DNA from: Bacilli bacterium
GTDB taxonomy: Bacteria; Bacillota_I; Bacilli_A; RFN20; CAG-826
Direction: 5' to 3'
DNA: 64,000 nucleotides
Assembly (NCBI GenBank): GCA_024408505.1
Contig: JAKSUZ010000004.1
Span: 1 to 64,000, forward strand
A program made the translations under genes and the position numbers. Shown here piece by piece: positions 1 to 64,000 of the stretch. The notes below the pieces were generated by a model that saw nothing but the letters and a program-made list of their open reading frames with translations, was not told where the DNA came from and did no database searches. Positions within the stretch are counted from its first letter, which is position 1, and each line of letters begins with the position of its first letter.

Positions 1-98
1 TAAACTATACCGAACTTAAAGATTTAAGAACTATCCATGAAGCAAAAATCGATAACGTTTATTTCGAAGGGAATATTGTGTTCCCAAAGAATAGCTAA
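1..98 (+). CDS. C-terminal tail of an unidentified protein (cut by window edge)
   Basis: An open frame enters from the left edge (codons in phase from base 3) and ends at TAA 96-98. It gives 31 residues ending ...YFEGNIVFPKNS. That is too little to assign a family. The stop lies one base before the end of a decayed, convergent recombinase gene, the same tail-to-tail layout seen between the lipoprotein at 354-1583 and the intact recombinase. By analogy it may be the end of another surface lipoprotein, but this rests on position only. Confidence 0.45.
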   Translation, partial: NYTELKDLRTIHEAKIDNVYFEGNIVFPKNS

Positions 99-99
99 T

Positions 100-325
100 C
101 TACTTCTTTTTAGACTTCTCTAACCCCTTCACCCAACTACAATACATAGTAGGCGTGATTTTAAATTCTTTAATCACACTAGTCGCGCTCTTCTCACCTA
201 GCCTTACTTAACGCTACAGCGTCTTTAAATTTCTTCTTATCATATACCCTTATATTTACCCTTGATCTTTGCGACCGCTATTTCTTCCGCTCTAATATAT
301 AGAAATCCTCATCCCTCTCTTTTTG
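100..325 (-). pseudogene. Decayed serine recombinase, C-terminal remnant
   Basis: Read on the minus strand, this stretch matches the C-terminal third of the intact recombinase at 1608-2183, but in three pieces separated by frameshifts and stops. The pieces are YIRAEEIAVAKIKGKYKG, then YDKKKFKDAVA, then GEKSATSVIKEFKI followed by SWVKGLEKSKKK and a TAG stop at 100-102. The intact gene has EYIRARQAEGIAIAKKQ, YDKVKFKEAV and GKRTATSVAREFKI at the same places. The catalytic N-terminal domain is missing altogether. It is a dead copy of the small resolvase/invertase type, left next to a lipoprotein cassette. Confidence 0.8.
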
Positions 326-327
326 TG

Positions 328-344
328 TATAATAAAAAACGAGG
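328..344 (+). promoter_or_regulatory. Promoter -10 and RBS of the BspA-like lipoprotein
   Basis: A perfect TATAAT lies at 328-333, preceded by TTTTTGTG, and a GAGG Shine-Dalgarno lies at 341-344 before the ATG at 354. The run CTCTTTTTGTGTATAAT is nearly the same as the promoter before the minus-strand lipoprotein that starts at 4973, so these surface genes share promoter sequence as well as signal peptide sequence. Confidence 0.6.
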
Positions 345-353
345 TATTTAATT

Positions 354-1583
354 ATGAAGAAACTAGGATTATTATTAATGCCATTAACGGCAGTATCTTT
401 TTTAGCAAGTTGTGGAGGGTCTAAAAATCCTACCATCACTTTTGATGGAGGAAAATATTTAACAATCGATAATACCGAATGTAAAAATCTAACCGAATTT
501 ACGGCTAAGATTTCGGTTAAAGACGAATATCTTGGTAAATACGAAGTCCCTCAAAACGAAGTTTATTATGAAATAACTAGAAACAACGAAGAGATTGATA
601 ACTTTCAAATTATTGAAGATGATAGTTTCAATTCAGTTTTCTTAAAAATCCCTGAAGAAGAAATGACTGGCAATATTATTATTAAAACCGAAGGCTTTTG
701 CCATTATTTAACATTTACTGGAGCAGGTGGCGAATATGTTTCTTATAGTTGCAAAGGAAATATCAGCGAAGAAATAAACATCCAGTATTGTAATAATTTA
801 GATACTCCGGTATGGAAAGATTGGGGAGTCGAGACTAAAATTTACTTAACTGGTGAAAATAGTGTCATTTATGTGAGGAACACCACAAACACACTTTCGA
901 AAGATGACTTAAATCGTGTGAAATTTAATGCGGGTGCAAGTGATCAAGTACTACTTGCTAGTGGTAATATTATGTCCTTACTTAATTTTAATAATCTACA
1001 AGATTATTCCTTTTACGAACTATTTGGTGAGATAAAAATGCTAGTTACGTCTCCAGTATTGCCAGCAACAACATTAACCAATCATTGTTATATGGATATG
1101 TTTTTTGGTTGTTCATCTTTAATTAGCGCACCTAAGTTACCCGCTACTACTATGACCGATTATTGTTATTGCAACATGTTTAGGAGGTGTTCGGCTCTTA
1201 CTATTGCACCTAAACTTCCTGCTACTGCTTTAGATCAATTTTGTTATTCTGCGATGTTTTCTGACTGTTCGGCTTTGACTACTGCTCCTAAGTTACCCGC
1301 AACTGCATTAGCAACTAATTGCTATGCGACGATGTTCGCTGACTGTGTGTCTCTTAAAAAAGCGCCTGAACTCCCTGCTACTACATTAGCGCCTTATTGC
1401 TATCTCAGGATGTTCGAATGGTGTTTAAATTTAAAAATAAATAACACAGGAACAGGAACAAAATTCTTTGATTGCTCCGACACAACTACCGATGGTTGCG
1501 TTGCTGATATGTTTTTAGAAACAGGCGGAACTTACACCGCTGATCCCGTTCCAGGTGAGTCTTATTACTACACTTTAGATTAG
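354..1583 (+). CDS. Surface lipoprotein with BspA-like cysteine-containing repeats
   Basis: A 409-residue predicted lipoprotein. The signal peptide runs to lipobox LASC (Cys20). Residues about 25-220 form an unrecognised beta-rich region. Residues about 230-370 hold five tandem repeats of about 23 residues with the pattern CYxxMFxxCxxLxxAPxLPATxL, typical of BspA-type leucine-rich repeats on surface proteins of gut and oral bacteria, which bind host or bacterial ligands. The signal peptide MKKLGLLLMPLTAVSFLASC is almost the same as that of the frameshifted lipoprotein at 7058-8592, whose ectodomain is unrelated. The gene is single, with its own promoter and a downstream hairpin terminator. 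The ligand is unknown. Confidence 0.8.
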   Translation: MKKLGLLLMPLTAVSFLASCGGSKNPTITFDGGKYLTIDNTECKNLTEFTAKISVKDEYLGKYEVPQNEVYYEITRNNEEIDNFQIIEDDSFNSVFLKIPEEEMTGNIIIKTEGFCHYLTFTGAGGEYVSYSCKGNISEEINIQYCNNLDTPVWKDWGVETKIYLTGENSVIYVRNTTNTLSKDDLNRVKFNAGASDQVLLASGNIMSLLNFNNLQDYSFYELFGEIKMLVTSPVLPATTLTNHCYMDMFFGCSSLISAPKLPATTMTDYCYCNMFRRCSALTIAPKLPATALDQFCYSAMFSDCSALTTAPKLPATALATNCYATMFADCVSLKKAPELPATTLAPYCYLRMFEWCLNLKINNTGTGTKFFDCSDTTTDGCVADMFLETGGTYTADPVPGESYYYTLD

Positions 1584-1604
1584 TAAATCTAATCCAAAGT
1601 AACT

Positions 1605-1627
1605 CGCTCATTTCTTATGAGCGTTTT
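1605..1627 (+). terminator. Rho-independent terminator after the BspA-like lipoprotein
   Basis: A 7-bp stem, CGCTCAT at 1605-1611 and ATGAGCG at 1617-1623, with a 5-base loop, followed by TTTT. It overlaps the last codons of the convergent recombinase gene. A second small inverted repeat (TTAGATT/AATCTAA) overlaps the lipoprotein stop codon. Confidence 0.6.
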
Positions 1628-2183
1628 CCATCTTCTTCGCCCATCTAAAATAAGTCATATAAGATATCTTAAATTCTCTTGCTACACTAGTGGCGGTCCT
1701 TTTTCCTTCTTTAACATCGTTAACTGCTTCTTTAAATTTAACTTTATCGTATTCTTTAGGTGCTTTACCTTTATATTTACCTTGCTTCTTAGCAATCGCT
1801 ATCCCTTCCGCCTGTCTAGCTCTTATATACTCTCTTTCGAGTTCTGCTAAACCTGCAAAGACAGTTACTACGAATTTACCAGAGGCTGATGCAGTATCTA
1901 CTTTCTCTTTTAGAGAAACGAAAGATACTTTCTTCTTCTTTAACTTATCTAATATAGTTAATAGATCAATTGTATTACGAGCGATACGTGAAAAGGATTC
2001 ACACATTACTACGTCCCCCGCTCTCGCAAATTCTAACATCTTATTTAATTGAGGACGATCCTTGGTGTTCTTCCCACTCATCTTATCAATAAAAATCTTT
2101 TCGGCCTTATTCTCTTTAGCCATTTGTTTCTGTCTTGCTATGTTTTGATCAAGACTACTAACTCTAATGTAAAAAATCTTCAT
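1608..2183 (-). CDS. Small serine recombinase (resolvase/invertase family)
   Basis: A 191-residue member of the Tn3-resolvase/Hin-invertase family, which cuts and re-joins DNA at short dyad sites through a 5'-phosphoserine link. Visible features are the catalytic serine in YIRVSS (Ser9), the arginine motif ESFSRIAR at about 60-70, the long E-helix region AGLAELEREYIRARQ, and a C-terminal helix-turn-helix (TATSVAREFKISYMTYFRWAKK). Length is normal for the family. I chose the ATG at 2183, not an upstream in-frame ATG at 2195, because the upstream one lies inside the TATAAT -10 box and the N-terminus MKIFYIRVSS fits the family. The gene is flanked upstream by repeat R1, where a resolvase normally has its res site. 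A decayed paralogue lies at 100-325. Confidence 0.92.
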   Translation of the reverse strand: MKIFYIRVSSLDQNIARQKQMAKENKAEKIFIDKMSGKNTKDRPQLNKMLEFARAGDVVMCESFSRIARNTIDLLTILDKLKKKKVSFVSLKEKVDTASASGKFVVTVFAGLAELEREYIRARQAEGIAIAKKQGKYKGKAPKEYDKVKFKEAVNDVKEGKRTATSVAREFKISYMTYFRWAKKMENAHKK

Positions 2184-2193
2184 AATTAACCAC

Positions 2194-2223
2194 ATTATAA
2201 CTTTAAGGTGGTCATTTTGTAAA
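2194..2223 (-). promoter_or_regulatory. Recombinase promoter overlapping repeat half-site
   Basis: On the minus strand a TTTACA -35 (2218-2223), an 18-base spacer and a perfect TATAAT -10 (2194-2199) lead to the ATG at 2183, 10 bases further on, with no Shine-Dalgarno. The -10 overlaps the first half-site of repeat R1 (ATTATAACTTTAAGG). If the recombinase binds these half-sites it would repress its own promoter, as classical resolvases do. Confidence 0.6.
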
Positions 2224-2338
2224 GTTATAACTTAAATATCGATACCAACCCTAAAGTTATACTCGCCAATTTATCACTTTAAGGTATACCCTAAAGTTAT
2301 ACCGTTAGGCTCCTCCACCCTATACCTTAAAGTTAGGA
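2194..2338. repeat. R1: res-like repeat next to the recombinase
   Basis: About 145 bp packed with inverted and direct half-sites of the form CCCTAAAGTTAT or ACTTTAAGG. They are seen near 2194-2208, 2221-2233, 2249-2261, 2277-2301 and 2319-2334. The part at 2277-2298 is a near-perfect 22-bp palindrome, ACTTTA(A/G)GGTATACC(C/T)TAAAGT, with two mismatches, centred on TATA. The segment from 2221 aligns with the right half of R5, and the far right part aligns with the extension of R4 (TTAGxxTCCxCxACCCTATA). Position and build recall a resolvase res site; binding itself is inferred. Confidence 0.7.
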
Positions 2339-2400
2339 ATTAATTTATAAAGAAATGTGATATTATAAAATAAAATTGTTAATTAGGAGATTCTTATTTT

Positions 2401-3720
2401 ATGGAAAAGAAAGAAAAAATATTATTAACTTCTACATGTGGTTTAGGAATGGTGTCAATTGTTTTTATTTCATTATTCGCGTGGAAAGCTGCAACTAGTG
2501 GAGGCGGTGATGTTCCACCAGAACCAGTTGATCACGTAAAGGTAAACTTTGCTACCGAAGGGTGTAAAGTTTATAAAGATGATAAAGCGATTACAAGCGA
2601 TGAAGCGATTAAAGATGCTTATCAAATTTATACTATTAAATTAGATGATGAATATAAACAAGATTATGATTTATCAGAATATTCTTTAAAGGTGTATACC
2701 TTAAATGGCGAAGAATACGATTCAACTCGCTATACTTTTAATTATAAAGCAGGAACTTTATTAATTAATCCAAGCGAAGAAGTTAATGTTAAATGTCGTG
2801 CAACATTAGCGGTGACTAAATTCACTTACGTTTATAGCGATGACGATTACGAAGTAACATTACAAATTCAAGGTGTATTTGATTATATTGATTGGGGTGA
2901 CGGTGCTCGTTCGATGTATACGCTACCAGGAACTTACAGCCACGAATATAATGAAGAAACTATAGAGGGTACCGAATATGTAATTCGAATCGTAGGAAGC
3001 GCCTCCAAAATCATTACTATGCAGCCTGGCGGTTTTGGGCCAAGATGGCTTAAAGAAGTGTATTTCAGTCATTACATTACTGATATTCCTGATTCATTAA
3101 TGCGCCAAGGCTACGAATATCAATGCCCTGTTGAAAATGTTTATATAGAGGACGGAATAGAAGTAGTGTCATCATTATCGGCAAAAACTCTTAACTATTC
3201 CAATGTCATAAAATCAGTTAGACTACCTGAAACCGCAAAGCTTCTAAGCGGAACTTTCCGTGATGCTCAATCTCTTAATGAAATTTCAATACCTGATGGT
3301 GTCACTATGTTTTCAACCGGATTATTTGCCTCTTCACAAATCAAAAAAGTGAATTTTACAAGTAAATCAAAGCTCACATATATTTCTGATCAATCGTTTA
3401 CTACTAACTCAGCTATTGAAGAACTTACTTTACCTAAACATGTGTCACACATTAATGCCCAAGCATTTAGTAATTGTTCCAGTTTAACAACTCTTGATTT
3501 ATCACTTTTAGACTCTGTTCCCTATTTAGGCGATACAATAGCCACCGAGGAAATTGATATGATGGATACTGTTTTTTATGGATGTGATTCTCTAAGTAAA
3601 ATCATTGTTCCAAAAGGAATGAAGGAAGCTTATCTTAACGATGAAAGTTGGCAAGTTCAAAAATTAAGCAGTGCTGGCACCGCAGGTGAAGTTCTAGACT
3701 TAATTGTCGAAGCTGAATAA
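2401..3720 (+). CDS. Membrane-anchored BspA-like leucine-rich-repeat surface protein
   Basis: A 439-residue protein with an N-terminal membrane anchor (residues about 8-31, no lipobox cysteine), a short linker GGGDVPPEP, and an exported region. Residues about 140-225 (WGDGARSMYTLPGTYSHEY) resemble a PKD-like surface-protein module. Residues about 235-425 carry BspA/LRR_5-type repeats (AFSNCSSLTTLDLS, VFYGCDSLSKIIVPKG). A likely function is adhesion or ligand binding at the cell surface. AGGAG lies 11 bases before the ATG. The gene sits between R1 and R2, so it forms one putative cassette of the region. Ligand unknown. Confidence 0.75.
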   Translation: MEKKEKILLTSTCGLGMVSIVFISLFAWKAATSGGGDVPPEPVDHVKVNFATEGCKVYKDDKAITSDEAIKDAYQIYTIKLDDEYKQDYDLSEYSLKVYTLNGEEYDSTRYTFNYKAGTLLINPSEEVNVKCRATLAVTKFTYVYSDDDYEVTLQIQGVFDYIDWGDGARSMYTLPGTYSHEYNEETIEGTEYVIRIVGSASKIITMQPGGFGPRWLKEVYFSHYITDIPDSLMRQGYEYQCPVENVYIEDGIEVVSSLSAKTLNYSNVIKSVRLPETAKLLSGTFRDAQSLNEISIPDGVTMFSTGLFASSQIKKVNFTSKSKLTYISDQSFTTNSAIEELTLPKHVSHINAQAFSNCSSLTTLDLSLLDSVPYLGDTIATEEIDMMDTVFYGCDSLSKIIVPKGMKEAYLNDESWQVQKLSSAGTAGEVLDLIVEAE

Positions 3721-3739
3721 TTACATTATACTATCTAAG

Positions 3740-3767
3740 ATTTCGCCCTGTATGGCGATTTCTTTTA
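3740..3767 (+). terminator. Terminator after the LRR surface protein
   Basis: Stem TCGCC (3743-3747) with GGCGA (3754-3758) and a 6-base loop, followed by TTTCTTTTAT. It is a short stem but has the expected T-rich tail, 20 bases after the stop codon. Confidence 0.5.
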
Positions 3768-3790
3768 TATAATCATTTTTATAGCGAACT

Positions 3791-3883
3791 ATAACTTAAT
3801 GTCTACCCTAATGTGACATAACAATAGGGTTCAAAAGTTGATTTAAGTTACATTTTTGTCCCGTATGGCTATACCTTAATGTT
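3791..3883. repeat. R2: res-like intergenic repeat
   Basis: This copy begins ATAACTTAATGTCTACCCTA and ends GGCTATACCTTAATGTTG. Inside is a hairpin, CCCTAATGT (3806-3814) against ACAATAGGG (3821-3829), with one mismatch. Its left 39 bases differ from R5 by one base, while its right half (GATTTAAGTTACATTTTTGT) matches R4, so the copy is a mosaic. It lies in the same orientation as the other copies. Confidence 0.8.
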
Positions 3884-3885
3884 GC

Positions 3886-3917
3886 ACAAAATGAAATCAC
3901 CCACGAATAGTGATTTC
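3886..3917 (-). terminator. Terminator of the DUF6273-like lipoprotein
   Basis: On the minus strand GAAATCAC and GTGATTTC form an 8-bp stem (3893-3900 with 3910-3917), followed by ATTTTGT. It lies 21 bases beyond the stop codon of the lipoprotein at 3939-4973. Confidence 0.55.
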
Positions 3918-3938
3918 TAAAATAAGTTCAATTATTAA

Positions 3939-4973
3939 TTAAATACAGAAAGCTGGAGCAATCGCTTGCGCACTATTATAAACTTCGTAACTGCTGCTAA
4001 AGTCGCCATCGACATAGACACTCCACGCTTCGACATTGCCATCAGTACTAGGTGAGCGGAGCCATGAAACACCACCTTCAGTACTATTTGATTTAGAGTT
4101 ATAACCTGCATAATTAGAAACTTTATCCCCATAAATTTGGCCCTTACCACTTGGAATTTCGTTATGAGCTGTATATTCCTCATCACCTTTAATTTGTTTC
4201 TTAACCCTATTAATCTTCTCAGCATCTTTATAATAAGAATATGTAGTGGTATGAGATTCTTCATGTTCAGTATCTTCTGTATTACCCATTTCTTTTGGTG
4301 AAAGCAAGAATAATTTATCTTCAACTATTTGTTCTTTCCAACCACCATCATAAATATTTACATATTTAGCGGGAGTCTTTAATATACCATCTTTTGTTAA
4401 TTCATCTGGGAGCATATCTAATACTGATTTATCCGTATAAAGACCATCTGATTCATTTGACCAATGATTGTTTCCTTTTTGCGCCCATAAAATATGATCA
4501 CATCCACTACTACCGGTCCTTTTATTTAAAGCATAACGGATTGATGAATTAAGGTAATTATTATTAGCGGTACTAGTATCTTTTGTATCATTCCATTGGG
4601 TTACTAAGGAGTAACCGTTCGCATCGCTAATTAAATCAACAAATTCAAAGGTAATACCTATCGCTTTACTTGGATCAGGTTCGTTTCCGTCAGTTGGTAA
4701 TTCAGTATAATCTTCATTAATACCAATAATTCTCACAGTTTGATATAATTCGCCATCATCAATTATTCCGTTGTTATTCGCATCTTGGTGTTTTAACTGA
4801 AGTTTCTTAGTATCGCCTACTTTAAACCACTCTTTAGCCTTGCCAGCTTTACTTACTTGACTAATCTTTTCCCAACTACATTCTTCTAGGGGTTTAGGTT
4901 CGCCTAATCCTTTATTACAACTCGCTAGAAACGAGATAGTCATTAATGGTATAACAAATATTAACTTCTTCAT
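3939..4973 (-). CDS. Surface lipoprotein with DUF6273-like C-terminal domain
   Basis: A 344-residue lipoprotein with signal peptide and lipobox LASC (Cys19). The C-terminal part has the pattern SWLRSPSTDG...AWSVYVDGDF...IAPAFCI, which matches the DUF6273 family of exported proteins (WLRSPG...GVRPAF) in Firmicutes; that family has no assigned function. The central motif HILWAQKG is also shared with the frameshifted lipoprotein at 7058-8592, and the two are clear paralogues. The gene is flanked by direct repeats R2 (3' side) and R3 (5' side). The -10 lies only 8 bases from the ATG, so the message is probably leaderless. Confidence 0.8.
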   Translation of the reverse strand: MKKLIFVIPLMTISFLASCNKGLGEPKPLEECSWEKISQVSKAGKAKEWFKVGDTKKLQLKHQDANNNGIIDDGELYQTVRIIGINEDYTELPTDGNEPDPSKAIGITFEFVDLISDANGYSLVTQWNDTKDTSTANNNYLNSSIRYALNKRTGSSGCDHILWAQKGNNHWSNESDGLYTDKSVLDMLPDELTKDGILKTPAKYVNIYDGGWKEQIVEDKLFLLSPKEMGNTEDTEHEESHTTTYSYYKDAEKINRVKKQIKGDEEYTAHNEIPSGKGQIYGDKVSNYAGYNSKSNSTEGGVSWLRSPSTDGNVEAWSVYVDGDFSSSYEVYNSAQAIAPAFCI

Positions 4974-4998
4974 ACATTAAAATTATACACAAAAAAAG
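4974..4998 (-). promoter_or_regulatory. Promoter of the DUF6273-like lipoprotein (leaderless type)
   Basis: On the minus strand CTCTTTTTTTGTGTATAAT places TATAAT at 4982-4987, 8 bases before the ATG at 4973, with no ribosome binding site between. The sequence closely resembles the promoter of the lipoprotein at 354. Confidence 0.55.
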
Positions 4999-5005
4999 AG
5001 AAAGT

Positions 5006-5100
5006 GTACTTAAGGTCCGCCCTAAAGTGTCATAACAATAAGGTTTAAAAACTGATTTATGTTACAAATTCGTACCATATGGCTATACCCTAAAATTATG
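5006..5100. repeat. R3: res-like intergenic repeat
   Basis: This copy begins near GTACTTAAGGTCCGCCCTAA and ends GGCTATACCCTAAAATTATG. The left half (GGTCCGCCCTAAAGT, then GTTTAAAAACTGATTTA) matches R4. The right half has its own changes. It has the same orientation as R2, R4 and R5, and lies upstream of the lipoprotein at 3939-4973. Confidence 0.8.
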
Positions 5101-5399
5101 TAGTGCTATGCATTGGAATTTAGTGGCAAAAACGAAATGTATATGTCCATTTGAAATTAACGATTCATGATAAGATAAATGATAAGATAAAATAGATTAA
5201 ATGCCGATGAATTCTGCTTTTCGTTCATGTTGGTGGAAAATAAGATTGATAAGATAAATGATAAGATAAATTTGTTTGATTAAAGAATTCTCAATCTATT
5301 AAAAAGGCTAAATTTCTTTTTAATGCTTGAATTACTACAAATTCATTTGTTATTTGTTTTGTAAAACTTAAGTTATTCCCAACTTATTCCCAACATTAA
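5101..5399. repeat. Gene-poor stretch with GATAAGATAAAT tandem words
   Basis: No intact gene is visible. The 12-base word GATAAGATAAAT occurs as tandem pairs at 5169-5192 and 5248-5271, and TTATTCCCAAC occurs twice in tandem at about 5373-5394, just beyond the ATPase stop codon. Read on the plus strand, the second pair gives ENKIDKINDKINLFD, then a stop, then RILNLLKRLN. This resembles the low-complexity DKxNDK linker before the winged-helix tail of AlbA_2/RecG-like ATPases, so the stretch may be the scar of such a gene. A DNA-binding iteron role is the alternative. Confidence 0.4.
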
Positions 5400-6680
5400 T
5401 TAATCTTTTAAACAACCAATAGGAATAACGAATACACCATCTTTCCTTTTATAACCATATTCCGATGCAGTTATAATGATTTTTAAATCAGGGAGCCGGA
5501 GGGGGCATTGTTTTTCTTTTTTATTATATTCTTTAACTAGATTTTCAATTTCACACAAATGGTTTGCAGCTTTTTCAACCTCTGACTCGCCTAGTTTATA
5601 TTCAATTAAAGCATAGCGACCATCATCTAGATGAAGAACGCCATCAGCTTCTAAACCATAGCGATCGCGATAATAAGACATGAATCCGCCTTCAACTGAT
5701 GAATATATCTTTAAATCACGTGCACAAAGTGATTCAAAAAAGAAACCTAACGTTTTAAAATCCTTATAAAAATATTCGCGAGATAGTCCTAATGAAGCAA
5801 CTGCGATTGAAGGATCAACAAAATTTCTTTTTCTTTTGCTTCTAATGTTTGATTGACTACGAATAGCAGGACACCAGGCTTCAATATCCTCAATTATGCA
5901 TAATTCTTCTAATGCATTAAGATAGGCATGGAAGGTCATTTCTGAAATACTACTATTACTTTTTACATCTTGATAAATGGTTTTTGTGTCCGCTAAAGTA
6001 GAAATATTTCTAGCATATGACTGTATGATTAATTTTGACCAGTTATGGTTTTTTAAACTTTTGTCTATACTTGATACATCAAACAAGTATGTTTGCTTAA
6101 ATAAATCCTTCGCAATCAATAATTTTGATTTAATATCTTGATAATTCAAAGTTTTTGGCCATCCGCCAATACAAATCGCATCTATTACATCTTCGATGCT
6201 CATCGATGACTTACAGCCTTTAAACGAATTAGGATTATCAAATAACTTTTTTAAACTAACAGTTCCGTTTGAATAACCTAATTCAAATAAACTCATTGGA
6301 TTCATCCGAATTGTAGAAATTCTTAATGTACCAGTATGAGGAGTTTCGATTTTTTTTGAACTAGAACCAGTCAAATAGAAAGAGCCTGTATCCTTCGGAT
6401 TATCATCACAATTTTTCCTAATCGTGCCCCATATTTTGGGAGCATCTTGCCATTCATCAAATAAAATCGGTTTCGGATTTTTTAAAAATTGAATCGGCGA
6501 AGTAGAAGCAATCAATAGAAGATTGTCTCGCGCTTCTTCGTTCTGAAATTCTATAACCGTTTTTGCTCTTTGTTTGGCAGTAGTTGTTTTTCCACTTCCT
6601 TTAGGCCCGATAATATTTACTGCATTAAATACTTTAGTAATAGAGTCTAAATATTTATCTATAATTCTTTTTTTATACAT
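5400..6680 (-). CDS. AAA ATPase with DUF4143 C-terminal domain
   Basis: A 426-residue ATPase of the AAA_14/DUF4143 type. Walker A is GPKGSGKT (25-32), Walker B is PILFDEWQ (71-78), and a sensor-like LTGSSSKK follows at about 109. The C-terminal region ends in a restriction-endonuclease-like core (EADGVLHLDDGRYALIEYKLG, about 350-370). These ATPases are common, often duplicated and of unknown cellular role; several are found in mobile or accessory regions. The start at 6680 is preceded by GGAGG and by a TATAAT at 6698-6703. Three 23-bp direct repeats lie just upstream of the -10. The gene sits between R3 and R4. Confidence 0.85.
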   Translation of the reverse strand: MYKKRIIDKYLDSITKVFNAVNIIGPKGSGKTTTAKQRAKTVIEFQNEEARDNLLLIASTSPIQFLKNPKPILFDEWQDAPKIWGTIRKNCDDNPKDTGSFYLTGSSSKKIETPHTGTLRISTIRMNPMSLFELGYSNGTVSLKKLFDNPNSFKGCKSSMSIEDVIDAICIGGWPKTLNYQDIKSKLLIAKDLFKQTYLFDVSSIDKSLKNHNWSKLIIQSYARNISTLADTKTIYQDVKSNSSISEMTFHAYLNALEELCIIEDIEAWCPAIRSQSNIRSKRKRNFVDPSIAVASLGLSREYFYKDFKTLGFFFESLCARDLKIYSSVEGGFMSYYRDRYGLEADGVLHLDDGRYALIEYKLGESEVEKAANHLCEIENLVKEYNKKEKQCPLRLPDLKIIITASEYGYKRKDGVFVIPIGCLKD

Positions 6681-6697
6681 ATTATACCTCCGTGTAT

Positions 6698-6775
6698 ATT
6701 ATAAAGCATTTTAGTGTTTCGTGGTAATTCATTTTAGTGTTTCGTGGTAATTCATTTTAGTTTTTCGTGGTAAAT
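6698..6775 (-). promoter_or_regulatory. ATPase promoter with three 23-bp direct repeats
   Basis: A -10 box (TATAAT on the minus strand, 6698-6703) is followed upstream by three exact-length units of 23 bp at 6707-6729, 6730-6752 and 6753-6775. Units 1 and 2 are identical and unit 3 differs at two positions. The shared core on the plus strand is TTTCGTGGTAA. The array covers the -35 region and more, so a regulator binding it would control the ATPase gene. Whether that regulator is the ATPase itself is unknown. Confidence 0.55.
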
Positions 6776-6880
6776 CATTAGGCTATCAGATTATTCAAGA
6801 GGTGAGAATTCTTTGCATTTTCTGATGAAAAAGTCACAATAAATGTCACAATAAATGTCACAATAAAAAATAAATAAACT
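6776..6880. repeat. Intergenic stretch with tandem GTCACAATAAAT words
   Basis: Three tandem copies of GTCACAATAAAT, the last ending -AAA, lie at 6833-6868. Read on the plus strand they encode SDEKVTINVTINVTIKNK and then a stop, which looks like the VTxNVTxN linkers of AlbA_2-type ATPases. A decayed gene end is therefore possible. I see no intact gene or other structure here. Confidence 0.35.
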
Positions 6881-7003
6881 ATAACTAAAGGTCCGCCCTA
6901 AAGTAACATAACTATAGGGTTTAAAAACTGATTTAAGTTACATTTTTGTCCCTTATGGCTGTACCCTAATGTTATATCATTAGAGTCCCCTACCCTATAA
7001 GTT
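6881..7003. repeat. R4: res-like intergenic repeat with right extension
   Basis: The core copy runs from ATAACTAAAGGTCCGCCCTA at 6881 to CCCTAATGTTAT near 6975. It includes the hairpin pair CCCTAAAGT/ACTATAGGG and GATTTAAGTTACATTTTTGT. A further 27 bases (TTAGAGTCCCCTACCCTATA) match the right end of R1, showing that R1 and R4 keep a fuller form of the element. Same orientation as R1, R2, R3 and R5. Confidence 0.8.
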
Positions 7004-7033
7004 AAACAAAAAGAAATCGCTCACGATGAGCGA
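7004..7033 (-). terminator. Terminator of the frameshifted lipoprotein
   Basis: On the minus strand TCGCTCA and TGAGCGA form a perfect 7-bp stem with a 3-base loop (7017-7023 with 7027-7033), followed by TTTCTTTTTG. It is a strong candidate intrinsic terminator, 24 bases beyond the stop codon. Confidence 0.7.
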
Positions 7034-7057
7034 AGTCTTAAATAAGTCAATTACTAA

Positions 7058-8592
7058 TTAGATACAGAAAGCGGGAGCGAGAGAATAGGCATAATAACAA
7101 CAATTATCTGGAAAAATGACTCCAGAAAACCAAATATTGTAGGCAGCACGATGAGTTTCGCGGTCAGGCTCTCGTAAATAAGCATGACCACCATCTGATT
7201 CATTTGGATTAAATCCTGCATAATTTTCAACATCGTTTGGATAAGTTTGCCCTTCGTGATTGGTGATGAAACACTCCCCACCGTAATCGTTTTCTTTTAC
7301 TTGTCTTTTAATACGTAAACCTTGCAACTCTACTTCATCTCTTTCCTGATAATAAGTGTAAGCGCCTTCACGAGTTTTTTTGCTTCCCATTTCTTCAGGT
7401 GATAATAAGAAGATTTTATCGTATTCGTTTTTGTTGTTTATTATTTCCTTTTCTTCCCAAGCGTTAGTATTTTTATTAAAGCAAGATACGCTTTTCTTGG
7501 GTGCGATTAGTTTATCAACAAAGGTAGGATTGCCTTCATCTATCATTTCAAGAGCGGATTTATCCTTATAAGGATTATCATCTTGAAGTGACCAAGCAGT
7601 CGCGCCTTTTTGCGCCCATAATATATGACCGTTTCCTTCTCCCATTAGTGCTTTTCGAATTGAAGAATTTAGATAATCGTCGTTTGCCGATCCGGTATCC
7701 CAATCAATATCATCCGAATCATTCCATTGGGTCGCTAATGAATAACCATAACTATCACTAAGTAAGTTAGAAAATTAAAAGTACAATGGATTGTGTTTCC
7801 GTTTGCATCAACATCTTTATCTACATCAATCAAACGAACTTTATGTTCCACTCCGTTAACGGTTAATTTAACTTCAATTCCTTGTTTAATGTCCTCTTCA
7901 GTCGCCTGTTCATACTCAACTCCGTTAGAACAATAATTCCACCAATCTTCGTAATCATACCATCTAGCCGTTTTATCGGGTAATTTAGGTGTTTTCTCTT
8001 CGTAAGAATAAATAAATTCAGTACTATAATTCTCATTCTCATTTGTTTTAATCGCATAGGAGACTACTTTTTTATTATTAAATTTTAAAGTTAAATTAAT
8101 TGTGCCTGAAGTAGTTGACGCAGCATAACTCTCTATTTCTTTATTATAAGTGAACGAATTATAAGATAAGCCTAATTTGTCAATTTGACTAAGTATATTA
8201 ACATCATCCGATTGTGGAGTGATAAATGCATCTTCACCAACATTTTTGCGAAGTGAAAAAAGTCGGGTTTTCGAATAACGATAATATTCATCATATGTAC
8301 CATCATTATTTTTACCAACATATGTCTCGCTATAAGAATTAATTTCTTCTGAGGATGAGACGTAATGATATACTTTAGGAGACATTTCTTTTACTACAAG
8401 TTTTTCACCACCATCATAATAATTAAGTTGAAGATATGTTATATCTTTAAAAGAGCAAGCATTATTAAATTCTTGTTCATTCACTACATGTTCATCAGTT
8501 GGTTGAGGTTCTGGTTCAGGATCTTTATTACCACAACTTGCTAAAAGACTTACTGCCATTAATGGCATCATTAATAATCCTAGCTTTCTCAT
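7058..8592 (-). pseudogene. Frameshifted DUF6273-like surface lipoprotein
   Basis: The 5' part (8592-7735) encodes signal peptide MRKLGLLMMPLMAVSLLASC and about 270 residues, then runs into an out-of-frame tail. The 3' part (to 7058) encodes HILWAQKG, LREPDRETHRAAYNIWFSG and SLAPAFCI, the DUF6273-like ending seen in the intact paralogue at 3939-4973. The reading frame is lost by one base near the A4 run at 7771-7774. In the next frame the code continues SNLLSDSYGYSLATQWND, which aligns with DLISDANGYSLVTQWND of the paralogue. A sequencing error cannot be excluded. The gene lies between R4 and R5. Confidence 0.82.
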
Positions 8593-8750
8593 ATATAAAA
8601 GCCTCTATCTAGTTCTTATTATATATTATGTGCTAACATTATACTAATTAGTGGTCCAAGATTTAGGGTTCACTGCACTCTGTAGTACTATTAATGTTTT
8701 GCTCACTAAACAGTTAAAACAGTTATGACAAGCAATATTTAAATGATCAA

Positions 8751-9941
8751 TTAGTGTAATAGCCAGTCGGCAATATCAATAATTTTTATTCCACGAAATT
8801 GGTACGGCGGATGTTTAGTACGAGTAATAATTACTTTTTCATGGGCGTCTTTTATAGATAGAAGAGGGGAGTATTCGCGCTTAAATGTTTCTGGATTAGA
8901 TATATCATCGCAAACTTGAATATAAGTTTTATTTTCACCATCCATAACGACAAAATCCACTTCTTTTTGATAAAGAGTCCCGACATATATATCAAGGCCT
9001 CTTCTTAATAATTCAATTGCAACAATATTTTCATAAACTCGTCCATAGTCATTATATCGATTACCTAATCTTGCATAACGTGCGCCAAGATCAACAGTGT
9101 AATATTTTTCATTGGTAGATAAATAACCGCCACCTTTTATGTCGTACCTTTTCACTTTGTAAAAAACAAAACCTTCACATAAAAATTTTGCATAATTCCC
9201 AATGGTCTTATGATCAACTGAAACATCGTTATTATTAATAACCCGAGTAATGTTCCTTAAAGATGTAATGTTACCAATATTATCAAACATATAGTCCACA
9301 AGATTGCTCATTGCCGACTGATTACTGACGTTATTTTTTTTCATAATATCCTTGAGAACAATAACATCAATTACATTATTAATATAATCTTTTTTTCTTT
9401 TTGCTCCGCTATACACATAACTACCTGCAAACCCACCTTCTTGTACATATTTATCAAAAGATTGATAAACATCACTATTGCCAAAATACTTAAGATATTC
9501 TTTAAAAGAAAAGGGAAATACCTTTATTTCCATATATCTGCCGGTAAATAAAGTTGCTAAGTCGGAACTTAACAAAAATGCATTAGAACCCGTCAAATAA
9601 ATATCATACTTTTTTGAATCGAATAAATCATTAATTGCAATTTCGAACTTGGGGCATAATTGAACCTCATCAATGAATAGATAATTGTTTTTATTAGGCA
9701 AATATTTATCTTTGATAAAATTATAGAGTTTTTTATAATCTTTTAAATCATCATAGGCAATTTTATTGAAATTAATAAAAATAATATTGTTTTTCTTATC
9801 CGTTTTTTTAATGTAATCGATATATTGATTTAACAAAAACGATTTTCCTGAACGACGCACTCCAGTAATAATTTTTATTTCAGGTGTGCCTTTAAGTTCA
9901 ATAAGTTCTTTTAAGTAGGTTTCTCTTTCAATAATCTTCAT
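8751..9941 (-). CDS. AAA ATPase with DUF4143 C-terminal domain (second)
   Basis: A 396-residue ATPase of the AAA_14/DUF4143 family. Walker A is GVRRSGKS (27-34), Walker B is LFIDEVQ (88-94), and LTGSNAFLLSSDL with FTGRYMEIKVFPFSFKEYL follows. The C-terminal nuclease-like core is ENIVAIELLRRG...KEVDFVVMDGENKTYIQV. It is the more typical of the two DUF4143 ATPases here, and the two are only distantly related. The family role is unknown. It ends 158 bases upstream (in reading order) of the frameshifted lipoprotein and starts about 100 bases from R5, so it falls in the last cassette before ordinary chromosomal genes. Confidence 0.87.
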   Translation of the reverse strand: MKIIERETYLKELIELKGTPEIKIITGVRRSGKSFLLNQYIDYIKKTDKKNNIIFINFNKIAYDDLKDYKKLYNFIKDKYLPNKNNYLFIDEVQLCPKFEIAINDLFDSKKYDIYLTGSNAFLLSSDLATLFTGRYMEIKVFPFSFKEYLKYFGNSDVYQSFDKYVQEGGFAGSYVYSGAKRKKDYINNVIDVIVLKDIMKKNNVSNQSAMSNLVDYMFDNIGNITSLRNITRVINNNDVSVDHKTIGNYAKFLCEGFVFYKVKRYDIKGGGYLSTNEKYYTVDLGARYARLGNRYNDYGRVYENIVAIELLRRGLDIYVGTLYQKEVDFVVMDGENKTYIQVCDDISNPETFKREYSPLLSIKDAHEKVIITRTKHPPYQFRGIKIIDIADWLLH

Positions 9942-9968
9942 ATGTACATATATACTATATTACACTCA

Positions 9969-10003
9969 TTCCCCAAACTCAAATTTTTTTGCGATTTGGG
10001 GAA
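9969..10003. promoter_or_regulatory. Perfect inverted repeat upstream of the ATPase
   Basis: TTCCCCAAA (9969-9977) and TTTGGGGAA (9995-10003) form a perfect 9-bp inverted repeat with a 17-base spacer. It lies 28-62 bases upstream of the ATPase start codon at 9941, so it overlaps or flanks the promoter. It could be an operator for a dimeric repressor. A terminator is less likely because neither side has a T-run. Confidence 0.4.
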
Positions 10004-10044
10004 CGACGGTCATAATTGCATTATTTTAATTTATAACTAAAAGG

Positions 10045-10138
10045 TAACTTAATGTCCACCCTAATGTGACATAACAATAGGGTTATAAAATGCATAAAAG
10101 TTATAAATTTGTATCGTATGGCTATACCCTAATGTTAT
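10045..10138. repeat. R5: res-like repeat at the accessory/core boundary
   Basis: This copy begins TAACTTAATGTCCACCCTAA and ends GGCTATACCCTAATGTTAT. Its left 39 bases match R2 with one change. Its right half (AAAAGTTATAAATTTGTATCG) aligns best with R1. It ends 11 bases from the stop codon of the RNA methyltransferase gene, the first ordinary housekeeping gene, so it marks the edge of the variable region. Confidence 0.8.
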
Positions 10139-10149
10139 CTAGTTTGTTC

Positions 10150-10776
10150 TTAGATTAGATGCGCGAAAATAATTGATGCCGCAACAGTAACATTTAAAGA
10201 ATCTATATTCTTTATATCAATCTTAATTACATCATGAGCGAGCTTTAAAATATTAGAATTAACACCACGAGATTCATTACCGAAAATAAGCACAAATTTA
10301 TTTTTTAATTTAAGTTTATTTAAATAGTTTGTGGACTTAAGACCAGTTGCTACTATTTGATAATTTTCTTTGAGTTTTCTAAGTGTATTAATATCACCAT
10401 AACTAAGATTTATATCAAAGATACTATCTTTAGCGATGGCTAAACATTTCTCGTTATAAATAGATACCGAATTAGGCGAGAGCATTAAATCCTTAATTCC
10501 ATATTTTTTCATTAAATAAATGATTTTGCCTAAATTTGATGGATCACTAATTTCATCTAAATAAATGATTTTATTACCGACTGGATGATGTGGAAGAAAT
10601 TTAACTATTCCGATTACACCATCTTTGGTTTGATATGCTTCTTTTAATAAACCAAGTTGTTTGGCTTTTTTAATGGATGCTAAATCAAATACTAAAAAGA
10701 GTTGCTGTTTATTCCTTTCTTTTGTGATTAGAAGTTTATTAACTTCTTTTTGCTTATTTTTGCTGATCTTTTCCAT
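10150..10776 (-). CDS. SpoU/TrmH-family RNA 2'-O-methyltransferase
   Basis: About 208 residues. The SPOUT family motifs are present: ISDPSNLGKIIYLMKKYG (motif 1), FGNESRGV (motif 2) and IKNIDSLNVTVAASIIFAHL (motif 3, the knotted SAM site). The enzyme should transfer a methyl group from SAM to a ribose 2'-OH in rRNA or tRNA; the target base cannot be told. I prefer the ATG at 10776 (MEKISKN) over 10797. It overlaps the end of the preceding YgjP-like gene by about 23 bases, so the genes are translationally coupled. Last gene of the mannosidase operon. Confidence 0.85.
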   Translation of the reverse strand: MEKISKNKQKEVNKLLITKERNKQQLFLVFDLASIKKAKQLGLLKEAYQTKDGVIGIVKFLPHHPVGNKIIYLDEISDPSNLGKIIYLMKKYGIKDLMLSPNSVSIYNEKCLAIAKDSIFDINLSYGDINTLRKLKENYQIVATGLKSTNYLNKLKLKNKFVLIFGNESRGVNSNILKLAHDVIKIDIKNIDSLNVTVAASIIFAHLI

Positions 10777-11425
10777 AGTTAAATTTAGTATTATCAAGCG
10801 CTTTTTTAAGTGCTTTATAATTCGGACAATATTTTAACACACAATCATAAAAACGTTGACCGTGATTATGATGAAGATCGTGCGCTAATTCATGAATAAT
10901 TACACTATCAATAATCGGATATGAATAATGAACTAGGCTCATCGCGAATGATAAATGATTCTTATAGTAACTATTACTACCATGGCGCGTTTTCATATCA
11001 CGAACAGTGATTTTATGATGAGAAGTGTTCATAATTGTTTCGTATTCTTTAACGCGTTTAGTTAAATATTCTATAAGAATCTTTTTGAGAACTTTATTTA
11101 AGTCCTCATGTTTTTTAATAATAATCTTTTGATCTTGGTAAACATTTTTATTACCTATTTCAATTGGAGTAAGTTCGCCAAAAACATAAATTGCATTTTC
11201 TTGTCTTGGACTAGCGCGCTTATTAGCACGCGCAATAAGTCGAGGCGCAAATTTATCTAAATGTTTATAAATAGTTTTTTGACTTGTATGGTATGGTGCG
11301 CTGATTTTAAATAAACGCTTCTCTTTATCATAGTGATAAATAATGTTACGAACTCGTTTATAAGTAATTAAAACTTTGTAGTTATCAAAATTATAGTAAT
11401 ACTCAGATGAAATATCGTTATTCAT
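10754..11425 (-). CDS. YgjP-like zinc metalloprotein
   Basis: About 223 residues. The C-terminal HELAHDLHHNHGQRFYDCVLKYCPNYK is the HExxH zinc motif plus the following helix of the YgjP/SprT-like family (usual form HELCHLKHPNHSKxFW). The third ligand is likely the second His of the HHNH segment. In this family the role is poorly known, sometimes linked to restriction-modification loci. The ATG at 11425 (MNNDISSEYY) is chosen because it follows the manA stop codon by 4 bases; an upstream ATG at 11443 would overlap manA. No signal peptide. Confidence 0.8.
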   Translation of the reverse strand: MNNDISSEYYYNFDNYKVLITYKRVRNIIYHYDKEKRLFKISAPYHTSQKTIYKHLDKFAPRLIARANKRASPRQENAIYVFGELTPIEIGNKNVYQDQKIIIKKHEDLNKVLKKILIEYLTKRVKEYETIMNTSHHKITVRDMKTRHGSNSYYKNHLSFAMSLVHYSYPIIDSVIIHELAHDLHHNHGQRFYDCVLKYCPNYKALKKALDNTKFNYGKDQQK

Positions 11426-11429
11426 TTTC

Positions 11430-12299
11430 TTAAAGCGTAACACGAATTAACTTTAATTGACCTTTAACAAGATATTTGCCTTCGCTTGCAGGAACAAAGA
11501 TGGTATCAAATGGCTTTAATTTAAGAGTTTGTTTTCCTAATTGAATGTTTCCTTTACCAGATAAAACAGTCAAACAATGGAACGATTTATCATTAGCGAC
11601 AAACGATTGTGATTTTTTAATTAATTCTTGATAAACCGTAAAGAACGGACACTTCACTAAAACCTTATTAGGTTTATTTCTTTTAATTGGTAATTTTTGG
11701 TAATTAATTACCTTTAATGCTTGAGCGATATGAAGTTCACGTTTCTTACCGTATTTGTCAACACGATTAAAATCATAAAGACGATAAGTAACATCAGCGC
11801 TTCTTTGAATTTCAATTAAGAAGGTATGTTTTCCGATTGCGTGAATAGCGCCTGGTTTAATTAAAAAAGAATCGCCGGTTTTTACCGCTACATGATTAAG
11901 TGATTTAGTAATATCACCAGTCTTTAAAATCTTTTCAATTTGTGGACGAGAGGTATTTTTCTTAAAGCCCATATATAGATGAGAGGGCTTCTTATTTAAA
12001 ACATGCCAGAATTCAGTTTTTACTTCGGGATGAACTTGAATGGATAAATCATCATTCGCATCAATTAATTTAATAAGTAAAGGGAAATCGCCTTTATAAC
12101 CCTTCTTAACAATATTTTTATTTTTTAAAAATAAATCTTTTAAAGTTTTGCCTTTACTAATTGGTGAATTCATATCTTTTAAACACGATAAAATCCATGC
12201 TTCACCATATTGGGTAGATTTCTTTTGATAAATCTTACTTAATTTTTTCCCACCCCAGAGGTTATAAGTAAATAAAGGGCTTAATTTATACATCATCAA
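11430..12299 (-). CDS. manA: Mannose-6-phosphate isomerase, class I
   Basis: A 289-residue cupin-type phosphomannose isomerase that converts mannose 6-phosphate to fructose 6-phosphate. The metal-site motif is IQVHPEV (about 91-97), followed later by PGAIHAIG and a conserved arginine in QRSADVTYRLYDFNR. This is the short bacterial form (about 300-320 residues). It lies directly after the ROK kinase and the GH38 mannosidase, so the three together turn alpha-mannosides into a glycolytic intermediate. The first codons are MMM, so the exact start is uncertain by two codons. Confidence 0.92.
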   Translation of the reverse strand: MMMYKLSPLFTYNLWGGKKLSKIYQKKSTQYGEAWILSCLKDMNSPISKGKTLKDLFLKNKNIVKKGYKGDFPLLIKLIDANDDLSIQVHPEVKTEFWHVLNKKPSHLYMGFKKNTSRPQIEKILKTGDITKSLNHVAVKTGDSFLIKPGAIHAIGKHTFLIEIQRSADVTYRLYDFNRVDKYGKKRELHIAQALKVINYQKLPIKRNKPNKVLVKCPFFTVYQELIKKSQSFVANDKSFHCLTVLSGKGNIQLGKQTLKLKPFDTIFVPASEGKYLVKGQLKLIRVTL

Positions 12300-12316
12300 A
12301 AATTATTTTATCACAC

Positions 12317-13174
12317 TTATTCAGTTAGATATTTTAAATAAAGATTTTCGTTATTTAATTTTAGCGCATGACGCATGCCATTAATTGGGCACATTGTAGA
12401 ATCGCTAATGATTTGATAGGGAATCTTATTTGTTTCTTCAAAGCCAGATTTAAGTAAATGCCAAACATTTGATACTCCACCACCAATCATTAAATAGGAA
12501 TAAGGATATTCTTTACCTTGCTCATTCATTACTTTACCTAGAATCATTCCAACTTGGTGAAATATGTCTTGAAGTTTTTTATCATCCTTAGCTGCATTCG
12601 CCATATCTTTAACATATTTAAAGTTATAACCAGCATCTTTCGCAAAGCGAACAAGCGCCGTAGCGGAAACAAAATCTTCTACATATTTACCGGGTTTTGA
12701 ATAAGGAGCTCTTCCTAAATCAGGGAAAGTAGTTTTTGTATTATCCACTAACACATGTCCATGATCAAGATAACCATAACCTAACCCGGTTCCTAACATA
12801 ATAACCATTGCGTTTTGTTCTTTTAATTTAGGATTTTCTTCTAATGCACCTAAAGCAAAAGCAACGGCATCATGAATAAACAATATTTTTGCCTTTGGGA
12901 ATATATCCGTAAAAATAGTTTTAATATTTTTCTTATAAATGGATGGTAATTTAAAATCCATATATGAAATCCCGTTTGCGAAATCAAACGGACCTGGCAT
13001 ACTAATGCCAACTTCATCAACTTGATAATTCTTTAAAAAATTCCTTAACGCATTTGGAACATCTTCCTTTCCGTTACTATCAGTAACTGGAAAAGAACCG
13101 ACTGTTACTTTTTCATCAACAAAATATGCGTATTTTATGTAAGTGCCACCAATATCAAGAATTAATTGTTTCAT
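12317..13174 (-). CDS. ROK-family sugar kinase (likely mannose kinase)
   Basis: A 285-residue ROK protein. The N-terminal phosphate-binding motif is LDIGGTYIKYA, the ROK signature region is VGISMPGPFDFANG, the catalytic Asp lies in IHDAVAFALG, and the second phosphate loop is IMLGTGLGYG. The usual ROK zinc motif (CxCGxxGCxE) is absent, as in some BglK/NanK-like members. The start overlaps the mannosidase stop by 4 bases (ATGA), and manA follows. Position argues for mannose as substrate; glucose or N-acetylmannosamine are alternatives. Confidence 0.82.
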   Translation of the reverse strand: MKQLILDIGGTYIKYAYFVDEKVTVGSFPVTDSNGKEDVPNALRNFLKNYQVDEVGISMPGPFDFANGISYMDFKLPSIYKKNIKTIFTDIFPKAKILFIHDAVAFALGALEENPKLKEQNAMVIMLGTGLGYGYLDHGHVLVDNTKTTFPDLGRAPYSKPGKYVEDFVSATALVRFAKDAGYNFKYVKDMANAAKDDKKLQDIFHQVGMILGKVMNEQGKEYPYSYLMIGGGVSNVWHLLKSGFEETNKIPYQIISDSTMCPINGMRHALKLNNENLYLKYLTE

Positions 13175-16100
13175 TCTTTAATTTTAATGGTAAAGATTTC
13201 AAATGGCTTTACCTTTAATTTAATTACTCCTTTTTTAACTGGTAAGGCTTTTAAATTATTTTCCATTAAGTCCGCTAAATAAGCTTTCTTAAATGGAACA
13301 TTTACATTAAGACTAACATCATGTGAACTACCCATAGTTTCAAAACCACGAATAATATATGCTTTTTCATTATGTGCTCTTTTAACGGTTTCAACGATTA
13401 CTCCTGGAGCAGCTAAAGAGACAAATGAATGTTTAACATTTTGATAACCTTTTGCGTTCTTATTTTGATAAACTAGCGCAGGACGATTAAAGATATATGC
13501 TTCTTTCACTACCGCATCATTTTTATAATCACCGGTGTGTGGGAATAGAGCAAATTTAAATTCTGGGCAAACATCCGTTGCTTCATCATATGGATAACTA
13601 CCAGATTTAAGCACCGTTAGTGATAAATCACTACCTTCCACACCATAACCATATTTAGAATCGTTAAGTAAGGCTACGCCGAATTTACCATCCGACATAT
13701 CAACCCACTTTTGTCCACACACTTCGAATTTCGCTTCATCGTAACTATTTTTTGGTTTAGTGTTCCGACCAATTGAACCAAATTGAATATCAAATCTTGC
13801 TTGTTCACATTTAACATTCATTGGGAAATGAATCTTTAATAATTGACGTTTTTCTTTCCAATTAATTTGGTTAACGAAATCAACTCGATTAATACCATTA
13901 TATAAATAGACATATTGAGTAATTTTACTCTTATAATAACGGCGAGTAATCTTAAAGCCTCGACGATCGCCTTCATTAATAATGGTGAAGCTTGCCACGC
14001 TATCTAAGTGATATTTCTTTTGTTTATAGTAAGGAGACATCTCCCAGTTATCATACTTATAAGGAGTGTCTTCATAAACTACAAATTTATTAATAGTCTC
14101 ACCAGATTTAACCACTTCTTTTTTATGTACTTTATCATAGAAAGAAGTAATCTCACCTAACTTATTAAATTTAACATCAAAATAAGCATTGCTTAAATGA
14201 CGATCACTTACTTTAATTTGATTTGGTAAATGATTTAATTTAAAACTCTGATAACCAACGCTTGGAACATTCTTAATCACATAACATTCGTGATTTACTA
14301 CAACTGGAACATTGCTAATAAATGCGTTTGGATTAAAGACTAAATATTGACTCTTTTCTTTATTAAGAAGACCTGATAAATGCTCCTTAATAATTGATTT
14401 ATTATCTTTAAAGATTTTGCCTAAATAAATGTCAGCATCTTCGTATACTTTCTTAATTGCGCTACCAGGTAAAATATCATGGAATTGGTGGAGTAAGAAA
14501 GTTTCATAGTTATCGTTAATGATGCTTCTAGGATAATTATGATGATTAATAATTGCATCAAGGGAAGCAATTAATTCAGTATTTAGGAACGAGAATTCAA
14601 GATCACGATTATATTTCTTGATTCGTGGAACGCTTGTATATGTACCACGATGATACTCAAGATATAATTCATCATCCCAAGTTGGAGTCTTACCAAACTT
14701 CTTACAACTCTTATTAAAATTCTCCTCAATTGCCTTAAGACTATCTTTTAAAGTAGTTAAATGCGTTTTACCTAAATTTGGTAAACCATAGTGGTAACGT
14801 TTCTCTTTTTCAAGCATCTCACGGGTTGGACCGCCACCGCCATCACCGAAACCATAAGTAGTGATAACGCGGTTGTTATATTTCTTGATTTCATAACGGT
14901 TCCATGTGCCTAATAAATGACCAGCGGTCATCCAACCATTATAGGTTGTATAATCGGTATCTTTTATACCAATACGTGGATTTGCATCGCAGGTAGAAAT
15001 TAAATAGGTAAACACTGATGTACCATCGAGGCCAACCCATTTAAATGAGTCATATGGAAGACGATTTGTGTCATTCCAGCCAATCTTACCAGTAACAAAA
15101 CGAGTAACGCCAGATTTCGCTAAAATCTGTGGAATTTGATATGAATAGCCAAAGACATCAGGAAGAATTAAAGTCTTTGAATCAATGCCAAATTCTTTCT
15201 TTAAATAATCCTTACCATATAGAATTTGACGAACGAGCGATTCGCCGCTTGTTAAATTACAATCTGGTTCAACCCACATTGCACCATCAATTTCAAAGCG
15301 ACCTTCTTTCACGCGCTTTTTAATGCGTGCGAATAATTCAGGATCATCTTTTTGAATGAACTTAAAGATTTGTGGTGAAGTGTGCATGTATTTATAGTTA
15401 GGATATTCTTCCATTAACTTAAGTGCAGTCGAAAAGGTTCTAAGTCCTTTTTGACGAGTTTGCTCAATATCCCAAAGCCAAGCCATATCAATATGTGCGT
15501 GGCCAACACAATCAATTAACACATCTTGTTTACCACATACGCCTTTAAAATAATGATTCATTAAATAACTATGTGATTTCGCTAATGAATTAAATAAGAG
15601 ATCATCACGATTTCTTAAATCGATTAAATTCATAGCTTCATTAACAACTTTTAAGCTAGAAGCGTATTGAGGATCATTCTTTAATAACACATGGATATCT
15701 TCCATGATTACCCAATAATCGTAATAAGCTTCTTCAATTCTTTTATCGGTATATTTAACTGAAAAATGAAGCGGGAAAGAACGATTAAATTCATGAGTAA
15801 ATAAATATAGATAGAAAGTATAGTGACCGTCTTCTAATAAAATATCACGGTGATTAACATCAATGCCTTGCACTAATTTATTATTTAGATAAACAATCCC
15901 TTGTGGACGATCTGCATCCCATTCGTGTCGACCAAAGCATGGATCAATTACAAAATAGGATTTTGCATTTTTATCTTTTTCCTTATTAATCGTAAATTCA
16001 CCTTTAAACCAAATGTATTTACTTTGATCAAAAATCGTAAAGGGCTCTTTAAATGGTTTCCAACCCTTTGCGTTTTTCGCTGCGCTTAAATGGGGATTAT

Positions 16101-16203
16101 GTAAATCTAAGTAAGATACTTTAACGGGAATTTGTTTACTTATTCGTAGACTATCAAGTATTTTAACTAAAGTGTCTAGCTTTTCTTCAATACGTAAATT
16201 CAT
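13171..16203 (-). CDS. GH38 alpha-mannosidase
   Basis: A 1010-residue cytoplasmic glycoside hydrolase family 38 enzyme that removes alpha-linked mannose by a retaining mechanism at a zinc centre. The metal motif HAHID lies at 235-239 and the nucleophile Asp314 in MWVEPDCNLTSGESLVRQ. The C-terminal beta domains extend to the end. There is no signal peptide, so substrates must be imported oligosaccharides. It is the first gene of the minus-strand operon GH38-ROK-manA-ygjP-trmH, preceded by GAGGAG and by a palindrome in the leader. Length fits the long bacterial branch of the family. Confidence 0.93.
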   Translation of the reverse strand: MNLRIEEKLDTLVKILDSLRISKQIPVKVSYLDLHNPHLSAAKNAKGWKPFKEPFTIFDQSKYIWFKGEFTINKEKDKNAKSYFVIDPCFGRHEWDADRPQGIVYLNNKLVQGIDVNHRDILLEDGHYTFYLYLFTHEFNRSFPLHFSVKYTDKRIEEAYYDYWVIMEDIHVLLKNDPQYASSLKVVNEAMNLIDLRNRDDLLFNSLAKSHSYLMNHYFKGVCGKQDVLIDCVGHAHIDMAWLWDIEQTRQKGLRTFSTALKLMEEYPNYKYMHTSPQIFKFIQKDDPELFARIKKRVKEGRFEIDGAMWVEPDCNLTSGESLVRQILYGKDYLKKEFGIDSKTLILPDVFGYSYQIPQILAKSGVTRFVTGKIGWNDTNRLPYDSFKWVGLDGTSVFTYLISTCDANPRIGIKDTDYTTYNGWMTAGHLLGTWNRYEIKKYNNRVITTYGFGDGGGGPTREMLEKEKRYHYGLPNLGKTHLTTLKDSLKAIEENFNKSCKKFGKTPTWDDELYLEYHRGTYTSVPRIKKYNRDLEFSFLNTELIASLDAIINHHNYPRSIINDNYETFLLHQFHDILPGSAIKKVYEDADIYLGKIFKDNKSIIKEHLSGLLNKEKSQYLVFNPNAFISNVPVVVNHECYVIKNVPSVGYQSFKLNHLPNQIKVSDRHLSNAYFDVKFNKLGEITSFYDKVHKKEVVKSGETINKFVVYEDTPYKYDNWEMSPYYKQKKYHLDSVASFTIINEGDRRGFKITRRYYKSKITQYVYLYNGINRVDFVNQINWKEKRQLLKIHFPMNVKCEQARFDIQFGSIGRNTKPKNSYDEAKFEVCGQKWVDMSDGKFGVALLNDSKYGYGVEGSDLSLTVLKSGSYPYDEATDVCPEFKFALFPHTGDYKNDAVVKEAYIFNRPALVYQNKNAKGYQNVKHSFVSLAAPGVIVETVKRAHNEKAYIIRGFETMGSSHDVSLNVNVPFKKAYLADLMENNLKALPVKKGVIKLKVKPFEIFTIKIKE

Positions 16204-16218
16204 AGCTCTTTCTCCTCA

Positions 16219-16258
16219 CTTGGTTAATTTAAAAAATTAACAAGGTAGCAATATTTTA
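16219..16258. promoter_or_regulatory. Operator-like palindrome in a divergent promoter
   Basis: GTTAATT (16223-16229) and AATTAAC (16235-16241), with outer CTTG/CAAG arms, make an imperfect 26-bp palindrome at 16219-16244. On the minus strand it lies between an extended -10 (TGCTAAAAT, -10 at 16253-16258) and the Shine-Dalgarno of the mannosidase operon. On the plus strand it lies just upstream of, or over, the -35 of the KDPG aldolase promoter (TATACT at 16271-16276). One regulator could therefore control both sugar operons. This is inference. Confidence 0.5.
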
Positions 16259-16267
16259 GCATAAATA

Positions 16268-16276
16268 TGATATACT
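16268..16276 (+). promoter_or_regulatory. Extended -10 promoter of the uronate locus (leaderless type)
   Basis: TGATATACT at 16268-16276 is an extended -10 element (TGn + TATACT). The ATG at 16287 begins 10 bases after it, with no Shine-Dalgarno in between. Transcription would start within a few bases of the ATG. Confidence 0.5.
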
Positions 16277-16286
16277 TATTTTTAAT

Positions 16287-16883
16287 ATGAATGAAATTTT
16301 ATTAGAAACTAAATTAGTTCCTGTTGTGGTTTTTAAATCAACAGCAGAAATTAAACCCACTCTTGACGCCTTAAAGGCGGGTGGAATTAAAGTTGCGGAA
16401 ATTTGTTTCCGTACTGCTTGCGCTGAAGAAGCACTTATTCAGGCTATTAAGCAATATCCTGATATGTTAATTGGCGCTGGCACAGTGATTAATGTTGATC
16501 AAGCCAAAAAAGCGATTAACGCTGGAGCAAAATTCATTGTTTCTCCAGGTTTAAGCGAAGAAGTATGCAAATACTGTAAAGAAAAGAACATTATTTATTT
16601 ACCAGGCGTGGTTACTCCAGGTGAAATTATGAAAGCGTTAGATTTAGGTTTAACTTATCTAAAATTCTTCCCCACTGGTGTATTTGGTGGTTTAAAGGCC
16701 ATTAAAGCATTAAGCGCAGCCTTCCCACAAGTAAAATTTATGCCTACTGGTGGTGTTGATAATAGTAATTTAAAAGAATTTATATCAGAAAAAGCAATCT
16801 TTGCGGTTGGTGGTAGTTGGCTTTTAAAAGGTGATATCAAAGCAAACTGCGAAACTGCGGTAAAAATTGTTAAAGGAGAATAA
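16287..16883 (+). CDS. eda: 2-keto-3-deoxy-6-phosphogluconate (KDPG) aldolase
   Basis: A 198-residue class I aldolase splitting KDPG into pyruvate and glyceraldehyde 3-phosphate. Visible are the catalytic Glu region AEICFR (Glu38), GAGTV (63-67), the Schiff-base lysine in LKFFPTG (Lys126), and the phosphate loop MPTGGV. Length is normal. It is the first gene of a plus-strand run and is followed after one base by KDG kinase, so the pair completes uronate breakdown. Confidence 0.95.
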   Translation: MNEILLETKLVPVVVFKSTAEIKPTLDALKAGGIKVAEICFRTACAEEALIQAIKQYPDMLIGAGTVINVDQAKKAINAGAKFIVSPGLSEEVCKYCKEKNIIYLPGVVTPGEIMKALDLGLTYLKFFPTGVFGGLKAIKALSAAFPQVKFMPTGGVDNSNLKEFISEKAIFAVGGSWLLKGDIKANCETAVKIVKGE

Positions 16884-16884
16884 T

Positions 16885-17907
16885 ATGGCAAAAATTGTTA
16901 CACTTGGCGAAATCATGCTTCGTTTATCAAGTCCATTAAATTCACGTTTAAGCGCTGCAAATACTTTTGATGTTTGCTATGGCGGCGGAGAAGCAAATGT
17001 GGCGGTTTCTTTAGCGCATTATGGTCATGATGCTTACTACGTAAGCAAATTACCGGATAATCCAATTGGTGATGCTGCTTTTAATGCATTAAGAAAAGAA
17101 GGGGTTAAAACTGACTTTATCGTTCGTGGTGGTAAACGCTTAGGAATCTATTATTTAGAGACTGGTTCAAGTATGCGCGCGAGCGTGGTGGTTTATGATC
17201 GTGCAAAAAGCGCAATCGCTGAAAGTCATACAAAAGAATATCAATTAAAAGAAGCGCTTAAAGGTGCAAAGATATTCCATTTCTCTGGTATTACACCAGC
17301 CTTAAGTGCTAATTGTGCTGAATTAACTTTAGAAGCTTGTAAGATGGCTAAAAAGTTAGGCGTATTAGTCTCTTGCGATCTTAACTTTAGAAAGAAATTA
17401 TGGACTAAGGAACAAGCACAAAAAGTTATGCGTCCATTAATGAAATATGTAGATATTTGTATTGGTAACGAAGAAGATGCGGAGAATTGCTTAGGCTTTA
17501 AACCCGATAGCGATGTCCTTAAAGGCAAAACCGATGCTGCTGGATATAAAGCTATATTTAAAGCGATGGCGAAAACCTTTGACTTTAAATTTGTTGCAAC
17601 TACATTAAGAGAATCATTCAGTGCTTCTCATAATGGTTGGAAAGCATTACTTTATGATGGAAAGAAATTCTACGAATCAAAACGCTATGATATTAATCCA
17701 ATCGTCGACCGTGTCGGAAGTGGTGATTCGTTCTCCGCTGGTTTAATTCATGGCTTATTAACTTATAAGAATAGACAAGATGCCGTTGAATTTGCGGTCG
17801 CTGCTAGTGCGTTAAAACACACGATTCCTGGTGACTTTAATCAAGTCTCGATTAAAGAAGTCGAAGCCTTAATGAAAGGTGATGGCTCAGGACGTGTCTC
17901 ACGTTAA
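16885..17907 (+). CDS. kdgK: 2-keto-3-deoxygluconate (KDG) kinase, PfkB family
   Basis: A 340-residue ribokinase-like (PfkB) kinase. It begins TLGEIMLRLSSP, has the glycine pair GGGEANVAVSLA (about 32-43), and ends with the anion-hole and catalytic-base motif RVGSGDSFSAGLIHGL. It phosphorylates KDG to KDPG for the aldolase next to it. The ATG at 16885 is chosen because AAAGGAGAA lies just before it. The stop codon shares its last base with the ATG of the following lipoprotein, linking carbon metabolism and surface genes in one transcript. Confidence 0.9.
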   Translation: MAKIVTLGEIMLRLSSPLNSRLSAANTFDVCYGGGEANVAVSLAHYGHDAYYVSKLPDNPIGDAAFNALRKEGVKTDFIVRGGKRLGIYYLETGSSMRASVVVYDRAKSAIAESHTKEYQLKEALKGAKIFHFSGITPALSANCAELTLEACKMAKKLGVLVSCDLNFRKKLWTKEQAQKVMRPLMKYVDICIGNEEDAENCLGFKPDSDVLKGKTDAAGYKAIFKAMAKTFDFKFVATTLRESFSASHNGWKALLYDGKKFYESKRYDINPIVDRVGSGDSFSAGLIHGLLTYKNRQDAVEFAVAASALKHTIPGDFNQVSIKEVEALMKGDGSGRVSR

Positions 17908-18713
17908 TGAATAAAATTAAATATTTAATTTTTGTACCAACTCTATTCTCTCTTTTTGCTTGTGGTAATAAGCGTTTACCTAAAAGAAAAGATGGAAATA
18001 CTTGTAACATTACTTTAGTTAGTAATTATGACAAGATTACATTAGATTGTCCTGAAGTAGTCCCGATGGACAAAGATTTAGAAATCCATTTAAATATTCC
18101 TTATTGTGACTGTCCTAATGACACTACATGGAAAGAAGAACCAACCGCTGATAAAGAAGGCGTTCTTAAAACACCTAATCTTGAATATATTGTAAATATT
18201 GGTGACATCAATATTTTTATCGGCGGTGAAGAATTTAATGAATCATTCATTTATTATGGTGAAACTAAAGGTAATGGTCTTTTAACCATCTCGCATGAAT
18301 ATGTTATTAATGACATCGAAATTCGTATTGATGCTAAAGCAAGAGAAAGATTATTCTTATTCGGCTTAGATTTTGGCCCTAGCATTGAAGAGAGAAGAAT
18401 TAAAGGTGATACTACTAACGAAGGCGGAGATATTGAGGTGAAGTTTGAGGCTAACTACCAAAATAAAAAATATCCAATTCAAACTCTAACCGGTGGAGAA
18501 GCTTTTCCGGTTTTCGAAGATGATGATGTAGAGATTACTTTCAATTCACTTAGACCTCTACCAGATAAAATCTGGCTCCGTTATAATTCGCGCTATGCCA
18601 TAGAAGGACTTCAATTTACTTGTAAATATGAATCCAATACAAAATGCATCTTTAAAATTCCGCATTATGTCATAAATGATCACTTAAGCGTTTTACAATA
18701 TGGAGAAAAATGA
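17907..18713 (+). CDS. Lyase-associated lipoprotein, family A, copy 1
   Basis: A 268-residue lipoprotein (signal peptide, lipobox FAC, Cys19) of a family I do not recognise. It is homologous to the lipoproteins at 20812-21678 and 31568-32425. Shared blocks are the start (P.RKDGxTCNI), a VPMDKDLE-like segment, NIFIGGEEF/VLIGGKEYP, a FPVFExDxVEITF-like block, and the C-terminal IPHYVINDHLS. The predicted fold is all-beta. Each of the three copies stands directly before a PL8-like lyase, here with 3 bases between, so it probably binds the polysaccharide or the lyase at the surface. The start overlaps the kdgK stop (TAATG). Confidence 0.7.
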   Translation: MNKIKYLIFVPTLFSLFACGNKRLPKRKDGNTCNITLVSNYDKITLDCPEVVPMDKDLEIHLNIPYCDCPNDTTWKEEPTADKEGVLKTPNLEYIVNIGDINIFIGGEEFNESFIYYGETKGNGLLTISHEYVINDIEIRIDAKARERLFLFGLDFGPSIEERRIKGDTTNEGGDIEVKFEANYQNKKYPIQTLTGGEAFPVFEDDDVEITFNSLRPLPDKIWLRYNSRYAIEGLQFTCKYESNTKCIFKIPHYVINDHLSVLQYGEK

Positions 18714-18716
18714 TTT

Positions 18717-20762
18717 ATGAAAAAAATTACTTTTGTTTTTCTTCCGTTTATCGTTACTCCATGTGTAGTTTCATGTAATCGTTCGGATGACTTTACCGCT
18801 ATGCGCGATGCCTATCGGAAATATTTAATTGAGACTACAAATTTTGACGATTATAAAGACAAAACCGCTAGTGATATTATGCAAGAAGTAAATAGCAAAG
18901 ATATCGGTGGAATTGAAACTTATTATTTCCCTGATTTAGACTACGATTATTGCTATGATCGTGCTTCCGATAAGTGGCCAGCTTTAAAGCATATGAATCG
19001 GACTTTCCATATTACTTTAGCATATGCTACTAGACACGATAACGCTCTTAAAGATATTGCAGTTAAACTCACTAATTATTGGGTATTTAATAATTATCGA
19101 AACACGAATTGGTTTAATAATGAGTTAGGTGCAGATAGCACATTAGGAAATATCGGATTATTCATTTACGATGATTTATGTCCAAAAGCACAATCAATGT
19201 TACGTGGGAGAATTGCCGAAGCAAGTATTTATCATCATCCATCCCTAGCAACACATACTGGCGCGAATTTATTTGATTTTGTAAATGCAACATTAAAGTC
19301 TTCAATTATTTCACGTAATTGGGAAGAACTAGATTTTGGAATCACTCGTGCGGAAGATGAAATTACCGATGAAAATAAAGAAGGGTTCCAAAAGGATGGT
19401 TCTTTCTTTCAACATGGTCAACAATTGCAAACAGCGTCATATGGCAAGTCATCACTACGCCTTGGACGAATTATGTATGTTCTTAGTCATTCAAGTCGTA
19501 AATTTGATCAAAGCAAATTAAATATTATTTCGCGTTATATTCTTCGTGGTCTACGTAGTATCACTCATAAAGGATATTTAAATTATAGTTCGGCTGGTCG
19601 TGAATATGTTAGACGTAACAATATGACCACAAGCGGTTTATCCGATTTAAAATTCTTTGTTGATTATCCTGGCTTCCCCGATAATGATCAATTAATTAAA
19701 TACATTGATGATAACGAAAATAAACGTTCAACATTTAATGGCATTGTTTATTTTGATAACGCCAAGATGGTAACCATGAATATTGATGACTTATATATTT
19801 CCTTTAAAGGCGCTGATTATAATCTCACTAATACTGAATGCGTAACCGATGAAAATTCTTTAGGATTAAATTTATCTTACGCCACAAATACATGCATTAT
19901 GGACCGTGGAGATGAATATTATAATATCCCGGCTTTGTGGGATTATTCTTATATTCCTGGCACTACATCAATTCAATACTATCAAGGCAAACCTCTTGGT
20001 GATAACTTTATGTCTGATGGCGATAAAAACATTTATAAAATCAATACCGAATGTTATAAAGATTCATTGTATGAACAAACCTTACCTACACCAGAACCAT
20101 ATGGAAGTAACCTCACTTATAAAAGTGGATATGACGAAGCAAATAACATTGCCTACTTTATGCAACGGAGTAGACATCACGAAGAAAACGAATTCACCAT
20201 CACTAGCATTGCTTGCGAAGATGGGATGGTATTAATTGGAGCGGAATTATCTTATACTGGAGAAAAAAGCGCACAATATATCGAAGGTACTGGGTTAAAA
20301 GTTGATCCTACTCTTCATACAACTTTACAGCAATGCATGGCGACTGGGAATGAAGAATTAAGTGCAGATGGATTAACTCTAACATGTGGTAATGCTTTTT
20401 ATCGTTCGTTAGACGGGAAAGAAATTAACGTTGTCAAAGATAGAATGGTTAATAGTAAAGAATATCGTAATTATCGTAGATACGATGATAAGGATTTAGG
20501 TGAAGATGTTAGCGGTAAACTCTTCCTTGCGTATTTAAATTTAGAAACTAATAGAGATGGTAAGTACGCTTATTCTATTCAACCGACCACAAGAAAAAGC
20601 AAAGTATTCGAAGTAAAAAATAATTTTGATCGAGATGAGGTTCAAGAAGTAAGACTACCAAATGGAAAGGTGGTTATTATTCCTTATAAAACTGTTTCTC
20701 AATATCAACCATCTGTTGGCGGTCCAATAAATTTAATAAAAGATATGATTGTCATTCTTTAG
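18717..20762 (+). CDS. Lipoprotein polysaccharide lyase, PL8-like, copy 1
   Basis: A 681-residue surface lipoprotein (lipobox VVSC, Cys20) resembling family-8 polysaccharide lyases (hyaluronate, chondroitin AC, xanthan lyases), which cut next to uronic acid by beta-elimination. The N-terminal alpha-toroid (about 25-320) has NTNWFNNELG, which fits the aromatic patch NWWxxEIG of the family. Catalytic residues line up: Asn184 (TGANLFD), His233 and Tyr242 (QHGQQLQTASYG), Arg295 (SAGREY). The beta domain has WDYSYIPGTTS, as in NPYKMPGTTE of hyaluronate lyase. The substrate is not decided by sequence. Followed by a terminator. Confidence 0.85.
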   Translation: MKKITFVFLPFIVTPCVVSCNRSDDFTAMRDAYRKYLIETTNFDDYKDKTASDIMQEVNSKDIGGIETYYFPDLDYDYCYDRASDKWPALKHMNRTFHITLAYATRHDNALKDIAVKLTNYWVFNNYRNTNWFNNELGADSTLGNIGLFIYDDLCPKAQSMLRGRIAEASIYHHPSLATHTGANLFDFVNATLKSSIISRNWEELDFGITRAEDEITDENKEGFQKDGSFFQHGQQLQTASYGKSSLRLGRIMYVLSHSSRKFDQSKLNIISRYILRGLRSITHKGYLNYSSAGREYVRRNNMTTSGLSDLKFFVDYPGFPDNDQLIKYIDDNENKRSTFNGIVYFDNAKMVTMNIDDLYISFKGADYNLTNTECVTDENSLGLNLSYATNTCIMDRGDEYYNIPALWDYSYIPGTTSIQYYQGKPLGDNFMSDGDKNIYKINTECYKDSLYEQTLPTPEPYGSNLTYKSGYDEANNIAYFMQRSRHHEENEFTITSIACEDGMVLIGAELSYTGEKSAQYIEGTGLKVDPTLHTTLQQCMATGNEELSADGLTLTCGNAFYRSLDGKEINVVKDRMVNSKEYRNYRRYDDKDLGEDVSGKLFLAYLNLETNRDGKYAYSIQPTTRKSKVFEVKNNFDRDEVQEVRLPNGKVVIIPYKTVSQYQPSVGGPINLIKDMIVIL

Positions 20763-20769
20763 ACAGGAA

Positions 20770-20796
20770 AGGTATTTGTAAAACAAATATCTTTTT
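20770..20796 (+). terminator. Terminator after PL8-like lyase 1
   Basis: AGGTATTTG (20770-20778) and CAAATATCT (20784-20792) form a 9-bp stem with one G-U pair and a TAAAA loop, followed by TTTTG. It would end the eda-kdgK-lipoprotein-lyase transcript, 8 bases after the lyase stop. Confidence 0.65.
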
Positions 20797-20804
20797 GTTA
20801 TAAT
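20796..20804 (+). promoter_or_regulatory. Extended -10 promoter of lipoprotein/lyase pair 2 (leaderless type)
   Basis: TGTTATAAT at 20796-20804 is a perfect extended -10. The ATG at 20812 begins only 7 bases later, so the transcript would start at or next to the start codon. It follows the terminator stem directly. Confidence 0.6.
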
Positions 20805-20811
20805 TTTACAT

Positions 20812-21678
20812 ATGAAAAAATGTATTTATTTGCTTATCGTGCCAACGTTAATTGCTTTAACCTCTTGTGGCAATAAATATCCCCATCATAAATCAGGCGA
20901 ATTTTGTAATGTAACATTTATTGGACATGATGTTAGTTGTGATTGCCCATCCTATACACATATGGATCGTGATTTAGATCTTAAACTCAATATTCCGTTT
21001 TTTGATCACGAAGATGCAGTTTGGGAACAGACTCCAACCGAAGATAGCGAAGGCCAACTTGATAAACCGGTTCAAGAATATGCTGTTAGTGTTAATGACA
21101 TTAAAGTGTTAATTGGTGGTAAGGAATATCCAGATTCATGGTGTTTCTATTATCGCCATAACGATGATAATTTATTAAAAATTAAAAAAGAATATGTTGT
21201 GGATGATATAACGATTGATGTTACCGCTCATCCTTTTGGCGATTTATTCTTGTACGGGATAGTTATAGGCGATGAATTGTGGCATCGTTGGATTGATAGC
21301 GAAGAAGAGATAAGCGAAGAGTACCCTCATGATTTGCAAATTGATTTAGCGACTTTTTATCAAAGTAAACCATATCCAATAAAAACTTTATCAGGCCAAA
21401 AAACTTTCCCGGTTCTTGAACACGATAATGTCGACATCACATTCGAAGTAACTGATCAAGAACATCCACCGCTTCCTAATGATATTCGCTTGCGCAGTAA
21501 TGCACGTTACGCTGCGATGGGGACTGATTATACTCGTGAATATTCTAATCAATATACTTATAAACCTGATGAATCAAATTCAGAAACTTGGATAACCGGT
21601 TATCAGACTTGCCATTTAGTCGTCCCTCATTACATAGTGATGGATCACATTTCATTTAGACAATTTGGTACGGAGTGA
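20812..21678 (+). CDS. Lyase-associated lipoprotein, family A, copy 2
   Basis: A 288-residue lipoprotein (lipobox LTSC, Cys19) homologous to the copies at 17907 and 31568. Shared blocks include HHKSGEFCNVTF near the start, MDRDLDLKLNIPF, VLIGGKEYPDSW, KTFPVLEHDNVDITF and VPHYIVMDHISF. No known enzyme motif is visible. It has its own leaderless-type promoter and is followed after 4 bases by PL8-like lyase 2. The strict pairing with a lyase points to substrate capture or lyase docking at the cell surface. Confidence 0.7.
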   Translation: MKKCIYLLIVPTLIALTSCGNKYPHHKSGEFCNVTFIGHDVSCDCPSYTHMDRDLDLKLNIPFFDHEDAVWEQTPTEDSEGQLDKPVQEYAVSVNDIKVLIGGKEYPDSWCFYYRHNDDNLLKIKKEYVVDDITIDVTAHPFGDLFLYGIVIGDELWHRWIDSEEEISEEYPHDLQIDLATFYQSKPYPIKTLSGQKTFPVLEHDNVDITFEVTDQEHPPLPNDIRLRSNARYAAMGTDYTREYSNQYTYKPDESNSETWITGYQTCHLVVPHYIVMDHISFRQFGTE

Positions 21679-21682
21679 TTTT

Positions 21683-24190
21683 ATGAAAAAGATTATTCAA
21701 CATACTTTAAATAAATCGACACTCCCTGATTACTATGAAGTGGTCATCACTTTTATCGACGATGATGGAATAAATAAACAGGAGACTGTTTTTGTTACAA
21801 GTAAGTTAGGGGAAAGTAATCAATACTATATTGATGAAGCCAAAAGATATTTTGAAAATAAATATCATTTACCTAGCACCACTCCACGTCGCCGTTTAAA
21901 ATTTAAAGGAAAACCATTAGCCATCACTATCGCATCAGTAGTATTGGTCGTAGCTACTGTTACCGGAATTACTTTAGGCGTAGTTTTATCTAATCAAGGC
22001 GGAGGCGCTATTGAAAAAGATGAATTTGATAAAATGCATGATTACTACACTAATTACATTATCAATAATGTCAAAATCGATTACTATAAAGATTTAAGCG
22101 CTGATCAAATCATGAACCATGTTTATTGGAAAGATGATAGCGAAGGACAACCAATATTTACAACTATAAAAACAACAAAAATCGCTGGTGTTGAAACTTA
22201 TTATTTAGACGGCATTAATTATAACGATGGCACAAATCGTGATATTTGGCCCGCTGCCACTCATGTTGGTGAAGCAAGAGCAATCGCGGCTGTTGCCACC
22301 ATAAAAAACGACCCAAAGATTATGGATATTGCTACGAAGATGACATACTTCTGGGTCTATAACAACTTTAGAAGTACCAACTGGTGGCATAATGAATTAG
22401 GCGCTGGAGCTAATACTCTAGCCGATCTTGGTCTATTTACCTACGATCATATGAACGATCAGGGAAAAGCGATGCTAGTTAGCAAAGTCGCGAATGCTAG
22501 TTTTTACTATCGTCCATCTTTATTAACTCACTCTGGCACCAATTTATTTGACTATGCCGATATTACATTAAGATCTTCTATCTTTACAAGAAACAAAGAA
22601 GAATTTAATTTGGCGGTTAAAAGAATAGAAGACGAAATTAATGTTCTTCATAAAGAAGGCTTCCAGCAAGATGGATCTTTCTTTCAACACGGACAACAAG
22701 TACAAATTGCTAGTTATGGCAAAGAAGGGATTATACGGATGGCGAAAGTTTTACGCGCCATTTCTTCAACTGGTCACAAATTCCCGCGGGAAAAAATGCA
22801 AATTCTAGAACGTTTCGTTTTACGCGGCCTACGTGATATGACACATAAAGGCTATATCAACTATTCCGCTACCTGCCGTCAATATTGCCGTAAAAATAAT
22901 TTGAAAACTAGTGAAAATAATTTTAATGGTTTAAGTGAATACATTCTCCTTCCCGACTTTGAAAAGAATGAGGAGTTGCAACAATATCTCGACAATCTTG
23001 ATCAAGGCAAATCAACTTTTAGCGGTATTGAATACTTTGACAACGCTCACATGATTGCCGCCAATCTCAATGATTTATATATTTCATTTAAAGGCACAGA
23101 TTGGTATCTCACTAATACCGAATGCGTTAATGAAGAAAATCGCCTTGGCCTTAATTTATCATACGGCACCAACACTTGCGTGATGGATAAAGGCAATGAA
23201 TACGATGATATTTCTCCGGTTTGGAACTATGCCTATATTCCCGGCACTACGTCAATTAATCTTAACGATGCTAACGTTAAAATAAGGCAGCCAAATGAAG
23301 ACTTTACTCATCCTGAATATAATGATTCCGCCTTAATTAAAATGGCACGTAACGAATATTATAAAGATGAATTATTTGAATCTCGCTTACCAGAGAAAAT
23401 ACCTGATGGTATTTGTGCTTATGGTGGTGGGACATACTCAAGGCCAACTCTAACAAACGAAGCTTTTAGTTGGTCAATGCAAGGAAGCACTCATCATAGT
23501 GAAAACACTTTTGCAGTTGGCTGCGTTGCTTGTCGATATGGATTAATTTGTGTCGGTGCCAATTTATCCTATACCGGTAGTGTTACAAAAGATTTATTTT
23601 TTTCTATAACTCCACGAAAACTTCACACTACAATCGAACAATGTCTTTATGACCCAACTGCAAAAGGCGAATACGAATTAAGTCTTGACAATAAAACTTT
23701 ACGATATGGTAATGCCTTATACAAAATAATTCCCGACATAGTAGATACAACGGAAGACGATAAAATTACTGTCGTGCAACCGCATATAAAACTTACCGGT
23801 GCATGGGGAAGAAATAGAAATCCAACCGAAGAAGAAAAACTAGAAGTAACCGAAGAAGATGTTTTATTAGCTTATATCAATCATGGCAACGCATTTGATG
23901 GTAATGGCGCTCCAATTAAATATAAATATGCTTATAGCATCCAACCAGCATCAATCAATAGTAATGTCGAATTCAAAGTTGTTAATAATCTCAATGATGA
24001 ATGGAATGTACAAGAAATATTAATAATTAATGCAGACAAAAATGAAACAACTGACATTGTTTTACCTTATGGCGGTCCTCAACCTGGAAGCGAAGGATAT
24101 ACTTTATATGTTAAAGATAAACAAGGGCAACCAATAAAAGTTAAATTAACAAAGGGGGAAATGTATGCTAAAACAGTCTCTAACAATTAA
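21683..24190 (+). CDS. Membrane-anchored PL8-like polysaccharide lyase, copy 2
   Basis: An 835-residue lyase related to the copies at 18717 and 32425, but with a different N-terminus: about 78 cytoplasmic residues, one transmembrane helix (about 80-102), then the lyase toroid outside. The aromatic patch is STNWWHNELG. Catalytic residues are Asn287 (SGTNLFD), His336 and Tyr345 (QHGQQVQIASYG) and Arg399 (SATCRQY). The ATG at 21683 follows GGAGTGA. The C-terminus overlaps the next gene by 26 bases. The cytoplasmic part (YYEVVITFIDDDGINKQ) may sense or contact a cytosolic partner; I do not recognise it. Confidence 0.84.
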   Translation: MKKIIQHTLNKSTLPDYYEVVITFIDDDGINKQETVFVTSKLGESNQYYIDEAKRYFENKYHLPSTTPRRRLKFKGKPLAITIASVVLVVATVTGITLGVVLSNQGGGAIEKDEFDKMHDYYTNYIINNVKIDYYKDLSADQIMNHVYWKDDSEGQPIFTTIKTTKIAGVETYYLDGINYNDGTNRDIWPAATHVGEARAIAAVATIKNDPKIMDIATKMTYFWVYNNFRSTNWWHNELGAGANTLADLGLFTYDHMNDQGKAMLVSKVANASFYYRPSLLTHSGTNLFDYADITLRSSIFTRNKEEFNLAVKRIEDEINVLHKEGFQQDGSFFQHGQQVQIASYGKEGIIRMAKVLRAISSTGHKFPREKMQILERFVLRGLRDMTHKGYINYSATCRQYCRKNNLKTSENNFNGLSEYILLPDFEKNEELQQYLDNLDQGKSTFSGIEYFDNAHMIAANLNDLYISFKGTDWYLTNTECVNEENRLGLNLSYGTNTCVMDKGNEYDDISPVWNYAYIPGTTSINLNDANVKIRQPNEDFTHPEYNDSALIKMARNEYYKDELFESRLPEKIPDGICAYGGGTYSRPTLTNEAFSWSMQGSTHHSENTFAVGCVACRYGLICVGANLSYTGSVTKDLFFSITPRKLHTTIEQCLYDPTAKGEYELSLDNKTLRYGNALYKIIPDIVDTTEDDKITVVQPHIKLTGAWGRNRNPTEEEKLEVTEEDVLLAYINHGNAFDGNGAPIKYKYAYSIQPASINSNVEFKVVNNLNDEWNVQEILIINADKNETTDIVLPYGGPQPGSEGYTLYVKDKQGQPIKVKLTKGEMYAKTVSNN

Positions 24191-25376
24191 CGGTCTTAAT
24201 TTACCAAATCGAGTAGTGATTCAACCAATGGAGGGTTGCGACTGCGAATTTGATGATGGACGTCCAAGTGAACTAACACTTAAAAAGTACATTAATAATG
24301 CGCGTAGTGGCGCAGCCATTATTTGGTTTGAAGCTAATGCAGTCTGTCCAGAAGGTAGAACTAATCATCGACAAATGATGATTACCGAGAAAAACGTGAG
24401 CGCCTTTAGGGATATGCTTAAGCAAGTTCGCGAAACCGCAATGAAAGAATTTGGTTATGCACCAATTTGTATTATCCAATTAACTCATTCAGGAAGACAG
24501 AGCATCGTTCCAATGATCGCTTATCGTCATCCGCTTTATGAAAAAACTCGTCCAGTAACCGATGAGAACATCGTAACGGATGAATACCTTGATACTTTAC
24601 CTGATTTATACGTTAAAGCCGCAAAACTTGCAAAAGAGGCTGGTTTTGATGGAGTAGATGTTAAATCATGTCATGGTTATTTATTTCAAGAAGTATTAAG
24701 TGGATTTACTCGTCCTGGTCGATATGGCGGATCATTTGAAAACCGTAGTAAGTTATTTATTGATTCAATTACTAAAGTAAGACAAGTGATGCCAAAAGAC
24801 TTTATCGTGGCTAGTCGGATTTCAATTACGGATATGATTCCAAAACCATATGGATTTGGTACTACTGAAGATAATAAAATGGATTTAACCGAGCCTAAGA
24901 AATTATTAGGAATGTTAGAAAAATTAGGCATTAATTTAATTAACATTACTTTAGGTAATCCATATTATAATCCACATGTTAATCGTCCATTTAAGAAAGG
25001 GCCTTATGTTCCAGAAGAAAAACCAGAAGTTGGTCTAAATCGTTTCTATGAAGTCGGTAAAGAATTAAAGAAAACTTTCCCGAATATGTATTTTGTTATT
25101 TCAGGTCTTTCTTATTACCGTGAGAATTTATTTGAGATGAGTGAAAAACTCTTAAATGATAAATGCTGCGACTTAGTCGGTTATGGTCGATTAAGTTTAG
25201 CCTACCCAACCTTCTACGCAGACTACGTAAAAGGCAAATTCCAAGCGAACAAATGTTGTTTAGCTTGCTCTAACTGTACCGTTTTAATGCGTCATAAACA
25301 GGTTGCTGGTTGTGCCGTATTTAACGAATATTATCGGAACTTATTAAAGGAGAAAGTATTATGTCAAAAAAAGTAG
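24165..25376 (+). CDS. Old Yellow Enzyme-family flavin reductase with Fe-S motif
   Basis: A 403-residue FMN TIM-barrel protein of the Old Yellow Enzyme/2,4-dienoyl-CoA reductase family. It starts LNLPNRVVIQPMEG, has QLTHSGRQS (about 105-113), the barrel motif GFDGVDVKSCHGYLFQEVLSGFTRPGRYGGSFENR, and a C-terminal cysteine cluster CCLACSNC...GC typical of the 4Fe-4S site in FadH/BaiCD-type enzymes. The C-terminal FAD/NAD domain of FadH is missing, so it needs a separate electron donor. The family reduces activated C=C bonds. Here it may act on an enone or unsaturated uronate intermediate (inference). Confidence 0.85.
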   Translation: MLKQSLTINGLNLPNRVVIQPMEGCDCEFDDGRPSELTLKKYINNARSGAAIIWFEANAVCPEGRTNHRQMMITEKNVSAFRDMLKQVRETAMKEFGYAPICIIQLTHSGRQSIVPMIAYRHPLYEKTRPVTDENIVTDEYLDTLPDLYVKAAKLAKEAGFDGVDVKSCHGYLFQEVLSGFTRPGRYGGSFENRSKLFIDSITKVRQVMPKDFIVASRISITDMIPKPYGFGTTEDNKMDLTEPKKLLGMLEKLGINLINITLGNPYYNPHVNRPFKKGPYVPEEKPEVGLNRFYEVGKELKKTFPNMYFVISGLSYYRENLFEMSEKLLNDKCCDLVGYGRLSLAYPTFYADYVKGKFQANKCCLACSNCTVLMRHKQVAGCAVFNEYYRNLLKEKVLCQKK

Positions 25377-26098
25377 CCGTAGTAACTGGTTCCTATCAAG
25401 GAATTGGTAAAGGTATCGCTGACTTATTAGCGAAAAATGATTATCAGGTCATTTATTCTGATGTCCAACCAAGTATGGATGGAGTGGAATATGTGAAGTG
25501 TGACATTTCTAATGCAGATGACCGCAAAAACTTAAAGGACTATATTGAAAAGAAATATGGCCGTTTAGACTTACTAGTTAATAACGCAGGCGTTGCGTGT
25601 AAAGTAAGAATGGATATCTTAGAAACCACTGAAGAATCTTTTGATCGTTTAATTAGAATTAACACTAAAGGAACCTTCTTTATGTGCCAAACATTTGCAA
25701 ACTTTATGATTGCATCTTTAAAGAAAGGCATTGAAGGATATCAACCACGCATTGTTAATATTGCATCTAACTCAAGTTACACTTCTAGTGTGAGTCGTGG
25801 AGAATATTGTATCTCCAAGGCTGGTGTCAGTATGGTCACTACTTTATTCGCGGATAAATTAGGTGAATACAATATTCCAGTTCTAGAAGTTAGACCAGGA
25901 ATTATTAAAACTCCAATGACTGAAGTCGTTACTGCTAAATACGATAAATTAATCGCTGAAGGTATCACTCCAACTAAACGTTGGGGTCAACCAGAAGATA
26001 TTGCGAAAGCAGTTCTTGCCGTTGCGAATGGTTTACTTGACTTCTCAACTGGTACCGCGATTAACGTTGATGGCGGCTTCCACATTAAAAGACTATAA
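25361..26098 (+). CDS. Short-chain dehydrogenase/reductase
   Basis: A 245-residue classical SDR. Cofactor motif TGSYQGIGKGIA (9-20), NNAG (about 73-76), catalytic Ser...YCISK (about 151-155), and the C-terminal STGTAINVDGGF. It interconverts a hydroxyl and a ketone with NAD(P)H; a KduD-like or FabG-like role is possible but sequence alone does not decide. It overlaps the flavin reductase by 16 bases and is followed after 2 bases by the FAD protein, so the three are co-translated and probably act in series. Confidence 0.85.
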   Translation: MSKKVAVVTGSYQGIGKGIADLLAKNDYQVIYSDVQPSMDGVEYVKCDISNADDRKNLKDYIEKKYGRLDLLVNNAGVACKVRMDILETTEESFDRLIRINTKGTFFMCQTFANFMIASLKKGIEGYQPRIVNIASNSSYTSSVSRGEYCISKAGVSMVTTLFADKLGEYNIPVLEVRPGIIKTPMTEVVTAKYDKLIAEGITPTKRWGQPEDIAKAVLAVANGLLDFSTGTAINVDGGFHIKRL

Positions 26099-26100
26099 TC

Positions 26101-28008
26101 ATGAAAACAAAAATCTATACCTACGATTGTCTAGTAATTGGTAGTGGCGCAGCAGGATATAACGCCATTAACCGTTTAACTGAAGATAAAAGTAAAAAAT
26201 CAGCTTTAATCACTGAAGGAGTGATGATGGGAACATCACGTAACACCGGCAGTGATAAACAAACTTATTATAAATTAGGCTTATCTGGTGATTCTCCAGA
26301 TAGTGTAATTGCGATGGCGAATAATTTATTTGCGCCTGGATCAGTGGATGGAGATAATGCATTAGTAGAAGCAGCGCTTTCTCCACGTTGTTTCCTTAAT
26401 CTTTGTGAATTAGGCGTTGCTTTCCCACACAATCGTTATGGAGAATATATTGGTTATAAAACCGATCACGATCCATTTGAAAGAGCGACAAGCGCTGGTC
26501 CATTAACTAGTAAATTTATGACCGAAGCGCTTGAAAAGAAAGCCAAGAAATTAGGGGTAAAGATTTTCGATAATTTATACGCCGTAAAAGTTTTAAAACA
26601 AAATAATCAAGTAATTGGCTTAATTACTTTAGATAAGAAGACTGGTGAATTTGTTTTATTTAATTCGCCAAACATTATAATGGCGACTGGTGGCCCGGCT
26701 GGTATTTATAAAAATAGTGTTTATCCAACTTGTCACACTGGTTCAACTTCATTAGCAGTTCAAGCAGGCGCTAAATTACAAAACCTTAGTGAATGGCAAT
26801 ACGGTTTAGCAAGTATCGCTCCTAGATGGAATGTCTCAGGAACATATATGCAAGTATTGCCTCGTTTTGTCTCAATTGATACTAAAGGTAAAGAATATGA
26901 ATTCTTAGCAGATTATTTCTCTGATAAATATGAAGCCTTGAATAATATATTCTTAAAAGGTTATCAATGGCCATTTGACTCTAATAAAGTTCTTAAAGGA
27001 TCATCGGTGATTGATTTACTTGTGTATCGCGAAATTACTTTTAAGCATCGTCGAGTGTATTTAGATTACACCAAGAATCCATTTAATTTAAAAGCAATTG
27101 ATTTAAATAAATTAAGTAATGAAGCTAAAACCTATTTAGTTAAAGCCGGCGCAAAACAAAAAACACCAATTGAAAGACTTAAACATATGAATCAACCCGC
27201 AATTGATTTATATAAGTCTAAAGGTTTAGATATCACTAAAAAATATTTAGAGATTGCGCTTTGCGCACAACACCATAATGGTGGTGTGGCGGTTAATAAA
27301 TGGTGGGAGACTAGTGTTACTGGTTTATTTGCTTGTGGCGAATGTGCTGGCACACATGGAGTATCTCGTCCCGGTGGTAGCGCGCTTAATGCTGGTCAAG
27401 TTGGATCACTTCGTGCTACTCAATTTGTGATTAATAGTAAGCGCAAAGGAATTAGTAATAATGCATTCATTAAAATCGCTAACAAAGAACTAAATGATGA
27501 AATTAAATTCGTTAATAAAGTTCTTAAGAATAAAGATAATGTTTATAGCTTAATTGATAACGCTGGTAAACGCATGAGTGATTATGGTGCAGCGATTCGT
27601 GAATTAGCGAATATGAATAAAGCATTCGCGTTAACGCAAAAAGACTACAAACAATTAGATAAAGTTGGCGTTAAAAACAAAACCGACTTAGTCAACGCTT
27701 ATAAATATAAGGATATCTTGATTACCCAAATGGCAGTGTTAACAAGTCTACTTGATTTTGCTAAAACTATTAAGAAGACTCGTGGCTCTGCTTTATATTA
27801 TCAAAAACACGGTAAATTAAGAGTAGGACTAGATGAAATCTTCCGCTTTATTCCAGATGATGGAAAGAGTAAAGGCAAAGTCCAGGAAGTAAGTCTAGTT
27901 AAAAATACTTTTAAAGTTAATTGGCGTGATACTCGTCCAATTCCACATGAAGATAATTTCTTCGAGAATGTGTGGAGACGATATCGCGAAGATAAAAATA
28001 TATTCTAA
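26101..28008 (+). CDS. FAD-dependent oxidoreductase, fumarate-reductase-like
   Basis: A 635-residue flavoprotein of the succinate dehydrogenase/fumarate reductase flavoprotein superfamily. The dinucleotide motif is VIGSGAAGYNAINRL (13-27), followed by GTSRNTGSDKQTY, ATGGPAGIY (about 198-206), YPTCHTGSTSLAVQAGA, and C-terminal FACGECAGTHGVSRPGGSALNAGQVGS. It has no signal peptide or lipobox and no adjacent iron-sulphur subunit. Placed with an OYE and an SDR in a polysaccharide locus, it may oxidise or reduce a sugar-derived intermediate rather than fumarate. Substrate unknown. Confidence 0.8.
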   Translation: MKTKIYTYDCLVIGSGAAGYNAINRLTEDKSKKSALITEGVMMGTSRNTGSDKQTYYKLGLSGDSPDSVIAMANNLFAPGSVDGDNALVEAALSPRCFLNLCELGVAFPHNRYGEYIGYKTDHDPFERATSAGPLTSKFMTEALEKKAKKLGVKIFDNLYAVKVLKQNNQVIGLITLDKKTGEFVLFNSPNIIMATGGPAGIYKNSVYPTCHTGSTSLAVQAGAKLQNLSEWQYGLASIAPRWNVSGTYMQVLPRFVSIDTKGKEYEFLADYFSDKYEALNNIFLKGYQWPFDSNKVLKGSSVIDLLVYREITFKHRRVYLDYTKNPFNLKAIDLNKLSNEAKTYLVKAGAKQKTPIERLKHMNQPAIDLYKSKGLDITKKYLEIALCAQHHNGGVAVNKWWETSVTGLFACGECAGTHGVSRPGGSALNAGQVGSLRATQFVINSKRKGISNNAFIKIANKELNDEIKFVNKVLKNKDNVYSLIDNAGKRMSDYGAAIRELANMNKAFALTQKDYKQLDKVGVKNKTDLVNAYKYKDILITQMAVLTSLLDFAKTIKKTRGSALYYQKHGKLRVGLDEIFRFIPDDGKSKGKVQEVSLVKNTFKVNWRDTRPIPHEDNFFENVWRRYREDKNIF

Positions 28009-28024
28009 GGAGGATTATAAGAAT

Positions 28025-28885
28025 ATGATTAAACTTTGTGCCCCAACGGATGAAGCAGCCGTAAACATTGATGACGCCATTAAAGCAATGCGCAGCATGG
28101 GCATCAGTCTAGCAGAAATCCGTGATGTTAATGGAATTAATGTGCTTGATTTTACCGATGAACAAGCTAATGAATTTTATGAGAAATTAAAAGCTAAAGG
28201 AATTGATGTATGGGCGATTTCTTCGCCAATTGGTAAACGCGATTTACATATTGATTTCGGCGCTTATCAAGATCGAGTCGCTAAAGCCATTCATATGGCG
28301 CAAATTTTCCATGCTCCTCATATAAGAGTGTTCTCATTCTTTGAGCACAACAATAATCCAGACGAAGTTGTCAAACGTTTAAAGTACGTTCTTGATGAAG
28401 CAACTAAAGTTGGAATTAAAGTTTGCCTAGAAAACGAAAAAGATTCTTATGGAGAAACTCCAGAAAGAATGATTGAACTTTTAGATAAACTTCCTGGTAT
28501 GTTAATGGTCTATGATTCATCTAACTACATTCAAGTAGGCGTTCCAGCTGAAAAGACTTTATCTATGGCGTTCCCTCGCGCTTATTATGTTCATTTTAAA
28601 GATGGCATTCATAAAGGTAATGATGCAGATATTGTTCCAGTTGGCGAAGGCGAAGCTAATATCGCTCAATTATTAAAATTATCCGCTTTACGTGATATGA
28701 CTTTCTCAATTGAACACCATCTTCGTTATCCTAATGAAGGTGAAACCTTTGAACAAATTCAAAATACACAAAAATTCGTTTATCCAAATAGAACCGCTGC
28801 ATTTTATGATGCAGTTGGTCATGCAAGAATGATGCTACTTAAAGCGGGCTATATGGAAATTCACGAAGGCTTATTTAAAAGATAA
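28025..28885 (+). CDS. Xylose-isomerase-like TIM barrel protein, copy 1
   Basis: A 286-residue member of the sugar phosphate isomerase/epimerase family (AP endonuclease 2-like barrel). Metal-site residues are visible in VCLENEKDSYGETPER, LMVYDSSNYIQVG, YVHFKDG and FSIEHHLR. The ATG at 28025 is chosen because AGGAGG precedes it; in-frame codons further up overlap the FAD protein. It is a paralogue of 39771-40619 (both begin MI.LCA..DEA). Such barrels work with Gfo/Idh oxidoreductases in keto-sugar pathways, and one follows here after 11 bases. Confidence 0.82.
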   Translation: MIKLCAPTDEAAVNIDDAIKAMRSMGISLAEIRDVNGINVLDFTDEQANEFYEKLKAKGIDVWAISSPIGKRDLHIDFGAYQDRVAKAIHMAQIFHAPHIRVFSFFEHNNNPDEVVKRLKYVLDEATKVGIKVCLENEKDSYGETPERMIELLDKLPGMLMVYDSSNYIQVGVPAEKTLSMAFPRAYYVHFKDGIHKGNDADIVPVGEGEANIAQLLKLSALRDMTFSIEHHLRYPNEGETFEQIQNTQKFVYPNRTAAFYDAVGHARMMLLKAGYMEIHEGLFKR

Positions 28886-28896
28886 GGAGATAAATC

Positions 28897-30030
28897 ATGA
28901 AAACTGTTCGTTATGGTTTAATTGGATTTGGCGCGCACGCTGAACAATGCTACGCTGAATTCATTCTTAAACAAAAATTAGTGAAGAACGCTACGATTAC
29001 TGCGGTCACTGAACCAAGTGAAAAAAGACGTAAGATGATTCCAAATATCTTACCTAAGAGTGTTAAAGTCTTTAATGATTATAAGAAGATGCTAGCGAGT
29101 AAAACTATTGATGCAGCGATTATCACATCCCCACACCCATTTCACGCTGAGATGGTGATTGAATGCTTAAAACGCAATATCCCGGTAATGTGTGAGAAGC
29201 CTGCAGCAACTACCGCTTATGATGTAAAAAGAATGATTGCAACCTCTAAAAAGAGTAAAGCGCTTTTTGGTATGATGTTTAATCAACGTGCGCTAAATAT
29301 TTATCAAAAGATGAAAGAAATGATTTCTAAAGGCGAAATCGGTGATTTACAAAGAATTAACTGGGTAATTACTATGTGGTATCGTCCAGATCGCTACTAC
29401 ACCATCGCTCCTAACCGTGCGACTTGGAAAGGCGAAGGCGGAGGCTTAGTCATTAACCAAGCTTGTCACCAAATTGACTTATTACAATGGATTATGGGTG
29501 AGCAGCCAATATGCGTAAATGGTTTTATGGATAATGGTAAGTGGCATCCAATTGAAGCGGAAGATGACTTTACTTTGTTCTTACGCTTTAAAAATGGTGC
29601 AACTGGAACATTTATCTCTACTACTGGAGAATATCCAGGATGTAACCGACTTGAAATCAGTGGCACTAAAGGTAAATTAACCTGTGAAGGTGGTAAATTA
29701 ACCTTCTATGAATCAAACGTTGATACTAAGAAGTTCTCTAGAACCGCTAAAGGTCCATATGATAAACCAGGCTTTAAAGTAAGAGAAATTAAGATTCCTA
29801 AAGATAATCTTGAAGAACATATGAAGATTATGACGAATTTCACTAATGCAATCTTAGGTAAAGAAAAGCTTAAGATTCATGGCTCAGAAGGATTAAAAGC
29901 AGTTGAGATTATCAATGCTGCGCTTTATTCCGGTTGGCATAAAGGTGAAACGGTTAAGATTCCAGTTAACGAAGTAAAATACGTTAAGGAATTACAAACT
30001 AAAATTAAGAACTCAAAATTTAAGCATTAA
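28897..30030 (+). CDS. Gfo/Idh/MocA-family oxidoreductase, copy 1
   Basis: A 377-residue NAD(P)-dependent dehydrogenase. The Rossmann motif is LIGFGAHAEQCY (8-19), then ITSPHPFHAEM, the hallmark CEKPAA (about 98-103) with its catalytic lysine, and GGGLVINQACHQIDLLQWIMG with the catalytic histidine. The family oxidises sugar hydroxyls, often at C3. It is a paralogue of the protein at 41374-42570. GGAG precedes the start. Its place between a TIM barrel and a GPH symporter suggests imported mono- or disaccharides as substrate. Confidence 0.88.
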   Translation: MKTVRYGLIGFGAHAEQCYAEFILKQKLVKNATITAVTEPSEKRRKMIPNILPKSVKVFNDYKKMLASKTIDAAIITSPHPFHAEMVIECLKRNIPVMCEKPAATTAYDVKRMIATSKKSKALFGMMFNQRALNIYQKMKEMISKGEIGDLQRINWVITMWYRPDRYYTIAPNRATWKGEGGGLVINQACHQIDLLQWIMGEQPICVNGFMDNGKWHPIEAEDDFTLFLRFKNGATGTFISTTGEYPGCNRLEISGTKGKLTCEGGKLTFYESNVDTKKFSRTAKGPYDKPGFKVREIKIPKDNLEEHMKIMTNFTNAILGKEKLKIHGSEGLKAVEIINAALYSGWHKGETVKIPVNEVKYVKELQTKIKNSKFKH

Positions 30031-30038
30031 GGAGTTTT

Positions 30039-31532
30039 ATGGAAAAGACTATTTCTAGAAAAACCATTGCCAGTCGAAGCGGAATTACTTGGAAAGATAT
30101 TCTCTTCTACGCGATGGGTGATTTTGGCAACTGTTTTGTTTTTGCCATTAGTACATCATTACTAAACGCTTATTACACCAAGTGTTTAGCATTTAACCCG
30201 CTTTACGTTATTATCATTTTCGCAATTGCACGTATTTGGGATGCAGTGAACGATCCAATCATGGGACGTATCGCTGATAAGATGAAACCAAATAAACACG
30301 GTAAATATAAACGTTGGTTACTTTACATGGCGCTTCCTGCAGCTATTGTTTCGATTTTAATGATGATTCAAATGGGCCCGATGGGCAAAGATGGAGACTT
30401 CTGTAATATTTGGTGGCAATACCTAGTCGCTGGTATTACTTATATCTTGTATGGTATGACTCTTACTGCCATCCAAATTCCTTACGGATCGTTAATTAAT
30501 GCTGTAACCGCTGATGCTAAAGAAAGAGGCAAACTTTCAATGGCGCGTGGCATTGCTGGTAGTTTAGGTGGATTACCAGTTATCTTAGTTAAGATGTTTT
30601 GTTTAGTTGATAAAAAGGTTAATCCTACCGGTTTTGAATGGCAACCAATGATTATTGGTGTTGCGATTTTAGGCGTATTCTCGGCTATCTTCCTATTCCT
30701 CTGCTATAAATACACTAAAGAAAGAAATATTGCTCAGCCCGCTCCAAGAGAAAAGGGCGCATTTAAAAAGAGCATCAACCGTATTGTTCACAACCGTTCA
30801 ATGCTTTCAATTTGCACAATTGCAATTTTACTCGCAGGCGGAAGTATGTTTGGGGCAGTTATTTCCGTTTTCGTTTCAACCGATTTCTTTAATATGTCAG
30901 GTTTTAATACTGGCCTACCAGATATTCTTAATATCGGTGGCATTTTCTTAACTATGTTCTTTGTTCCTCCGATGGCAAAGAAGTTTGGCAAGAAAGAAGC
31001 TACTACAATGGGTGCTTTATTTTGCGTGGTAATTTATATTTTACAATTATGTATATTCTGGTTACCTCATCAAACTGAAGTTTATCCATATTACTTATAT
31101 GTTCTATGTAACTTCCTAAGCGGACTTGGCTCTGGATTCTTTAACTGCTTACTCTGGGGTATGGTCGGTGACGCGATTGATGATATTTATATCAAAACCG
31201 GAATCCGTGAAGATGGTACATCATACTCAATCTTAATGTTCTTTAGAAAAGTCGGTCAAACTGTGGCGTTCTGTGGTGGCCAAGGTATCTTGATTGCGAT
31301 TGGCTATGTCTCAGGAGTTAAATTAAGTGAATCTCAACTAACCATGTTCTGGTTCTTATCAAACGGCATTCCACTTGTTTGTTTTGTTATTGCGGTGCTC
31401 TTATTTATCTTTTGGTATCCAATTAACAAGAATCGATTAGAAGAAATCCAAGACGCTAAAGAGTTAATGCTTAGAAAAGAAGAAAGTGGATTAAAGGCTA
31501 ATAAAAAAATAGCGTTAAATAAAGCAAAATAA
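30039..31532 (+). CDS. GPH-family sugar:cation symporter, copy 1
   Basis: A 497-residue, 12-helix transporter of the glycoside-pentoside-hexuronide (MelB-like) family. The family signature is seen in ARIWDAVNDPIMGRIADKMKP (about 66-86), with the matching loop further on (GDAIDDIYIKTGIREDGTSYS). The family takes up hexuronides, glycosides and disaccharides with Na+ or H+. Two paralogues lie at 34567 and 38285. All three probably import lyase products, perhaps of different size or sulphation. The start is 8 bases after the previous stop and is preceded by AAGGAG. Confidence 0.9.
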   Translation: MEKTISRKTIASRSGITWKDILFYAMGDFGNCFVFAISTSLLNAYYTKCLAFNPLYVIIIFAIARIWDAVNDPIMGRIADKMKPNKHGKYKRWLLYMALPAAIVSILMMIQMGPMGKDGDFCNIWWQYLVAGITYILYGMTLTAIQIPYGSLINAVTADAKERGKLSMARGIAGSLGGLPVILVKMFCLVDKKVNPTGFEWQPMIIGVAILGVFSAIFLFLCYKYTKERNIAQPAPREKGAFKKSINRIVHNRSMLSICTIAILLAGGSMFGAVISVFVSTDFFNMSGFNTGLPDILNIGGIFLTMFFVPPMAKKFGKKEATTMGALFCVVIYILQLCIFWLPHQTEVYPYYLYVLCNFLSGLGSGFFNCLLWGMVGDAIDDIYIKTGIREDGTSYSILMFFRKVGQTVAFCGGQGILIAIGYVSGVKLSESQLTMFWFLSNGIPLVCFVIAVLLFIFWYPINKNRLEEIQDAKELMLRKEESGLKANKKIALNKAK

Positions 31533-31540
31533 CAACAAAC

Positions 31541-31564
31541 ATATTTATTTGATATAATAAATAT
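31541..31564 (+). promoter_or_regulatory. Promoter inside a perfect inverted repeat before pair 3
   Basis: ATATTTATT (31541-31549) and AATAAATAT (31556-31564) form a perfect 9-bp inverted repeat. An extended -10, TGATATAAT (31550-31558), lies in its centre. The ATG at 31568 is 9 bases after the -10, without a Shine-Dalgarno. The dyad could be an operator placed over the core promoter, or a weak terminator of the transporter before it. Confidence 0.5.
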
Positions 31565-31567
31565 AGT

Positions 31568-32425
31568 ATGAAATTTATTAGATGTTTATTAATTGCATCA
31601 CAGGCACTCATTTTTACTGCATGCGCTAAAAATGAAAACTTGCCTGAACGTAAGGATGGTTATACTTGTAACATTAAGTACACTATCGAAGATCACGATA
31701 TAGTTAAAGTCGTTGATAGAACACCGGTCGCTCCAATGGATGAAGAATTCAGGTGTTCTTTTAATGTTGCTTACACGAGTAATCCTGAAGCTACTTGGAA
31801 AACTCTTCCATATTATCCAGGAAGCGGAATTGATAAAAAATATATTTATGGTGAATTAAGTGAATCTAATATTGAATATCGTATTCCTTCTAACGGCATC
31901 CGCGTTCTTATTGGTGGTAAAGAATATCCAAATTCATTTAATTTCTATTATGTTAGTAACACAGTTAACTCATTAGTAATTAAAAAAGAGTATATGGTTA
32001 ACGACATTGAAATTAAAGTAATGGCGGAACCTCACAAGAATTTAACTTTATACGGAATCGAATTTAGTGAAACACTTCTAAATCAAATTCAAGACAATAA
32101 ACTCGACTTCACATTTGGATCAAATTACCAAAATGATAAGGAACCTACACCTGTAGCTGGGCACGATAACGGACAAAAGTATATTGCTATACTAAATCAA
32201 TGGGCTTACCCGGTTTTCGAGCACGATGCGATTGAATTAGATCTTACTGTTATAAATGGCGGTGACCCTCTACCTAACATTGTTGTTCGTACTGGCGCGC
32301 ACTACGCAATGGAGGGTGTTGATTACACCATTAAATATACTCAAGATAAAAAAGGATGTCATATTAGCATTCCTAATTATGTTGTATGCGACCATTTAGC
32401 GTTTGCTGCAGAGGGAGAAAAATAA
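31568..32425 (+). CDS. Lyase-associated lipoprotein, family A, copy 3
   Basis: A 285-residue lipoprotein (lipobox FTAC, Cys20) of the same unrecognised family as 17907-18713 and 20812-21678. Shared blocks are LPERKDGYTCNI, APMDEEF, VLIGGKEYPNSFNFYY, KKEYMVNDIEI, YPVFEHDAIELDL and IPNYVVCDHLAF. It contains an extra insertion of about 15 residues near residue 200. The stop shares its last base with the ATG of PL8-like lyase 3, so both proteins are made in a coupled way. Confidence 0.7.
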   Translation: MKFIRCLLIASQALIFTACAKNENLPERKDGYTCNIKYTIEDHDIVKVVDRTPVAPMDEEFRCSFNVAYTSNPEATWKTLPYYPGSGIDKKYIYGELSESNIEYRIPSNGIRVLIGGKEYPNSFNFYYVSNTVNSLVIKKEYMVNDIEIKVMAEPHKNLTLYGIEFSETLLNQIQDNKLDFTFGSNYQNDKEPTPVAGHDNGQKYIAILNQWAYPVFEHDAIELDLTVINGGDPLPNIVVRTGAHYAMEGVDYTIKYTQDKKGCHISIPNYVVCDHLAFAAEGEK

Positions 32426-34554
32426 TGAGAAAGACTAAATTTTTCTATTTTATTTCTACTGCCTTATTAGCAATACCAATGACAATAAGTTGTTCAAAAG
32501 GCGATGACTTTACCATTTTGCGGAACGCTTATAAAAATTACCTTATCGAAACCATAAACACCGATTCGTATACAAAAAATGGTCCAGAAGCTTTATTAAA
32601 CGATTTAAAAACCGAAACAATCCGCGGTGTACAAACATATTACTTCAAAGATATCGATTATAACGATGACGGACATGAGACACCTAGTAGTTGGAAGGTA
32701 GCGAAGCATACTTCTGATATGCTAGCGATTGCGGTTGCTGCCGCAAAAACACACGATTCACGTTACCAAGACATTGCAGTTGGACTTACTTATAATTGGG
32801 TTTTTCATGATTATAAATGTGTTAACTGGTGGTTTAATGATTTAGGGTGTGGTGCTTCTTTATCAAGCACAGCGTTATTTGTTTTTGATGATTTAAATGA
32901 AGATGGCAAAACCGCTGTTCTTTCACGTGTAGCAAGACAAAGCTTCTATTACAACGAATCTTTATTAGCGCAAAGCGGATCCAACTTATTTGACTACGCT
33001 GACTGCTCGTTAAAATCTTCCATTATTCATCGTAATCGCGTTGAAATGGAATTCACTATTCAAAGAATAGAAGATGAAATTGTTGATACTGCTGATGAGG
33101 GCTTTAAAAAAGATGGCTCGTTCTTCCAACATGGTCAATTAATACAAACGATGAGTAACTATGGTCGTAGTATTATTCGACTTGCCAATATTTTAACTTT
33201 AATTGATAAAACGAGTCGTCGCTTTAGCACTGATAAATTACAAATTTTAACTCACTTCATCTTAAGAGGTATTTCACGTGGTATGTTTAAAGGTTATTCT
33301 AACTACCTTGAAGCTGGTCGAGAATACGCTCGTGATGATGAAAGTTTTAAAGTCGATGCCTATGTTGGTCTAGAGAAATATCTTGAATTATCAAATTTAC
33401 CAGCACGTCACGAATTTGAAGAATTTATCTTTAAATTAAAATCACGTCAACCTACTTTTAACGGAATTACTTATTTCGAAGATTCTAAATTTGTAACAAT
33501 GAACCTTGATGGTTTATATATGTCATTTGAAGGATCTGATCCAAATCTCATTAATACCGAAACAGTTAATGGTGAAAATATTCTTGGATTAAATTTATCT
33601 TATGGCACTAATACTTGTGTAATGGATAAAGGTAACGAGTATTATCGTATCGCACCGGTTTGGGATTATAACTATATGCCTGGTACTACTTCTTATACAG
33701 TAGGAAGCGGAGAGACTTTTGAAAGCGCCGATGCTGAATTAAAAAGAATTGCTCTAGATGTTTATAAAGATACCGTTTTTGGACAAAAACTTCCAACAGG
33801 CAATGATTATGTGTATAGCGGCAGTTATGACAAAGATAATAATATCGCGGTTTTAATGCAACGCAGTTGTCACCATAAAGAAAATAACTTTACCGTTACA
33901 TGTATTGCTTGCGAAGACGGAATGTTTTTAATGGGTGCAGATATACATTATGACGGAGGCGAAACTAGTATAACTAATCCTGATATGCATACCACAATTG
34001 AACAATGCTTTTATAAAGGAAAAGGCGAAGATACTTTTAAGGTATCCGAAGACGGCACTGAATTAATTCATGGTAACGCTTATTACAAAGTTTATGGTAT
34101 TAACGGCACTCCACCTGAGACAATTACAATACGCGGATTAACTCCTGATGGAACTGACATTGATAATGAAGTGACAGGAAATTGGACTCGTAATAATGGC
34201 AAGAAAACAGGAGAAGATGCCACAGGTAATATTTTATTAGCCTATATCGATCATAAAGACAAGGGCGTTACAGACAATCCTGCTAGCTATGCCTACTCAA
34301 TTCAACCAAAAAGTTATCATAGCGGCGAAGACATTCGTGATTTTAAACTAATTAATAACTTTAATAACAAAAAAATCCAAGAAGTTAAATTGCCATCTGA
34401 TGATGAAGGCTATTACAAAGCTGTTGTTGTAGCGTATGAAGATGTCAATACCGGTTACAAAACCTGTACAGGTGAAGTTATTGAAAAGTTAGAAAAAGGT
34501 AAATTTTATATTGTCGAAGGACAAGAACCTAAACCTAAAGGAGGAATAATTTAA
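32425..34554 (+). CDS. Lipoprotein polysaccharide lyase, PL8-like, copy 3
   Basis: A 709-residue surface lipoprotein (lipobox TISC, Cys23) homologous to the other two lyases. The aromatic patch is CVNWWFNDLG. Catalytic candidates are Asn187 (SGSNLFD), His236, Tyr246 and Arg299 (EAGREY). The His-Tyr stretch reads QHGQLIQTMSNYG, so Tyr is 10 residues after His instead of 9 as in the other copies and in known PL8 lyases, a one-residue insertion within the active site. The ATG at 32425 (MRKTKFF) is chosen for its signal peptide and its TAATG overlap with the lipoprotein gene. Confidence 0.84.
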   Translation: MRKTKFFYFISTALLAIPMTISCSKGDDFTILRNAYKNYLIETINTDSYTKNGPEALLNDLKTETIRGVQTYYFKDIDYNDDGHETPSSWKVAKHTSDMLAIAVAAAKTHDSRYQDIAVGLTYNWVFHDYKCVNWWFNDLGCGASLSSTALFVFDDLNEDGKTAVLSRVARQSFYYNESLLAQSGSNLFDYADCSLKSSIIHRNRVEMEFTIQRIEDEIVDTADEGFKKDGSFFQHGQLIQTMSNYGRSIIRLANILTLIDKTSRRFSTDKLQILTHFILRGISRGMFKGYSNYLEAGREYARDDESFKVDAYVGLEKYLELSNLPARHEFEEFIFKLKSRQPTFNGITYFEDSKFVTMNLDGLYMSFEGSDPNLINTETVNGENILGLNLSYGTNTCVMDKGNEYYRIAPVWDYNYMPGTTSYTVGSGETFESADAELKRIALDVYKDTVFGQKLPTGNDYVYSGSYDKDNNIAVLMQRSCHHKENNFTVTCIACEDGMFLMGADIHYDGGETSITNPDMHTTIEQCFYKGKGEDTFKVSEDGTELIHGNAYYKVYGINGTPPETITIRGLTPDGTDIDNEVTGNWTRNNGKKTGEDATGNILLAYIDHKDKGVTDNPASYAYSIQPKSYHSGEDIRDFKLINNFNNKKIQEVKLPSDDEGYYKAVVVAYEDVNTGYKTCTGEVIEKLEKGKFYIVEGQEPKPKGGII

Positions 34555-34566
34555 TTATTAAAAATT

Positions 34567-36117
34567 ATGGCACAAGTAATTTCAAGAAAAACCATCGCCG
34601 AACATAGTGGTATCAATTGGAAAGATATCCTATTCTATTGTTTCGGTGACTTTGGTAACTGTTTAGTGTTCGCATGCGCTAACGTGTTGCTTAACAAGTA
34701 CTACACAAGCTGCTTAATGTTTAACCCGGCTTACATCATCATCATTTTCGCTATTGCGCGTATTTGGGATGCAGTTAACGATCCAATTATGGGACGTATT
34801 GCCGATGGTATGAAACCACATAAAAAACGTGGTAAGTTCAAACGGTGGTTCCTCTATATAAGTATTCCATATGCCGTTGCAACCATTTTAATGTTCTGTC
34901 AATTTGGGCCTACTAAAGTAATTGATGGCTATTGTGCTGCTCCTTGGCAATATATATTAGCAGGCTTTACTTATATCTTATTCGGTATGTGTATGACTGC
35001 GATTCAAATTCCTTATGGATCACTTGCTAGTGTTGTTACTCTTGATAGTAAAGAAAGAAGTAAATTATCCATCGCTCGTGGTGTTGCCGGTAATATTGGT
35101 GGTATGCCAGTTTTAGCGGTTAAAGCTTTAGCGTTTAAAACCAATGAAGAGACTGGTGGTTCAGTAGTCGACTTTAAACCTTTAATTATTGGTGTTGCTA
35201 TTCTAGCAGCCTTCGCCATACTCTTTATGCTTTTATGTTATAAAGGCAGCAAAGAAAGATGGATTCCTGAACCTGCTCCAAAGGAAAAGGGTGCATTTAA
35301 AAAAGCCATTGGACGTATTACTCATAGTCGTTCAATGCTTTCAATTTGTGTTATCTCAGTTATCGTTGCGGGTGGTGGTATGTTTAAGGGTGTTATTACG
35401 CCATTCATTTCCGCTGACTTCTTCGGTTACGATGGAGTTATGACAATCTTACCTGATATCTTTGACTGCGTTGGTATCGCAGTAACTATGTTCTTAGTTC
35501 CAGTTATTTCTAAAAGAATGGGTAAAAAAGAGTCATCCGCAGCCGGTTTATATTTCGCGGCGTTAGTTAATGCAGTCATGATGCTTATCTTCTTCATGGT
35601 TAATTTCGATGTCTTTGGTGAAGCGAAAAACGCAACCGCACCATATATGTTATACGTGGTTGGAAACTTCTTATCTGGTTTAGGTTCTGGCTTCTTTAAC
35701 TGCTTACTCTGGGGTATGGCAGCTGATGCAATCGATGAAATTCAAATTAACACTGGTATCCGTGAAGATGGAACTAGTTATTCAATCATGATGTTCTCTA
35801 GAAAGATTGGTCAAACTATCGCATTCTGTGGTGGTCAAGGTATCTTACTTGCTATCGGATTTACTGGTGGTATTGCACTTGATTTACAACAAAAAACCGC
35901 TCTTTGGTTTGTCGCAATGGGCACCGTCATTGCATGTTATGCACTTGGCGCGATTCTCTTCACCTTCTGGTACCCAATTGATAAGAGTAGACTTGAAGAA
36001 ATTCAAGATGAAAAAGAAATTATGCTTGCTACAGCTGAGAAGAAAAAGATTACCGCTCATAATCCAAGAACTAAATTTATTAATAACCGTGCTAAAGCAG
36101 CGGCAGGGGCTAAATAA
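34567..36117 (+). CDS. GPH-family sugar:cation symporter, copy 2
   Basis: A 516-residue, 12-helix transporter close to copy 1. The signature is ARIWDAVNDPIMGRIADGMKP, and the C-terminal loop has ADAIDEIQINTGIREDGTSYS. It follows lyase 3 by 12 bases, with GGAGG inside the end of the lyase gene. The N-terminus VISRKTIAEHSGINWKDILFY is nearly that of copy 1, evidence of recent duplication. Likely substrate: oligosaccharides or uronates made by the lyases. Confidence 0.9.
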   Translation: MAQVISRKTIAEHSGINWKDILFYCFGDFGNCLVFACANVLLNKYYTSCLMFNPAYIIIIFAIARIWDAVNDPIMGRIADGMKPHKKRGKFKRWFLYISIPYAVATILMFCQFGPTKVIDGYCAAPWQYILAGFTYILFGMCMTAIQIPYGSLASVVTLDSKERSKLSIARGVAGNIGGMPVLAVKALAFKTNEETGGSVVDFKPLIIGVAILAAFAILFMLLCYKGSKERWIPEPAPKEKGAFKKAIGRITHSRSMLSICVISVIVAGGGMFKGVITPFISADFFGYDGVMTILPDIFDCVGIAVTMFLVPVISKRMGKKESSAAGLYFAALVNAVMMLIFFMVNFDVFGEAKNATAPYMLYVVGNFLSGLGSGFFNCLLWGMAADAIDEIQINTGIREDGTSYSIMMFSRKIGQTIAFCGGQGILLAIGFTGGIALDLQQKTALWFVAMGTVIACYALGAILFTFWYPIDKSRLEEIQDEKEIMLATAEKKKITAHNPRTKFINNRAKAAAGAK

Positions 36118-36132
36118 GGAGGGAGTGATTTT

Positions 36133-36738
36133 ATGAAGAATATTAGAAAAATCTTATTAGGAATCATTACCGTAATGCCGTTTACGCTTAATTCTTGTAG
36201 TAGCGTAATGACTTATGATAGTGTCAAATCATGGGTTTCTACTAACTACATCGGAGATGATTCATATCCACGGGCAGCAATCGCAACTTTCTCATGGGAT
36301 TATCATGGCACCACTGGTCCTAAAGCAATAGAAGAAGTTAAGCGTCTTATGAACGATTATCTTCCAACTATAATTCCTGAATTTAAAGACGTAATTTATT
36401 ACCCAGATGGTGTAACAATTGGTCAAAGAATCGTTGTTTACCACACTTTATGGATTACTCCTTTGACTAATAAAAATTTTGGAACTACTTATTATAAAGA
36501 AGAGGATTGTAAGAAAACCACATTTAGAATTCATAATAATGAATTAAGTGCTACCGATTCTTTAGTGGTAAATGGTGTTGAAAGCGAAGAAACTAAATAT
36601 AACAGCACCATCGTCCATGTTCACAATCGACATGGTTATTATCGTGGCATCGGTTTTAAAATTGGTCGTGGATTTATCGATAAAGAAAACATCATTAAAC
36701 TTAAAGTTATTATCGATTTAACTTACGAAGATAACTAA
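36133..36738 (+). CDS. Small lipoprotein of unknown function
   Basis: A 201-residue predicted lipoprotein (lipobox LNSC, Cys22). I do not recognise the domain. It is rich in Tyr, His and Thr, with blocks AAIATFSWDYHG, VVYHTLWITPLT and STIVHVHNRHGYYRGIGFKIGRGF, and seems mostly beta. It is not clearly related to the three lyase-paired lipoproteins. AGGAGG lies before the ATG, 15 bases after the transporter stop. Its place between a symporter and the isomerase-like protein suggests an accessory surface role in the same pathway. Confidence 0.6.
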   Translation: MKNIRKILLGIITVMPFTLNSCSSVMTYDSVKSWVSTNYIGDDSYPRAAIATFSWDYHGTTGPKAIEEVKRLMNDYLPTIIPEFKDVIYYPDGVTIGQRIVVYHTLWITPLTNKNFGTTYYKEEDCKKTTFRIHNNELSATDSLVVNGVESEETKYNSTIVHVHNRHGYYRGIGFKIGRGFIDKENIIKLKVIIDLTYEDN

Positions 36739-36759
36739 TAATTAAAAAGGAGATTATTT

Positions 36760-38208
36760 ATGAAAAGCGGAAAAGACGTTGTTTTAAACATTAGACCAGT
36801 AATCGCTAGTGTGATTCATACTGGTGCATGGGAAGGACCTTGTCGAACTGGTCTACCTAAAGAACTAGATCCTAAGTACGAAGTAAAGGAAGCTAAAGAA
36901 GCAGCTAGAAAACTTTATGCTCGTTTAAAGAAAGAGGTTAAAGGTCATGTTCATATTATGGATCCGATCTGCGTGGAATATGATGAATCTTTCTATGTCT
37001 TAGAAAAAGAGTTTATGAAGCTTAAACAAGACATTGATGAGGTCGACTTATTTGTTTTAACATACCGCGTTCCTGGTATTGAAAAACTTAATAAACCAGT
37101 TTGTATGATTAATAAGGCTCCTACTCCAATTGATTTAGTGGCGTTTATGCGTGATGAAGGACATGAAGCTTATATGGCACATGATCTTCCTGAATTCACA
37201 GAACTATGTCATTACCTTTATGTAAAGAAAGCGATTAAGAACACTAAACTAATGATGTTTGTGTCTCCTTATCAATATCCAGTAAGTGTTAATACAAGCA
37301 ATTATCATACTTATGGTTTATTCTCTCGTTATGGTATGGATAACGTTAGATTATCCTTCACTCATATCTTTAAAGTAATGGAAGAAGAGATTACGGATAA
37401 AAAAGTTATTAATGAAATCGCTACTAAGATTTCTAAAGGCGCAAGTAAAAATCTTACTAAATTAGAATGGCTTAAGAGCGATGTTAAATTCTATTTAGCG
37501 GTTAAGAAATTAATGGATAAATATGAATGCAATGCCTTTACCGCTCCATGTAAGGAAATGTGTGCTTCTCGTTTCCCGGCGAAACTTAAATGTACACCAT
37601 GTTTAACCCATACTTTATTAAAAGATGGTGGATATCCAACATCATGCGAAGAAGATTTGAATGTTTTAATGTCTACGATGGTATTTATGTATTTAACTGA
37701 GAAATCAGTGTATATGGGTAACCCACAATTACTCCTAAAGGGAGAAAGTCTCACTAAAGACTTACATATGTCAAAGATTGTGTATGGAAAAGATAAATAC
37801 AATGAAGAATTATTAGAAATAAGACATTCCGTTCCTGGATTAAAGATGAACGGCTTTAAGAAAGATAACACTCCATATGAATTATGGACATTCACGCATG
37901 AAGGTTGGGGCACTAAAGTCCAAGTCAATATGGGTAAATTAGACACCCAAGATGTTACAATTGGTCGTTTTAACCGTAAAGGTGACAAAATGATAGTTAC
38001 TCATGGTGTAATTAAAGCTTGCGCTTACAAAGATGATGAATGTTCGCCAGCAATTTATTTAAAGCTTGATTGTGATCCACGCGAATATCGTCATCGTCTC
38101 GCTGATGGTATCTATGGCCATCACCAAGCAGTTGTATTTGGTAACTACGTAGAGCAAATTAAAAAACTAGGGAAAATCGTCAATTTTGACGTAGAAGTAG
38201 TAAAATAA
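36760..38208 (+). CDS. L-fucose/L-arabinose isomerase-like protein
   Basis: A 482-residue protein with the layout of the FucI/AraA isomerase superfamily. An N-terminal Rossmann-like half includes the sugar-nucleotide-free loop VDLFVLTYRVPG. The middle has FTAPCKEMCASRF, and DGGYPTSCEEDLNVLMSTMVFMYLTEK fits the conserved Glu-Asp helix near the metal site. The C-terminal beta domain ends HRLADGIYGHHQAVVFGNY. It is not typical of FucI itself. UxaC is missing in this window, so an aldose/ketose isomerase for a uronate or deoxy sugar is a fair guess, not a proof. Confidence 0.62.
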   Translation: MKSGKDVVLNIRPVIASVIHTGAWEGPCRTGLPKELDPKYEVKEAKEAARKLYARLKKEVKGHVHIMDPICVEYDESFYVLEKEFMKLKQDIDEVDLFVLTYRVPGIEKLNKPVCMINKAPTPIDLVAFMRDEGHEAYMAHDLPEFTELCHYLYVKKAIKNTKLMMFVSPYQYPVSVNTSNYHTYGLFSRYGMDNVRLSFTHIFKVMEEEITDKKVINEIATKISKGASKNLTKLEWLKSDVKFYLAVKKLMDKYECNAFTAPCKEMCASRFPAKLKCTPCLTHTLLKDGGYPTSCEEDLNVLMSTMVFMYLTEKSVYMGNPQLLLKGESLTKDLHMSKIVYGKDKYNEELLEIRHSVPGLKMNGFKKDNTPYELWTFTHEGWGTKVQVNMGKLDTQDVTIGRFNRKGDKMIVTHGVIKACAYKDDECSPAIYLKLDCDPREYRHRLADGIYGHHQAVVFGNYVEQIKKLGKIVNFDVEVVK

Positions 38209-38219
38209 CTACTTTTCTC

Positions 38220-38243
38220 GTCTTTTTTATTAATAAAAAAGAC
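38220..38243 (+). terminator. Perfect 24-bp AT-rich palindrome
   Basis: GTCTTTTTTATT and AATAAAAAAGAC are exact reverse complements with no spacer. It lies 12 bases after the isomerase-like stop and 42 bases before the next start. It may act as a weak intrinsic terminator (A/T-rich stem, later CTTCTTTTTG) or as an operator for the third symporter gene, whose -10-like GATACT follows. Confidence 0.45.
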
Positions 38244-38284
38244 AAATCCTTCTTTTTGTGATACTTTATTTGTAAGGGGATTTT

Positions 38285-39769
38285 ATGGCCGAAAGAAAAC
38301 ATATAGCCAAGTATAGCGGTCTTCGTTTAAAAGACTACATCGGCTATGCATTAGGCGATGTTGGTTGCTGTTTGGTATTTAGCCTTAATACTTCATTGCT
38401 ACAAAACTATTACACTGATGCATTATTTTTAAATCCGATTTTTATTATGGTTATGTTTGTCGTAGCGCGTGTTTGGGATGCAATTAACGATCCAATCATG
38501 GGTCGCATTGTTGATCGAATGAAGCCGAATAAAATGGGCAAATTCAAACGCTGGTTCATTTATGGCGGGCTACCGTTAATGATTGCTAGTATCTTGATGT
38601 TTATTCAATTACCTGGAATGATTGACGCTGGCAAACAAGAGGCCTTTATCGGCGCTTACGTCTTTGCGACTATTACTTATATTTTATTCGGCATGATGTA
38701 TACTGCTGTCCAAATTCCATATGGTAGTCTAGCTAGTGTAGTCACAGCGGATGAAAAAGAAAGAAGCAAATTATCCATATTCCGCTCTGTCGGTAGTGCT
38801 TTAGGATGCACTCCGATATTAATCCTTAACATGTTTACCTTCTTTACCGATCCTAAAACTAAACGACAAGAAGTTAATTACACGATTTTAATTATCGGCG
38901 TAGTTGTAATGGCGATTTGTAGTTTTATTGCCATGTTTGCCGCTTATAAAATGAATAAAGAACGTGTCCCAGTTAAACCAGTTCCACACGAAAAAGGAAG
39001 TATGAAAGCCGGTTTAAAGAGAATCTTTAAGACTCGTTCCATGATTGTTCTTTGTGTAATTGGTATGCTCCTTTTGGCTCAAAGCATGTTTGGAACATCT
39101 TATTTTGGTTACGTCCTCCGTAACTATTATCAAGCGAATGGTCCGTTAGCAATGATTCCTTCTCTTATTAGTCAATTCATGCCAATTCTTTTAATGTTTG
39201 TTGTTCCTCCTTTAGCCAAAAAGTTTGGCAAAAAAGAAGTTAGTGCTATCGGAATGATTATTGCCCTTGTTGCTAATATCACTTTATTCTTACTTGTCTT
39301 TATCCCTGGCGATGAAATGCATTCTAACACCTTAATTTGGTTCTATATTCTTAATGCGATTGTCAGCATTGGAACCACTCCACTTACTTTACAAATATGG
39401 AGTATGATTGCCGACTGCATTGATGATATGCAAGTAAAAAATGGTATTAGAGAAGATGGTAGCTCTTACGCGGTCTTTATGTTTTTTAGAAAATTTGGTC
39501 AAATTATTTGCGCCATTACCGTAAATTGTAGTTTACTCGCTATGGGATATAACTTTGCCGTTCAGGATTTCTCATCTGATCAAATCCGCTTAATGTATAT
39601 TTTAGGCACCGTAATCCCGATTGCTATGTTAGTGATTATTGCGTATTTATTAATGTTCCGCTATCCGCTTAATAAAGCTGGATTAGAGAAACTACAAGAT
39701 GAAAAAGAAGCTTTCTTTGCTAAAGAAGAAAAGAAACAAATAGCAACGAAATCTAAGGGAGGAAAATAA
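38285..39769 (+). CDS. GPH-family sugar:cation symporter, copy 3
   Basis: A 494-residue, 12-helix transporter. The signature is VARVWDAINDPIMGRIVDRMKP, with the later loop ADCIDDMQVKNGIREDGSSYA. It is more diverged than copies 1 and 2. AAGGGGA lies before the ATG. It starts a coupled run of five genes (symporter, two TIM barrels, Gfo/Idh, SDR), with the stop only 1 base before the next ATG. The three symporters probably differ in the sugar they accept. Confidence 0.9.
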   Translation: MAERKHIAKYSGLRLKDYIGYALGDVGCCLVFSLNTSLLQNYYTDALFLNPIFIMVMFVVARVWDAINDPIMGRIVDRMKPNKMGKFKRWFIYGGLPLMIASILMFIQLPGMIDAGKQEAFIGAYVFATITYILFGMMYTAVQIPYGSLASVVTADEKERSKLSIFRSVGSALGCTPILILNMFTFFTDPKTKRQEVNYTILIIGVVVMAICSFIAMFAAYKMNKERVPVKPVPHEKGSMKAGLKRIFKTRSMIVLCVIGMLLLAQSMFGTSYFGYVLRNYYQANGPLAMIPSLISQFMPILLMFVVPPLAKKFGKKEVSAIGMIIALVANITLFLLVFIPGDEMHSNTLIWFYILNAIVSIGTTPLTLQIWSMIADCIDDMQVKNGIREDGSSYAVFMFFRKFGQIICAITVNCSLLAMGYNFAVQDFSSDQIRLMYILGTVIPIAMLVIIAYLLMFRYPLNKAGLEKLQDEKEAFFAKEEKKQIATKSKGGK

Positions 39770-39770
39770 T

Positions 39771-40619
39771 ATGATTAGACTATGTGCTTTCGCTGATGAG
39801 GCAGGTCCATCACTTGCTGAACAAATAAATGCTTTAAAAAAGCATAACATTCATTTAATTGAATTAAGAAGTGTGGATGGAAAGAACGTTCTTGATTTTA
39901 CTGATGAAGAAGCCAAAACAATTTGTAAGCAATTAAATAAAAACGGAATCAAAGTATGGTCCGTTGGTTCGCCAATTGGTAAAGTCGATGTTAATACTGA
40001 CTTTAATGAATATGAGAAGAAAGTTATTAGAGCTTGTGAACTTGCTAATATCTTTAATTCTACGAATGTAAGAATGTTTTCATTCTTTAAAGCTTATAAT
40101 TCAAAAGATAAAGTCATCGCTCAATTAAAACGGATGGTCGAGATTGGCAAGAAATATAATGTCAAAATGTGCCACGAGAACGAAAAGGAAATATATGGCG
40201 ATATTGAATCTCGTTGCACTGAAATCTTAAATGCAGTTCCTGGTCTATATTATGTTTATGATCCTGCTAACTTCTTACAATGTAAGCAAGAACCAAAAGA
40301 ATCCTTGAAGATGTTATTACCACGTGCTTATTATCTTCACATTAAAGACGCTTTAATGGCAACTGGTGAAGTTGTTCCTGCAGGTAAAGGCGACGGGCAT
40401 CTACAAGAAATCATTAATTCCATTAATACCGATAAGGTTCTTACTATTGAACCACACTTAAAGGTGTTTGCCGGTTATGCAAATGTTGATAAGACTGAAC
40501 TAAAAAATAAATACGAATACAAAACCAATGCTGAAGCATTTGATGCGGCAGTTACTCACACTAAAGAGTTATTAAAGAATGCCGGTTATCATGAAACTGA
40601 AGAAGGATTTAGTAAATGA
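39771..40619 (+). CDS. Xylose-isomerase-like TIM barrel protein, copy 2
   Basis: A 282-residue sugar phosphate isomerase/epimerase-family barrel, paralogue of 28025-28885. Both share VLDFTDE, KVW/DVWxxxSPIGK, NVRMFSFF/HIRVFSFF, CHENEKEIYGD, LYYVYDPANFLQ and YYLHIKDA. The metal ligands are expected at Glu (HENEKE), Asp (VYDPANF), His (LHIKD) and Glu (TIEPHL). Its stop overlaps the start of the next barrel by 4 bases. The true reaction (epimerase, or lyase acting on 3-keto sugars) is not determined. Confidence 0.82.
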   Translation: MIRLCAFADEAGPSLAEQINALKKHNIHLIELRSVDGKNVLDFTDEEAKTICKQLNKNGIKVWSVGSPIGKVDVNTDFNEYEKKVIRACELANIFNSTNVRMFSFFKAYNSKDKVIAQLKRMVEIGKKYNVKMCHENEKEIYGDIESRCTEILNAVPGLYYVYDPANFLQCKQEPKESLKMLLPRAYYLHIKDALMATGEVVPAGKGDGHLQEIINSINTDKVLTIEPHLKVFAGYANVDKTELKNKYEYKTNAEAFDAAVTHTKELLKNAGYHETEEGFSK

Positions 40620-41374
40620 AAATAGGACTTAATTTATATTCCATCAGGAATATGATTCAGACTAAACCCGATTTAATTAAAACTTTAAAGCAACTTAAAA
40701 AAGATGGTTGTGATTTTGTTCAATTTTCTGGTTCACTAGTTCCATTAACCGAACTTAAAGATGCAGTTAAGAAAACCAAGATGCCAATTGTGGTCACTCA
40801 TTCTCCATTGGAGAGAATCCTTCACGATACCGATAAATTAATTAAAGAACATAAATCATTTAACTGCACTCGAATTGGTTTAGGAATGATTCCTGATAAA
40901 GCAATTTACGCTAATGATCAGAAAGTCACTAAAACAATTGATCAACTAGAGAAAGTAGCGATCAAAATGAAAAAACAAGGCATAAAATTCTTTTATCATA
41001 ATCATCAATTTGCTTTCCGGAAATTAAAAAGCGGGAAAACTATTTTTGAATACATGATTAAAAAGGCTCCCCACATTAACTTTGTGCTTGATACCTATTG
41101 GGTACAATACGGAGGCGCTTCAATCATTGATATGATTCACGCTTTAAAAGGACGAATCGAATGTGTTCATTTAAAAGATTATAAAATTAATAATCAACTT
41201 GAACCAGAGTTCGCACCTTTAGGCGATGGGAACATAAATTTAGTAGACGTTATCAAAGAAGCTAAAAAATCAGGAACTAAATATTTCCTAATTGAACAAG
41301 ATAACGCTGCTACCAAAAAAGATGGCTATAAAGATATAGTTAAAAGTATTAAATATATAAAGGAGAATTTCTAA
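40616..41374 (+). CDS. Xylose-isomerase-like TIM barrel protein, copy 3 (distinct subtype)
   Basis: A 252-residue barrel of the same superfamily, but not a close relative of the two other copies. It starts MKIGLNLYSIRN and has FFYHNHQFAF, FVLDTYWVQYGG, VHLKDYKI, the phosphate or metal loop APLGDGNINL, and YFLIEQDNA. These fit the subfamily often next to Gfo/Idh/MocA enzymes. It overlaps both neighbours (ATGA at its start, shared base at its end), so it is strictly coupled to the following oxidoreductase. Confidence 0.83.
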   Translation: MKIGLNLYSIRNMIQTKPDLIKTLKQLKKDGCDFVQFSGSLVPLTELKDAVKKTKMPIVVTHSPLERILHDTDKLIKEHKSFNCTRIGLGMIPDKAIYANDQKVTKTIDQLEKVAIKMKKQGIKFFYHNHQFAFRKLKSGKTIFEYMIKKAPHINFVLDTYWVQYGGASIIDMIHALKGRIECVHLKDYKINNQLEPEFAPLGDGNINLVDVIKEAKKSGTKYFLIEQDNAATKKDGYKDIVKSIKYIKENF

Positions 41375-42570
41375 TGAAAAAAGTACGTTATGGGATTATC
41401 GGTGTCGGTAATCAGGGAAGCTACTACGCTTCATTAATTAAGGATGGTAAGATTCCAAATGCTGTCCTTGGGGGTATTTGTGATACTAACCCACAAAAAA
41501 TCACAGCCTTAATCAATCGACTTAAATTAAAAGATGTTCCATTCTTTAGTGATTGCCGCCAATTAATGGATAGCAAATATGTAGATGCGATTATCATCAC
41601 CACTCCACACTATTTACATCCAATTATGGCGCAAGAATGCTTTATGAAAAATATTCATGTCATTACTGATAAACCTGCTGGTGTCTTTACAAGACAAGTT
41701 TGGAGAATGAATCAAGAAAGCAAAAAAAGCAAAGGCTTATTTGGCATGATGTTTAATCAACGCACTAACTGCGTGTATCGTAAGATGAGAGAAATCATTG
41801 CTAATGGCGGTATTGGTAAACTTCAAAGAGTTACTTGGATTATCACCGACTGGTTTAGAACTCAAATGTATTATGATTCTGGATCATGGCGCGCAACTTG
41901 GAGAGGAGAAGGTGGAGGCGTATTAATTAACCAATGCCCACACCAAATCGATCTTATTTCATGGGTAGTCGGTGAGATGCCGAAAACTGTAAATGCTTTC
42001 TGTAAGTATGGACATTGGCACAATATTGAAGTTGAAGATGAAGTAACAGCTTATTTCACTTATAAAAACGGCGCGACTGGTGTCTTTATCACTACTACTG
42101 GTGAAGCTCCTGGCACCAACCGTTTTGAAGTAAGTGGCACTTTAGGCAAATTAATCTGCGAAAATAATAAACTTTATTACTATAAGAACAATAAAGATTC
42201 CACTCAGTTTTTATTACACGCAAAAACTTCATTTGATAAACCAACAGTAAAAGTAACTGAAGTTAAAACTGATGGTAAGAATTTACAACACATTGGTATT
42301 TTACGTAACTTCACTAATGCAATTCTTAGAAAAGAAAAATTATTTGTTAAAGGCACTGATGGTATTAATGGCGTTGAACTTATGAACGCGATTGAATTAT
42401 CGGGTTGGCAAAATGGTAAAACCGTCAAGATTCCTGTTAATGAAAAAGTATACTTTAATGAATTATTAAAGCACGTGAAAAATTCAAAGTGTAGACGCGG
42501 TCACGATAATATTGTTGAAAAGGCCCTCAACTTTGGCACTGGTCAACACAATGTAAAGAATGGTAAATAA
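41374..42570 (+). CDS. Gfo/Idh/MocA-family oxidoreductase, copy 2
   Basis: A 398-residue NAD(P)-dependent oxidoreductase, paralogue of 28897-30030. Rossmann motif IGVGNQGSYYASL (about 9-21), ITTPHYLHPIMAQECF, TDKPAG with the catalytic lysine, GGGVLINQCPHQIDLISWVVG with the catalytic histidine, and FITTTGEAPGTNRFEVSGTLG. It starts on the last base of the barrel stop. A C-terminal tail of about 25 residues is longer than in copy 1. It likely oxidises a sugar hydroxyl that the barrel protein then uses. Confidence 0.88.
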   Translation: MKKVRYGIIGVGNQGSYYASLIKDGKIPNAVLGGICDTNPQKITALINRLKLKDVPFFSDCRQLMDSKYVDAIIITTPHYLHPIMAQECFMKNIHVITDKPAGVFTRQVWRMNQESKKSKGLFGMMFNQRTNCVYRKMREIIANGGIGKLQRVTWIITDWFRTQMYYDSGSWRATWRGEGGGVLINQCPHQIDLISWVVGEMPKTVNAFCKYGHWHNIEVEDEVTAYFTYKNGATGVFITTTGEAPGTNRFEVSGTLGKLICENNKLYYYKNNKDSTQFLLHAKTSFDKPTVKVTEVKTDGKNLQHIGILRNFTNAILRKEKLFVKGTDGINGVELMNAIELSGWQNGKTVKIPVNEKVYFNELLKHVKNSKCRRGHDNIVEKALNFGTGQHNVKNGK

Positions 42571-42571
42571 T

Positions 42572-43384
42572 ATGTCTAATTTTAAAAACAAAGTTATTGT
42601 TATTACCGGCGGCTCTGGAGTTATTTGCAGTGCGCTTGCTCGTGCATTAGATAAGGAAGGGGCTAAACTTGCCATCCTAGATCTAAACGAAGAGAAGGCC
42701 AAAGCGTTTGCAAAGACTTTAAAGCACGCAAAAGGATATAAGTGTAACGTACTTGAACCCAATGATTTAAAACGCGCCCATCAAGCGATTAAGCGTGATT
42801 TTGGTTTAGTTGATATCTTAATTAATGGCGCTGGTGGAAATAATCCTAAGGCCACAACCGATAATGAATATGCTGAAGCTAAACTTCCTAAGAGCACTAA
42901 AGATTTCTTTAAATTAGATAAAGCTGGAATTAGTTTTGTCTTTGATTTAAATTTCCTTGGCACGGTACTTCCCACACAAGAATTCGCAAGCGATATGATG
43001 AAGAAAGGCGGATCGATTTTAAACATTTCGAGTATGAACGCTTTTACTCCATTAACAAAGATTCCAGCTTATAGTGGAGCAAAAGCCGCTGTTAGTAACT
43101 TTACTAAATGGCTAGCGGTTCATTTCTCACACGTAGGAATTAGAGTTAATGCTATTGCGCCTGGTTTCTTTGTCACTGCGCAAAATAAAGATTTACTCTT
43201 TAAAGATGGTAAACCCACCGCAAGAACTAAAAAAATCTTAGCAGCTACTCCAATGGGTCGCTTTGGCGAAGTTAAAGAATTAGTAGGTGCTACATTATTC
43301 TTACTTGATGATAAAGCGGCAAGCTTTGTTACTGGTGTAGTTTTACCAATTGATGGTGGCTTCTCATCTTATAGCGGAGTGTGA
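42572..43384 (+). CDS. uxuB: SDR-type D-mannonate oxidoreductase (fructuronate reductase) candidate
   Basis: A 270-residue SDR. ITGGSGVICSALARAL (9-24), INGAGGNNPKAT, catalytic ISSMNAFTPLTKIPAYSGAKAA (Ser, Tyr, Lys), and FVTGVVLPIDGGF. The GAGGNNP block and the overall build match the SDR form of D-mannonate oxidoreductase found beside uxuA in Firmicutes. It would reduce D-fructuronate to D-mannonate. The ATG at 42572 is chosen because it directly follows the previous stop. The mannonate dehydratase gene comes next, which supports the call. Confidence 0.8.
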   Translation: MSNFKNKVIVITGGSGVICSALARALDKEGAKLAILDLNEEKAKAFAKTLKHAKGYKCNVLEPNDLKRAHQAIKRDFGLVDILINGAGGNNPKATTDNEYAEAKLPKSTKDFFKLDKAGISFVFDLNFLGTVLPTQEFASDMMKKGGSILNISSMNAFTPLTKIPAYSGAKAAVSNFTKWLAVHFSHVGIRVNAIAPGFFVTAQNKDLLFKDGKPTARTKKILAATPMGRFGEVKELVGATLFLLDDKAASFVTGVVLPIDGGFSSYSGV

Positions 43385-43386
43385 TT

Positions 43387-44412
43387 ATGATATTAACCTT
43401 TCGTTGGTTTAATGATACTGATCCAATCTCTTTAGAATATATTAGTCAAATCCCTAACATGAAGAGTGTCGTAACTGCGGTTTACGATGTTCCGGTTGGG
43501 AAGGTTTGGCCTAAAGAAAAATTAGTAGAGTTAAAGAAAGAATGTCTTAAGCACCATCTTACGATGGAAGTGATTGAATCAATTCCGGTTCATGAAGATA
43601 TTAAACTCGGTAAACCAAGTCGCGATAAATATATCGCTAACTATATTGAGAACATCAAACGTTGCGCTCAAGTTGGCGTGAAATGTATTTGTTATAACTT
43701 TATGCCAGTATTCGATTGGTTACGTACCAATATGAAATATAAACATAAAGATGGTTCTAATTCACTCGCCTATTCTCGTAAAGACTTTGAAAAGATTGAT
43801 CCAAAGCATTTACACTTACCAGGTTGGGACGAATCTTATTCTCCTAAAGAATTACAAAGTTTACTAAAACAATATGAGAAGATGACTCATAAAGATTTAT
43901 TTAATAATCTAGTTTATTTCTTAAAGAAGATTATGCCTACTTGTGAAAAATATAAAGTTAACATGGCAATCCATCCTGATGATCCACCATGGGATATCTT
44001 TAATCTTCCTCGAGTAGTCAGTAACGAAAAGGATTTAGACAATATGTTTAAAGCTGTTCCAAGTAAATGTAACGGCCTGACTTTCTGCACTGGTAGTTTT
44101 GGCGCTGGTCGCTTTAACGATTTAGTGCATATGGCAAATAAATATGCAAAACGGATTTATTTCTTACACGCCCGTAACATTCAATACACCGATAACAAAG
44201 ATTCGTTTGTCGAAACCGGACACATGATGGGTTCATTACCGATGGTAAAAATCATCAAAGCTTTAGTGAAAAACGGATTTAAAGGTTATGTCCGCCCTGA
44301 CCATGGTAGAAATATCTGGGGCGAAAATCATAAACCTGGATACGGCTTATACGATCGCGCTTTAGGAGCGATGTATCTAAATGGTGTCTTTAGCGCATTA
44401 GAAGACAAATGA
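43387..44412 (+). CDS. uxuA: D-mannonate dehydratase
   Basis: A 341-residue UxuA-type barrel that dehydrates D-mannonate to 2-keto-3-deoxygluconate, the substrate of KdgK at 16885. The N-terminal FRWFNDTDPISLEYISQIP, the middle VKCICYNFMPVFDWLRT, MAIHPDDPPWDIFNLPRVV with metal-binding His and Asp, and VRPDHGRNIWGENHKPGYGLYDRALGAMYLNG are characteristic. The ATG at 43387 is used; a GTG two codons earlier is possible. The stop overlaps the next ATG by 4 bases. Confidence 0.93.
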   Translation: MILTFRWFNDTDPISLEYISQIPNMKSVVTAVYDVPVGKVWPKEKLVELKKECLKHHLTMEVIESIPVHEDIKLGKPSRDKYIANYIENIKRCAQVGVKCICYNFMPVFDWLRTNMKYKHKDGSNSLAYSRKDFEKIDPKHLHLPGWDESYSPKELQSLLKQYEKMTHKDLFNNLVYFLKKIMPTCEKYKVNMAIHPDDPPWDIFNLPRVVSNEKDLDNMFKAVPSKCNGLTFCTGSFGAGRFNDLVHMANKYAKRIYFLHARNIQYTDNKDSFVETGHMMGSLPMVKIIKALVKNGFKGYVRPDHGRNIWGENHKPGYGLYDRALGAMYLNGVFSALEDK

Positions 44413-46100
44413 AATTAAATAAGATTTGGGGATACGGCCAACTTTTTGGCTATAGTGCCTACGAAGGTAAAAACCGTTATCAAAATGATCATATTTTGAT
44501 GACCATGAAAGAAGATTTATGTTTTCGTTATGAATTTAAAGAACATTATATTCGTCTAGCATTTATTAATAAAAAAGAAAAAGTAACCTATGAAACAATC
44601 ATGAGTGATTTTGTGCTCGCTAAAATAAATCAAAGTAGATTTATTCTTACTTTTATTGACAACGACACTCTTATCGGCGAATCTCCTAATCTACCAACTT
44701 TTACTTGCGAGGCTACATTAAAGAAAATTAAAAAAATGGATGCAGTTATCTATAACTTTGACCAGCATTATCTTACCTACGCTTACTATAAGACTAAAAA
44801 GACTTATCGTTTTGTAATTCATCATTCGCTTAGTCTAAGTGAGGCCAAAAAAGACATTAAGCATTATTTAAGAATCAATCTTGATTCACTAATTAAACAT
44901 TATCAAAGTTATTATCAAAAGATGCCTAAATGTGAAGATAGTAAATATGAGTCTTTATATTATAAATGTTTAAGCGTTAACAAAGTTAACACTCACACTA
45001 AAGAAGGAAACATTAAACGTTTTTGGACTACGCCTAACCGCGTTCCTCATCGACATATGTGGCTATGGGATAGTGGATTTCATGCTTTAATGATGTCGCA
45101 TTTTAATATGAAATTAGCGGAAGAGTGTTTACTTGCGATGTTAGAGCAAATCGAACCAAGTGGATTATTACCACATATGATAACCCCAAAAACGAAAAGC
45201 AATATCACCCAACCTTGTGTCTTATCTTGGATTAGTTATGAGTTATATCAAAAATCACACCATAAAGATTTCTTAAAGAAAGTAGTGAGTTATCTAGATA
45301 AGTATTTAACTTATGATTTAAAAAATCGTAACTTCCATCATAATGGTTTATTAAGTTGGAAAACTAATCCAGATAATCCTAAATGTAAATGCGATGAATG
45401 TGGATTAGACAACAGCCCGCGTTTTGATTTTGATGAAGATATGGATAGTATCGATTTTTCATCTTATTTAGCGATGGATGCTAGTTACTTATCTGAGATA
45501 TACCACGTTTTAGGTAACTTTAAGAAAGAAGAAGAGTGGAATCAAGTAAGCAAACGAATGACTGACCTAATTAATACTTTACTATACGATAAACATGACC
45601 ATACGTTTTATGACCGTTTAATATCTGGCAAATTAACTAAAGTTTTAACTCCTACTAGTTTCTTGCCTTTATGTTTTAAACAAGTTAATCAAAAAAGAGC
45701 GGAGGAAATGGTTAAAACATTATTTAATAAAAAGTTATTATGTACACCATTCCCATTTGCTACTATTTCACAAAAGGACCCGCGCTTTTCAAATGACATG
45801 TGGAGAGGTGGGGTGTGGCTACATCTAAATTATTTTATAATTCGTGGTCTAAAACAATATGGTTACATTAAACAAGCAAAGCAAATTCGTGATATAACTT
45901 TAAAAACCGTAAATAAATGGTATTCAAAATATGGATGTATATTTGAATTCTTTGATTCAATGGATAAAGTCTCACCATTTAAATGTGCTAGAAAAGGCAA
46001 ACCTTTAAAAGAACCGGATTACCGTAAACATATGCATGCAATTACTGACTTCCATTGGTCAGCGGTATTTACATATTTATTAATTCAAAACGATTATTAA
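44409..46100 (+). CDS. GH63-like glycoside hydrolase
   Basis: A 563-residue cytoplasmic protein with an alpha-toroid of the GH63/trehalase-like type. Key blocks are HRHMWLWDSGFHALMMSHFN (about 215-234), GLLPHMITP, CGLDNSPRFDFDEDMDSIDFSSYLAMDASYL, and FSNDMWRGGVWLHLNYFIIRGL near the end, where the general acid and base Asp/Glu are expected. The family splits alpha-glucosides or mannosylglycerate by inversion. It lacks a signal peptide, so it acts on an imported oligosaccharide. Last plus-strand gene of the run; its stop lies 1 base from the convergent toroid gene. Confidence 0.75.
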   Translation: MKLNKIWGYGQLFGYSAYEGKNRYQNDHILMTMKEDLCFRYEFKEHYIRLAFINKKEKVTYETIMSDFVLAKINQSRFILTFIDNDTLIGESPNLPTFTCEATLKKIKKMDAVIYNFDQHYLTYAYYKTKKTYRFVIHHSLSLSEAKKDIKHYLRINLDSLIKHYQSYYQKMPKCEDSKYESLYYKCLSVNKVNTHTKEGNIKRFWTTPNRVPHRHMWLWDSGFHALMMSHFNMKLAEECLLAMLEQIEPSGLLPHMITPKTKSNITQPCVLSWISYELYQKSHHKDFLKKVVSYLDKYLTYDLKNRNFHHNGLLSWKTNPDNPKCKCDECGLDNSPRFDFDEDMDSIDFSSYLAMDASYLSEIYHVLGNFKKEEEWNQVSKRMTDLINTLLYDKHDHTFYDRLISGKLTKVLTPTSFLPLCFKQVNQKRAEEMVKTLFNKKLLCTPFPFATISQKDPRFSNDMWRGGVWLHLNYFIIRGLKQYGYIKQAKQIRDITLKTVNKWYSKYGCIFEFFDSMDKVSPFKCARKGKPLKEPDYRKHMHAITDFHWSAVFTYLLIQNDY

Positions 46101-46101
46101 T

Positions 46102-47772
46102 TTATTTAATAATAACTTCTAGCTGATGATTCTTAGATGCAATATTATATTGCTTCATCATAAACCCTGGCGTAAGGAAGAAAGTATCTTCTATCTTTAA
46201 TAATTTCCCTTTTTTAACATTTATTTGTCCGCTGATCAAAGGGGTTTTATAGACAAAATCTTTTTGACTTTTAATTGTTATTACTAGTCCGGCATCACTG
46301 AATTTATAAGTAAAATTAAATTTATCCTTTAATTTCAATCCATCTCTACTAGTGAGATAAGAAACAAACTTAAACTCATTATCTTTTTTAATAATTTGGC
46401 AATGATTAAAATAACCCGTTGAATAATACTTATTATTCACTACAGCATCAATTCTTGGATATCCAGGAAGATGTGAATTAGCATCTAAAGGTACTTGCAT
46501 ATTGTTGGGTTCGGTTAACTGATAATCGCCAACTGATCCAACAATTATTGGACGCTTATTCTTTTTATCATATAGAAGAGTAATAGAGCCACCAGTTAGA
46601 TGACCGGAATAAGGGATATTATTATCATAATTAGAGATAGATAATAAATATTTATTATTCGCTAATCGATAAGAATCCATTTCTTTAATGTATGTATTAA
46701 ATGTTTCTTCTGATGGTAGAGTTTGCTTATTTATCGATATCTCACTATCTAGGAAATGATTAACGACAAACGCAAAAGAATTTATGTGTTCAAACGTATG
46801 ATGTAAACACGGATTTTCTTTATGTTTAAAATAATCAGGCCCGCCATATAAAAGTCCATTATGAGTGCACGATAACATTAAAGCAAAATTTCTATTAGCG
46901 GCATCAATGAATCTCTTATCATCTTTGCCTAAAATATAAAATAAAGGTATTAGACCATCACAAGTCCTACTACCATAGTAGGTCCATTTATAATTTCTAC
47001 ATCCTAATGAATTATCAATTGCGCCATCCGGTAAGATAAAAGGTAAATGCCCTTTAGCTAATTTTAAAACTTTTTTATAAGTATCAACGTCTTTACTATA
47101 AAAAGTGTATTTACCTAACGCTAATAAACTTTCTTCTAAATTATATCCAATATCAATCGCTAAACAACCCTTATCTGTTTTTAGATTATGGGGTTGAGAT
47201 TCTCCATAAAGTAAATTATTAGAGGTAATATGCTTTAAAGCATAATTTAAAAGATGTTTTGCTTGTTTTAAATATTTTTGATTATTAAGAATAGTGCCAG
47301 CTAGATAGAGCGCTAAAGAGTTACTAGTTGGATAATTAATATTAGCTACGGTTTTTTCATCTAAATGAAGATATAACCATTTAGCATGTAGTTTAATACG
47401 AGAGAGGACTCTATTATTAATGTTAGTTGGTAAAACCTTTCTACAAGAAAGATAAGTTTCGCATAAAGCGATTTCTTGAAATACCGTTGTATAACGCCAC
47501 AAAGCTTGCATGTCATTATAAATTCCGCCATCATCGCATATTAAATTGTTTGCATAATCTAATAGAGCATCTATTGCATTAAGATATTTAGTGCCTTTAG
47601 TTAATTTATAACAAATAGCGAAGGCGTAAATAGTATCAATACTTCTACCATGTATAAGTTTACAAGCAGGACATAAGAAACCACCATTAACTGATGAATG
47701 GTTATGGTGAATTTGTTTTTTAATTAAAGAATTAGCGAATTCAAGCAACGTTGATTTATATTTATCAATCAT
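46102..47772 (-). CDS. Alpha-toroid protein, possible glycoside hydrolase or lyase
   Basis: A 556-residue cytoplasmic protein. The N-terminal half shows helical repeats typical of an alpha/alpha toroid, with NGGFLCPACKLIHGRSIDTIYAF (about 29-51), YNDMQALWRYTTVFQEIALCE, and NLKTDKGCLAIDIGYNLEESLLALG. The C-terminal part is beta-rich (from about 350). Proteins with GGFxCPACxxIHGR occur in uronic-acid polysaccharide loci, but I cannot name the family safely. It lacks the usual motifs of GH88. It could be the missing enzyme that removes unsaturated uronate. It stands alone on the minus strand, convergent to the locus. Confidence 0.6.
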   Translation of the reverse strand: MIDKYKSTLLEFANSLIKKQIHHNHSSVNGGFLCPACKLIHGRSIDTIYAFAICYKLTKGTKYLNAIDALLDYANNLICDDGGIYNDMQALWRYTTVFQEIALCETYLSCRKVLPTNINNRVLSRIKLHAKWLYLHLDEKTVANINYPTSNSLALYLAGTILNNQKYLKQAKHLLNYALKHITSNNLLYGESQPHNLKTDKGCLAIDIGYNLEESLLALGKYTFYSKDVDTYKKVLKLAKGHLPFILPDGAIDNSLGCRNYKWTYYGSRTCDGLIPLFYILGKDDKRFIDAANRNFALMLSCTHNGLLYGGPDYFKHKENPCLHHTFEHINSFAFVVNHFLDSEISINKQTLPSEETFNTYIKEMDSYRLANNKYLLSISNYDNNIPYSGHLTGGSITLLYDKKNKRPIIVGSVGDYQLTEPNNMQVPLDANSHLPGYPRIDAVVNNKYYSTGYFNHCQIIKKDNEFKFVSYLTSRDGLKLKDKFNFTYKFSDAGLVITIKSQKDFVYKTPLISGQINVKKGKLLKIEDTFFLTPGFMMKQYNIASKNHQLEVIIK

Positions 47773-47802
47773 ATCGCTCCTAACTACAAATATAATTATA
47801 CA

Positions 47803-49434
47803 TTAATTATTAATTGCCACTTTAAAGCTACGATTAGCGAATTTTACTAATTTCTTATTTTCTTCTCTTTGCAATAAAAGTTCTTGAGTGTATTTAATTG
47901 GATTAGTTATACCTTTTTTAACTGGAACATGATACTTCATATTATTAATAGTTTTGTAATCAAAAGTAACTAAGACTTCTTTCTTAACTTTAATGTATTT
48001 ATATTCAAAGTTCATTAATTTATTCGCTTCTGAATCAACAATATTTTTAACCCATGTTTTATTGTAGTAACGTAAGATATTCGCCCAGCACTTCACTAAT
48101 TCTTCACTACTACAAATGGTAAAGATAATAATTGGATTCCATTTTAAATAGAAAGCGGTAAATCCTAATGGAACAATAAATCCCCACATAAATAGACCGT
48201 TTGCCATAAACATCGCTTTCTTATCACCACCGCCAGTAAAGAAGCTATCGTTAATGGTTGCGTTATGTACTTGAGCAAGATAATTAATGGCATAGATGCC
48301 TGAGAACATCCATACAAAATTAGTGAATGATTGCACATCAAAACTAGAATCTTGTGTGTTAAGAGTATTAATCATGAATAACGGAGCATAAACAAAACTC
48401 ATAGCAATGTTGAAAACAGCCAACACCTTTAAGAAGCGCATTACGTCTTTGCTATGTGCATTAGCTTTTCTTAACTCATTCGCGCCTAGTTCACGGCCGA
48501 TTAAGACACTAGTCGCTGCTGTGATACCAGCAGTTGAGCAGTTAACTAATTCACGAACAGTAGCAACAGTATTATTCGCTGTTATTAACGCTTGCGATAA
48601 TGGATCATTACCATCAGTACCGGGAAATGCGATGTGATTAATAACGACTTTACTTACAAGGATATTGCCCACTCCCCATAAAATTCGACTCGCAAGAAGA
48701 GCAACAGTATATTTAAAATATACAGATAACATATCAGCATCAGTATGTAAGAAATATTTAAGAGAGAATTTGGTCTCTTCCATTTTTCGAGTAAAGCAAA
48801 TAAGTAACACTAATTCAATTGCACGAGCCAAAACTGCTGCGATTGCGGGTCCCATACTCGGATTTTCCATAGGAATATAACAAAATCCAGTAGTTAATCC
48901 AACATTAGCTACAAAGGTTGAAATTGATAATATAACAATTAGTTTAGTTTTCTTAGCATTTTTAAGGCTATAAAAATACATTGCAGAAAGCGCTCTAAAA
49001 ATAAAGGCGATTGAAAAGATACGTAGGTAATTAGCGCCGAATTCAATATTACCCTCACCGCCAGTTAAACCAGAAATGATTTCTGTTGGCCAAATCATAC
49101 TAGCAACCATAAACACAATTGCTAAAAGCAAAGATATTTTTAAAGATAAATTAAAAATTTTCCTTACAGATTGGGTATCTTTTTTTCCAATAAACTGAGC
49201 AGAAAAAGCGCTACCGGCAAAAACAAAGCTTAATAACAAGATGTTAAAGATAAAGAAAATATCATTGGCGCTAGTTGTACCATTAAAAGCTGTTTTGCCT
49301 AAAATCGCAAAGATAATAATTGCGCTAGATACATTGAATAATTGGTTAAGGATTTCTTGTCCAATAACCGGAAAAGCTAAACTTAAAAGATCTTTTTTAA
49401 ATTGCTTATCATGAAAAACTTTTATCATACTCAT
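47803..49434 (-). CDS. MATE-family efflux transporter
   Basis: A 543-residue, 12-helix transporter. The first helix block FPVIGQEILNQLFNVSSAIIIFAILG and the repeat of a similar block in the second half, with AGITAATSVLIGRELGANELRKA and FFTGGGDKKAMFMANGLFMWGFIVPLGF, are typical of MATE proteins. They export cationic drugs or metabolites using Na+ or H+. A C-terminal extension of about 90 residues is soluble and lysine-rich. The start is MSMIK; the third codon is an alternative. It is followed by the toroid gene after 30 bases. Confidence 0.88.
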   Translation of the reverse strand: MSMIKVFHDKQFKKDLLSLAFPVIGQEILNQLFNVSSAIIIFAILGKTAFNGTTSANDIFFIFNILLLSFVFAGSAFSAQFIGKKDTQSVRKIFNLSLKISLLLAIVFMVASMIWPTEIISGLTGGEGNIEFGANYLRIFSIAFIFRALSAMYFYSLKNAKKTKLIVILSISTFVANVGLTTGFCYIPMENPSMGPAIAAVLARAIELVLLICFTRKMEETKFSLKYFLHTDADMLSVYFKYTVALLASRILWGVGNILVSKVVINHIAFPGTDGNDPLSQALITANNTVATVRELVNCSTAGITAATSVLIGRELGANELRKANAHSKDVMRFLKVLAVFNIAMSFVYAPLFMINTLNTQDSSFDVQSFTNFVWMFSGIYAINYLAQVHNATINDSFFTGGGDKKAMFMANGLFMWGFIVPLGFTAFYLKWNPIIIFTICSSEELVKCWANILRYYNKTWVKNIVDSEANKLMNFEYKYIKVKKEVLVTFDYKTINNMKYHVPVKKGITNPIKYTQELLLQREENKKLVKFANRSFKVAINN

Positions 49435-49532
49435 AAAAGTATAGCATATTTATTAATGAAATTAATAAGTGAATGATGTTTAAAAACAATTAATTTAATT
49501 TTGTTGTCAAATTTGTTAACATAATTAACGGT

Positions 49533-50027
49533 ATGAAAAAGATTCTAATTAGTGCATGTCTAGTCGGCGATAAGGTTCGTTACGACGGAAAGGGTTGCTA
49601 CACTCCTTTAATCAAGGAACTTTTAAAATACTATGAACTCGTCCCGTTTTGTCCGGAAGTTGAAGGCGGACTTAAATCACCCCGAATTAGAAGTGAAAGA
49701 AGACGTAACGAAGTGAGAAATGAGAAACTAGAGGTAATTACCGATAAATTTGATTTAGGCGCTGAAAAAGCGTTAAACATCTGCCAATACTTGAATATTA
49801 AGATGGCCATTATGAAAGAAGATTCTCCTTCTTGTGGCGTGCATCAAATATATAATGGCTATTTTCAGAAGCGAAAGATTCCTGGTCAAGGCTGGACAAC
49901 CGAGTTATTAACTAAACACGGCATTAAGGTGATAAGCGATCAAGAAATTGAAGATCTACTAAAGATTAAAGAAGCCGAGAAAGAACGCAAAGAGAATAAA
50001 GCAAAAGAAAAACCCCTAAAGAAATAA
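49533..50027 (+). CDS. DUF523 protein (YbbK-like)
   Basis: A 164-residue DUF523 protein: ILISACLVGDKVRYDGKGC at the start, FCPEVEGGLKSPRIRSE, and KEDSPSCGVHQIYNG. Conserved cysteines (Cys9, Cys20, and the Cys of SPSCG) suggest a metal or Fe-S site; the family has no proven role. The C-terminal lysine-rich tail (KEAEKERKENKAKEK) overlaps the left arm of an intrinsic terminator. A CATAAT -10-like element lies 7 bases before the ATG, another possible leaderless start. Confidence 0.87.
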   Translation: MKKILISACLVGDKVRYDGKGCYTPLIKELLKYYELVPFCPEVEGGLKSPRIRSERRRNEVRNEKLEVITDKFDLGAEKALNICQYLNIKMAIMKEDSPSCGVHQIYNGYFQKRKIPGQGWTTELLTKHGIKVISDQEIEDLLKIKEAEKERKENKAKEKPLKK

Positions 50028-50041
50028 GCGATAGGGGTTTT
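50009..50041. terminator. Bidirectional intrinsic terminator
   Basis: AAAACCCCTA (50009-50018) and TAGGGGTTTT (50032-50041) form a perfect 10-bp stem that spans the stop codon of the DUF523 gene. The flanks are T-rich downstream on both strands, so it can end both the DUF523 gene and the convergent BI-1 gene. Confidence 0.8.
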
Positions 50042-50047
50042 AATTTA

Positions 50048-50797
50048 TTAACGATTATTGCTACTAAAAATAACAACTAATCTTAATATATGAATTAAGA
50101 TAATGATGAAATCTAAATATAAGTTAAATGCGAGATAAAGCGCTAAATTGTTATCCGCTTGGCAGCGCATACTAATTTGTTTAATGTTATAAACATCAAA
50201 TGCAGTAATTAACATAATTGCGATTATGACAATTATGCTTGTAATAATATTGATTGGAGCCCAAACTTCAGGTCCTAACACAAGGAAGAAAATAAGATTA
50301 AATAAGCCCATCATTAAGACACCGAATAATAAGCCGAAACCTACTAAACCCATGCCAACTGCGCGTTTACTACGTGTACCAATTAATGCCATACCACCGA
50401 AAGCTAAAGCCGCAATACCAAATGTAGCAGCTAAGGTGTACCACTCAAGTCCTAAGAAAGTAAAACTTGAAAGAAGCACTCCCATACAAACCGCATATAA
50501 AACCAGTGGAATGACCGCTGCTTTACCTCTTCTAAGTGAAGTAAAGGCAATTACTACTGTTAACACGATTTGAGTGATGCTAGCAGTGATTAACGTAATC
50601 ATATAAGCATTATTTCTAACATCAATATCTTTAATACCAAATTGGAAAATAACTGAAACTCCAACTGTTATTGCAACGGTTAGAAGTAAAAATAAGAACA
50701 TATAGGTAAATGCTTTACCTAATAAAGTTCCTTGAGTGGATCTTACACCTACGCCTGAAGATCCCGGTGTACTTGTATTGAAATCGTATGTTGCCAT
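50048..50797 (-). CDS. Bax inhibitor-1 family membrane protein
   Basis: A 249-residue protein with about seven transmembrane helices and the BI-1/YetJ-YbhL layout: FTYMFLFLLLTVAITVGV, LVLYAVCMGVLLSSFTFLGLEWYT, and the signature AFDVYNIKQISM near residue 200, with ALYLAFNLYLDFIIILIHILRL at the end. The family includes pH-sensitive calcium leak channels. It is the last gene of the pfkA-thrS-tpiA-BI-1 run on the minus strand. AGGAGG lies before the ATG. Confidence 0.88.
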   Translation of the reverse strand: MATYDFNTSTPGSSGVGVRSTQGTLLGKAFTYMFLFLLLTVAITVGVSVIFQFGIKDIDVRNNAYMITLITASITQIVLTVVIAFTSLRRGKAAVIPLVLYAVCMGVLLSSFTFLGLEWYTLAATFGIAALAFGGMALIGTRSKRAVGMGLVGFGLLFGVLMMGLFNLIFFLVLGPEVWAPINIITSIIVIIAIMLITAFDVYNIKQISMRCQADNNLALYLAFNLYLDFIIILIHILRLVVIFSSNNR

Positions 50798-50829
50798 AAG
50801 TTTCCTCCTAAATATTACTTTACCTTAAA

Positions 50830-51588
50830 TTAAAGGATGTTTGTTAACAATTCTTTATAAGATTCGATTTTAAGCGAAGCTCCGCCAACTAAAGCTCCAT
50901 CAATATTTGGTGAAGATAGATATTCCTTAATATTGTTAGGTTTCACTGATCCACCATAAAGAATTCTAATTTGATCAGCAACTTGTTGATCATAGAGTTC
51001 CTTAATGATTGAACGGATATAACCACATATATCTTCGGCAATTTCTTTAGAAGCATTTTTACCAGTACCAATACTCCAAATCGGTTCATAGGCAATTACA
51101 ACTTTACTAGCGTCGTCTTTAGATACATCTTTAAAACCTTTAACGATTTGGTCTTTTACAAATGGTTTAGTTTGACCATCTTCATAAGTCTTTAATGATT
51201 CACCACAACAATATAATGGAGTCATCTTTGCGCTTAATAATTTCTTAATCTTTAAATTACAAGCTTCACTAGTCTCGTTGTTATAAGTTCTTCTTTCCGA
51301 GTGACCAATAATGGCCCAATTAACATTAATTGCTTGGAGCATTTCAGTAGAAACTTCACCCGTATAAGCACCACTAGTTAAATGATGAACATTTTGAGAT
51401 GAAATAATTAAACCTTCAGGCGCATGCTTCTTAGCACAGCAAAGGGATAAGAATGTTGGTGCAACACCAATATCAATATTATGTTCTTTAGCAAGTTTAA
51501 CAATATCACCGCATACTTCTACAAATTCTTTGGCTTCCTGGTTAGTTTTATTCATTTTCCAGTTGCCCATTAATAGTTTCTTTCTCAT
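50830..51588 (-). CDS. tpiA: Triosephosphate isomerase
   Basis: A 252-residue TIM that interconverts dihydroxyacetone phosphate and glyceraldehyde 3-phosphate. The catalytic lysine is in GNWKMNK (Lys11), histidine in IGHSERR (about 94-100), and glutamate in AYEPIWSIGTGK (about 166-177). The phosphate loop is ILYGGSVKPNN. It has its own promoter (TTGTTG at 51643-51648, 16 bases, TATAAT at 51621-51626, minus strand) and AAGGAG before the start. A 74-bp element shared with pfkA lies upstream. Confidence 0.96.
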   Translation of the reverse strand: MRKKLLMGNWKMNKTNQEAKEFVEVCGDIVKLAKEHNIDIGVAPTFLSLCCAKKHAPEGLIISSQNVHHLTSGAYTGEVSTEMLQAINVNWAIIGHSERRTYNNETSEACNLKIKKLLSAKMTPLYCCGESLKTYEDGQTKPFVKDQIVKGFKDVSKDDASKVVIAYEPIWSIGTGKNASKEIAEDICGYIRSIIKELYDQQVADQIRILYGGSVKPNNIKEYLSSPNIDGALVGGASLKIESYKELLTNIL

Positions 51589-51620
51589 AGAAAATAAACT
51601 CCTTTTTAGATTCTTTATAT

Positions 51621-51648
51621 ATTATAAATGATTATTTACATTCAACAA
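51621..51648 (-). promoter_or_regulatory. tpiA promoter
   Basis: On the minus strand TTGTTG (51643-51648), a 16-base spacer and a perfect TATAAT (51621-51626) precede the tpiA start, with an AAAGGAG ribosome binding site nearer the ATG. It allows tpiA to be transcribed apart from thrS. Confidence 0.6.
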
Positions 51649-51678
51649 TAAAAACATCACCTTTATTACACTGTTTTC

Positions 51679-51752
51679 AAAAAGTTAACTAACTGGATGA
51701 AATGGTTAACTTTCTTTAAAACTCAAAAAATTTATATTTATTTTATAAATAA
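51679..51752. repeat. 74-bp element upstream of tpiA, shared with pfkA
   Basis: About 74 bp that align without gaps to 54527-54600. Both copies have an inverted GTTAAC pair (here 51684-51689 and 51705-51710), a CTAAA/TTAAA-rCTCrAAAAA stretch, and a closing TATTTATTTTATAAATAA. On the minus strand the dyad is followed by a T-run (GTTAACTTTTTG), so this copy could end thrS transcripts, or it could be a regulatory site for tpiA. Confidence 0.6.
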
Positions 51753-51773
51753 GAGAATCAAAGAAGATAACAT

Positions 51774-53498
51774 TTAAACTTTCTTCTTATCCTTAATCGT
51801 ATCTAATACTAATTTAATAAATTCGTCTTGTTTAACGGTGGTTTGAGCTTGTTCGCCAAACTTACGATAAGTAAGAGTCTTATTATCTCTTTCTTTATCG
51901 CCAATCACGACGGTATAAGGAACTTTCATTACTTGAGCGTTTCTTAAACGATAACCGAGTTTTTCATTACTATCATCTAATTTCGCGCGGATATGAAGTT
52001 TCTTCATTTCTTCTACAACGTGTTTAGCGTGTTGTAAATGGAACTGATTATTAACGGGTAACACTCTTACTTGTTCTGGGCATAACCAAACCGGGAATGC
52101 ACCGCCATAGTGCTCAATTAAAATGCCGATGAATCTTTCGATTGATCCAAATAATGCTCTATGGAGCATAATTGGTCTTACTTTATTGTTATTTTCATCA
52201 ACATAAGTTAAATCAAATCTTTCTGGAAGATTCATATCAAGTTGAATCGTGCCGCATTGCCAAATCCGATTCATCGAATCACGAATCTTAAAATCAAGTT
52301 TAGGACCATAGAAGGCACCATCGCCCTTGTTGATTTTATATTGTTTACCACTAGCTTTAATGGCTTCTTCTAGAATCTTTTCGGATTCATTCCAAATCTT
52401 AATATCACCAATGTATTTGTTTTCTGGACGAGTGGATAATTCAATCGTGTAATCTAGATTAAATAAAGAATACATCTCATCATAAAGCTTGAGCATCTTT
52501 TTAATTTCATCTTGAAGTTGATCTTTCCGGCAGAAGATATGCGCATCATCTTGCGTAAAGGTTCTAACCCGGAATAAACCGGCGAGCGCTCCGCTTGCTT
52601 CGTTTCTATGTACTAAACCAAGTTCGCCCATTCTAATTGGTAAATCTTTATAAGAATGTAAGACATTTTTATAAATGAGCATACCGCCTGGGCAGTTCAT
52701 TGGTTTAATCGCAAATTCTTTATCTTCAATTTTAGAAGTATACATGTTGTCTTTATAATTCGTCCAGTGTCCGCTAGTAATCCAAAGTTCTTTACTTAAC
52801 ATAATTGGAGTTCTAACAAAGACATAGCCTTCTTCGGTGTGTCTTTCGTACCAATAATTTTCTAATTCATTTCTAAGAATCATTCCACGTGGTAACCAGA
52901 ATGGGAAACCTGGACCGAATTCGGATATCATAAATAATCCGAGCTCTTTACCTAGTTTTCGGTGGTCACGTGCTTTTCGATCTTCAAGAAGTTTTAAATA
53001 TGCATCTAATTCTTCTTTAGTCTTCGCACTTGTACCATATATTCTTGTGAGTTGTTTATTCTTACTATCACCACGCCAATAAGCGCCTGCTAAACTGAGA
53101 AGTTTAAAGTGTTTAAGATTTCCAGTATATCCTACATGTGGACCGCGACATAAATCAGTGAAGTCGCCTTGTTCATATATACTGATTTTTTCATCATCTT
53201 TTAATTCTTTGATAAGTTCAATCTTATAGGGATTATCTTTAAATAATTTTAAAGCTTCATCTTTACTAATTTCTTTACGAACAATTTTGATATTCTCTTT
53301 AACAATCTTTTTCATTTCCGCTTCAATCTTAGCGAAATCGTTTTCCGTTAAAACGACATCATTAAAATCAATATCATAATAAAAGCCTTCTTCAATGCTT
53401 GGCCCAATCGCAAATAATGCTTTTGGATAAAGACGATGAATCGCATGCGCTAATAAATGCGCGGTTGAATGATTAAGAATATCTTTTGTAATTTCCAT
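51774..53498 (-). CDS. thrS: Threonine-tRNA ligase lacking the TGS domain
   Basis: A 574-residue class II synthetase that charges tRNA-Thr. It begins directly at the editing domain: HSTAHLLAHAIHRLYP at residues 10-25, where the usual enzyme (about 640 residues) has a further N-terminal TGS domain of some 60 residues. No upstream in-frame code exists, because pfkA ends 5 bases before the ATG. The core is complete: motif 2 region RNEASGALAGLFRVRTFTQDDAHIF, zinc ligands (MNCPGG Cys), motif 3 ALFGSIERFIG, and the C-terminal anticodon domain. It probably depends on the pfkA promoter. Confidence 0.94.
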   Translation of the reverse strand: MEITKDILNHSTAHLLAHAIHRLYPKALFAIGPSIEEGFYYDIDFNDVVLTENDFAKIEAEMKKIVKENIKIVRKEISKDEALKLFKDNPYKIELIKELKDDEKISIYEQGDFTDLCRGPHVGYTGNLKHFKLLSLAGAYWRGDSKNKQLTRIYGTSAKTKEELDAYLKLLEDRKARDHRKLGKELGLFMISEFGPGFPFWLPRGMILRNELENYWYERHTEEGYVFVRTPIMLSKELWITSGHWTNYKDNMYTSKIEDKEFAIKPMNCPGGMLIYKNVLHSYKDLPIRMGELGLVHRNEASGALAGLFRVRTFTQDDAHIFCRKDQLQDEIKKMLKLYDEMYSLFNLDYTIELSTRPENKYIGDIKIWNESEKILEEAIKASGKQYKINKGDGAFYGPKLDFKIRDSMNRIWQCGTIQLDMNLPERFDLTYVDENNNKVRPIMLHRALFGSIERFIGILIEHYGGAFPVWLCPEQVRVLPVNNQFHLQHAKHVVEEMKKLHIRAKLDDSNEKLGYRLRNAQVMKVPYTVVIGDKERDNKTLTYRKFGEQAQTTVKQDEFIKLVLDTIKDKKKV

Positions 53499-53503
53499 AA
53501 AAC

Positions 53504-54466
53504 TTATTTTAGTAAATCAATTAAGCGAAGTAAATTCATATGCTTATCACGAGGAAGTTGAAGTGCTTCATAAATATCATAATGAACAACTTTATTGTTC
53601 ACTAGACCCACACAAAGTCCGCCTTTACCTTCCATAATTAAATCAATTGCGTGTGCACCAAGTCGAGCGGCTAACACTCTATCTTGCGCGCTTGGAGATC
53701 CGCCTCTTTGGATTCTTCCTAATACTTCTACTCTACTTTCATATCCGGTTTCTTTTTGAATTTTTTCGTTTAAGATACGAGTATCTGGATAAATATTTTC
53801 ACTGATGATAATCATAATGTGTTGTTTACCCGCTTTCTTCCATTCTTTTAAATTCTCGATAATTTGATTATCGCTAATTGGATGATCAGGAGTGATAATC
53901 ATATCAACGCCTTCGGCGATTCCAGAAAACAGTGCAAGGTCACCACAATGACGCCCCATAACTTCAATAATAGAACAACGGGAATGAGATTCAGTAGTGT
54001 CTCTAATTTTATCGGTACATTCAATAATGGTATTTAAACAAGTATCAAAACCAATCGTATAGTCGGTTGATGCAATATCATTATCAATCGTGCCTGGAAC
54101 GCCAATACAATTAATTCCCATTTCGGTTAACTTCTTCGCACCCATATAGGTACCATCACCACCGATACACACTAAGGCATCGATTTTATGTTTCTTTAAT
54201 TGTTCAACGGCTTTCTTTCTAACGGCTTCATCTTTAAATCCAGGTAAACGAGCGCTTTTTAAAATCGTACCACCATGAGAAATGATTTCACTAACACCAG
54301 AACGATCAACTTTCTCAATATTACCTTCAACTAAGCCTTTATATCCTTCATAAACAAAATACATTTCGCATCCGTTCCTTAAACCAGCACGAACGACCGC
54401 ACGGATTGCTGCATTCATGCCTGGGGCATCGCCACCACTTGTGAGAACACCAACTTTTTTTGCCAT
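53504..54466 (-). CDS. pfkA: ATP-dependent 6-phosphofructokinase
   Basis: A 320-residue PfkA making fructose 1,6-bisphosphate. ATP loop LTSGGDAPGMNAAIRAVVR (8-26), CIGGDGTYMGAKKL (about 100-113), catalytic PGTIDNDIASTDYTIGFDTC (about 123-142, proton acceptor Asp), and the substrate loop EVMGRHCGDLALFSGIAEG. A glycine after GGDG marks the ATP form and not the pyrophosphate form. It has a TATAAT at 54489-54494 and AGAGG before the ATG, and heads the glycolytic run with thrS and tpiA. Confidence 0.96.
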   Translation of the reverse strand: MAKKVGVLTSGGDAPGMNAAIRAVVRAGLRNGCEMYFVYEGYKGLVEGNIEKVDRSGVSEIISHGGTILKSARLPGFKDEAVRKKAVEQLKKHKIDALVCIGGDGTYMGAKKLTEMGINCIGVPGTIDNDIASTDYTIGFDTCLNTIIECTDKIRDTTESHSRCSIIEVMGRHCGDLALFSGIAEGVDMIITPDHPISDNQIIENLKEWKKAGKQHIMIIISENIYPDTRILNEKIQKETGYESRVEVLGRIQRGGSPSAQDRVLAARLGAHAIDLIMEGKGGLCVGLVNNKVVHYDIYEALQLPRDKHMNLLRLIDLLK

Positions 54467-54526
54467 GATAAAACCTCTACTAAGTAAAATTATAGACCTT
54501 TTTATTTTACAAATAAAACGATAAAT

Positions 54527-54600
54527 AAAAAAGTTAACCAGATGAGTGAATTGGTTAACATTTTCTAAAGCTCGAAAAATTATATTTATTTTATAAATAA
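54527..54600. repeat. 74-bp element upstream of pfkA, shared with tpiA
   Basis: This copy matches 51679-51752 over its whole length. The dyad is GTTAACCA (54533-54540) against TGGTTAAC (54552-54559), a perfect 8-bp inverted repeat with an 11-base spacer, then TTTTCTAAAGCTCGAAAAA and TATTTATTTTATAAATAA. It lies 33 bases upstream of the pfkA -10. No gene ends just before it on the minus strand, so a plain terminator role explains this copy less well than a regulatory one. Confidence 0.6.
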
Positions 54601-54608
54601 ATATTCTT

Positions 54609-54628
54609 ATCCTCCGTGAGGATTTTTA
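54609..54628 (+). promoter_or_regulatory. Leader hairpin before the coiled-coil gene
   Basis: ATCCTC (54609-54614) and GAGGAT (54618-54623) form a 6-bp stem with a CGT loop, followed by TTTTT. It looks like an intrinsic terminator but lies upstream of the plus-strand gene at 54682. Its CCTCC is also complementary to the GGAGG at 54650-54654 and to the start-proximal AAAGGAGG, so an attenuation or RBS-masking switch is possible. No promoter is obvious upstream, so this is tentative. Confidence 0.35.
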
Positions 54629-54681
54629 ACCCTTTTTGTTAAGTATATAGGAGGGCATTATTCCTTAAAGGAGGTGAAAAT

Positions 54682-55014
54682 ATGCCCATAAACTATAAAG
54701 ATTTACTTCTAAAAGAAGTCAAAGAATTATTTAAGAAATTACCACCGAACGTAAGAATAAGGGTGTATTATGATGATATGGGTAAGAGTAAATACACATT
54801 GAATGAGCTTGGTTCGAGAGTAGACAAACTTGAATTAAGGATGAATCGGATAGAATCTAAACTAGATCAAATCGGCGATGCTTTGTTTGAGTTTATTAAG
54901 ACTACTAACGCTCGTTTTGATAGTTTAGAAAAAGATGTAAAAGATATTAATGCTCGTCTTGATTACATTGTTCAAGCGAATAATTTAAAAGACTTGCCTA
55001 GAAACAAAAAATAA
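54682..55014 (+). CDS. Small coiled-coil protein of unknown function
   Basis: A 110-residue soluble protein with a strong AAAGGAGGTG Shine-Dalgarno. Residues about 38-98 are a heptad-type coiled coil (SRVDKLELRMNRIESKLDQIG, then ARFDSLEKDVKDINARLDYIV). The N-terminal part has LLLKEVKELFKKLPPNVRIRV. No known domain is recognised. It lies just upstream of dnaB-dnaI on the same strand, but DnaA boxes and a separate promoter come between, so a joint function is not shown. Confidence 0.65.
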   Translation: MPINYKDLLLKEVKELFKKLPPNVRIRVYYDDMGKSKYTLNELGSRVDKLELRMNRIESKLDQIGDALFEFIKTTNARFDSLEKDVKDINARLDYIVQANNLKDLPRNKK

Positions 55015-55019
55015 AATTT

Positions 55020-55082
55020 TGTGGATAATTGTGGAAAACTTTTAAAATTCCTTTAGGAATGGCACTTTTTCATTGTGGATAA
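55020..55082. promoter_or_regulatory. DnaA-box cluster upstream of dnaB-dnaI
   Basis: TGTGGATAA, the reverse complement of the DnaA box TTATCCACA, occurs perfectly at 55020-55028 and 55074-55082. A near match, TGTGGAAAA, lies at 55030-55038. All three have the same orientation, within 150 bases upstream of the dnaB start. DnaA binding here would tie expression of the helicase-loading genes to replication initiation. Confidence 0.65.
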
Positions 55083-55147
55083 CTTTCCCCAAGCGCCCTA
55101 AAATTAGGATTTTTCCTAAAGTTTATTAGAAATAAAAGTTTGGATTA

Positions 55148-55156
55148 TGCTATGAT
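55148..55156 (+). promoter_or_regulatory. Extended -10 promoter of dnaB (leaderless type)
   Basis: TGCTATGAT at 55148-55156 is an extended -10. The ATG at 55169 lies 12 bases after it. No Shine-Dalgarno is present, so the transcript would start within about 6 bases of the start codon. Confidence 0.5.
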
Positions 55157-55168
55157 TTTACTCACATT

Positions 55169-56422
55169 ATGAATTACGTTGGCAGTAAGGATTTTTTAGA
55201 AGTAATTGGTGAAAGTATTATCAGTAATGTTGATATTGATGTGGTCACCCGTTTATATCAACCGCTTATTGGTTATAAAGCATCTATGCTTTATTTAACA
55301 CTGGTTAATTATATCAATTACCAAGAAGGTGAAATCCTTAACCACGAAAATATTTTTAAGATTATGCAGATTGATCCAGGTGATTTTCTTAATGCTAGAA
55401 AGGCACTTGAAGCGTGTGGATTAATGAAGACTTATCTTAAGCTTAGTGAAGATGCTAAACATTATACCTATATTATTTATGCTCCTAAGTCGCCTAAAGA
55501 TTTCTTTAGTGATGTTCTCTTTAAAGGATTATTAGTTAGATATATTGGTGAAAAAGAAGCGATGAAATTAGCGCTTCACTATAAAGTGGATGTTGATTTA
55601 AAAGGCGCGAAAGATATTTCAGCTAACTTTGTAGAAGTATTTCAACCCGATTTAGATGATGAAAGCTTTGACGCTAAGATGCCGACTAACTTAAAAGATA
55701 CTAAAGCGCTTAAAGTTGATACCGAATTCTCTTTTGAAGATTTCTTCACGCATTTAAAGACCGCAATGATGATAAAAGAAGATGCTTTCTCTAAAGAAGA
55801 ATGTGATGAGATTGAAAGAATTGCGACTTTATATGGATTAGATACCATCACTACTTGTGACATAGTTGCGCAATCTTATGATGACACAAAGAAAAAGGGC
55901 TTCCGTTTAGATACAATCAGCTTTAAAGAAAGAGCAATTGCCCAAGCAAAGTATTCACCAATTATTAAAAAGAGTAATGAAAATAAACGTTATATTAAGA
56001 TTTCGGGTAAAACTGCATTAGCGGATGAAATCCGTTTAATGGAAACTTTATCGCCAAAATTATTCTTACAGGAGAAACAAGACGGCGCGCCTCCAGTAAC
56101 CGCGGATCTTAATTTACTAAATTATTTAAATGAAGTAATGCAATTAAATAAAGCAACGATTAATGCTTTAATTTCTTATTCGCTCAAGATGTGCAATAAC
56201 CGTTTAATTAAAACTTATGTTGAAAAAGTAGCAGCGACTCTTAAACGCGCCAAGATTAATACTGCGCTTGATGCGATTAACTTTTTAAACGAAAAGAATG
56301 ATAAACCCAAGAAATCATTTAACAAAGTTAAAAATGATAAACCAGCGCCCGTTAAAGACGATGATAGTTTTGATGAGGCGGAGTATGATAAATTACTCAA
56401 AGATATCGGAGAGGATAAATAA
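55169..56422 (+). CDS. dnaB: Replication initiation and membrane attachment protein DnaB
   Basis: A 417-residue protein of the Firmicutes DnaB/DnaD family that helps load the replicative helicase. The N-terminal winged-helix region has VTRLYQPLIGYKASMLYLTLVNY (about 25-47) and the DnaD-type C-terminal domain covers about residues 305-370 (LNYLNEVMQLNKATINALISYSLKMCNNR). The acidic tail (DDDSFDEAEYDKLLKDIGEDK) is normal. DnaI follows after 2 bases. This is not the DnaB helicase of Gram-negatives. Confidence 0.88.
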   Translation: MNYVGSKDFLEVIGESIISNVDIDVVTRLYQPLIGYKASMLYLTLVNYINYQEGEILNHENIFKIMQIDPGDFLNARKALEACGLMKTYLKLSEDAKHYTYIIYAPKSPKDFFSDVLFKGLLVRYIGEKEAMKLALHYKVDVDLKGAKDISANFVEVFQPDLDDESFDAKMPTNLKDTKALKVDTEFSFEDFFTHLKTAMMIKEDAFSKEECDEIERIATLYGLDTITTCDIVAQSYDDTKKKGFRLDTISFKERAIAQAKYSPIIKKSNENKRYIKISGKTALADEIRLMETLSPKLFLQEKQDGAPPVTADLNLLNYLNEVMQLNKATINALISYSLKMCNNRLIKTYVEKVAATLKRAKINTALDAINFLNEKNDKPKKSFNKVKNDKPAPVKDDDSFDEAEYDKLLKDIGEDK

Positions 56423-56424
56423 CT

Positions 56425-57330
56425 ATGGATTTTAAGTTATTAAAGAGCGATAAACAAATTAAAGAAAACGCGGGTATCAAAAAGATGATCAGCGAAATGT
56501 TTTCTGAGATTAAAAAAGATAAAGAATTAATGACTTATTTAAAAAAACTTGGTATTGAAGATGAAGAGTTTATTAGAAATAATGTTGCAACCATCATGTT
56601 AGTGAAAGATGATTTAGATTACTGTCGTAAATGCCCAGGTTTCACGAATTGTAATAAACCTCATCATCACTATGTATTTACTTTAAATTACGATGGTAAG
56701 AATATTGGTAAAGCCTTAAAACCTTGTAATTTAAAGATTAAAGATGAAAAGATTAATGAATCGTATTTAATTCGTGACTTCCCAGATGCGTGGAGAGAAA
56801 TGACAGTTGCTAAACTTGATAAATCAAAAGTTAGAATGCCATTAATCAAACGCTATAAAGAAGCGCTTGAGACCACAAGAAATTGGATTTATATTACTGG
56901 ATCGCACCGTTCTGGTAAATCAATTGCCGCAGCAGCGATCCTTAATGGATTCATCAAACTAAAGAAAGGTCGCGGAGCGTTCTTAAATTATCCTGAGAGA
57001 GCAAGAGAGCTCCAAGATTACACTTATAATAATAAAGATGATTTTAATAGTCTTATCCAATTATATTCAACCGTTGATTATTTAGTAATCGATAACTTTG
57101 GTAACGAATATAAAAGTGAATATGTTCGTGACTCTATTACCTTAGCGATCCTTAATGAACGCGCGCGTAGGGGACTGGTTACTATCTTCACAAGCGAATT
57201 TGATTTTGATGATATCTCTTATATGTATGCACTTAACCAAGCAGGAAGAGCACGTGGTAAGCAACTTAAAAATTTACTAACGGATTACGCAGTAACTCCA
57301 ATTGATATTTCAAGTGCGCCGATTTATTAA
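56425..57330 (+). CDS. dnaI: Primosomal helicase loader DnaI
   Basis: A 301-residue AAA+ helicase loader. The N-terminal domain has the zinc-binding cluster CRKCPGFTNCNKPHHH (about 71-86). Walker A is GSHRSGKS (about 160-167), Walker B LVIDNFGNEY (about 216-225), and an arginine-finger region AGRARGK lies near residue 273. It keeps the DnaC-like helicase closed or loads it on DNA with DnaB and DnaD. Coupled to dnaB by a 2-base gap. Confidence 0.93.
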   Translation: MDFKLLKSDKQIKENAGIKKMISEMFSEIKKDKELMTYLKKLGIEDEEFIRNNVATIMLVKDDLDYCRKCPGFTNCNKPHHHYVFTLNYDGKNIGKALKPCNLKIKDEKINESYLIRDFPDAWREMTVAKLDKSKVRMPLIKRYKEALETTRNWIYITGSHRSGKSIAAAAILNGFIKLKKGRGAFLNYPERARELQDYTYNNKDDFNSLIQLYSTVDYLVIDNFGNEYKSEYVRDSITLAILNERARRGLVTIFTSEFDFDDISYMYALNQAGRARGKQLKNLLTDYAVTPIDISSAPIY

Positions 57331-57364
57331 TTATTTTCTTGTATAATATAGTTAGGAGATATGT

Positions 57365-58663
57365 ATGAAGACTAACAAATTATTTGTTTTGGCGTTAAGT
57401 ATGCCTTTACTTTTAACCGGACTTACAAGTTGTGGTGCAAAGCACCAAATGAAACACGAAGATTTTATTAAGGATCAAAAATTAGATTACCTATATGATG
57501 TTACCTATAACGATTATAGTTGGGATGATGTCACTAATTGGATGAATAGTCCAAAGAATGCTAATCCTAATCAAGGCGCATTTGGCTGTTCCAGCATTCA
57601 TTTTGGTAATTTCTATGGTCGTAGTTTCGATTTTTGTTTTACAACTATGAACGAATTCTTAGTCAAAACCAAAAATGAAAATGGTCACTTTGCCAGCATC
57701 GGTATATCAATTGCGGATTGTAATGTAGATGAAGCTAGAATTCAAAAAATTATCAATGGCGAAGGCGATGAAAATGATAAAACGATTGAAAAATTAATTC
57801 CTTTTGGAATGGTTGACGGCATTAATGAGAATGGCGTTGTGTGTAACACAAATGTAGTGCCTGCTCATGACTTAGATCCATTAGAAGGTCAAGAAGAATA
57901 TCATACGATTGGCACCAATCCTGGTAAAGAAGATTTGTTCTATCAATTTATGCCACGTTTTATTTTAGATAACGCCACTAGCGCAAAACATGCAGTTCAA
58001 TTATTAAGAGAACGCAATCTAACTGCGGTTAACAAAAAGGGTGAAGTATGTGATTTATTTGGTGTAGCTAAAATGGGTTATGAATTACACTGCATGATCG
58101 CTGATAAAGACGAAACCTATGTAATAGAAATGGTTGATAATCAAATGATTGTACTTAAATCAGGATCACATGTTATGACTAATTATTATCTTTCTAACTG
58201 CACTTCTACTGGTCAAGGTTTTGAAAGATATACCGTTCTATTTGATCATTGGCAAGTTTGGAACAACGCTAAAACAGATGAAGAAAAATGTAGTTTAGAT
58301 AAAATGAAAACTGCCATTCACGATGTTATGTATTCAGAAGCTTATAATCCTAATTTGCATCCGGAAGGTGTCGCAAATTGTCCGAAATGGCCAACCGAGT
58401 TTGCGGGTAGCGGAGTACCTTTTTATAAAGCTCAAGAAGAATGTCAAAAACGTTGGGATCATGGTCTTAAAAGTGACTTAGAGAGAAACTACGAAAAAGT
58501 AAATAGTGAAAAAGGGCGCGAATCAAAGTCAGGTCCTGCTGTTCCTTGGATTTCAACCCATGCTGAAGTGTTTGATATTGAAAATAAAACACTCCATTTG
58601 GTGACACAAGAAAAAGAGCAAGAGGGTTTATATGACTTTAAACCTTATACTATAATACTATAG
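57365..58663 (+). CDS. Secreted choloylglycine-hydrolase-like Ntn hydrolase lipoprotein
   Basis: A 432-residue lipoprotein (lipobox LTSC, Cys23). The catalytic region AFGCSSIHFGNFYGRSFDF places Cys75, Arg86 and Asp89 as in Ntn hydrolases of the choloylglycine/penicillin V acylase group, with MVDGINENGVVCNTNVV and NYYLSNC further on. The family cuts linear amides such as bile-salt conjugates, acyl-homoserine lactones or penicillin V. Cys75 is internal, so activity would need self-processing before it. A TATAAT and AGGAG precede the start. The substrate is unknown. The end overlaps the convergent gene by 6 bases. Confidence 0.78.
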   Translation: MKTNKLFVLALSMPLLLTGLTSCGAKHQMKHEDFIKDQKLDYLYDVTYNDYSWDDVTNWMNSPKNANPNQGAFGCSSIHFGNFYGRSFDFCFTTMNEFLVKTKNENGHFASIGISIADCNVDEARIQKIINGEGDENDKTIEKLIPFGMVDGINENGVVCNTNVVPAHDLDPLEGQEEYHTIGTNPGKEDLFYQFMPRFILDNATSAKHAVQLLRERNLTAVNKKGEVCDLFGVAKMGYELHCMIADKDETYVIEMVDNQMIVLKSGSHVMTNYYLSNCTSTGQGFERYTVLFDHWQVWNNAKTDEEKCSLDKMKTAIHDVMYSEAYNPNLHPEGVANCPKWPTEFAGSGVPFYKAQEECQKRWDHGLKSDLERNYEKVNSEKGRESKSGPAVPWISTHAEVFDIENKTLHLVTQEKEQEGLYDFKPYTIIL

Positions 58664-60022
58664 CTTAGAAATCTTTTTAACTGCGTTAATAAAACTATTA
58701 AGCGACTGATTGTTAGAAATAACATAGGTCGCTTTATTTTTATAATGATTAAAGTCTAACGCCTTGTTGATGTTTAATTGTGCATTAGCCTTCTTGCCAC
58801 GATTATTAATTAATGACTTATTTTTGTTAGATAAGATTAATAAAGTTTCGTCCATCATTGAATCAAAGTTAGCCTGAAATAATAATGGAACTTCAATTGC
58901 TAAATATCCTTTATGAGTATTAATAAAGTCTTGAATATCTTTCTTCACTAGTGGATGTAAAATGTTCTCTAATTTCTTAAGTTTGTTTGGATTATTAGAA
59001 ACAATCTTTCTTATTTCTTCTTTTTTATATGTATTAAAGATTTTCTTTAATTCAGCTTGAATTTTTTTATTTAGATAAAACTTATTTATCACTTCATCTG
59101 CGCTATAGGTGAGATAGCCTAATTTCTTAAGGGTATTTAATGCAGTCGACTTGCCTACACTTACTGGGCCAGTAATTCCTAAAACATATTTATCGGTTTT
59201 AAGTTTTTGACATTTAGGACAATAAGTAGTGCCTCGTCCACCGATTTTAATTTTCACTAGAGTAGTGCCGCAACCTTCACAAGGTTTTCCTTTCTTACCA
59301 TATACTTTTAAGAACTTTTGGAATTCGCCAGAATGTCCTTTATCCCAATGAAATGAGAATACGGTTGTGCCATTATGCTTGATTGCCATTATTAATACAT
59401 CTTTTGCATGTTTTAAAATATTAGCGACATCGCTTCTACTTAATAAATTAGCTTTGCTAAGCGGTGAAATATGAGCGCGATATAAAGTTTCATCAACATA
59501 AATATTTCCTAAGCCTGCAACAATTGTTTGATCAAGCAAAGTCTCTTTAATGGTGCGGTGTGATTTATGAATCTCCTTATATACTTCATCGATATTAATA
59601 TTTTGATCAATGGGTTCTACTCCGATTTTAGATAATGGTAAAACTTTTAGATAATCTTTTTTATTTCTAATCGCAAGCCAACCAAAGCAACGTGAATCAT
59701 CAAAGTTTAAAATGCTTCCATCTTTAAATGTAAACAATACTCTTAAGTATTTACTTTTATTTTTAAGAGAATCACCTGGAATAAACTTTCCTTCCATACC
59801 TAAATGACCAAGCATATTTTGATTACCGCTTAATTCAAAGATTAAATATTTAGCCTTGCGCTTAATATCAATAATCTTTTTATTCTTTAAAGCATTAATA
59901 AATGCTTGTTCATTTCCTTCAACAATATTTTTGTGAATGATTTTAACATCCTTAAAAGTGCGGCCTTTAACGCTTTTAAGTAATCCTCTTCTAACCGTTT
60001 CAACTTCTGGAAGTTCTGGCAT
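58658..60022 (-). CDS. mutM: Fused formamidopyrimidine-DNA glycosylase and dephospho-CoA kinase
   Basis: A 454-residue two-domain protein. Residues 1-273 are MutM: catalytic N-terminal PELPEVETVRRGL, the hinge helix-two-turn-helix GLGNIYVDETLYRA, and the zinc finger with Cys248, Cys251, Cys268 and Cys271. Residues about 278-454 are dephospho-CoA kinase (CoaE): P-loop GPVSVGKST (285-293), SADEVINKFY and HPLVKKDI. MutM removes oxidised guanine; CoaE makes coenzyme A. No stop separates them. I chose the ATG at 60022 (MPELPE), because Pro2 is the catalytic nucleophile; it starts one base after the polA stop. Confidence 0.93.
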   Translation of the reverse strand: MPELPEVETVRRGLLKSVKGRTFKDVKIIHKNIVEGNEQAFINALKNKKIIDIKRKAKYLIFELSGNQNMLGHLGMEGKFIPGDSLKNKSKYLRVLFTFKDGSILNFDDSRCFGWLAIRNKKDYLKVLPLSKIGVEPIDQNINIDEVYKEIHKSHRTIKETLLDQTIVAGLGNIYVDETLYRAHISPLSKANLLSRSDVANILKHAKDVLIMAIKHNGTTVFSFHWDKGHSGEFQKFLKVYGKKGKPCEGCGTTLVKIKIGGRGTTYCPKCQKLKTDKYVLGITGPVSVGKSTALNTLKKLGYLTYSADEVINKFYLNKKIQAELKKIFNTYKKEEIRKIVSNNPNKLKKLENILHPLVKKDIQDFINTHKGYLAIEVPLLFQANFDSMMDETLLILSNKNKSLINNRGKKANAQLNINKALDFNHYKNKATYVISNNQSLNSFINAVKKISKL

Positions 60023-60023
60023 A

Positions 60024-62615
60024 CTATTTCGCCTCGTACCAAGTATCGCCAATTCCGATTGATACTTTTAATTTAATTGGGAAGTCGATACTTTCCATTA
60101 CTTTAGTAATGTCTTTAATTAAATTATCTTTTTCATCTTTATAAACCTTAAAAATCAGTTCGTCATGAATTTGTAATACTAGTTGTGATTTATAGTGTTT
60201 ATCTTTAAGCATCTTACTTACATTAATCATTGCGATTTTAATAATATCTGCAGCGGTACCTTGAATCGGAGCGTTCATCGCAGCGCGTTTTGCGAATTCT
60301 CGCACTTGATAACTTTGATCATGGAATTCTCTTAGATATCTTCTACGGTTAAAATAGGTTTTAACATAGTTATTCTTTTCTGCACTACTTACAACATCAC
60401 GGAGGAATTCGCCTACTTCTGGATATGCTTCATAGAAGTTATTAATTATTTCTCTAGCCTCTAATCTAGTGATGCCTAGATCTTCCGCTAAACCAAATTC
60501 AGATATGCCATAAACAATCCCAAAGTTAACTGCTTTAGCTTTTCTTCTTTCATTCGCGTTTGGTTCTCTATCTAACTTAAGTGTTTTCTTCGCGGTTTCA
60601 GTATGAATATCTCGATCGGCCGCGAATACATCAATTAAAGCTTGTGATTTTGCTAAGGCCGCTAATACTCTTAATTCAATTTGCGAATAGTCTAAGGATA
60701 AAATTTGATATTCATTATTAGGATAATGGAAAGCTTTTCTTATTAATCTTCCTTCTTCATCTCTAACGGATATATTTTGTAAGTTTGGTTCGCTACTTGA
60801 TAATCTACCGGTCGTAGTCAAGGCTTGATTAAACATTGCATGAATCTTTCCGTCCTCATGAATGTGATCTGCTAATGCATCAACATAAGTTGAAATAAGT
60901 TTTGCGTACTTTCGATGTTCAAGTATTTTTTTAATTACTGGATGATCTTCTTTCATCGCTTCAAGTACTTCGACGCTGGTGGAATTATTTTTATTTCCTT
61001 CTAACTTTAATTTATTAAATAAAGTATCAGCGACTTGTTTTGGCGATGCGATATTAAATTCAAAACCTACGGTTTGATATATATCTTTAGTGATTGCATC
61101 TAATTTTTCTTTAAAGGTTTCACCAATGGTTTCAAGTTCATGCTTATCAAGCGGGAAACCCTCGATTTCCATATCACTTAAGACGAGTGCGAGCGGTAAT
61201 TCTATCTTCTGATATAAATTTAGTGCATCAACTTTTGTAAGCTCAGAATTGATTTTTTCTTTTAAGTAGATGACATAATACGCGCATTTAGCGATGAAGT
61301 CATAATCAGTTCCGCTTGCGAGCAAATCAAGTGAACCAGTTTTAACGCCTACATCAATATTGAAGTAGTTCATAATGGATACGACATCATTTTTTAATGA
61401 ACTATCTAATAGATAACCCGCTAATAAAAGATCTGAAGTTAATCCATTAATTTCAATACCAATCTTATGTAATGCTACTTTAATCTCTTTAAAGTCATAA
61501 ACATATTTTTTAACATTTTCATCTTTTAATAAGTTAATTAGATTTTTAGCGCCTTTAATTTTATCTTCATCAATTACATAAGTTTCTTGAATGGTTGAAA
61601 CGCCAATCGCGTTAATCTTGGCGTTATGATAATTATCATTATCTAAATCTAAATAGATGCCCATTTCTTTTATATCATCGGGAATGTCATCTACTTTTTG
61701 GTAGCTAATCTTAATCGCGGTGGCGCCTTTCTTTAATTTAGTAGGTAGTCTATTTAATACGGCTTTCAGTTCATACTTCTGACAGAACTTATTTATTTCA
61801 TCAAAAGTATAGCCTTCATATTTACAATCACTAACTTTAAACGGGAGTTTAATATCGGTTTTAATGGTCGCTAAGAATTTACAATCTCTACCTTGTTCTT
61901 GATAAGTTTTAATATTATTACCAACCTTACCACCGATTTCATCGGCTTTAGCGATAATTGTTTCTAAGTCTTTATATTCACTTAATAACTTTTGCGCGGT
62001 CTTTTCTCCTACTCCTGGAATCCCAGGTAAGTTATCCGATGAATCACCACGTAAACCCTTAAAGTCAATTAATTGATTAGCGGTAAATCCATATAAAGAA
62101 ATAATGTTATCTTTATTAACATGTTGAATATCGCTTAACCCTTTTTTAATCACATCAATTGAAATATGATCATCAATTAATTGAAGGAAGTCTCTATCAC
62201 TTGTGATAATGCTTACTTCATATCCTTCTTTAGAAGCAGTTTTTGCCACTGTACCACAAATGTCATCGCCCTCAAATCCTTTCTCTTCGTAGCGTTTTAA
62301 ATTAAGCGCATCAAGGAATTCTCTTACAATTGGCATTTGTTGTTTAAGTTCTTCTGGGCATGGTGAACGATTAGCTTTATATTTATCGTATTTTTCTCTT
62401 CTAAAACAAGGTCCACCGGCATCAAAACCCACGAATATAGATTCCTCACCTTTAAATTGTCCAAGAATTTTATTAATCATATTGGCGAATGCAAAAATGG
62501 CATTAGTAGGAATACCAGATTTAGTCCGCATAATGGTATCCGTTCCGCCGTATGCGGTTGCATAGTAGGCTCTAAATAGGAGCGAATAGCCATCAATGAT
62601 AATTAATTTTTTCAT
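60024..62615 (-). CDS. polA: DNA polymerase I
   Basis: An 863-residue family A polymerase. The 5'-3' exonuclease (about 1-290) has FVGFDAGGPCFRREKYDKYKANR, GFEGDDICGT and GDSSDNLPGIPGVGEKTAQKLL. The middle proofreading-like domain lacks the usual DxE motif (here IYLDLDNDNY), so it is probably inactive, as in many Firmicutes. The polymerase domain has SLDYSQIELRVLAALA, RRKAKAVNFGIVYG and LQIHDELIFKV. The start overlaps the dnaE stop by 4 bases, so repair and replication genes form one operon: dnaE-polA-mutM::coaE. Confidence 0.96.
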   Translation of the reverse strand: MKKLIIIDGYSLLFRAYYATAYGGTDTIMRTKSGIPTNAIFAFANMINKILGQFKGEESIFVGFDAGGPCFRREKYDKYKANRSPCPEELKQQMPIVREFLDALNLKRYEEKGFEGDDICGTVAKTASKEGYEVSIITSDRDFLQLIDDHISIDVIKKGLSDIQHVNKDNIISLYGFTANQLIDFKGLRGDSSDNLPGIPGVGEKTAQKLLSEYKDLETIIAKADEIGGKVGNNIKTYQEQGRDCKFLATIKTDIKLPFKVSDCKYEGYTFDEINKFCQKYELKAVLNRLPTKLKKGATAIKISYQKVDDIPDDIKEMGIYLDLDNDNYHNAKINAIGVSTIQETYVIDEDKIKGAKNLINLLKDENVKKYVYDFKEIKVALHKIGIEINGLTSDLLLAGYLLDSSLKNDVVSIMNYFNIDVGVKTGSLDLLASGTDYDFIAKCAYYVIYLKEKINSELTKVDALNLYQKIELPLALVLSDMEIEGFPLDKHELETIGETFKEKLDAITKDIYQTVGFEFNIASPKQVADTLFNKLKLEGNKNNSTSVEVLEAMKEDHPVIKKILEHRKYAKLISTYVDALADHIHEDGKIHAMFNQALTTTGRLSSSEPNLQNISVRDEEGRLIRKAFHYPNNEYQILSLDYSQIELRVLAALAKSQALIDVFAADRDIHTETAKKTLKLDREPNANERRKAKAVNFGIVYGISEFGLAEDLGITRLEAREIINNFYEAYPEVGEFLRDVVSSAEKNNYVKTYFNRRRYLREFHDQSYQVREFAKRAAMNAPIQGTAADIIKIAMINVSKMLKDKHYKSQLVLQIHDELIFKVYKDEKDNLIKDITKVMESIDFPIKLKVSIGIGDTWYEAK

Positions 62616-64000
62616 AACACTTTTAAGTCACTTGCGACAAATTCATTTCTCTTAATATCGTAGCGACCAGTTACAATTAATATTTTAGCACTATATAGAG
62701 CAGCTTCGTACTTTATATAAAGCTCATTAAACACGGTGACACTAATATCATCAATGTTGTCACTGATGGTAATAAAGCACATCGTTTTATGGTCTTTCTT
62801 AGTCTTAATTCTTCTAATCGATTTAATCATGCCAACAATCTTAGAGAATGGTTTAGTTTTAGCCTCTCCAATTGAGATGGCTTTTTCTTTTTTAATTTCA
62901 TCTTGATAGAAGTCGAGTGGTGATTTACTTAAAGCAATGCCTAAGCTTTCATATTCTTGATTGATGTTATAAACATCATCATTCTTTAAGTTTTCAATTC
63001 TTGGAGTGGGAATAAATGAATTATCTAATAATAGTTGATCACCTTGATTAAGATTTAATCTTGCAAAATCTATCACTCGGTCAAGTGCATCTCTAAGTCC
63101 GGCTCTAGTGTTATTAAAATTATCAAATGAACCGGAATCAATTAATTTAAGAATAGTCGAACTAGAAATCTTATATTTCATATTTCTTACTACAAAATCA
63201 ATGAATGATTTATATTCACCATTCTCTTCTCTTTCTTTAATAATATTCATCACTGATTGTGAGAGAATGCCTTTAATGGAAATTAAAGGTATATATAAAT
63301 CATTACCAATAGCCTTATATCTAAATCCGGCTTTATTAATATCGGGTAATCTTAAATTAATTTTTCTACTTCTAATCTCAGCAACTACATCAGAGAATCG
63401 ATTTCCGTTATCAAGCACCGCGCTATAAAAATAAGCTGGGTAATGAAGTTTAAGATACGCCATTTGGCTTGCAAGTTTAGCATACGCATAAGCATGACTT
63501 CGATTAAATCCATAATTTGCGAATCGATAAATTAAATTAAACACTTCTTCACTTTCTTTTGGACTGTTTCCATTTTTAATGGATCCTTCAATAAATGAAG
63601 TTTTTAAAGCGGCTAAAATATTCGCGTCTTTTTTAGAAATCGCTCTTCTAAATGAATCCGCTTCTTGATAAGAGAAACCTGCCATAGCTCTTGCGATTTG
63701 CATAATTTGCTCTTGGTAAACAATAATGCCATAGGTTGGTTTTAAGATATCCACTAACTTATTACTTGGGTAAGTAATTTTTTCTCGATTTTCTTTTCTG
63801 GCGATAAATTGAGGAATAAATTTCATTGGGCCTGGTCGATATAATGCAATTAAAGAAACAACATCTTCAAATACAGTTGGGTTTAGTTCTTTAACGGTTC
63901 TAATCATTCCTTTACTTTCAAGTTGGAATAGCCCAATCGTTTCACCAGTAGCGATTAATTTAATCGCTTCTTTATCTTCATATGGTAAAGTATCGTAACT
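62612..64000 (-). CDS. dnaE: DNA polymerase III subunit alpha, C-terminal part (cut by window edge)
   Basis: The open frame continues to the right edge; the bases before the first ATG (63907) encode IATGETIGLFQLESKG, the conserved DnaE block just ahead of that ATG. The following part has ALYRPGPMKFIPQFIARK, YGIIVYQEQIMQIARAMAGFS, SFRRAISKK and NYGFNRSHAYAYAKLASQMAYLK. The C-terminal OB fold (KIVGMIKSIRRIKTKKDHKTMCFITISD) completes the protein. It is the short DnaE-type polymerase. Nothing indicates a break; the N-terminal half lies outside the window. Confidence 0.95.
   Translation of the reverse strand, partial: SYDTLPYEDKEAIKLIATGETIGLFQLESKGMIRTVKELNPTVFEDVVSLIALYRPGPMKFIPQFIARKENREKITYPSNKLVDILKPTYGIIVYQEQIMQIARAMAGFSYQEADSFRRAISKKDANILAALKTSFIEGSIKNGNSPKESEEVFNLIYRFANYGFNRSHAYAYAKLASQMAYLKLHYPAYFYSAVLDNGNRFSDVVAEIRSRKINLRLPDINKAGFRYKAIGNDLYIPLISIKGILSQSVMNIIKEREENGEYKSFIDFVVRNMKYKISSSTILKLIDSGSFDNFNNTRAGLRDALDRVIDFARLNLNQGDQLLLDNSFIPTPRIENLKNDDVYNINQEYESLGIALSKSPLDFYQDEIKKEKAISIGEAKTKPFSKIVGMIKSIRRIKTKKDHKTMCFITISDNIDDISVTVFNELYIKYEAALYSAKILIVTGRYDIKRNEFVASDLKVL

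Follow-up and report, generated by a model that had tools for sequence, protein, structure and literature searches.

Directly repeated res-like sites beside a serine recombinase gene delimit a putative array of gene cassettes in two related Bacilli genomes

Integrons are the textbook gene-capture arrays; they rely on a tyrosine recombinase and on sites that are folded single strands. Classical serine resolvases delete DNA rather than integrate it. In Tn3 res, dyads I, II and III are 28, 34 and about 25 bp long, and orientation is set by the accessory dyads. Serine invertases of surface genes (Mpi, Hin) are small recombinases with surface-protein targets. An integron consists of the integrase IntI, the site attI and cassettes with attC sites (PMC8618304). 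Tn3 res has three dyads, with a longer spacer in site II, and a 22-bp linker between I and II (PMC9943657). In the dif/pdif modules of Acinetobacter, adaptive genes lie between sites for site-specific recombination, at differing positions in different replicons; the modules depend on the tyrosine recombinases XerC and XerD, have short dif sites and inversely oriented flanks, and are mostly on plasmids (PMC6449649).

We analyzed a 64,000-nucleotide stretch of DNA (the window) that lies at the beginning of contig C34 in a 1.23-Mb MAG (G000), and compared it with G001, a MAG of a sister species from horse faeces that is the nearest compared relative having the system. The two carrier MAGs are 86.7% and about 85% complete, and G001 has 7% contamination. 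Positions 1608-10138 of the window contain a gene for a 191-aa serine recombinase, a site (R1) and then four gene blocks parted by the sites R2-R5 (Table 1). The genes between the sites are those named in the initial annotation: an LRR protein, a DUF6273 lipoprotein, a DUF4143 ATPase, and a lipoprotein with a second ATPase. We think it likely that the locus is an array of gene cassettes, parted by complete res-like sites, that a serine resolvase would excise and insert, making it an analogue of an integron and not an integron.

Table 1. Coordinates of the array, its flanks and the I-type arm copies. Positions are those of the window unless another locus is given; a caret marks the core centre.
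Feature	Position	Strand	Remarks
Remnant of recombinase C-terminus, internal stops	103-228	-	Adjoins lipoprotein gene
Lipoprotein gene adjoining recombinase	354-1583	+	51% aa homologue in G001, likewise beside a recombinase remnant
Serine recombinase CDS, 191 aa	1608-2183 (alternative end 2195)	-	PF00239 E 1e-40; Sin 2r0q E 8e-25
R1, I-type site	2194-2338	+	Core centre 2286^2287
R1 dyads	III 2197-2229; II 2227-2260; I 2273-2300		II, 34 bp; I, 28 bp
Cassette 1, R1 core to R2 core	2287-3871	+	BspA-type LRR protein, CDS 2401-3720
R2, C-type site	3789-3886	+	Core centre 3871^3872
Cassette 2	3872-5085	-	DUF6273 lipoprotein, CDS 3939-4973
R3, C-type site	5003-5100	+	Core centre 5085^5086
Cassette 3	5086-6961	-	DUF4143/AAA_14 ATPase, CDS 5400-6680
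R4, C-type site with extended right arm common to R1	6877-7006	+	Core centre 6961^6962 (GGCTG^TACC)
Cassette 4	6962-10124	-	Frame-broken DUF6273-type lipoprotein 7058-8592; second DUF4143 ATPase 8751-9941
R5, C-type site, array end	10040-10138	+	Core centre 10124^10125; 12 bp from SpoU stop codon
SpoU-type methyltransferase, chromosomal flank beyond cassettes	10150-10776	-	90% aa with G001
I-type arm copies	2194-2286; G000 C23 L162:5440-5640; L054:10995-11110; L055:11256-11400; L056:1724-1864

The layout resembles that of an integron. A recombinase gene lies by a special site and is followed by cassettes of one or two genes, with a site of another class at the end of each; the site-bounded cassettes adjoin a distinct attI-like site, the sites have one orientation, and cassettes vary between relatives at the same place. 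However, the enzyme is a PF00239 serine resolvase rather than a tyrosine IntI, and the sites are duplex, multi-dyad sequences without a conserved hairpin, whereas attC sites are single-strand hairpins. The folds of R2-R5 differ from one another and are weak (z +0.5 to -2.0), which rules out attC-like hairpin sites. In addition, the lipoprotein cassettes have their own promoters, and I-type arms (see below) also occur at loci without a recombinase gene. Compared with dif/pdif modules, the array has a serine enzyme, is chromosomal, and has sites of about 97-145 bp that share one orientation and contain serine-recombinase dyads. Unlike the targets of the serine invertases, all five sites in the window have the same orientation, with no inverted pair. 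Because the sites are directly repeated, the array predicts excision or insertion and not promoter inversion.

We found that the sites fall into two classes. R2-R5 are 97-nt direct repeats in a single orientation, with 76-87% identity to R2. A site sequence model, built from nine C-type-like sites that partly are R2-R5 themselves, scored each of the four at 91-96 bits (E ≤ 2e-27). The next-best match in the window was R1 at 23 bits, the remaining matches were weak, and the scan detected no C-type site in the window besides R2-R5. The left ~90 bp of R1 are unlike those of R2-R5, with the half-site ACCCTAAAGTTAT and the core GGTATACC in common; R1 also carries half-sites of the R2-R5 type (ACCCTAAWGTTAT) and the core GGTA^TACC, and has a 45-bp right arm in common with R4. 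The initial annotation described five related repeats in one orientation built of inverted half-sites. This holds for R2-R5 as one family and for the half-sites and core of R1, but it overlooked the distinction between I-type and C-type arms.

The inverted half-sites are at fixed offsets from the core across 13 sites, against a background of 0.4 per 100 bp. In the aligned sites of both genomes the core reads GG(G/C)TA^TACC(C/T)TAA, with slight variation, and the arm to its left is of either the I-type or the C-type. I-type arms, 91 bp long, front the recombinase gene in both species and are also found on G000 C23 and on G001 C16 and C12. C-type arms, of about 88 bp, occur at R2-R5, on G000 C28 and at four loci in G001. 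Rightward of the core, a site continues into either the terminal part of the following cassette or chromosomal flanking DNA. Copies of the I-type arm are 93-97% identical within a genome and 58-62% identical between species, even though two pairs are at orthologous flanks, a pattern that points to concerted change, the cause of which is unexplained.

The geometry of the sites resembles that of Tn3 res in the lengths of the inverted-repeat dyads I and II, in an AT-centred crossover and in overlap with the recombinase promoter. Dyad I extends from -14 to +13 (28 bp) in all sites. Dyad II measures 34 bp whether the site is C-type (-54 to -21) or I-type (-60 to -27), and a third dyad farther to the left is 27 bp (C-type) or 33 bp (I-type); parts of II and III match weakly. 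These accessory dyads are present to the left of the core only. In contrast to Tn3 res, the linker between dyads I and II is 6 bp (C-type) or 12 bp (I-type), each genome has many complete sites with genes between them, and there are two classes of left arm.

R1 had been placed just upstream of a resolvase-type recombinase, and we confirmed this assignment. The protein has a resolvase N-terminal domain (PF00239, E 1e-40) and a C-terminal HTH. The closest solved enzyme, Sin (2r0q), aligned over residues 2-180 (E 8e-25), with S9, R7, R66 and R69 kept as in Sin. The res of Sin has only two dimer sites. In size and catalytic residues the enzyme is like Sin and the Tn3/gamma-delta resolvases (PMC9943657). 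The HTH_Tnp_1 match was under the curated cut-off, the match to the Mpi invertase model was weak and far under its cut-off, and the Ccr models matched far below theirs. A large serine integrase (phage, SCC Ccr) was rejected on length, 191 aa versus about 450 aa or more. Tn3-family transposons include a transposase and terminal repeats. Gene and domain annotation of the window showed that none of the genes surrounding the array encodes a transposase, and an origin as transposon debris was rejected on this ground.

The sites are linked to the recombinase across genomes. A search of 224 family and 279 order genomes with the site model returned strong C-type sites from G000 and G001 alone, and no other family genome has a recombinase of >90% identity. 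The proposed link between repeats and recombinase was open to refutation by repeats spread through genomes independently of the gene, and the distribution is the opposite. Weak matches in other genera (E 0.001-0.01) cover partial stretches of the site, and two site patterns gave isolated matches in viral contigs that the full model scored weakly. In G192, two perfect ACCCTAAAGTTAT half-sites lie ≤65 bp upstream of the start of a recombinase homologue with 56% identity, and a 50% homologue (in G143) has one ACCCTAATGTTAT half-site within the same distance, in both cases without an array. Enzyme and half-site thus go together. No repeated site was present at a 48% homologue (in G084), and a scan for repeated upstream sites found no comparable array at 13 related genome-contig loci (one of them G001's own) or 10 viral-contig loci.

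G000 contains a second recombinase gene on C28 (L008:6-293), with 51% identity over the 97 residues present; the contig end cuts the gene. This contig holds a further C-type site, by a BspA-type LRR lipoprotein gene and the recombinase fragment. A SAM riboswitch (L008 3425-3532) comes after this site, and the flank that it marks had no counterpart in G001-G004. Remnants of the recombinase C-terminus lie by lipoprotein genes in the window (103-228) and at L054:263-442 and L054:1843-2064, as if units of lipoprotein and recombinase genes had been duplicated and had then decayed.

If cassettes move, related genomes should differ at the sites, and the initial annotation had specified beforehand that an absence of breakpoints there would speak against it. 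We found that the sister species does break at the cores. The comparison of junctions was between G000 and G001 only, two MAGs, in assembled sequence. The G001 counterpart of cassette 2 has 81% aa identity; it lies behind the recombinase's I-arm in G001 and behind a C-arm (R2) in the window. Between R2 and the G001 site on C2, identity was 91% in the 150 bp to the right of the core and 61% to the left (shuffles, 60%). Conversely, R1 and the same G001 site have recombinase-side flanks that are 84% identical 105-505 bp left of the core and are unrelated to its right (57%; shuffles, 57%).

A second set of junctions involves the I-type arms. The recombinase-linked I-arm leads to the SpoU array in G000 and to miaA-side cassettes in G001, where miaA sits past this arm and its lipoproteins. 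The I-arm upstream of a second locus, a small conserved gene pair, leads to miaA in G000 (C23) and to the SpoU array in G001 (C16). Judged from the two assemblies, the two I-sites have exchanged right-hand partners. The SpoU flank matches between species (86%) up to the R5 core; beyond R5, the adjacent ATPases are only 52% identical, compared to 88-93% for three flanking genes. In G003 and G004, SpoU-pheS-pheT is uninterrupted, without an array. At secA, the G000/G001 alignment starts just past the G001 C-type site. A 5.5-kb stretch of G001 lies between that site and an I-type site; it lacks any substantial DNA match in G000 and encodes two 2-hydroxyglutaryl-CoA dehydratase-like proteins, a BadF ATPase and a Fic protein. 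In G000, a lipoprotein gene and a degenerate site occupy this place. Misassembly at the repeats is unlikely because no two sites of a genome share an exact stretch longer than 28 bp (G000) or 49 bp (G001). The comparison with the sister species supports recombination at the core.

These features could be accounted for as follows. A site comprises one crossover dyad (I, about 28 bp, GGTA^TACC) and the left-side dyads II (34 bp) and III. The I-type arm lies before the recombinase gene and at a small number of other places in the chromosome that would serve for landing, and the C-type arm is at one end of each cassette. Two directly repeated sites would recombine at the AT centre, and since a cassette spans core to core, excision would release it as a circle with a single complete site. 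If that site then recombined with an I-type or C-type site, the cassette would be re-inserted, leaving an I-arm at the head of the array and a C-arm with the old flank at the far end, the arrangement seen. The AT overlap, being palindromic, has no polarity of its own, and the accessory dyads must therefore dictate orientation, as they do in Tn3 res. Of these steps, insertion is the one we are least sure of, given the bias of resolvases towards deletion. The earlier proposal of cassette exchange is supported in that the recombinase's sites are the places of exchange. The sequences show the sites, their geometry, their co-occurrence with the enzyme and the change of junction partners at the core; from these we infer that this recombinase catalyses the exchange, that cassettes form circles and that they are integrated as well as excised.

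Several observations argue for this mechanism: the same cassette behind different left arms in two species, the swap of I-arm partners, the SpoU and secA flanks conserved up to a site, the fixed geometry of 13 sites, the intact catalytic residues, the half-sites upstream of the 56% and 50% recombinases, and the confinement of C-type sites to genomes with a >90% recombinase. Other observations count against it. The evidence comes from two MAGs, the G001 C2 cassette is missing one boundary (there is no C-arm after it), the site at secA in G000 is degenerate, no half-sites lie upstream of the C28 recombinase copy, the I-arm changes fast, and the linkers of 6 and 12 bp depart from the 22 bp of Tn3.

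Our results might also indicate that an ordinary resolvase only deletes or inverts DNA between res sites, and that the cassettes came by other means, for example by homologous recombination or with elements that have since vanished. Direct, res-like sites with accessory dyads are the setting in which known resolvases delete, a single inversion between two chromosomal I-sites could produce the partner swap, and relatives with a single site exist. However, deletion and inversion leave unexplained why every cassette has a C-type arm distinct from the I-type, and the finding of a C-arm or an I-arm before the same cassette requires either excision and reinsertion or deletion of neighbours up to the I-site. 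We therefore regard this explanation as rather unlikely. Homologous recombination between intergenic repeats, with the recombinase uninvolved, is very improbable. The C-arms are 64-86% identical to each other over about 88 bp and the lipoprotein signal regions are alike, but the key junctions join I-arms and C-arms, which are unrelated beyond the half-sites, and yet break exactly at the core; furthermore, the longest exact match in G000 is 28 bp. A reading of the R elements as regulatory repeats, or as miniature mobile ones, placed upstream of lipoprotein genes is hardly credible, since the half-sites are also in the promoters of the recombinase and its relatives and partners switch at the centre of the element and not at its ends, even though the C-arm gives several lipoprotein cassettes a -35 (GTTACA, N17, TATAAT).

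If excision and insertion by the serine resolvase are correct, cassette logic would have arisen independently on duplex res sites, and the array would raise the question of how a class of enzyme known for deletion can also insert. The sites and their cores are now defined to the base. It is possible, although we hold it with some doubt, that the array represents a new class of chromosomal gene capture, in which a resolvase would serve as an integron-like integrase on I-type and C-type res sites, with several dispersed landing sites per genome and cassette promoters embedded in the sites, and would both move and regulate surface genes. Our literature search yielded integrons, pdif modules and resolvases and no cassette array with a serine recombinase; subscription journals and preprints were mostly outside its coverage, making this absence weak evidence.

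The contents of the cassettes agree only in part with variation of surface proteins, as first proposed. Most cassette genes encode lipoproteins, and to this extent the array would give a handle on possible surface lipoprotein variation in these uncultured gut Bacilli. The ATPases do not fit this function, nor do the 2-hydroxyglutaryl-CoA dehydratase-type enzymes and the Fic protein that G001 adds.

The sites also contribute to promoters. The recombinase promoter (TTACAA N17 TATAAT) falls inside R1. In lipoprotein cassettes at R3, on C28 and at two G001 sites, the outer half-site of the C-arm is the -35 (GTTACA; AGTACA at R3), 17 bp from TATAAT; that of R3 serves cassette 2. This overlap suggests that binding of the recombinase would repress its own promoter and those of the cassettes.

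Other features of the window are as follows. Tandem short repeats (TTTTAGTGTTTCGTGGTAATTCA) lie at 6710-6775, directly upstream of the cassette 3 ATPase gene. The cassette 4 lipoprotein gene (7058-8592) is split between two frames, and has therefore probably either been disrupted or been misassembled. Other long direct repeats, at 18717-24190 and 30039-39769, are paralogous neighbours (three lipoprotein-like and three transporter-like genes). Finally, two lipoprotein gene starts (341-415 and 8531-8605; -10 and signal peptide) are 83% alike, more than the remainder of the genes, and homologous exchange could therefore use these regions too.
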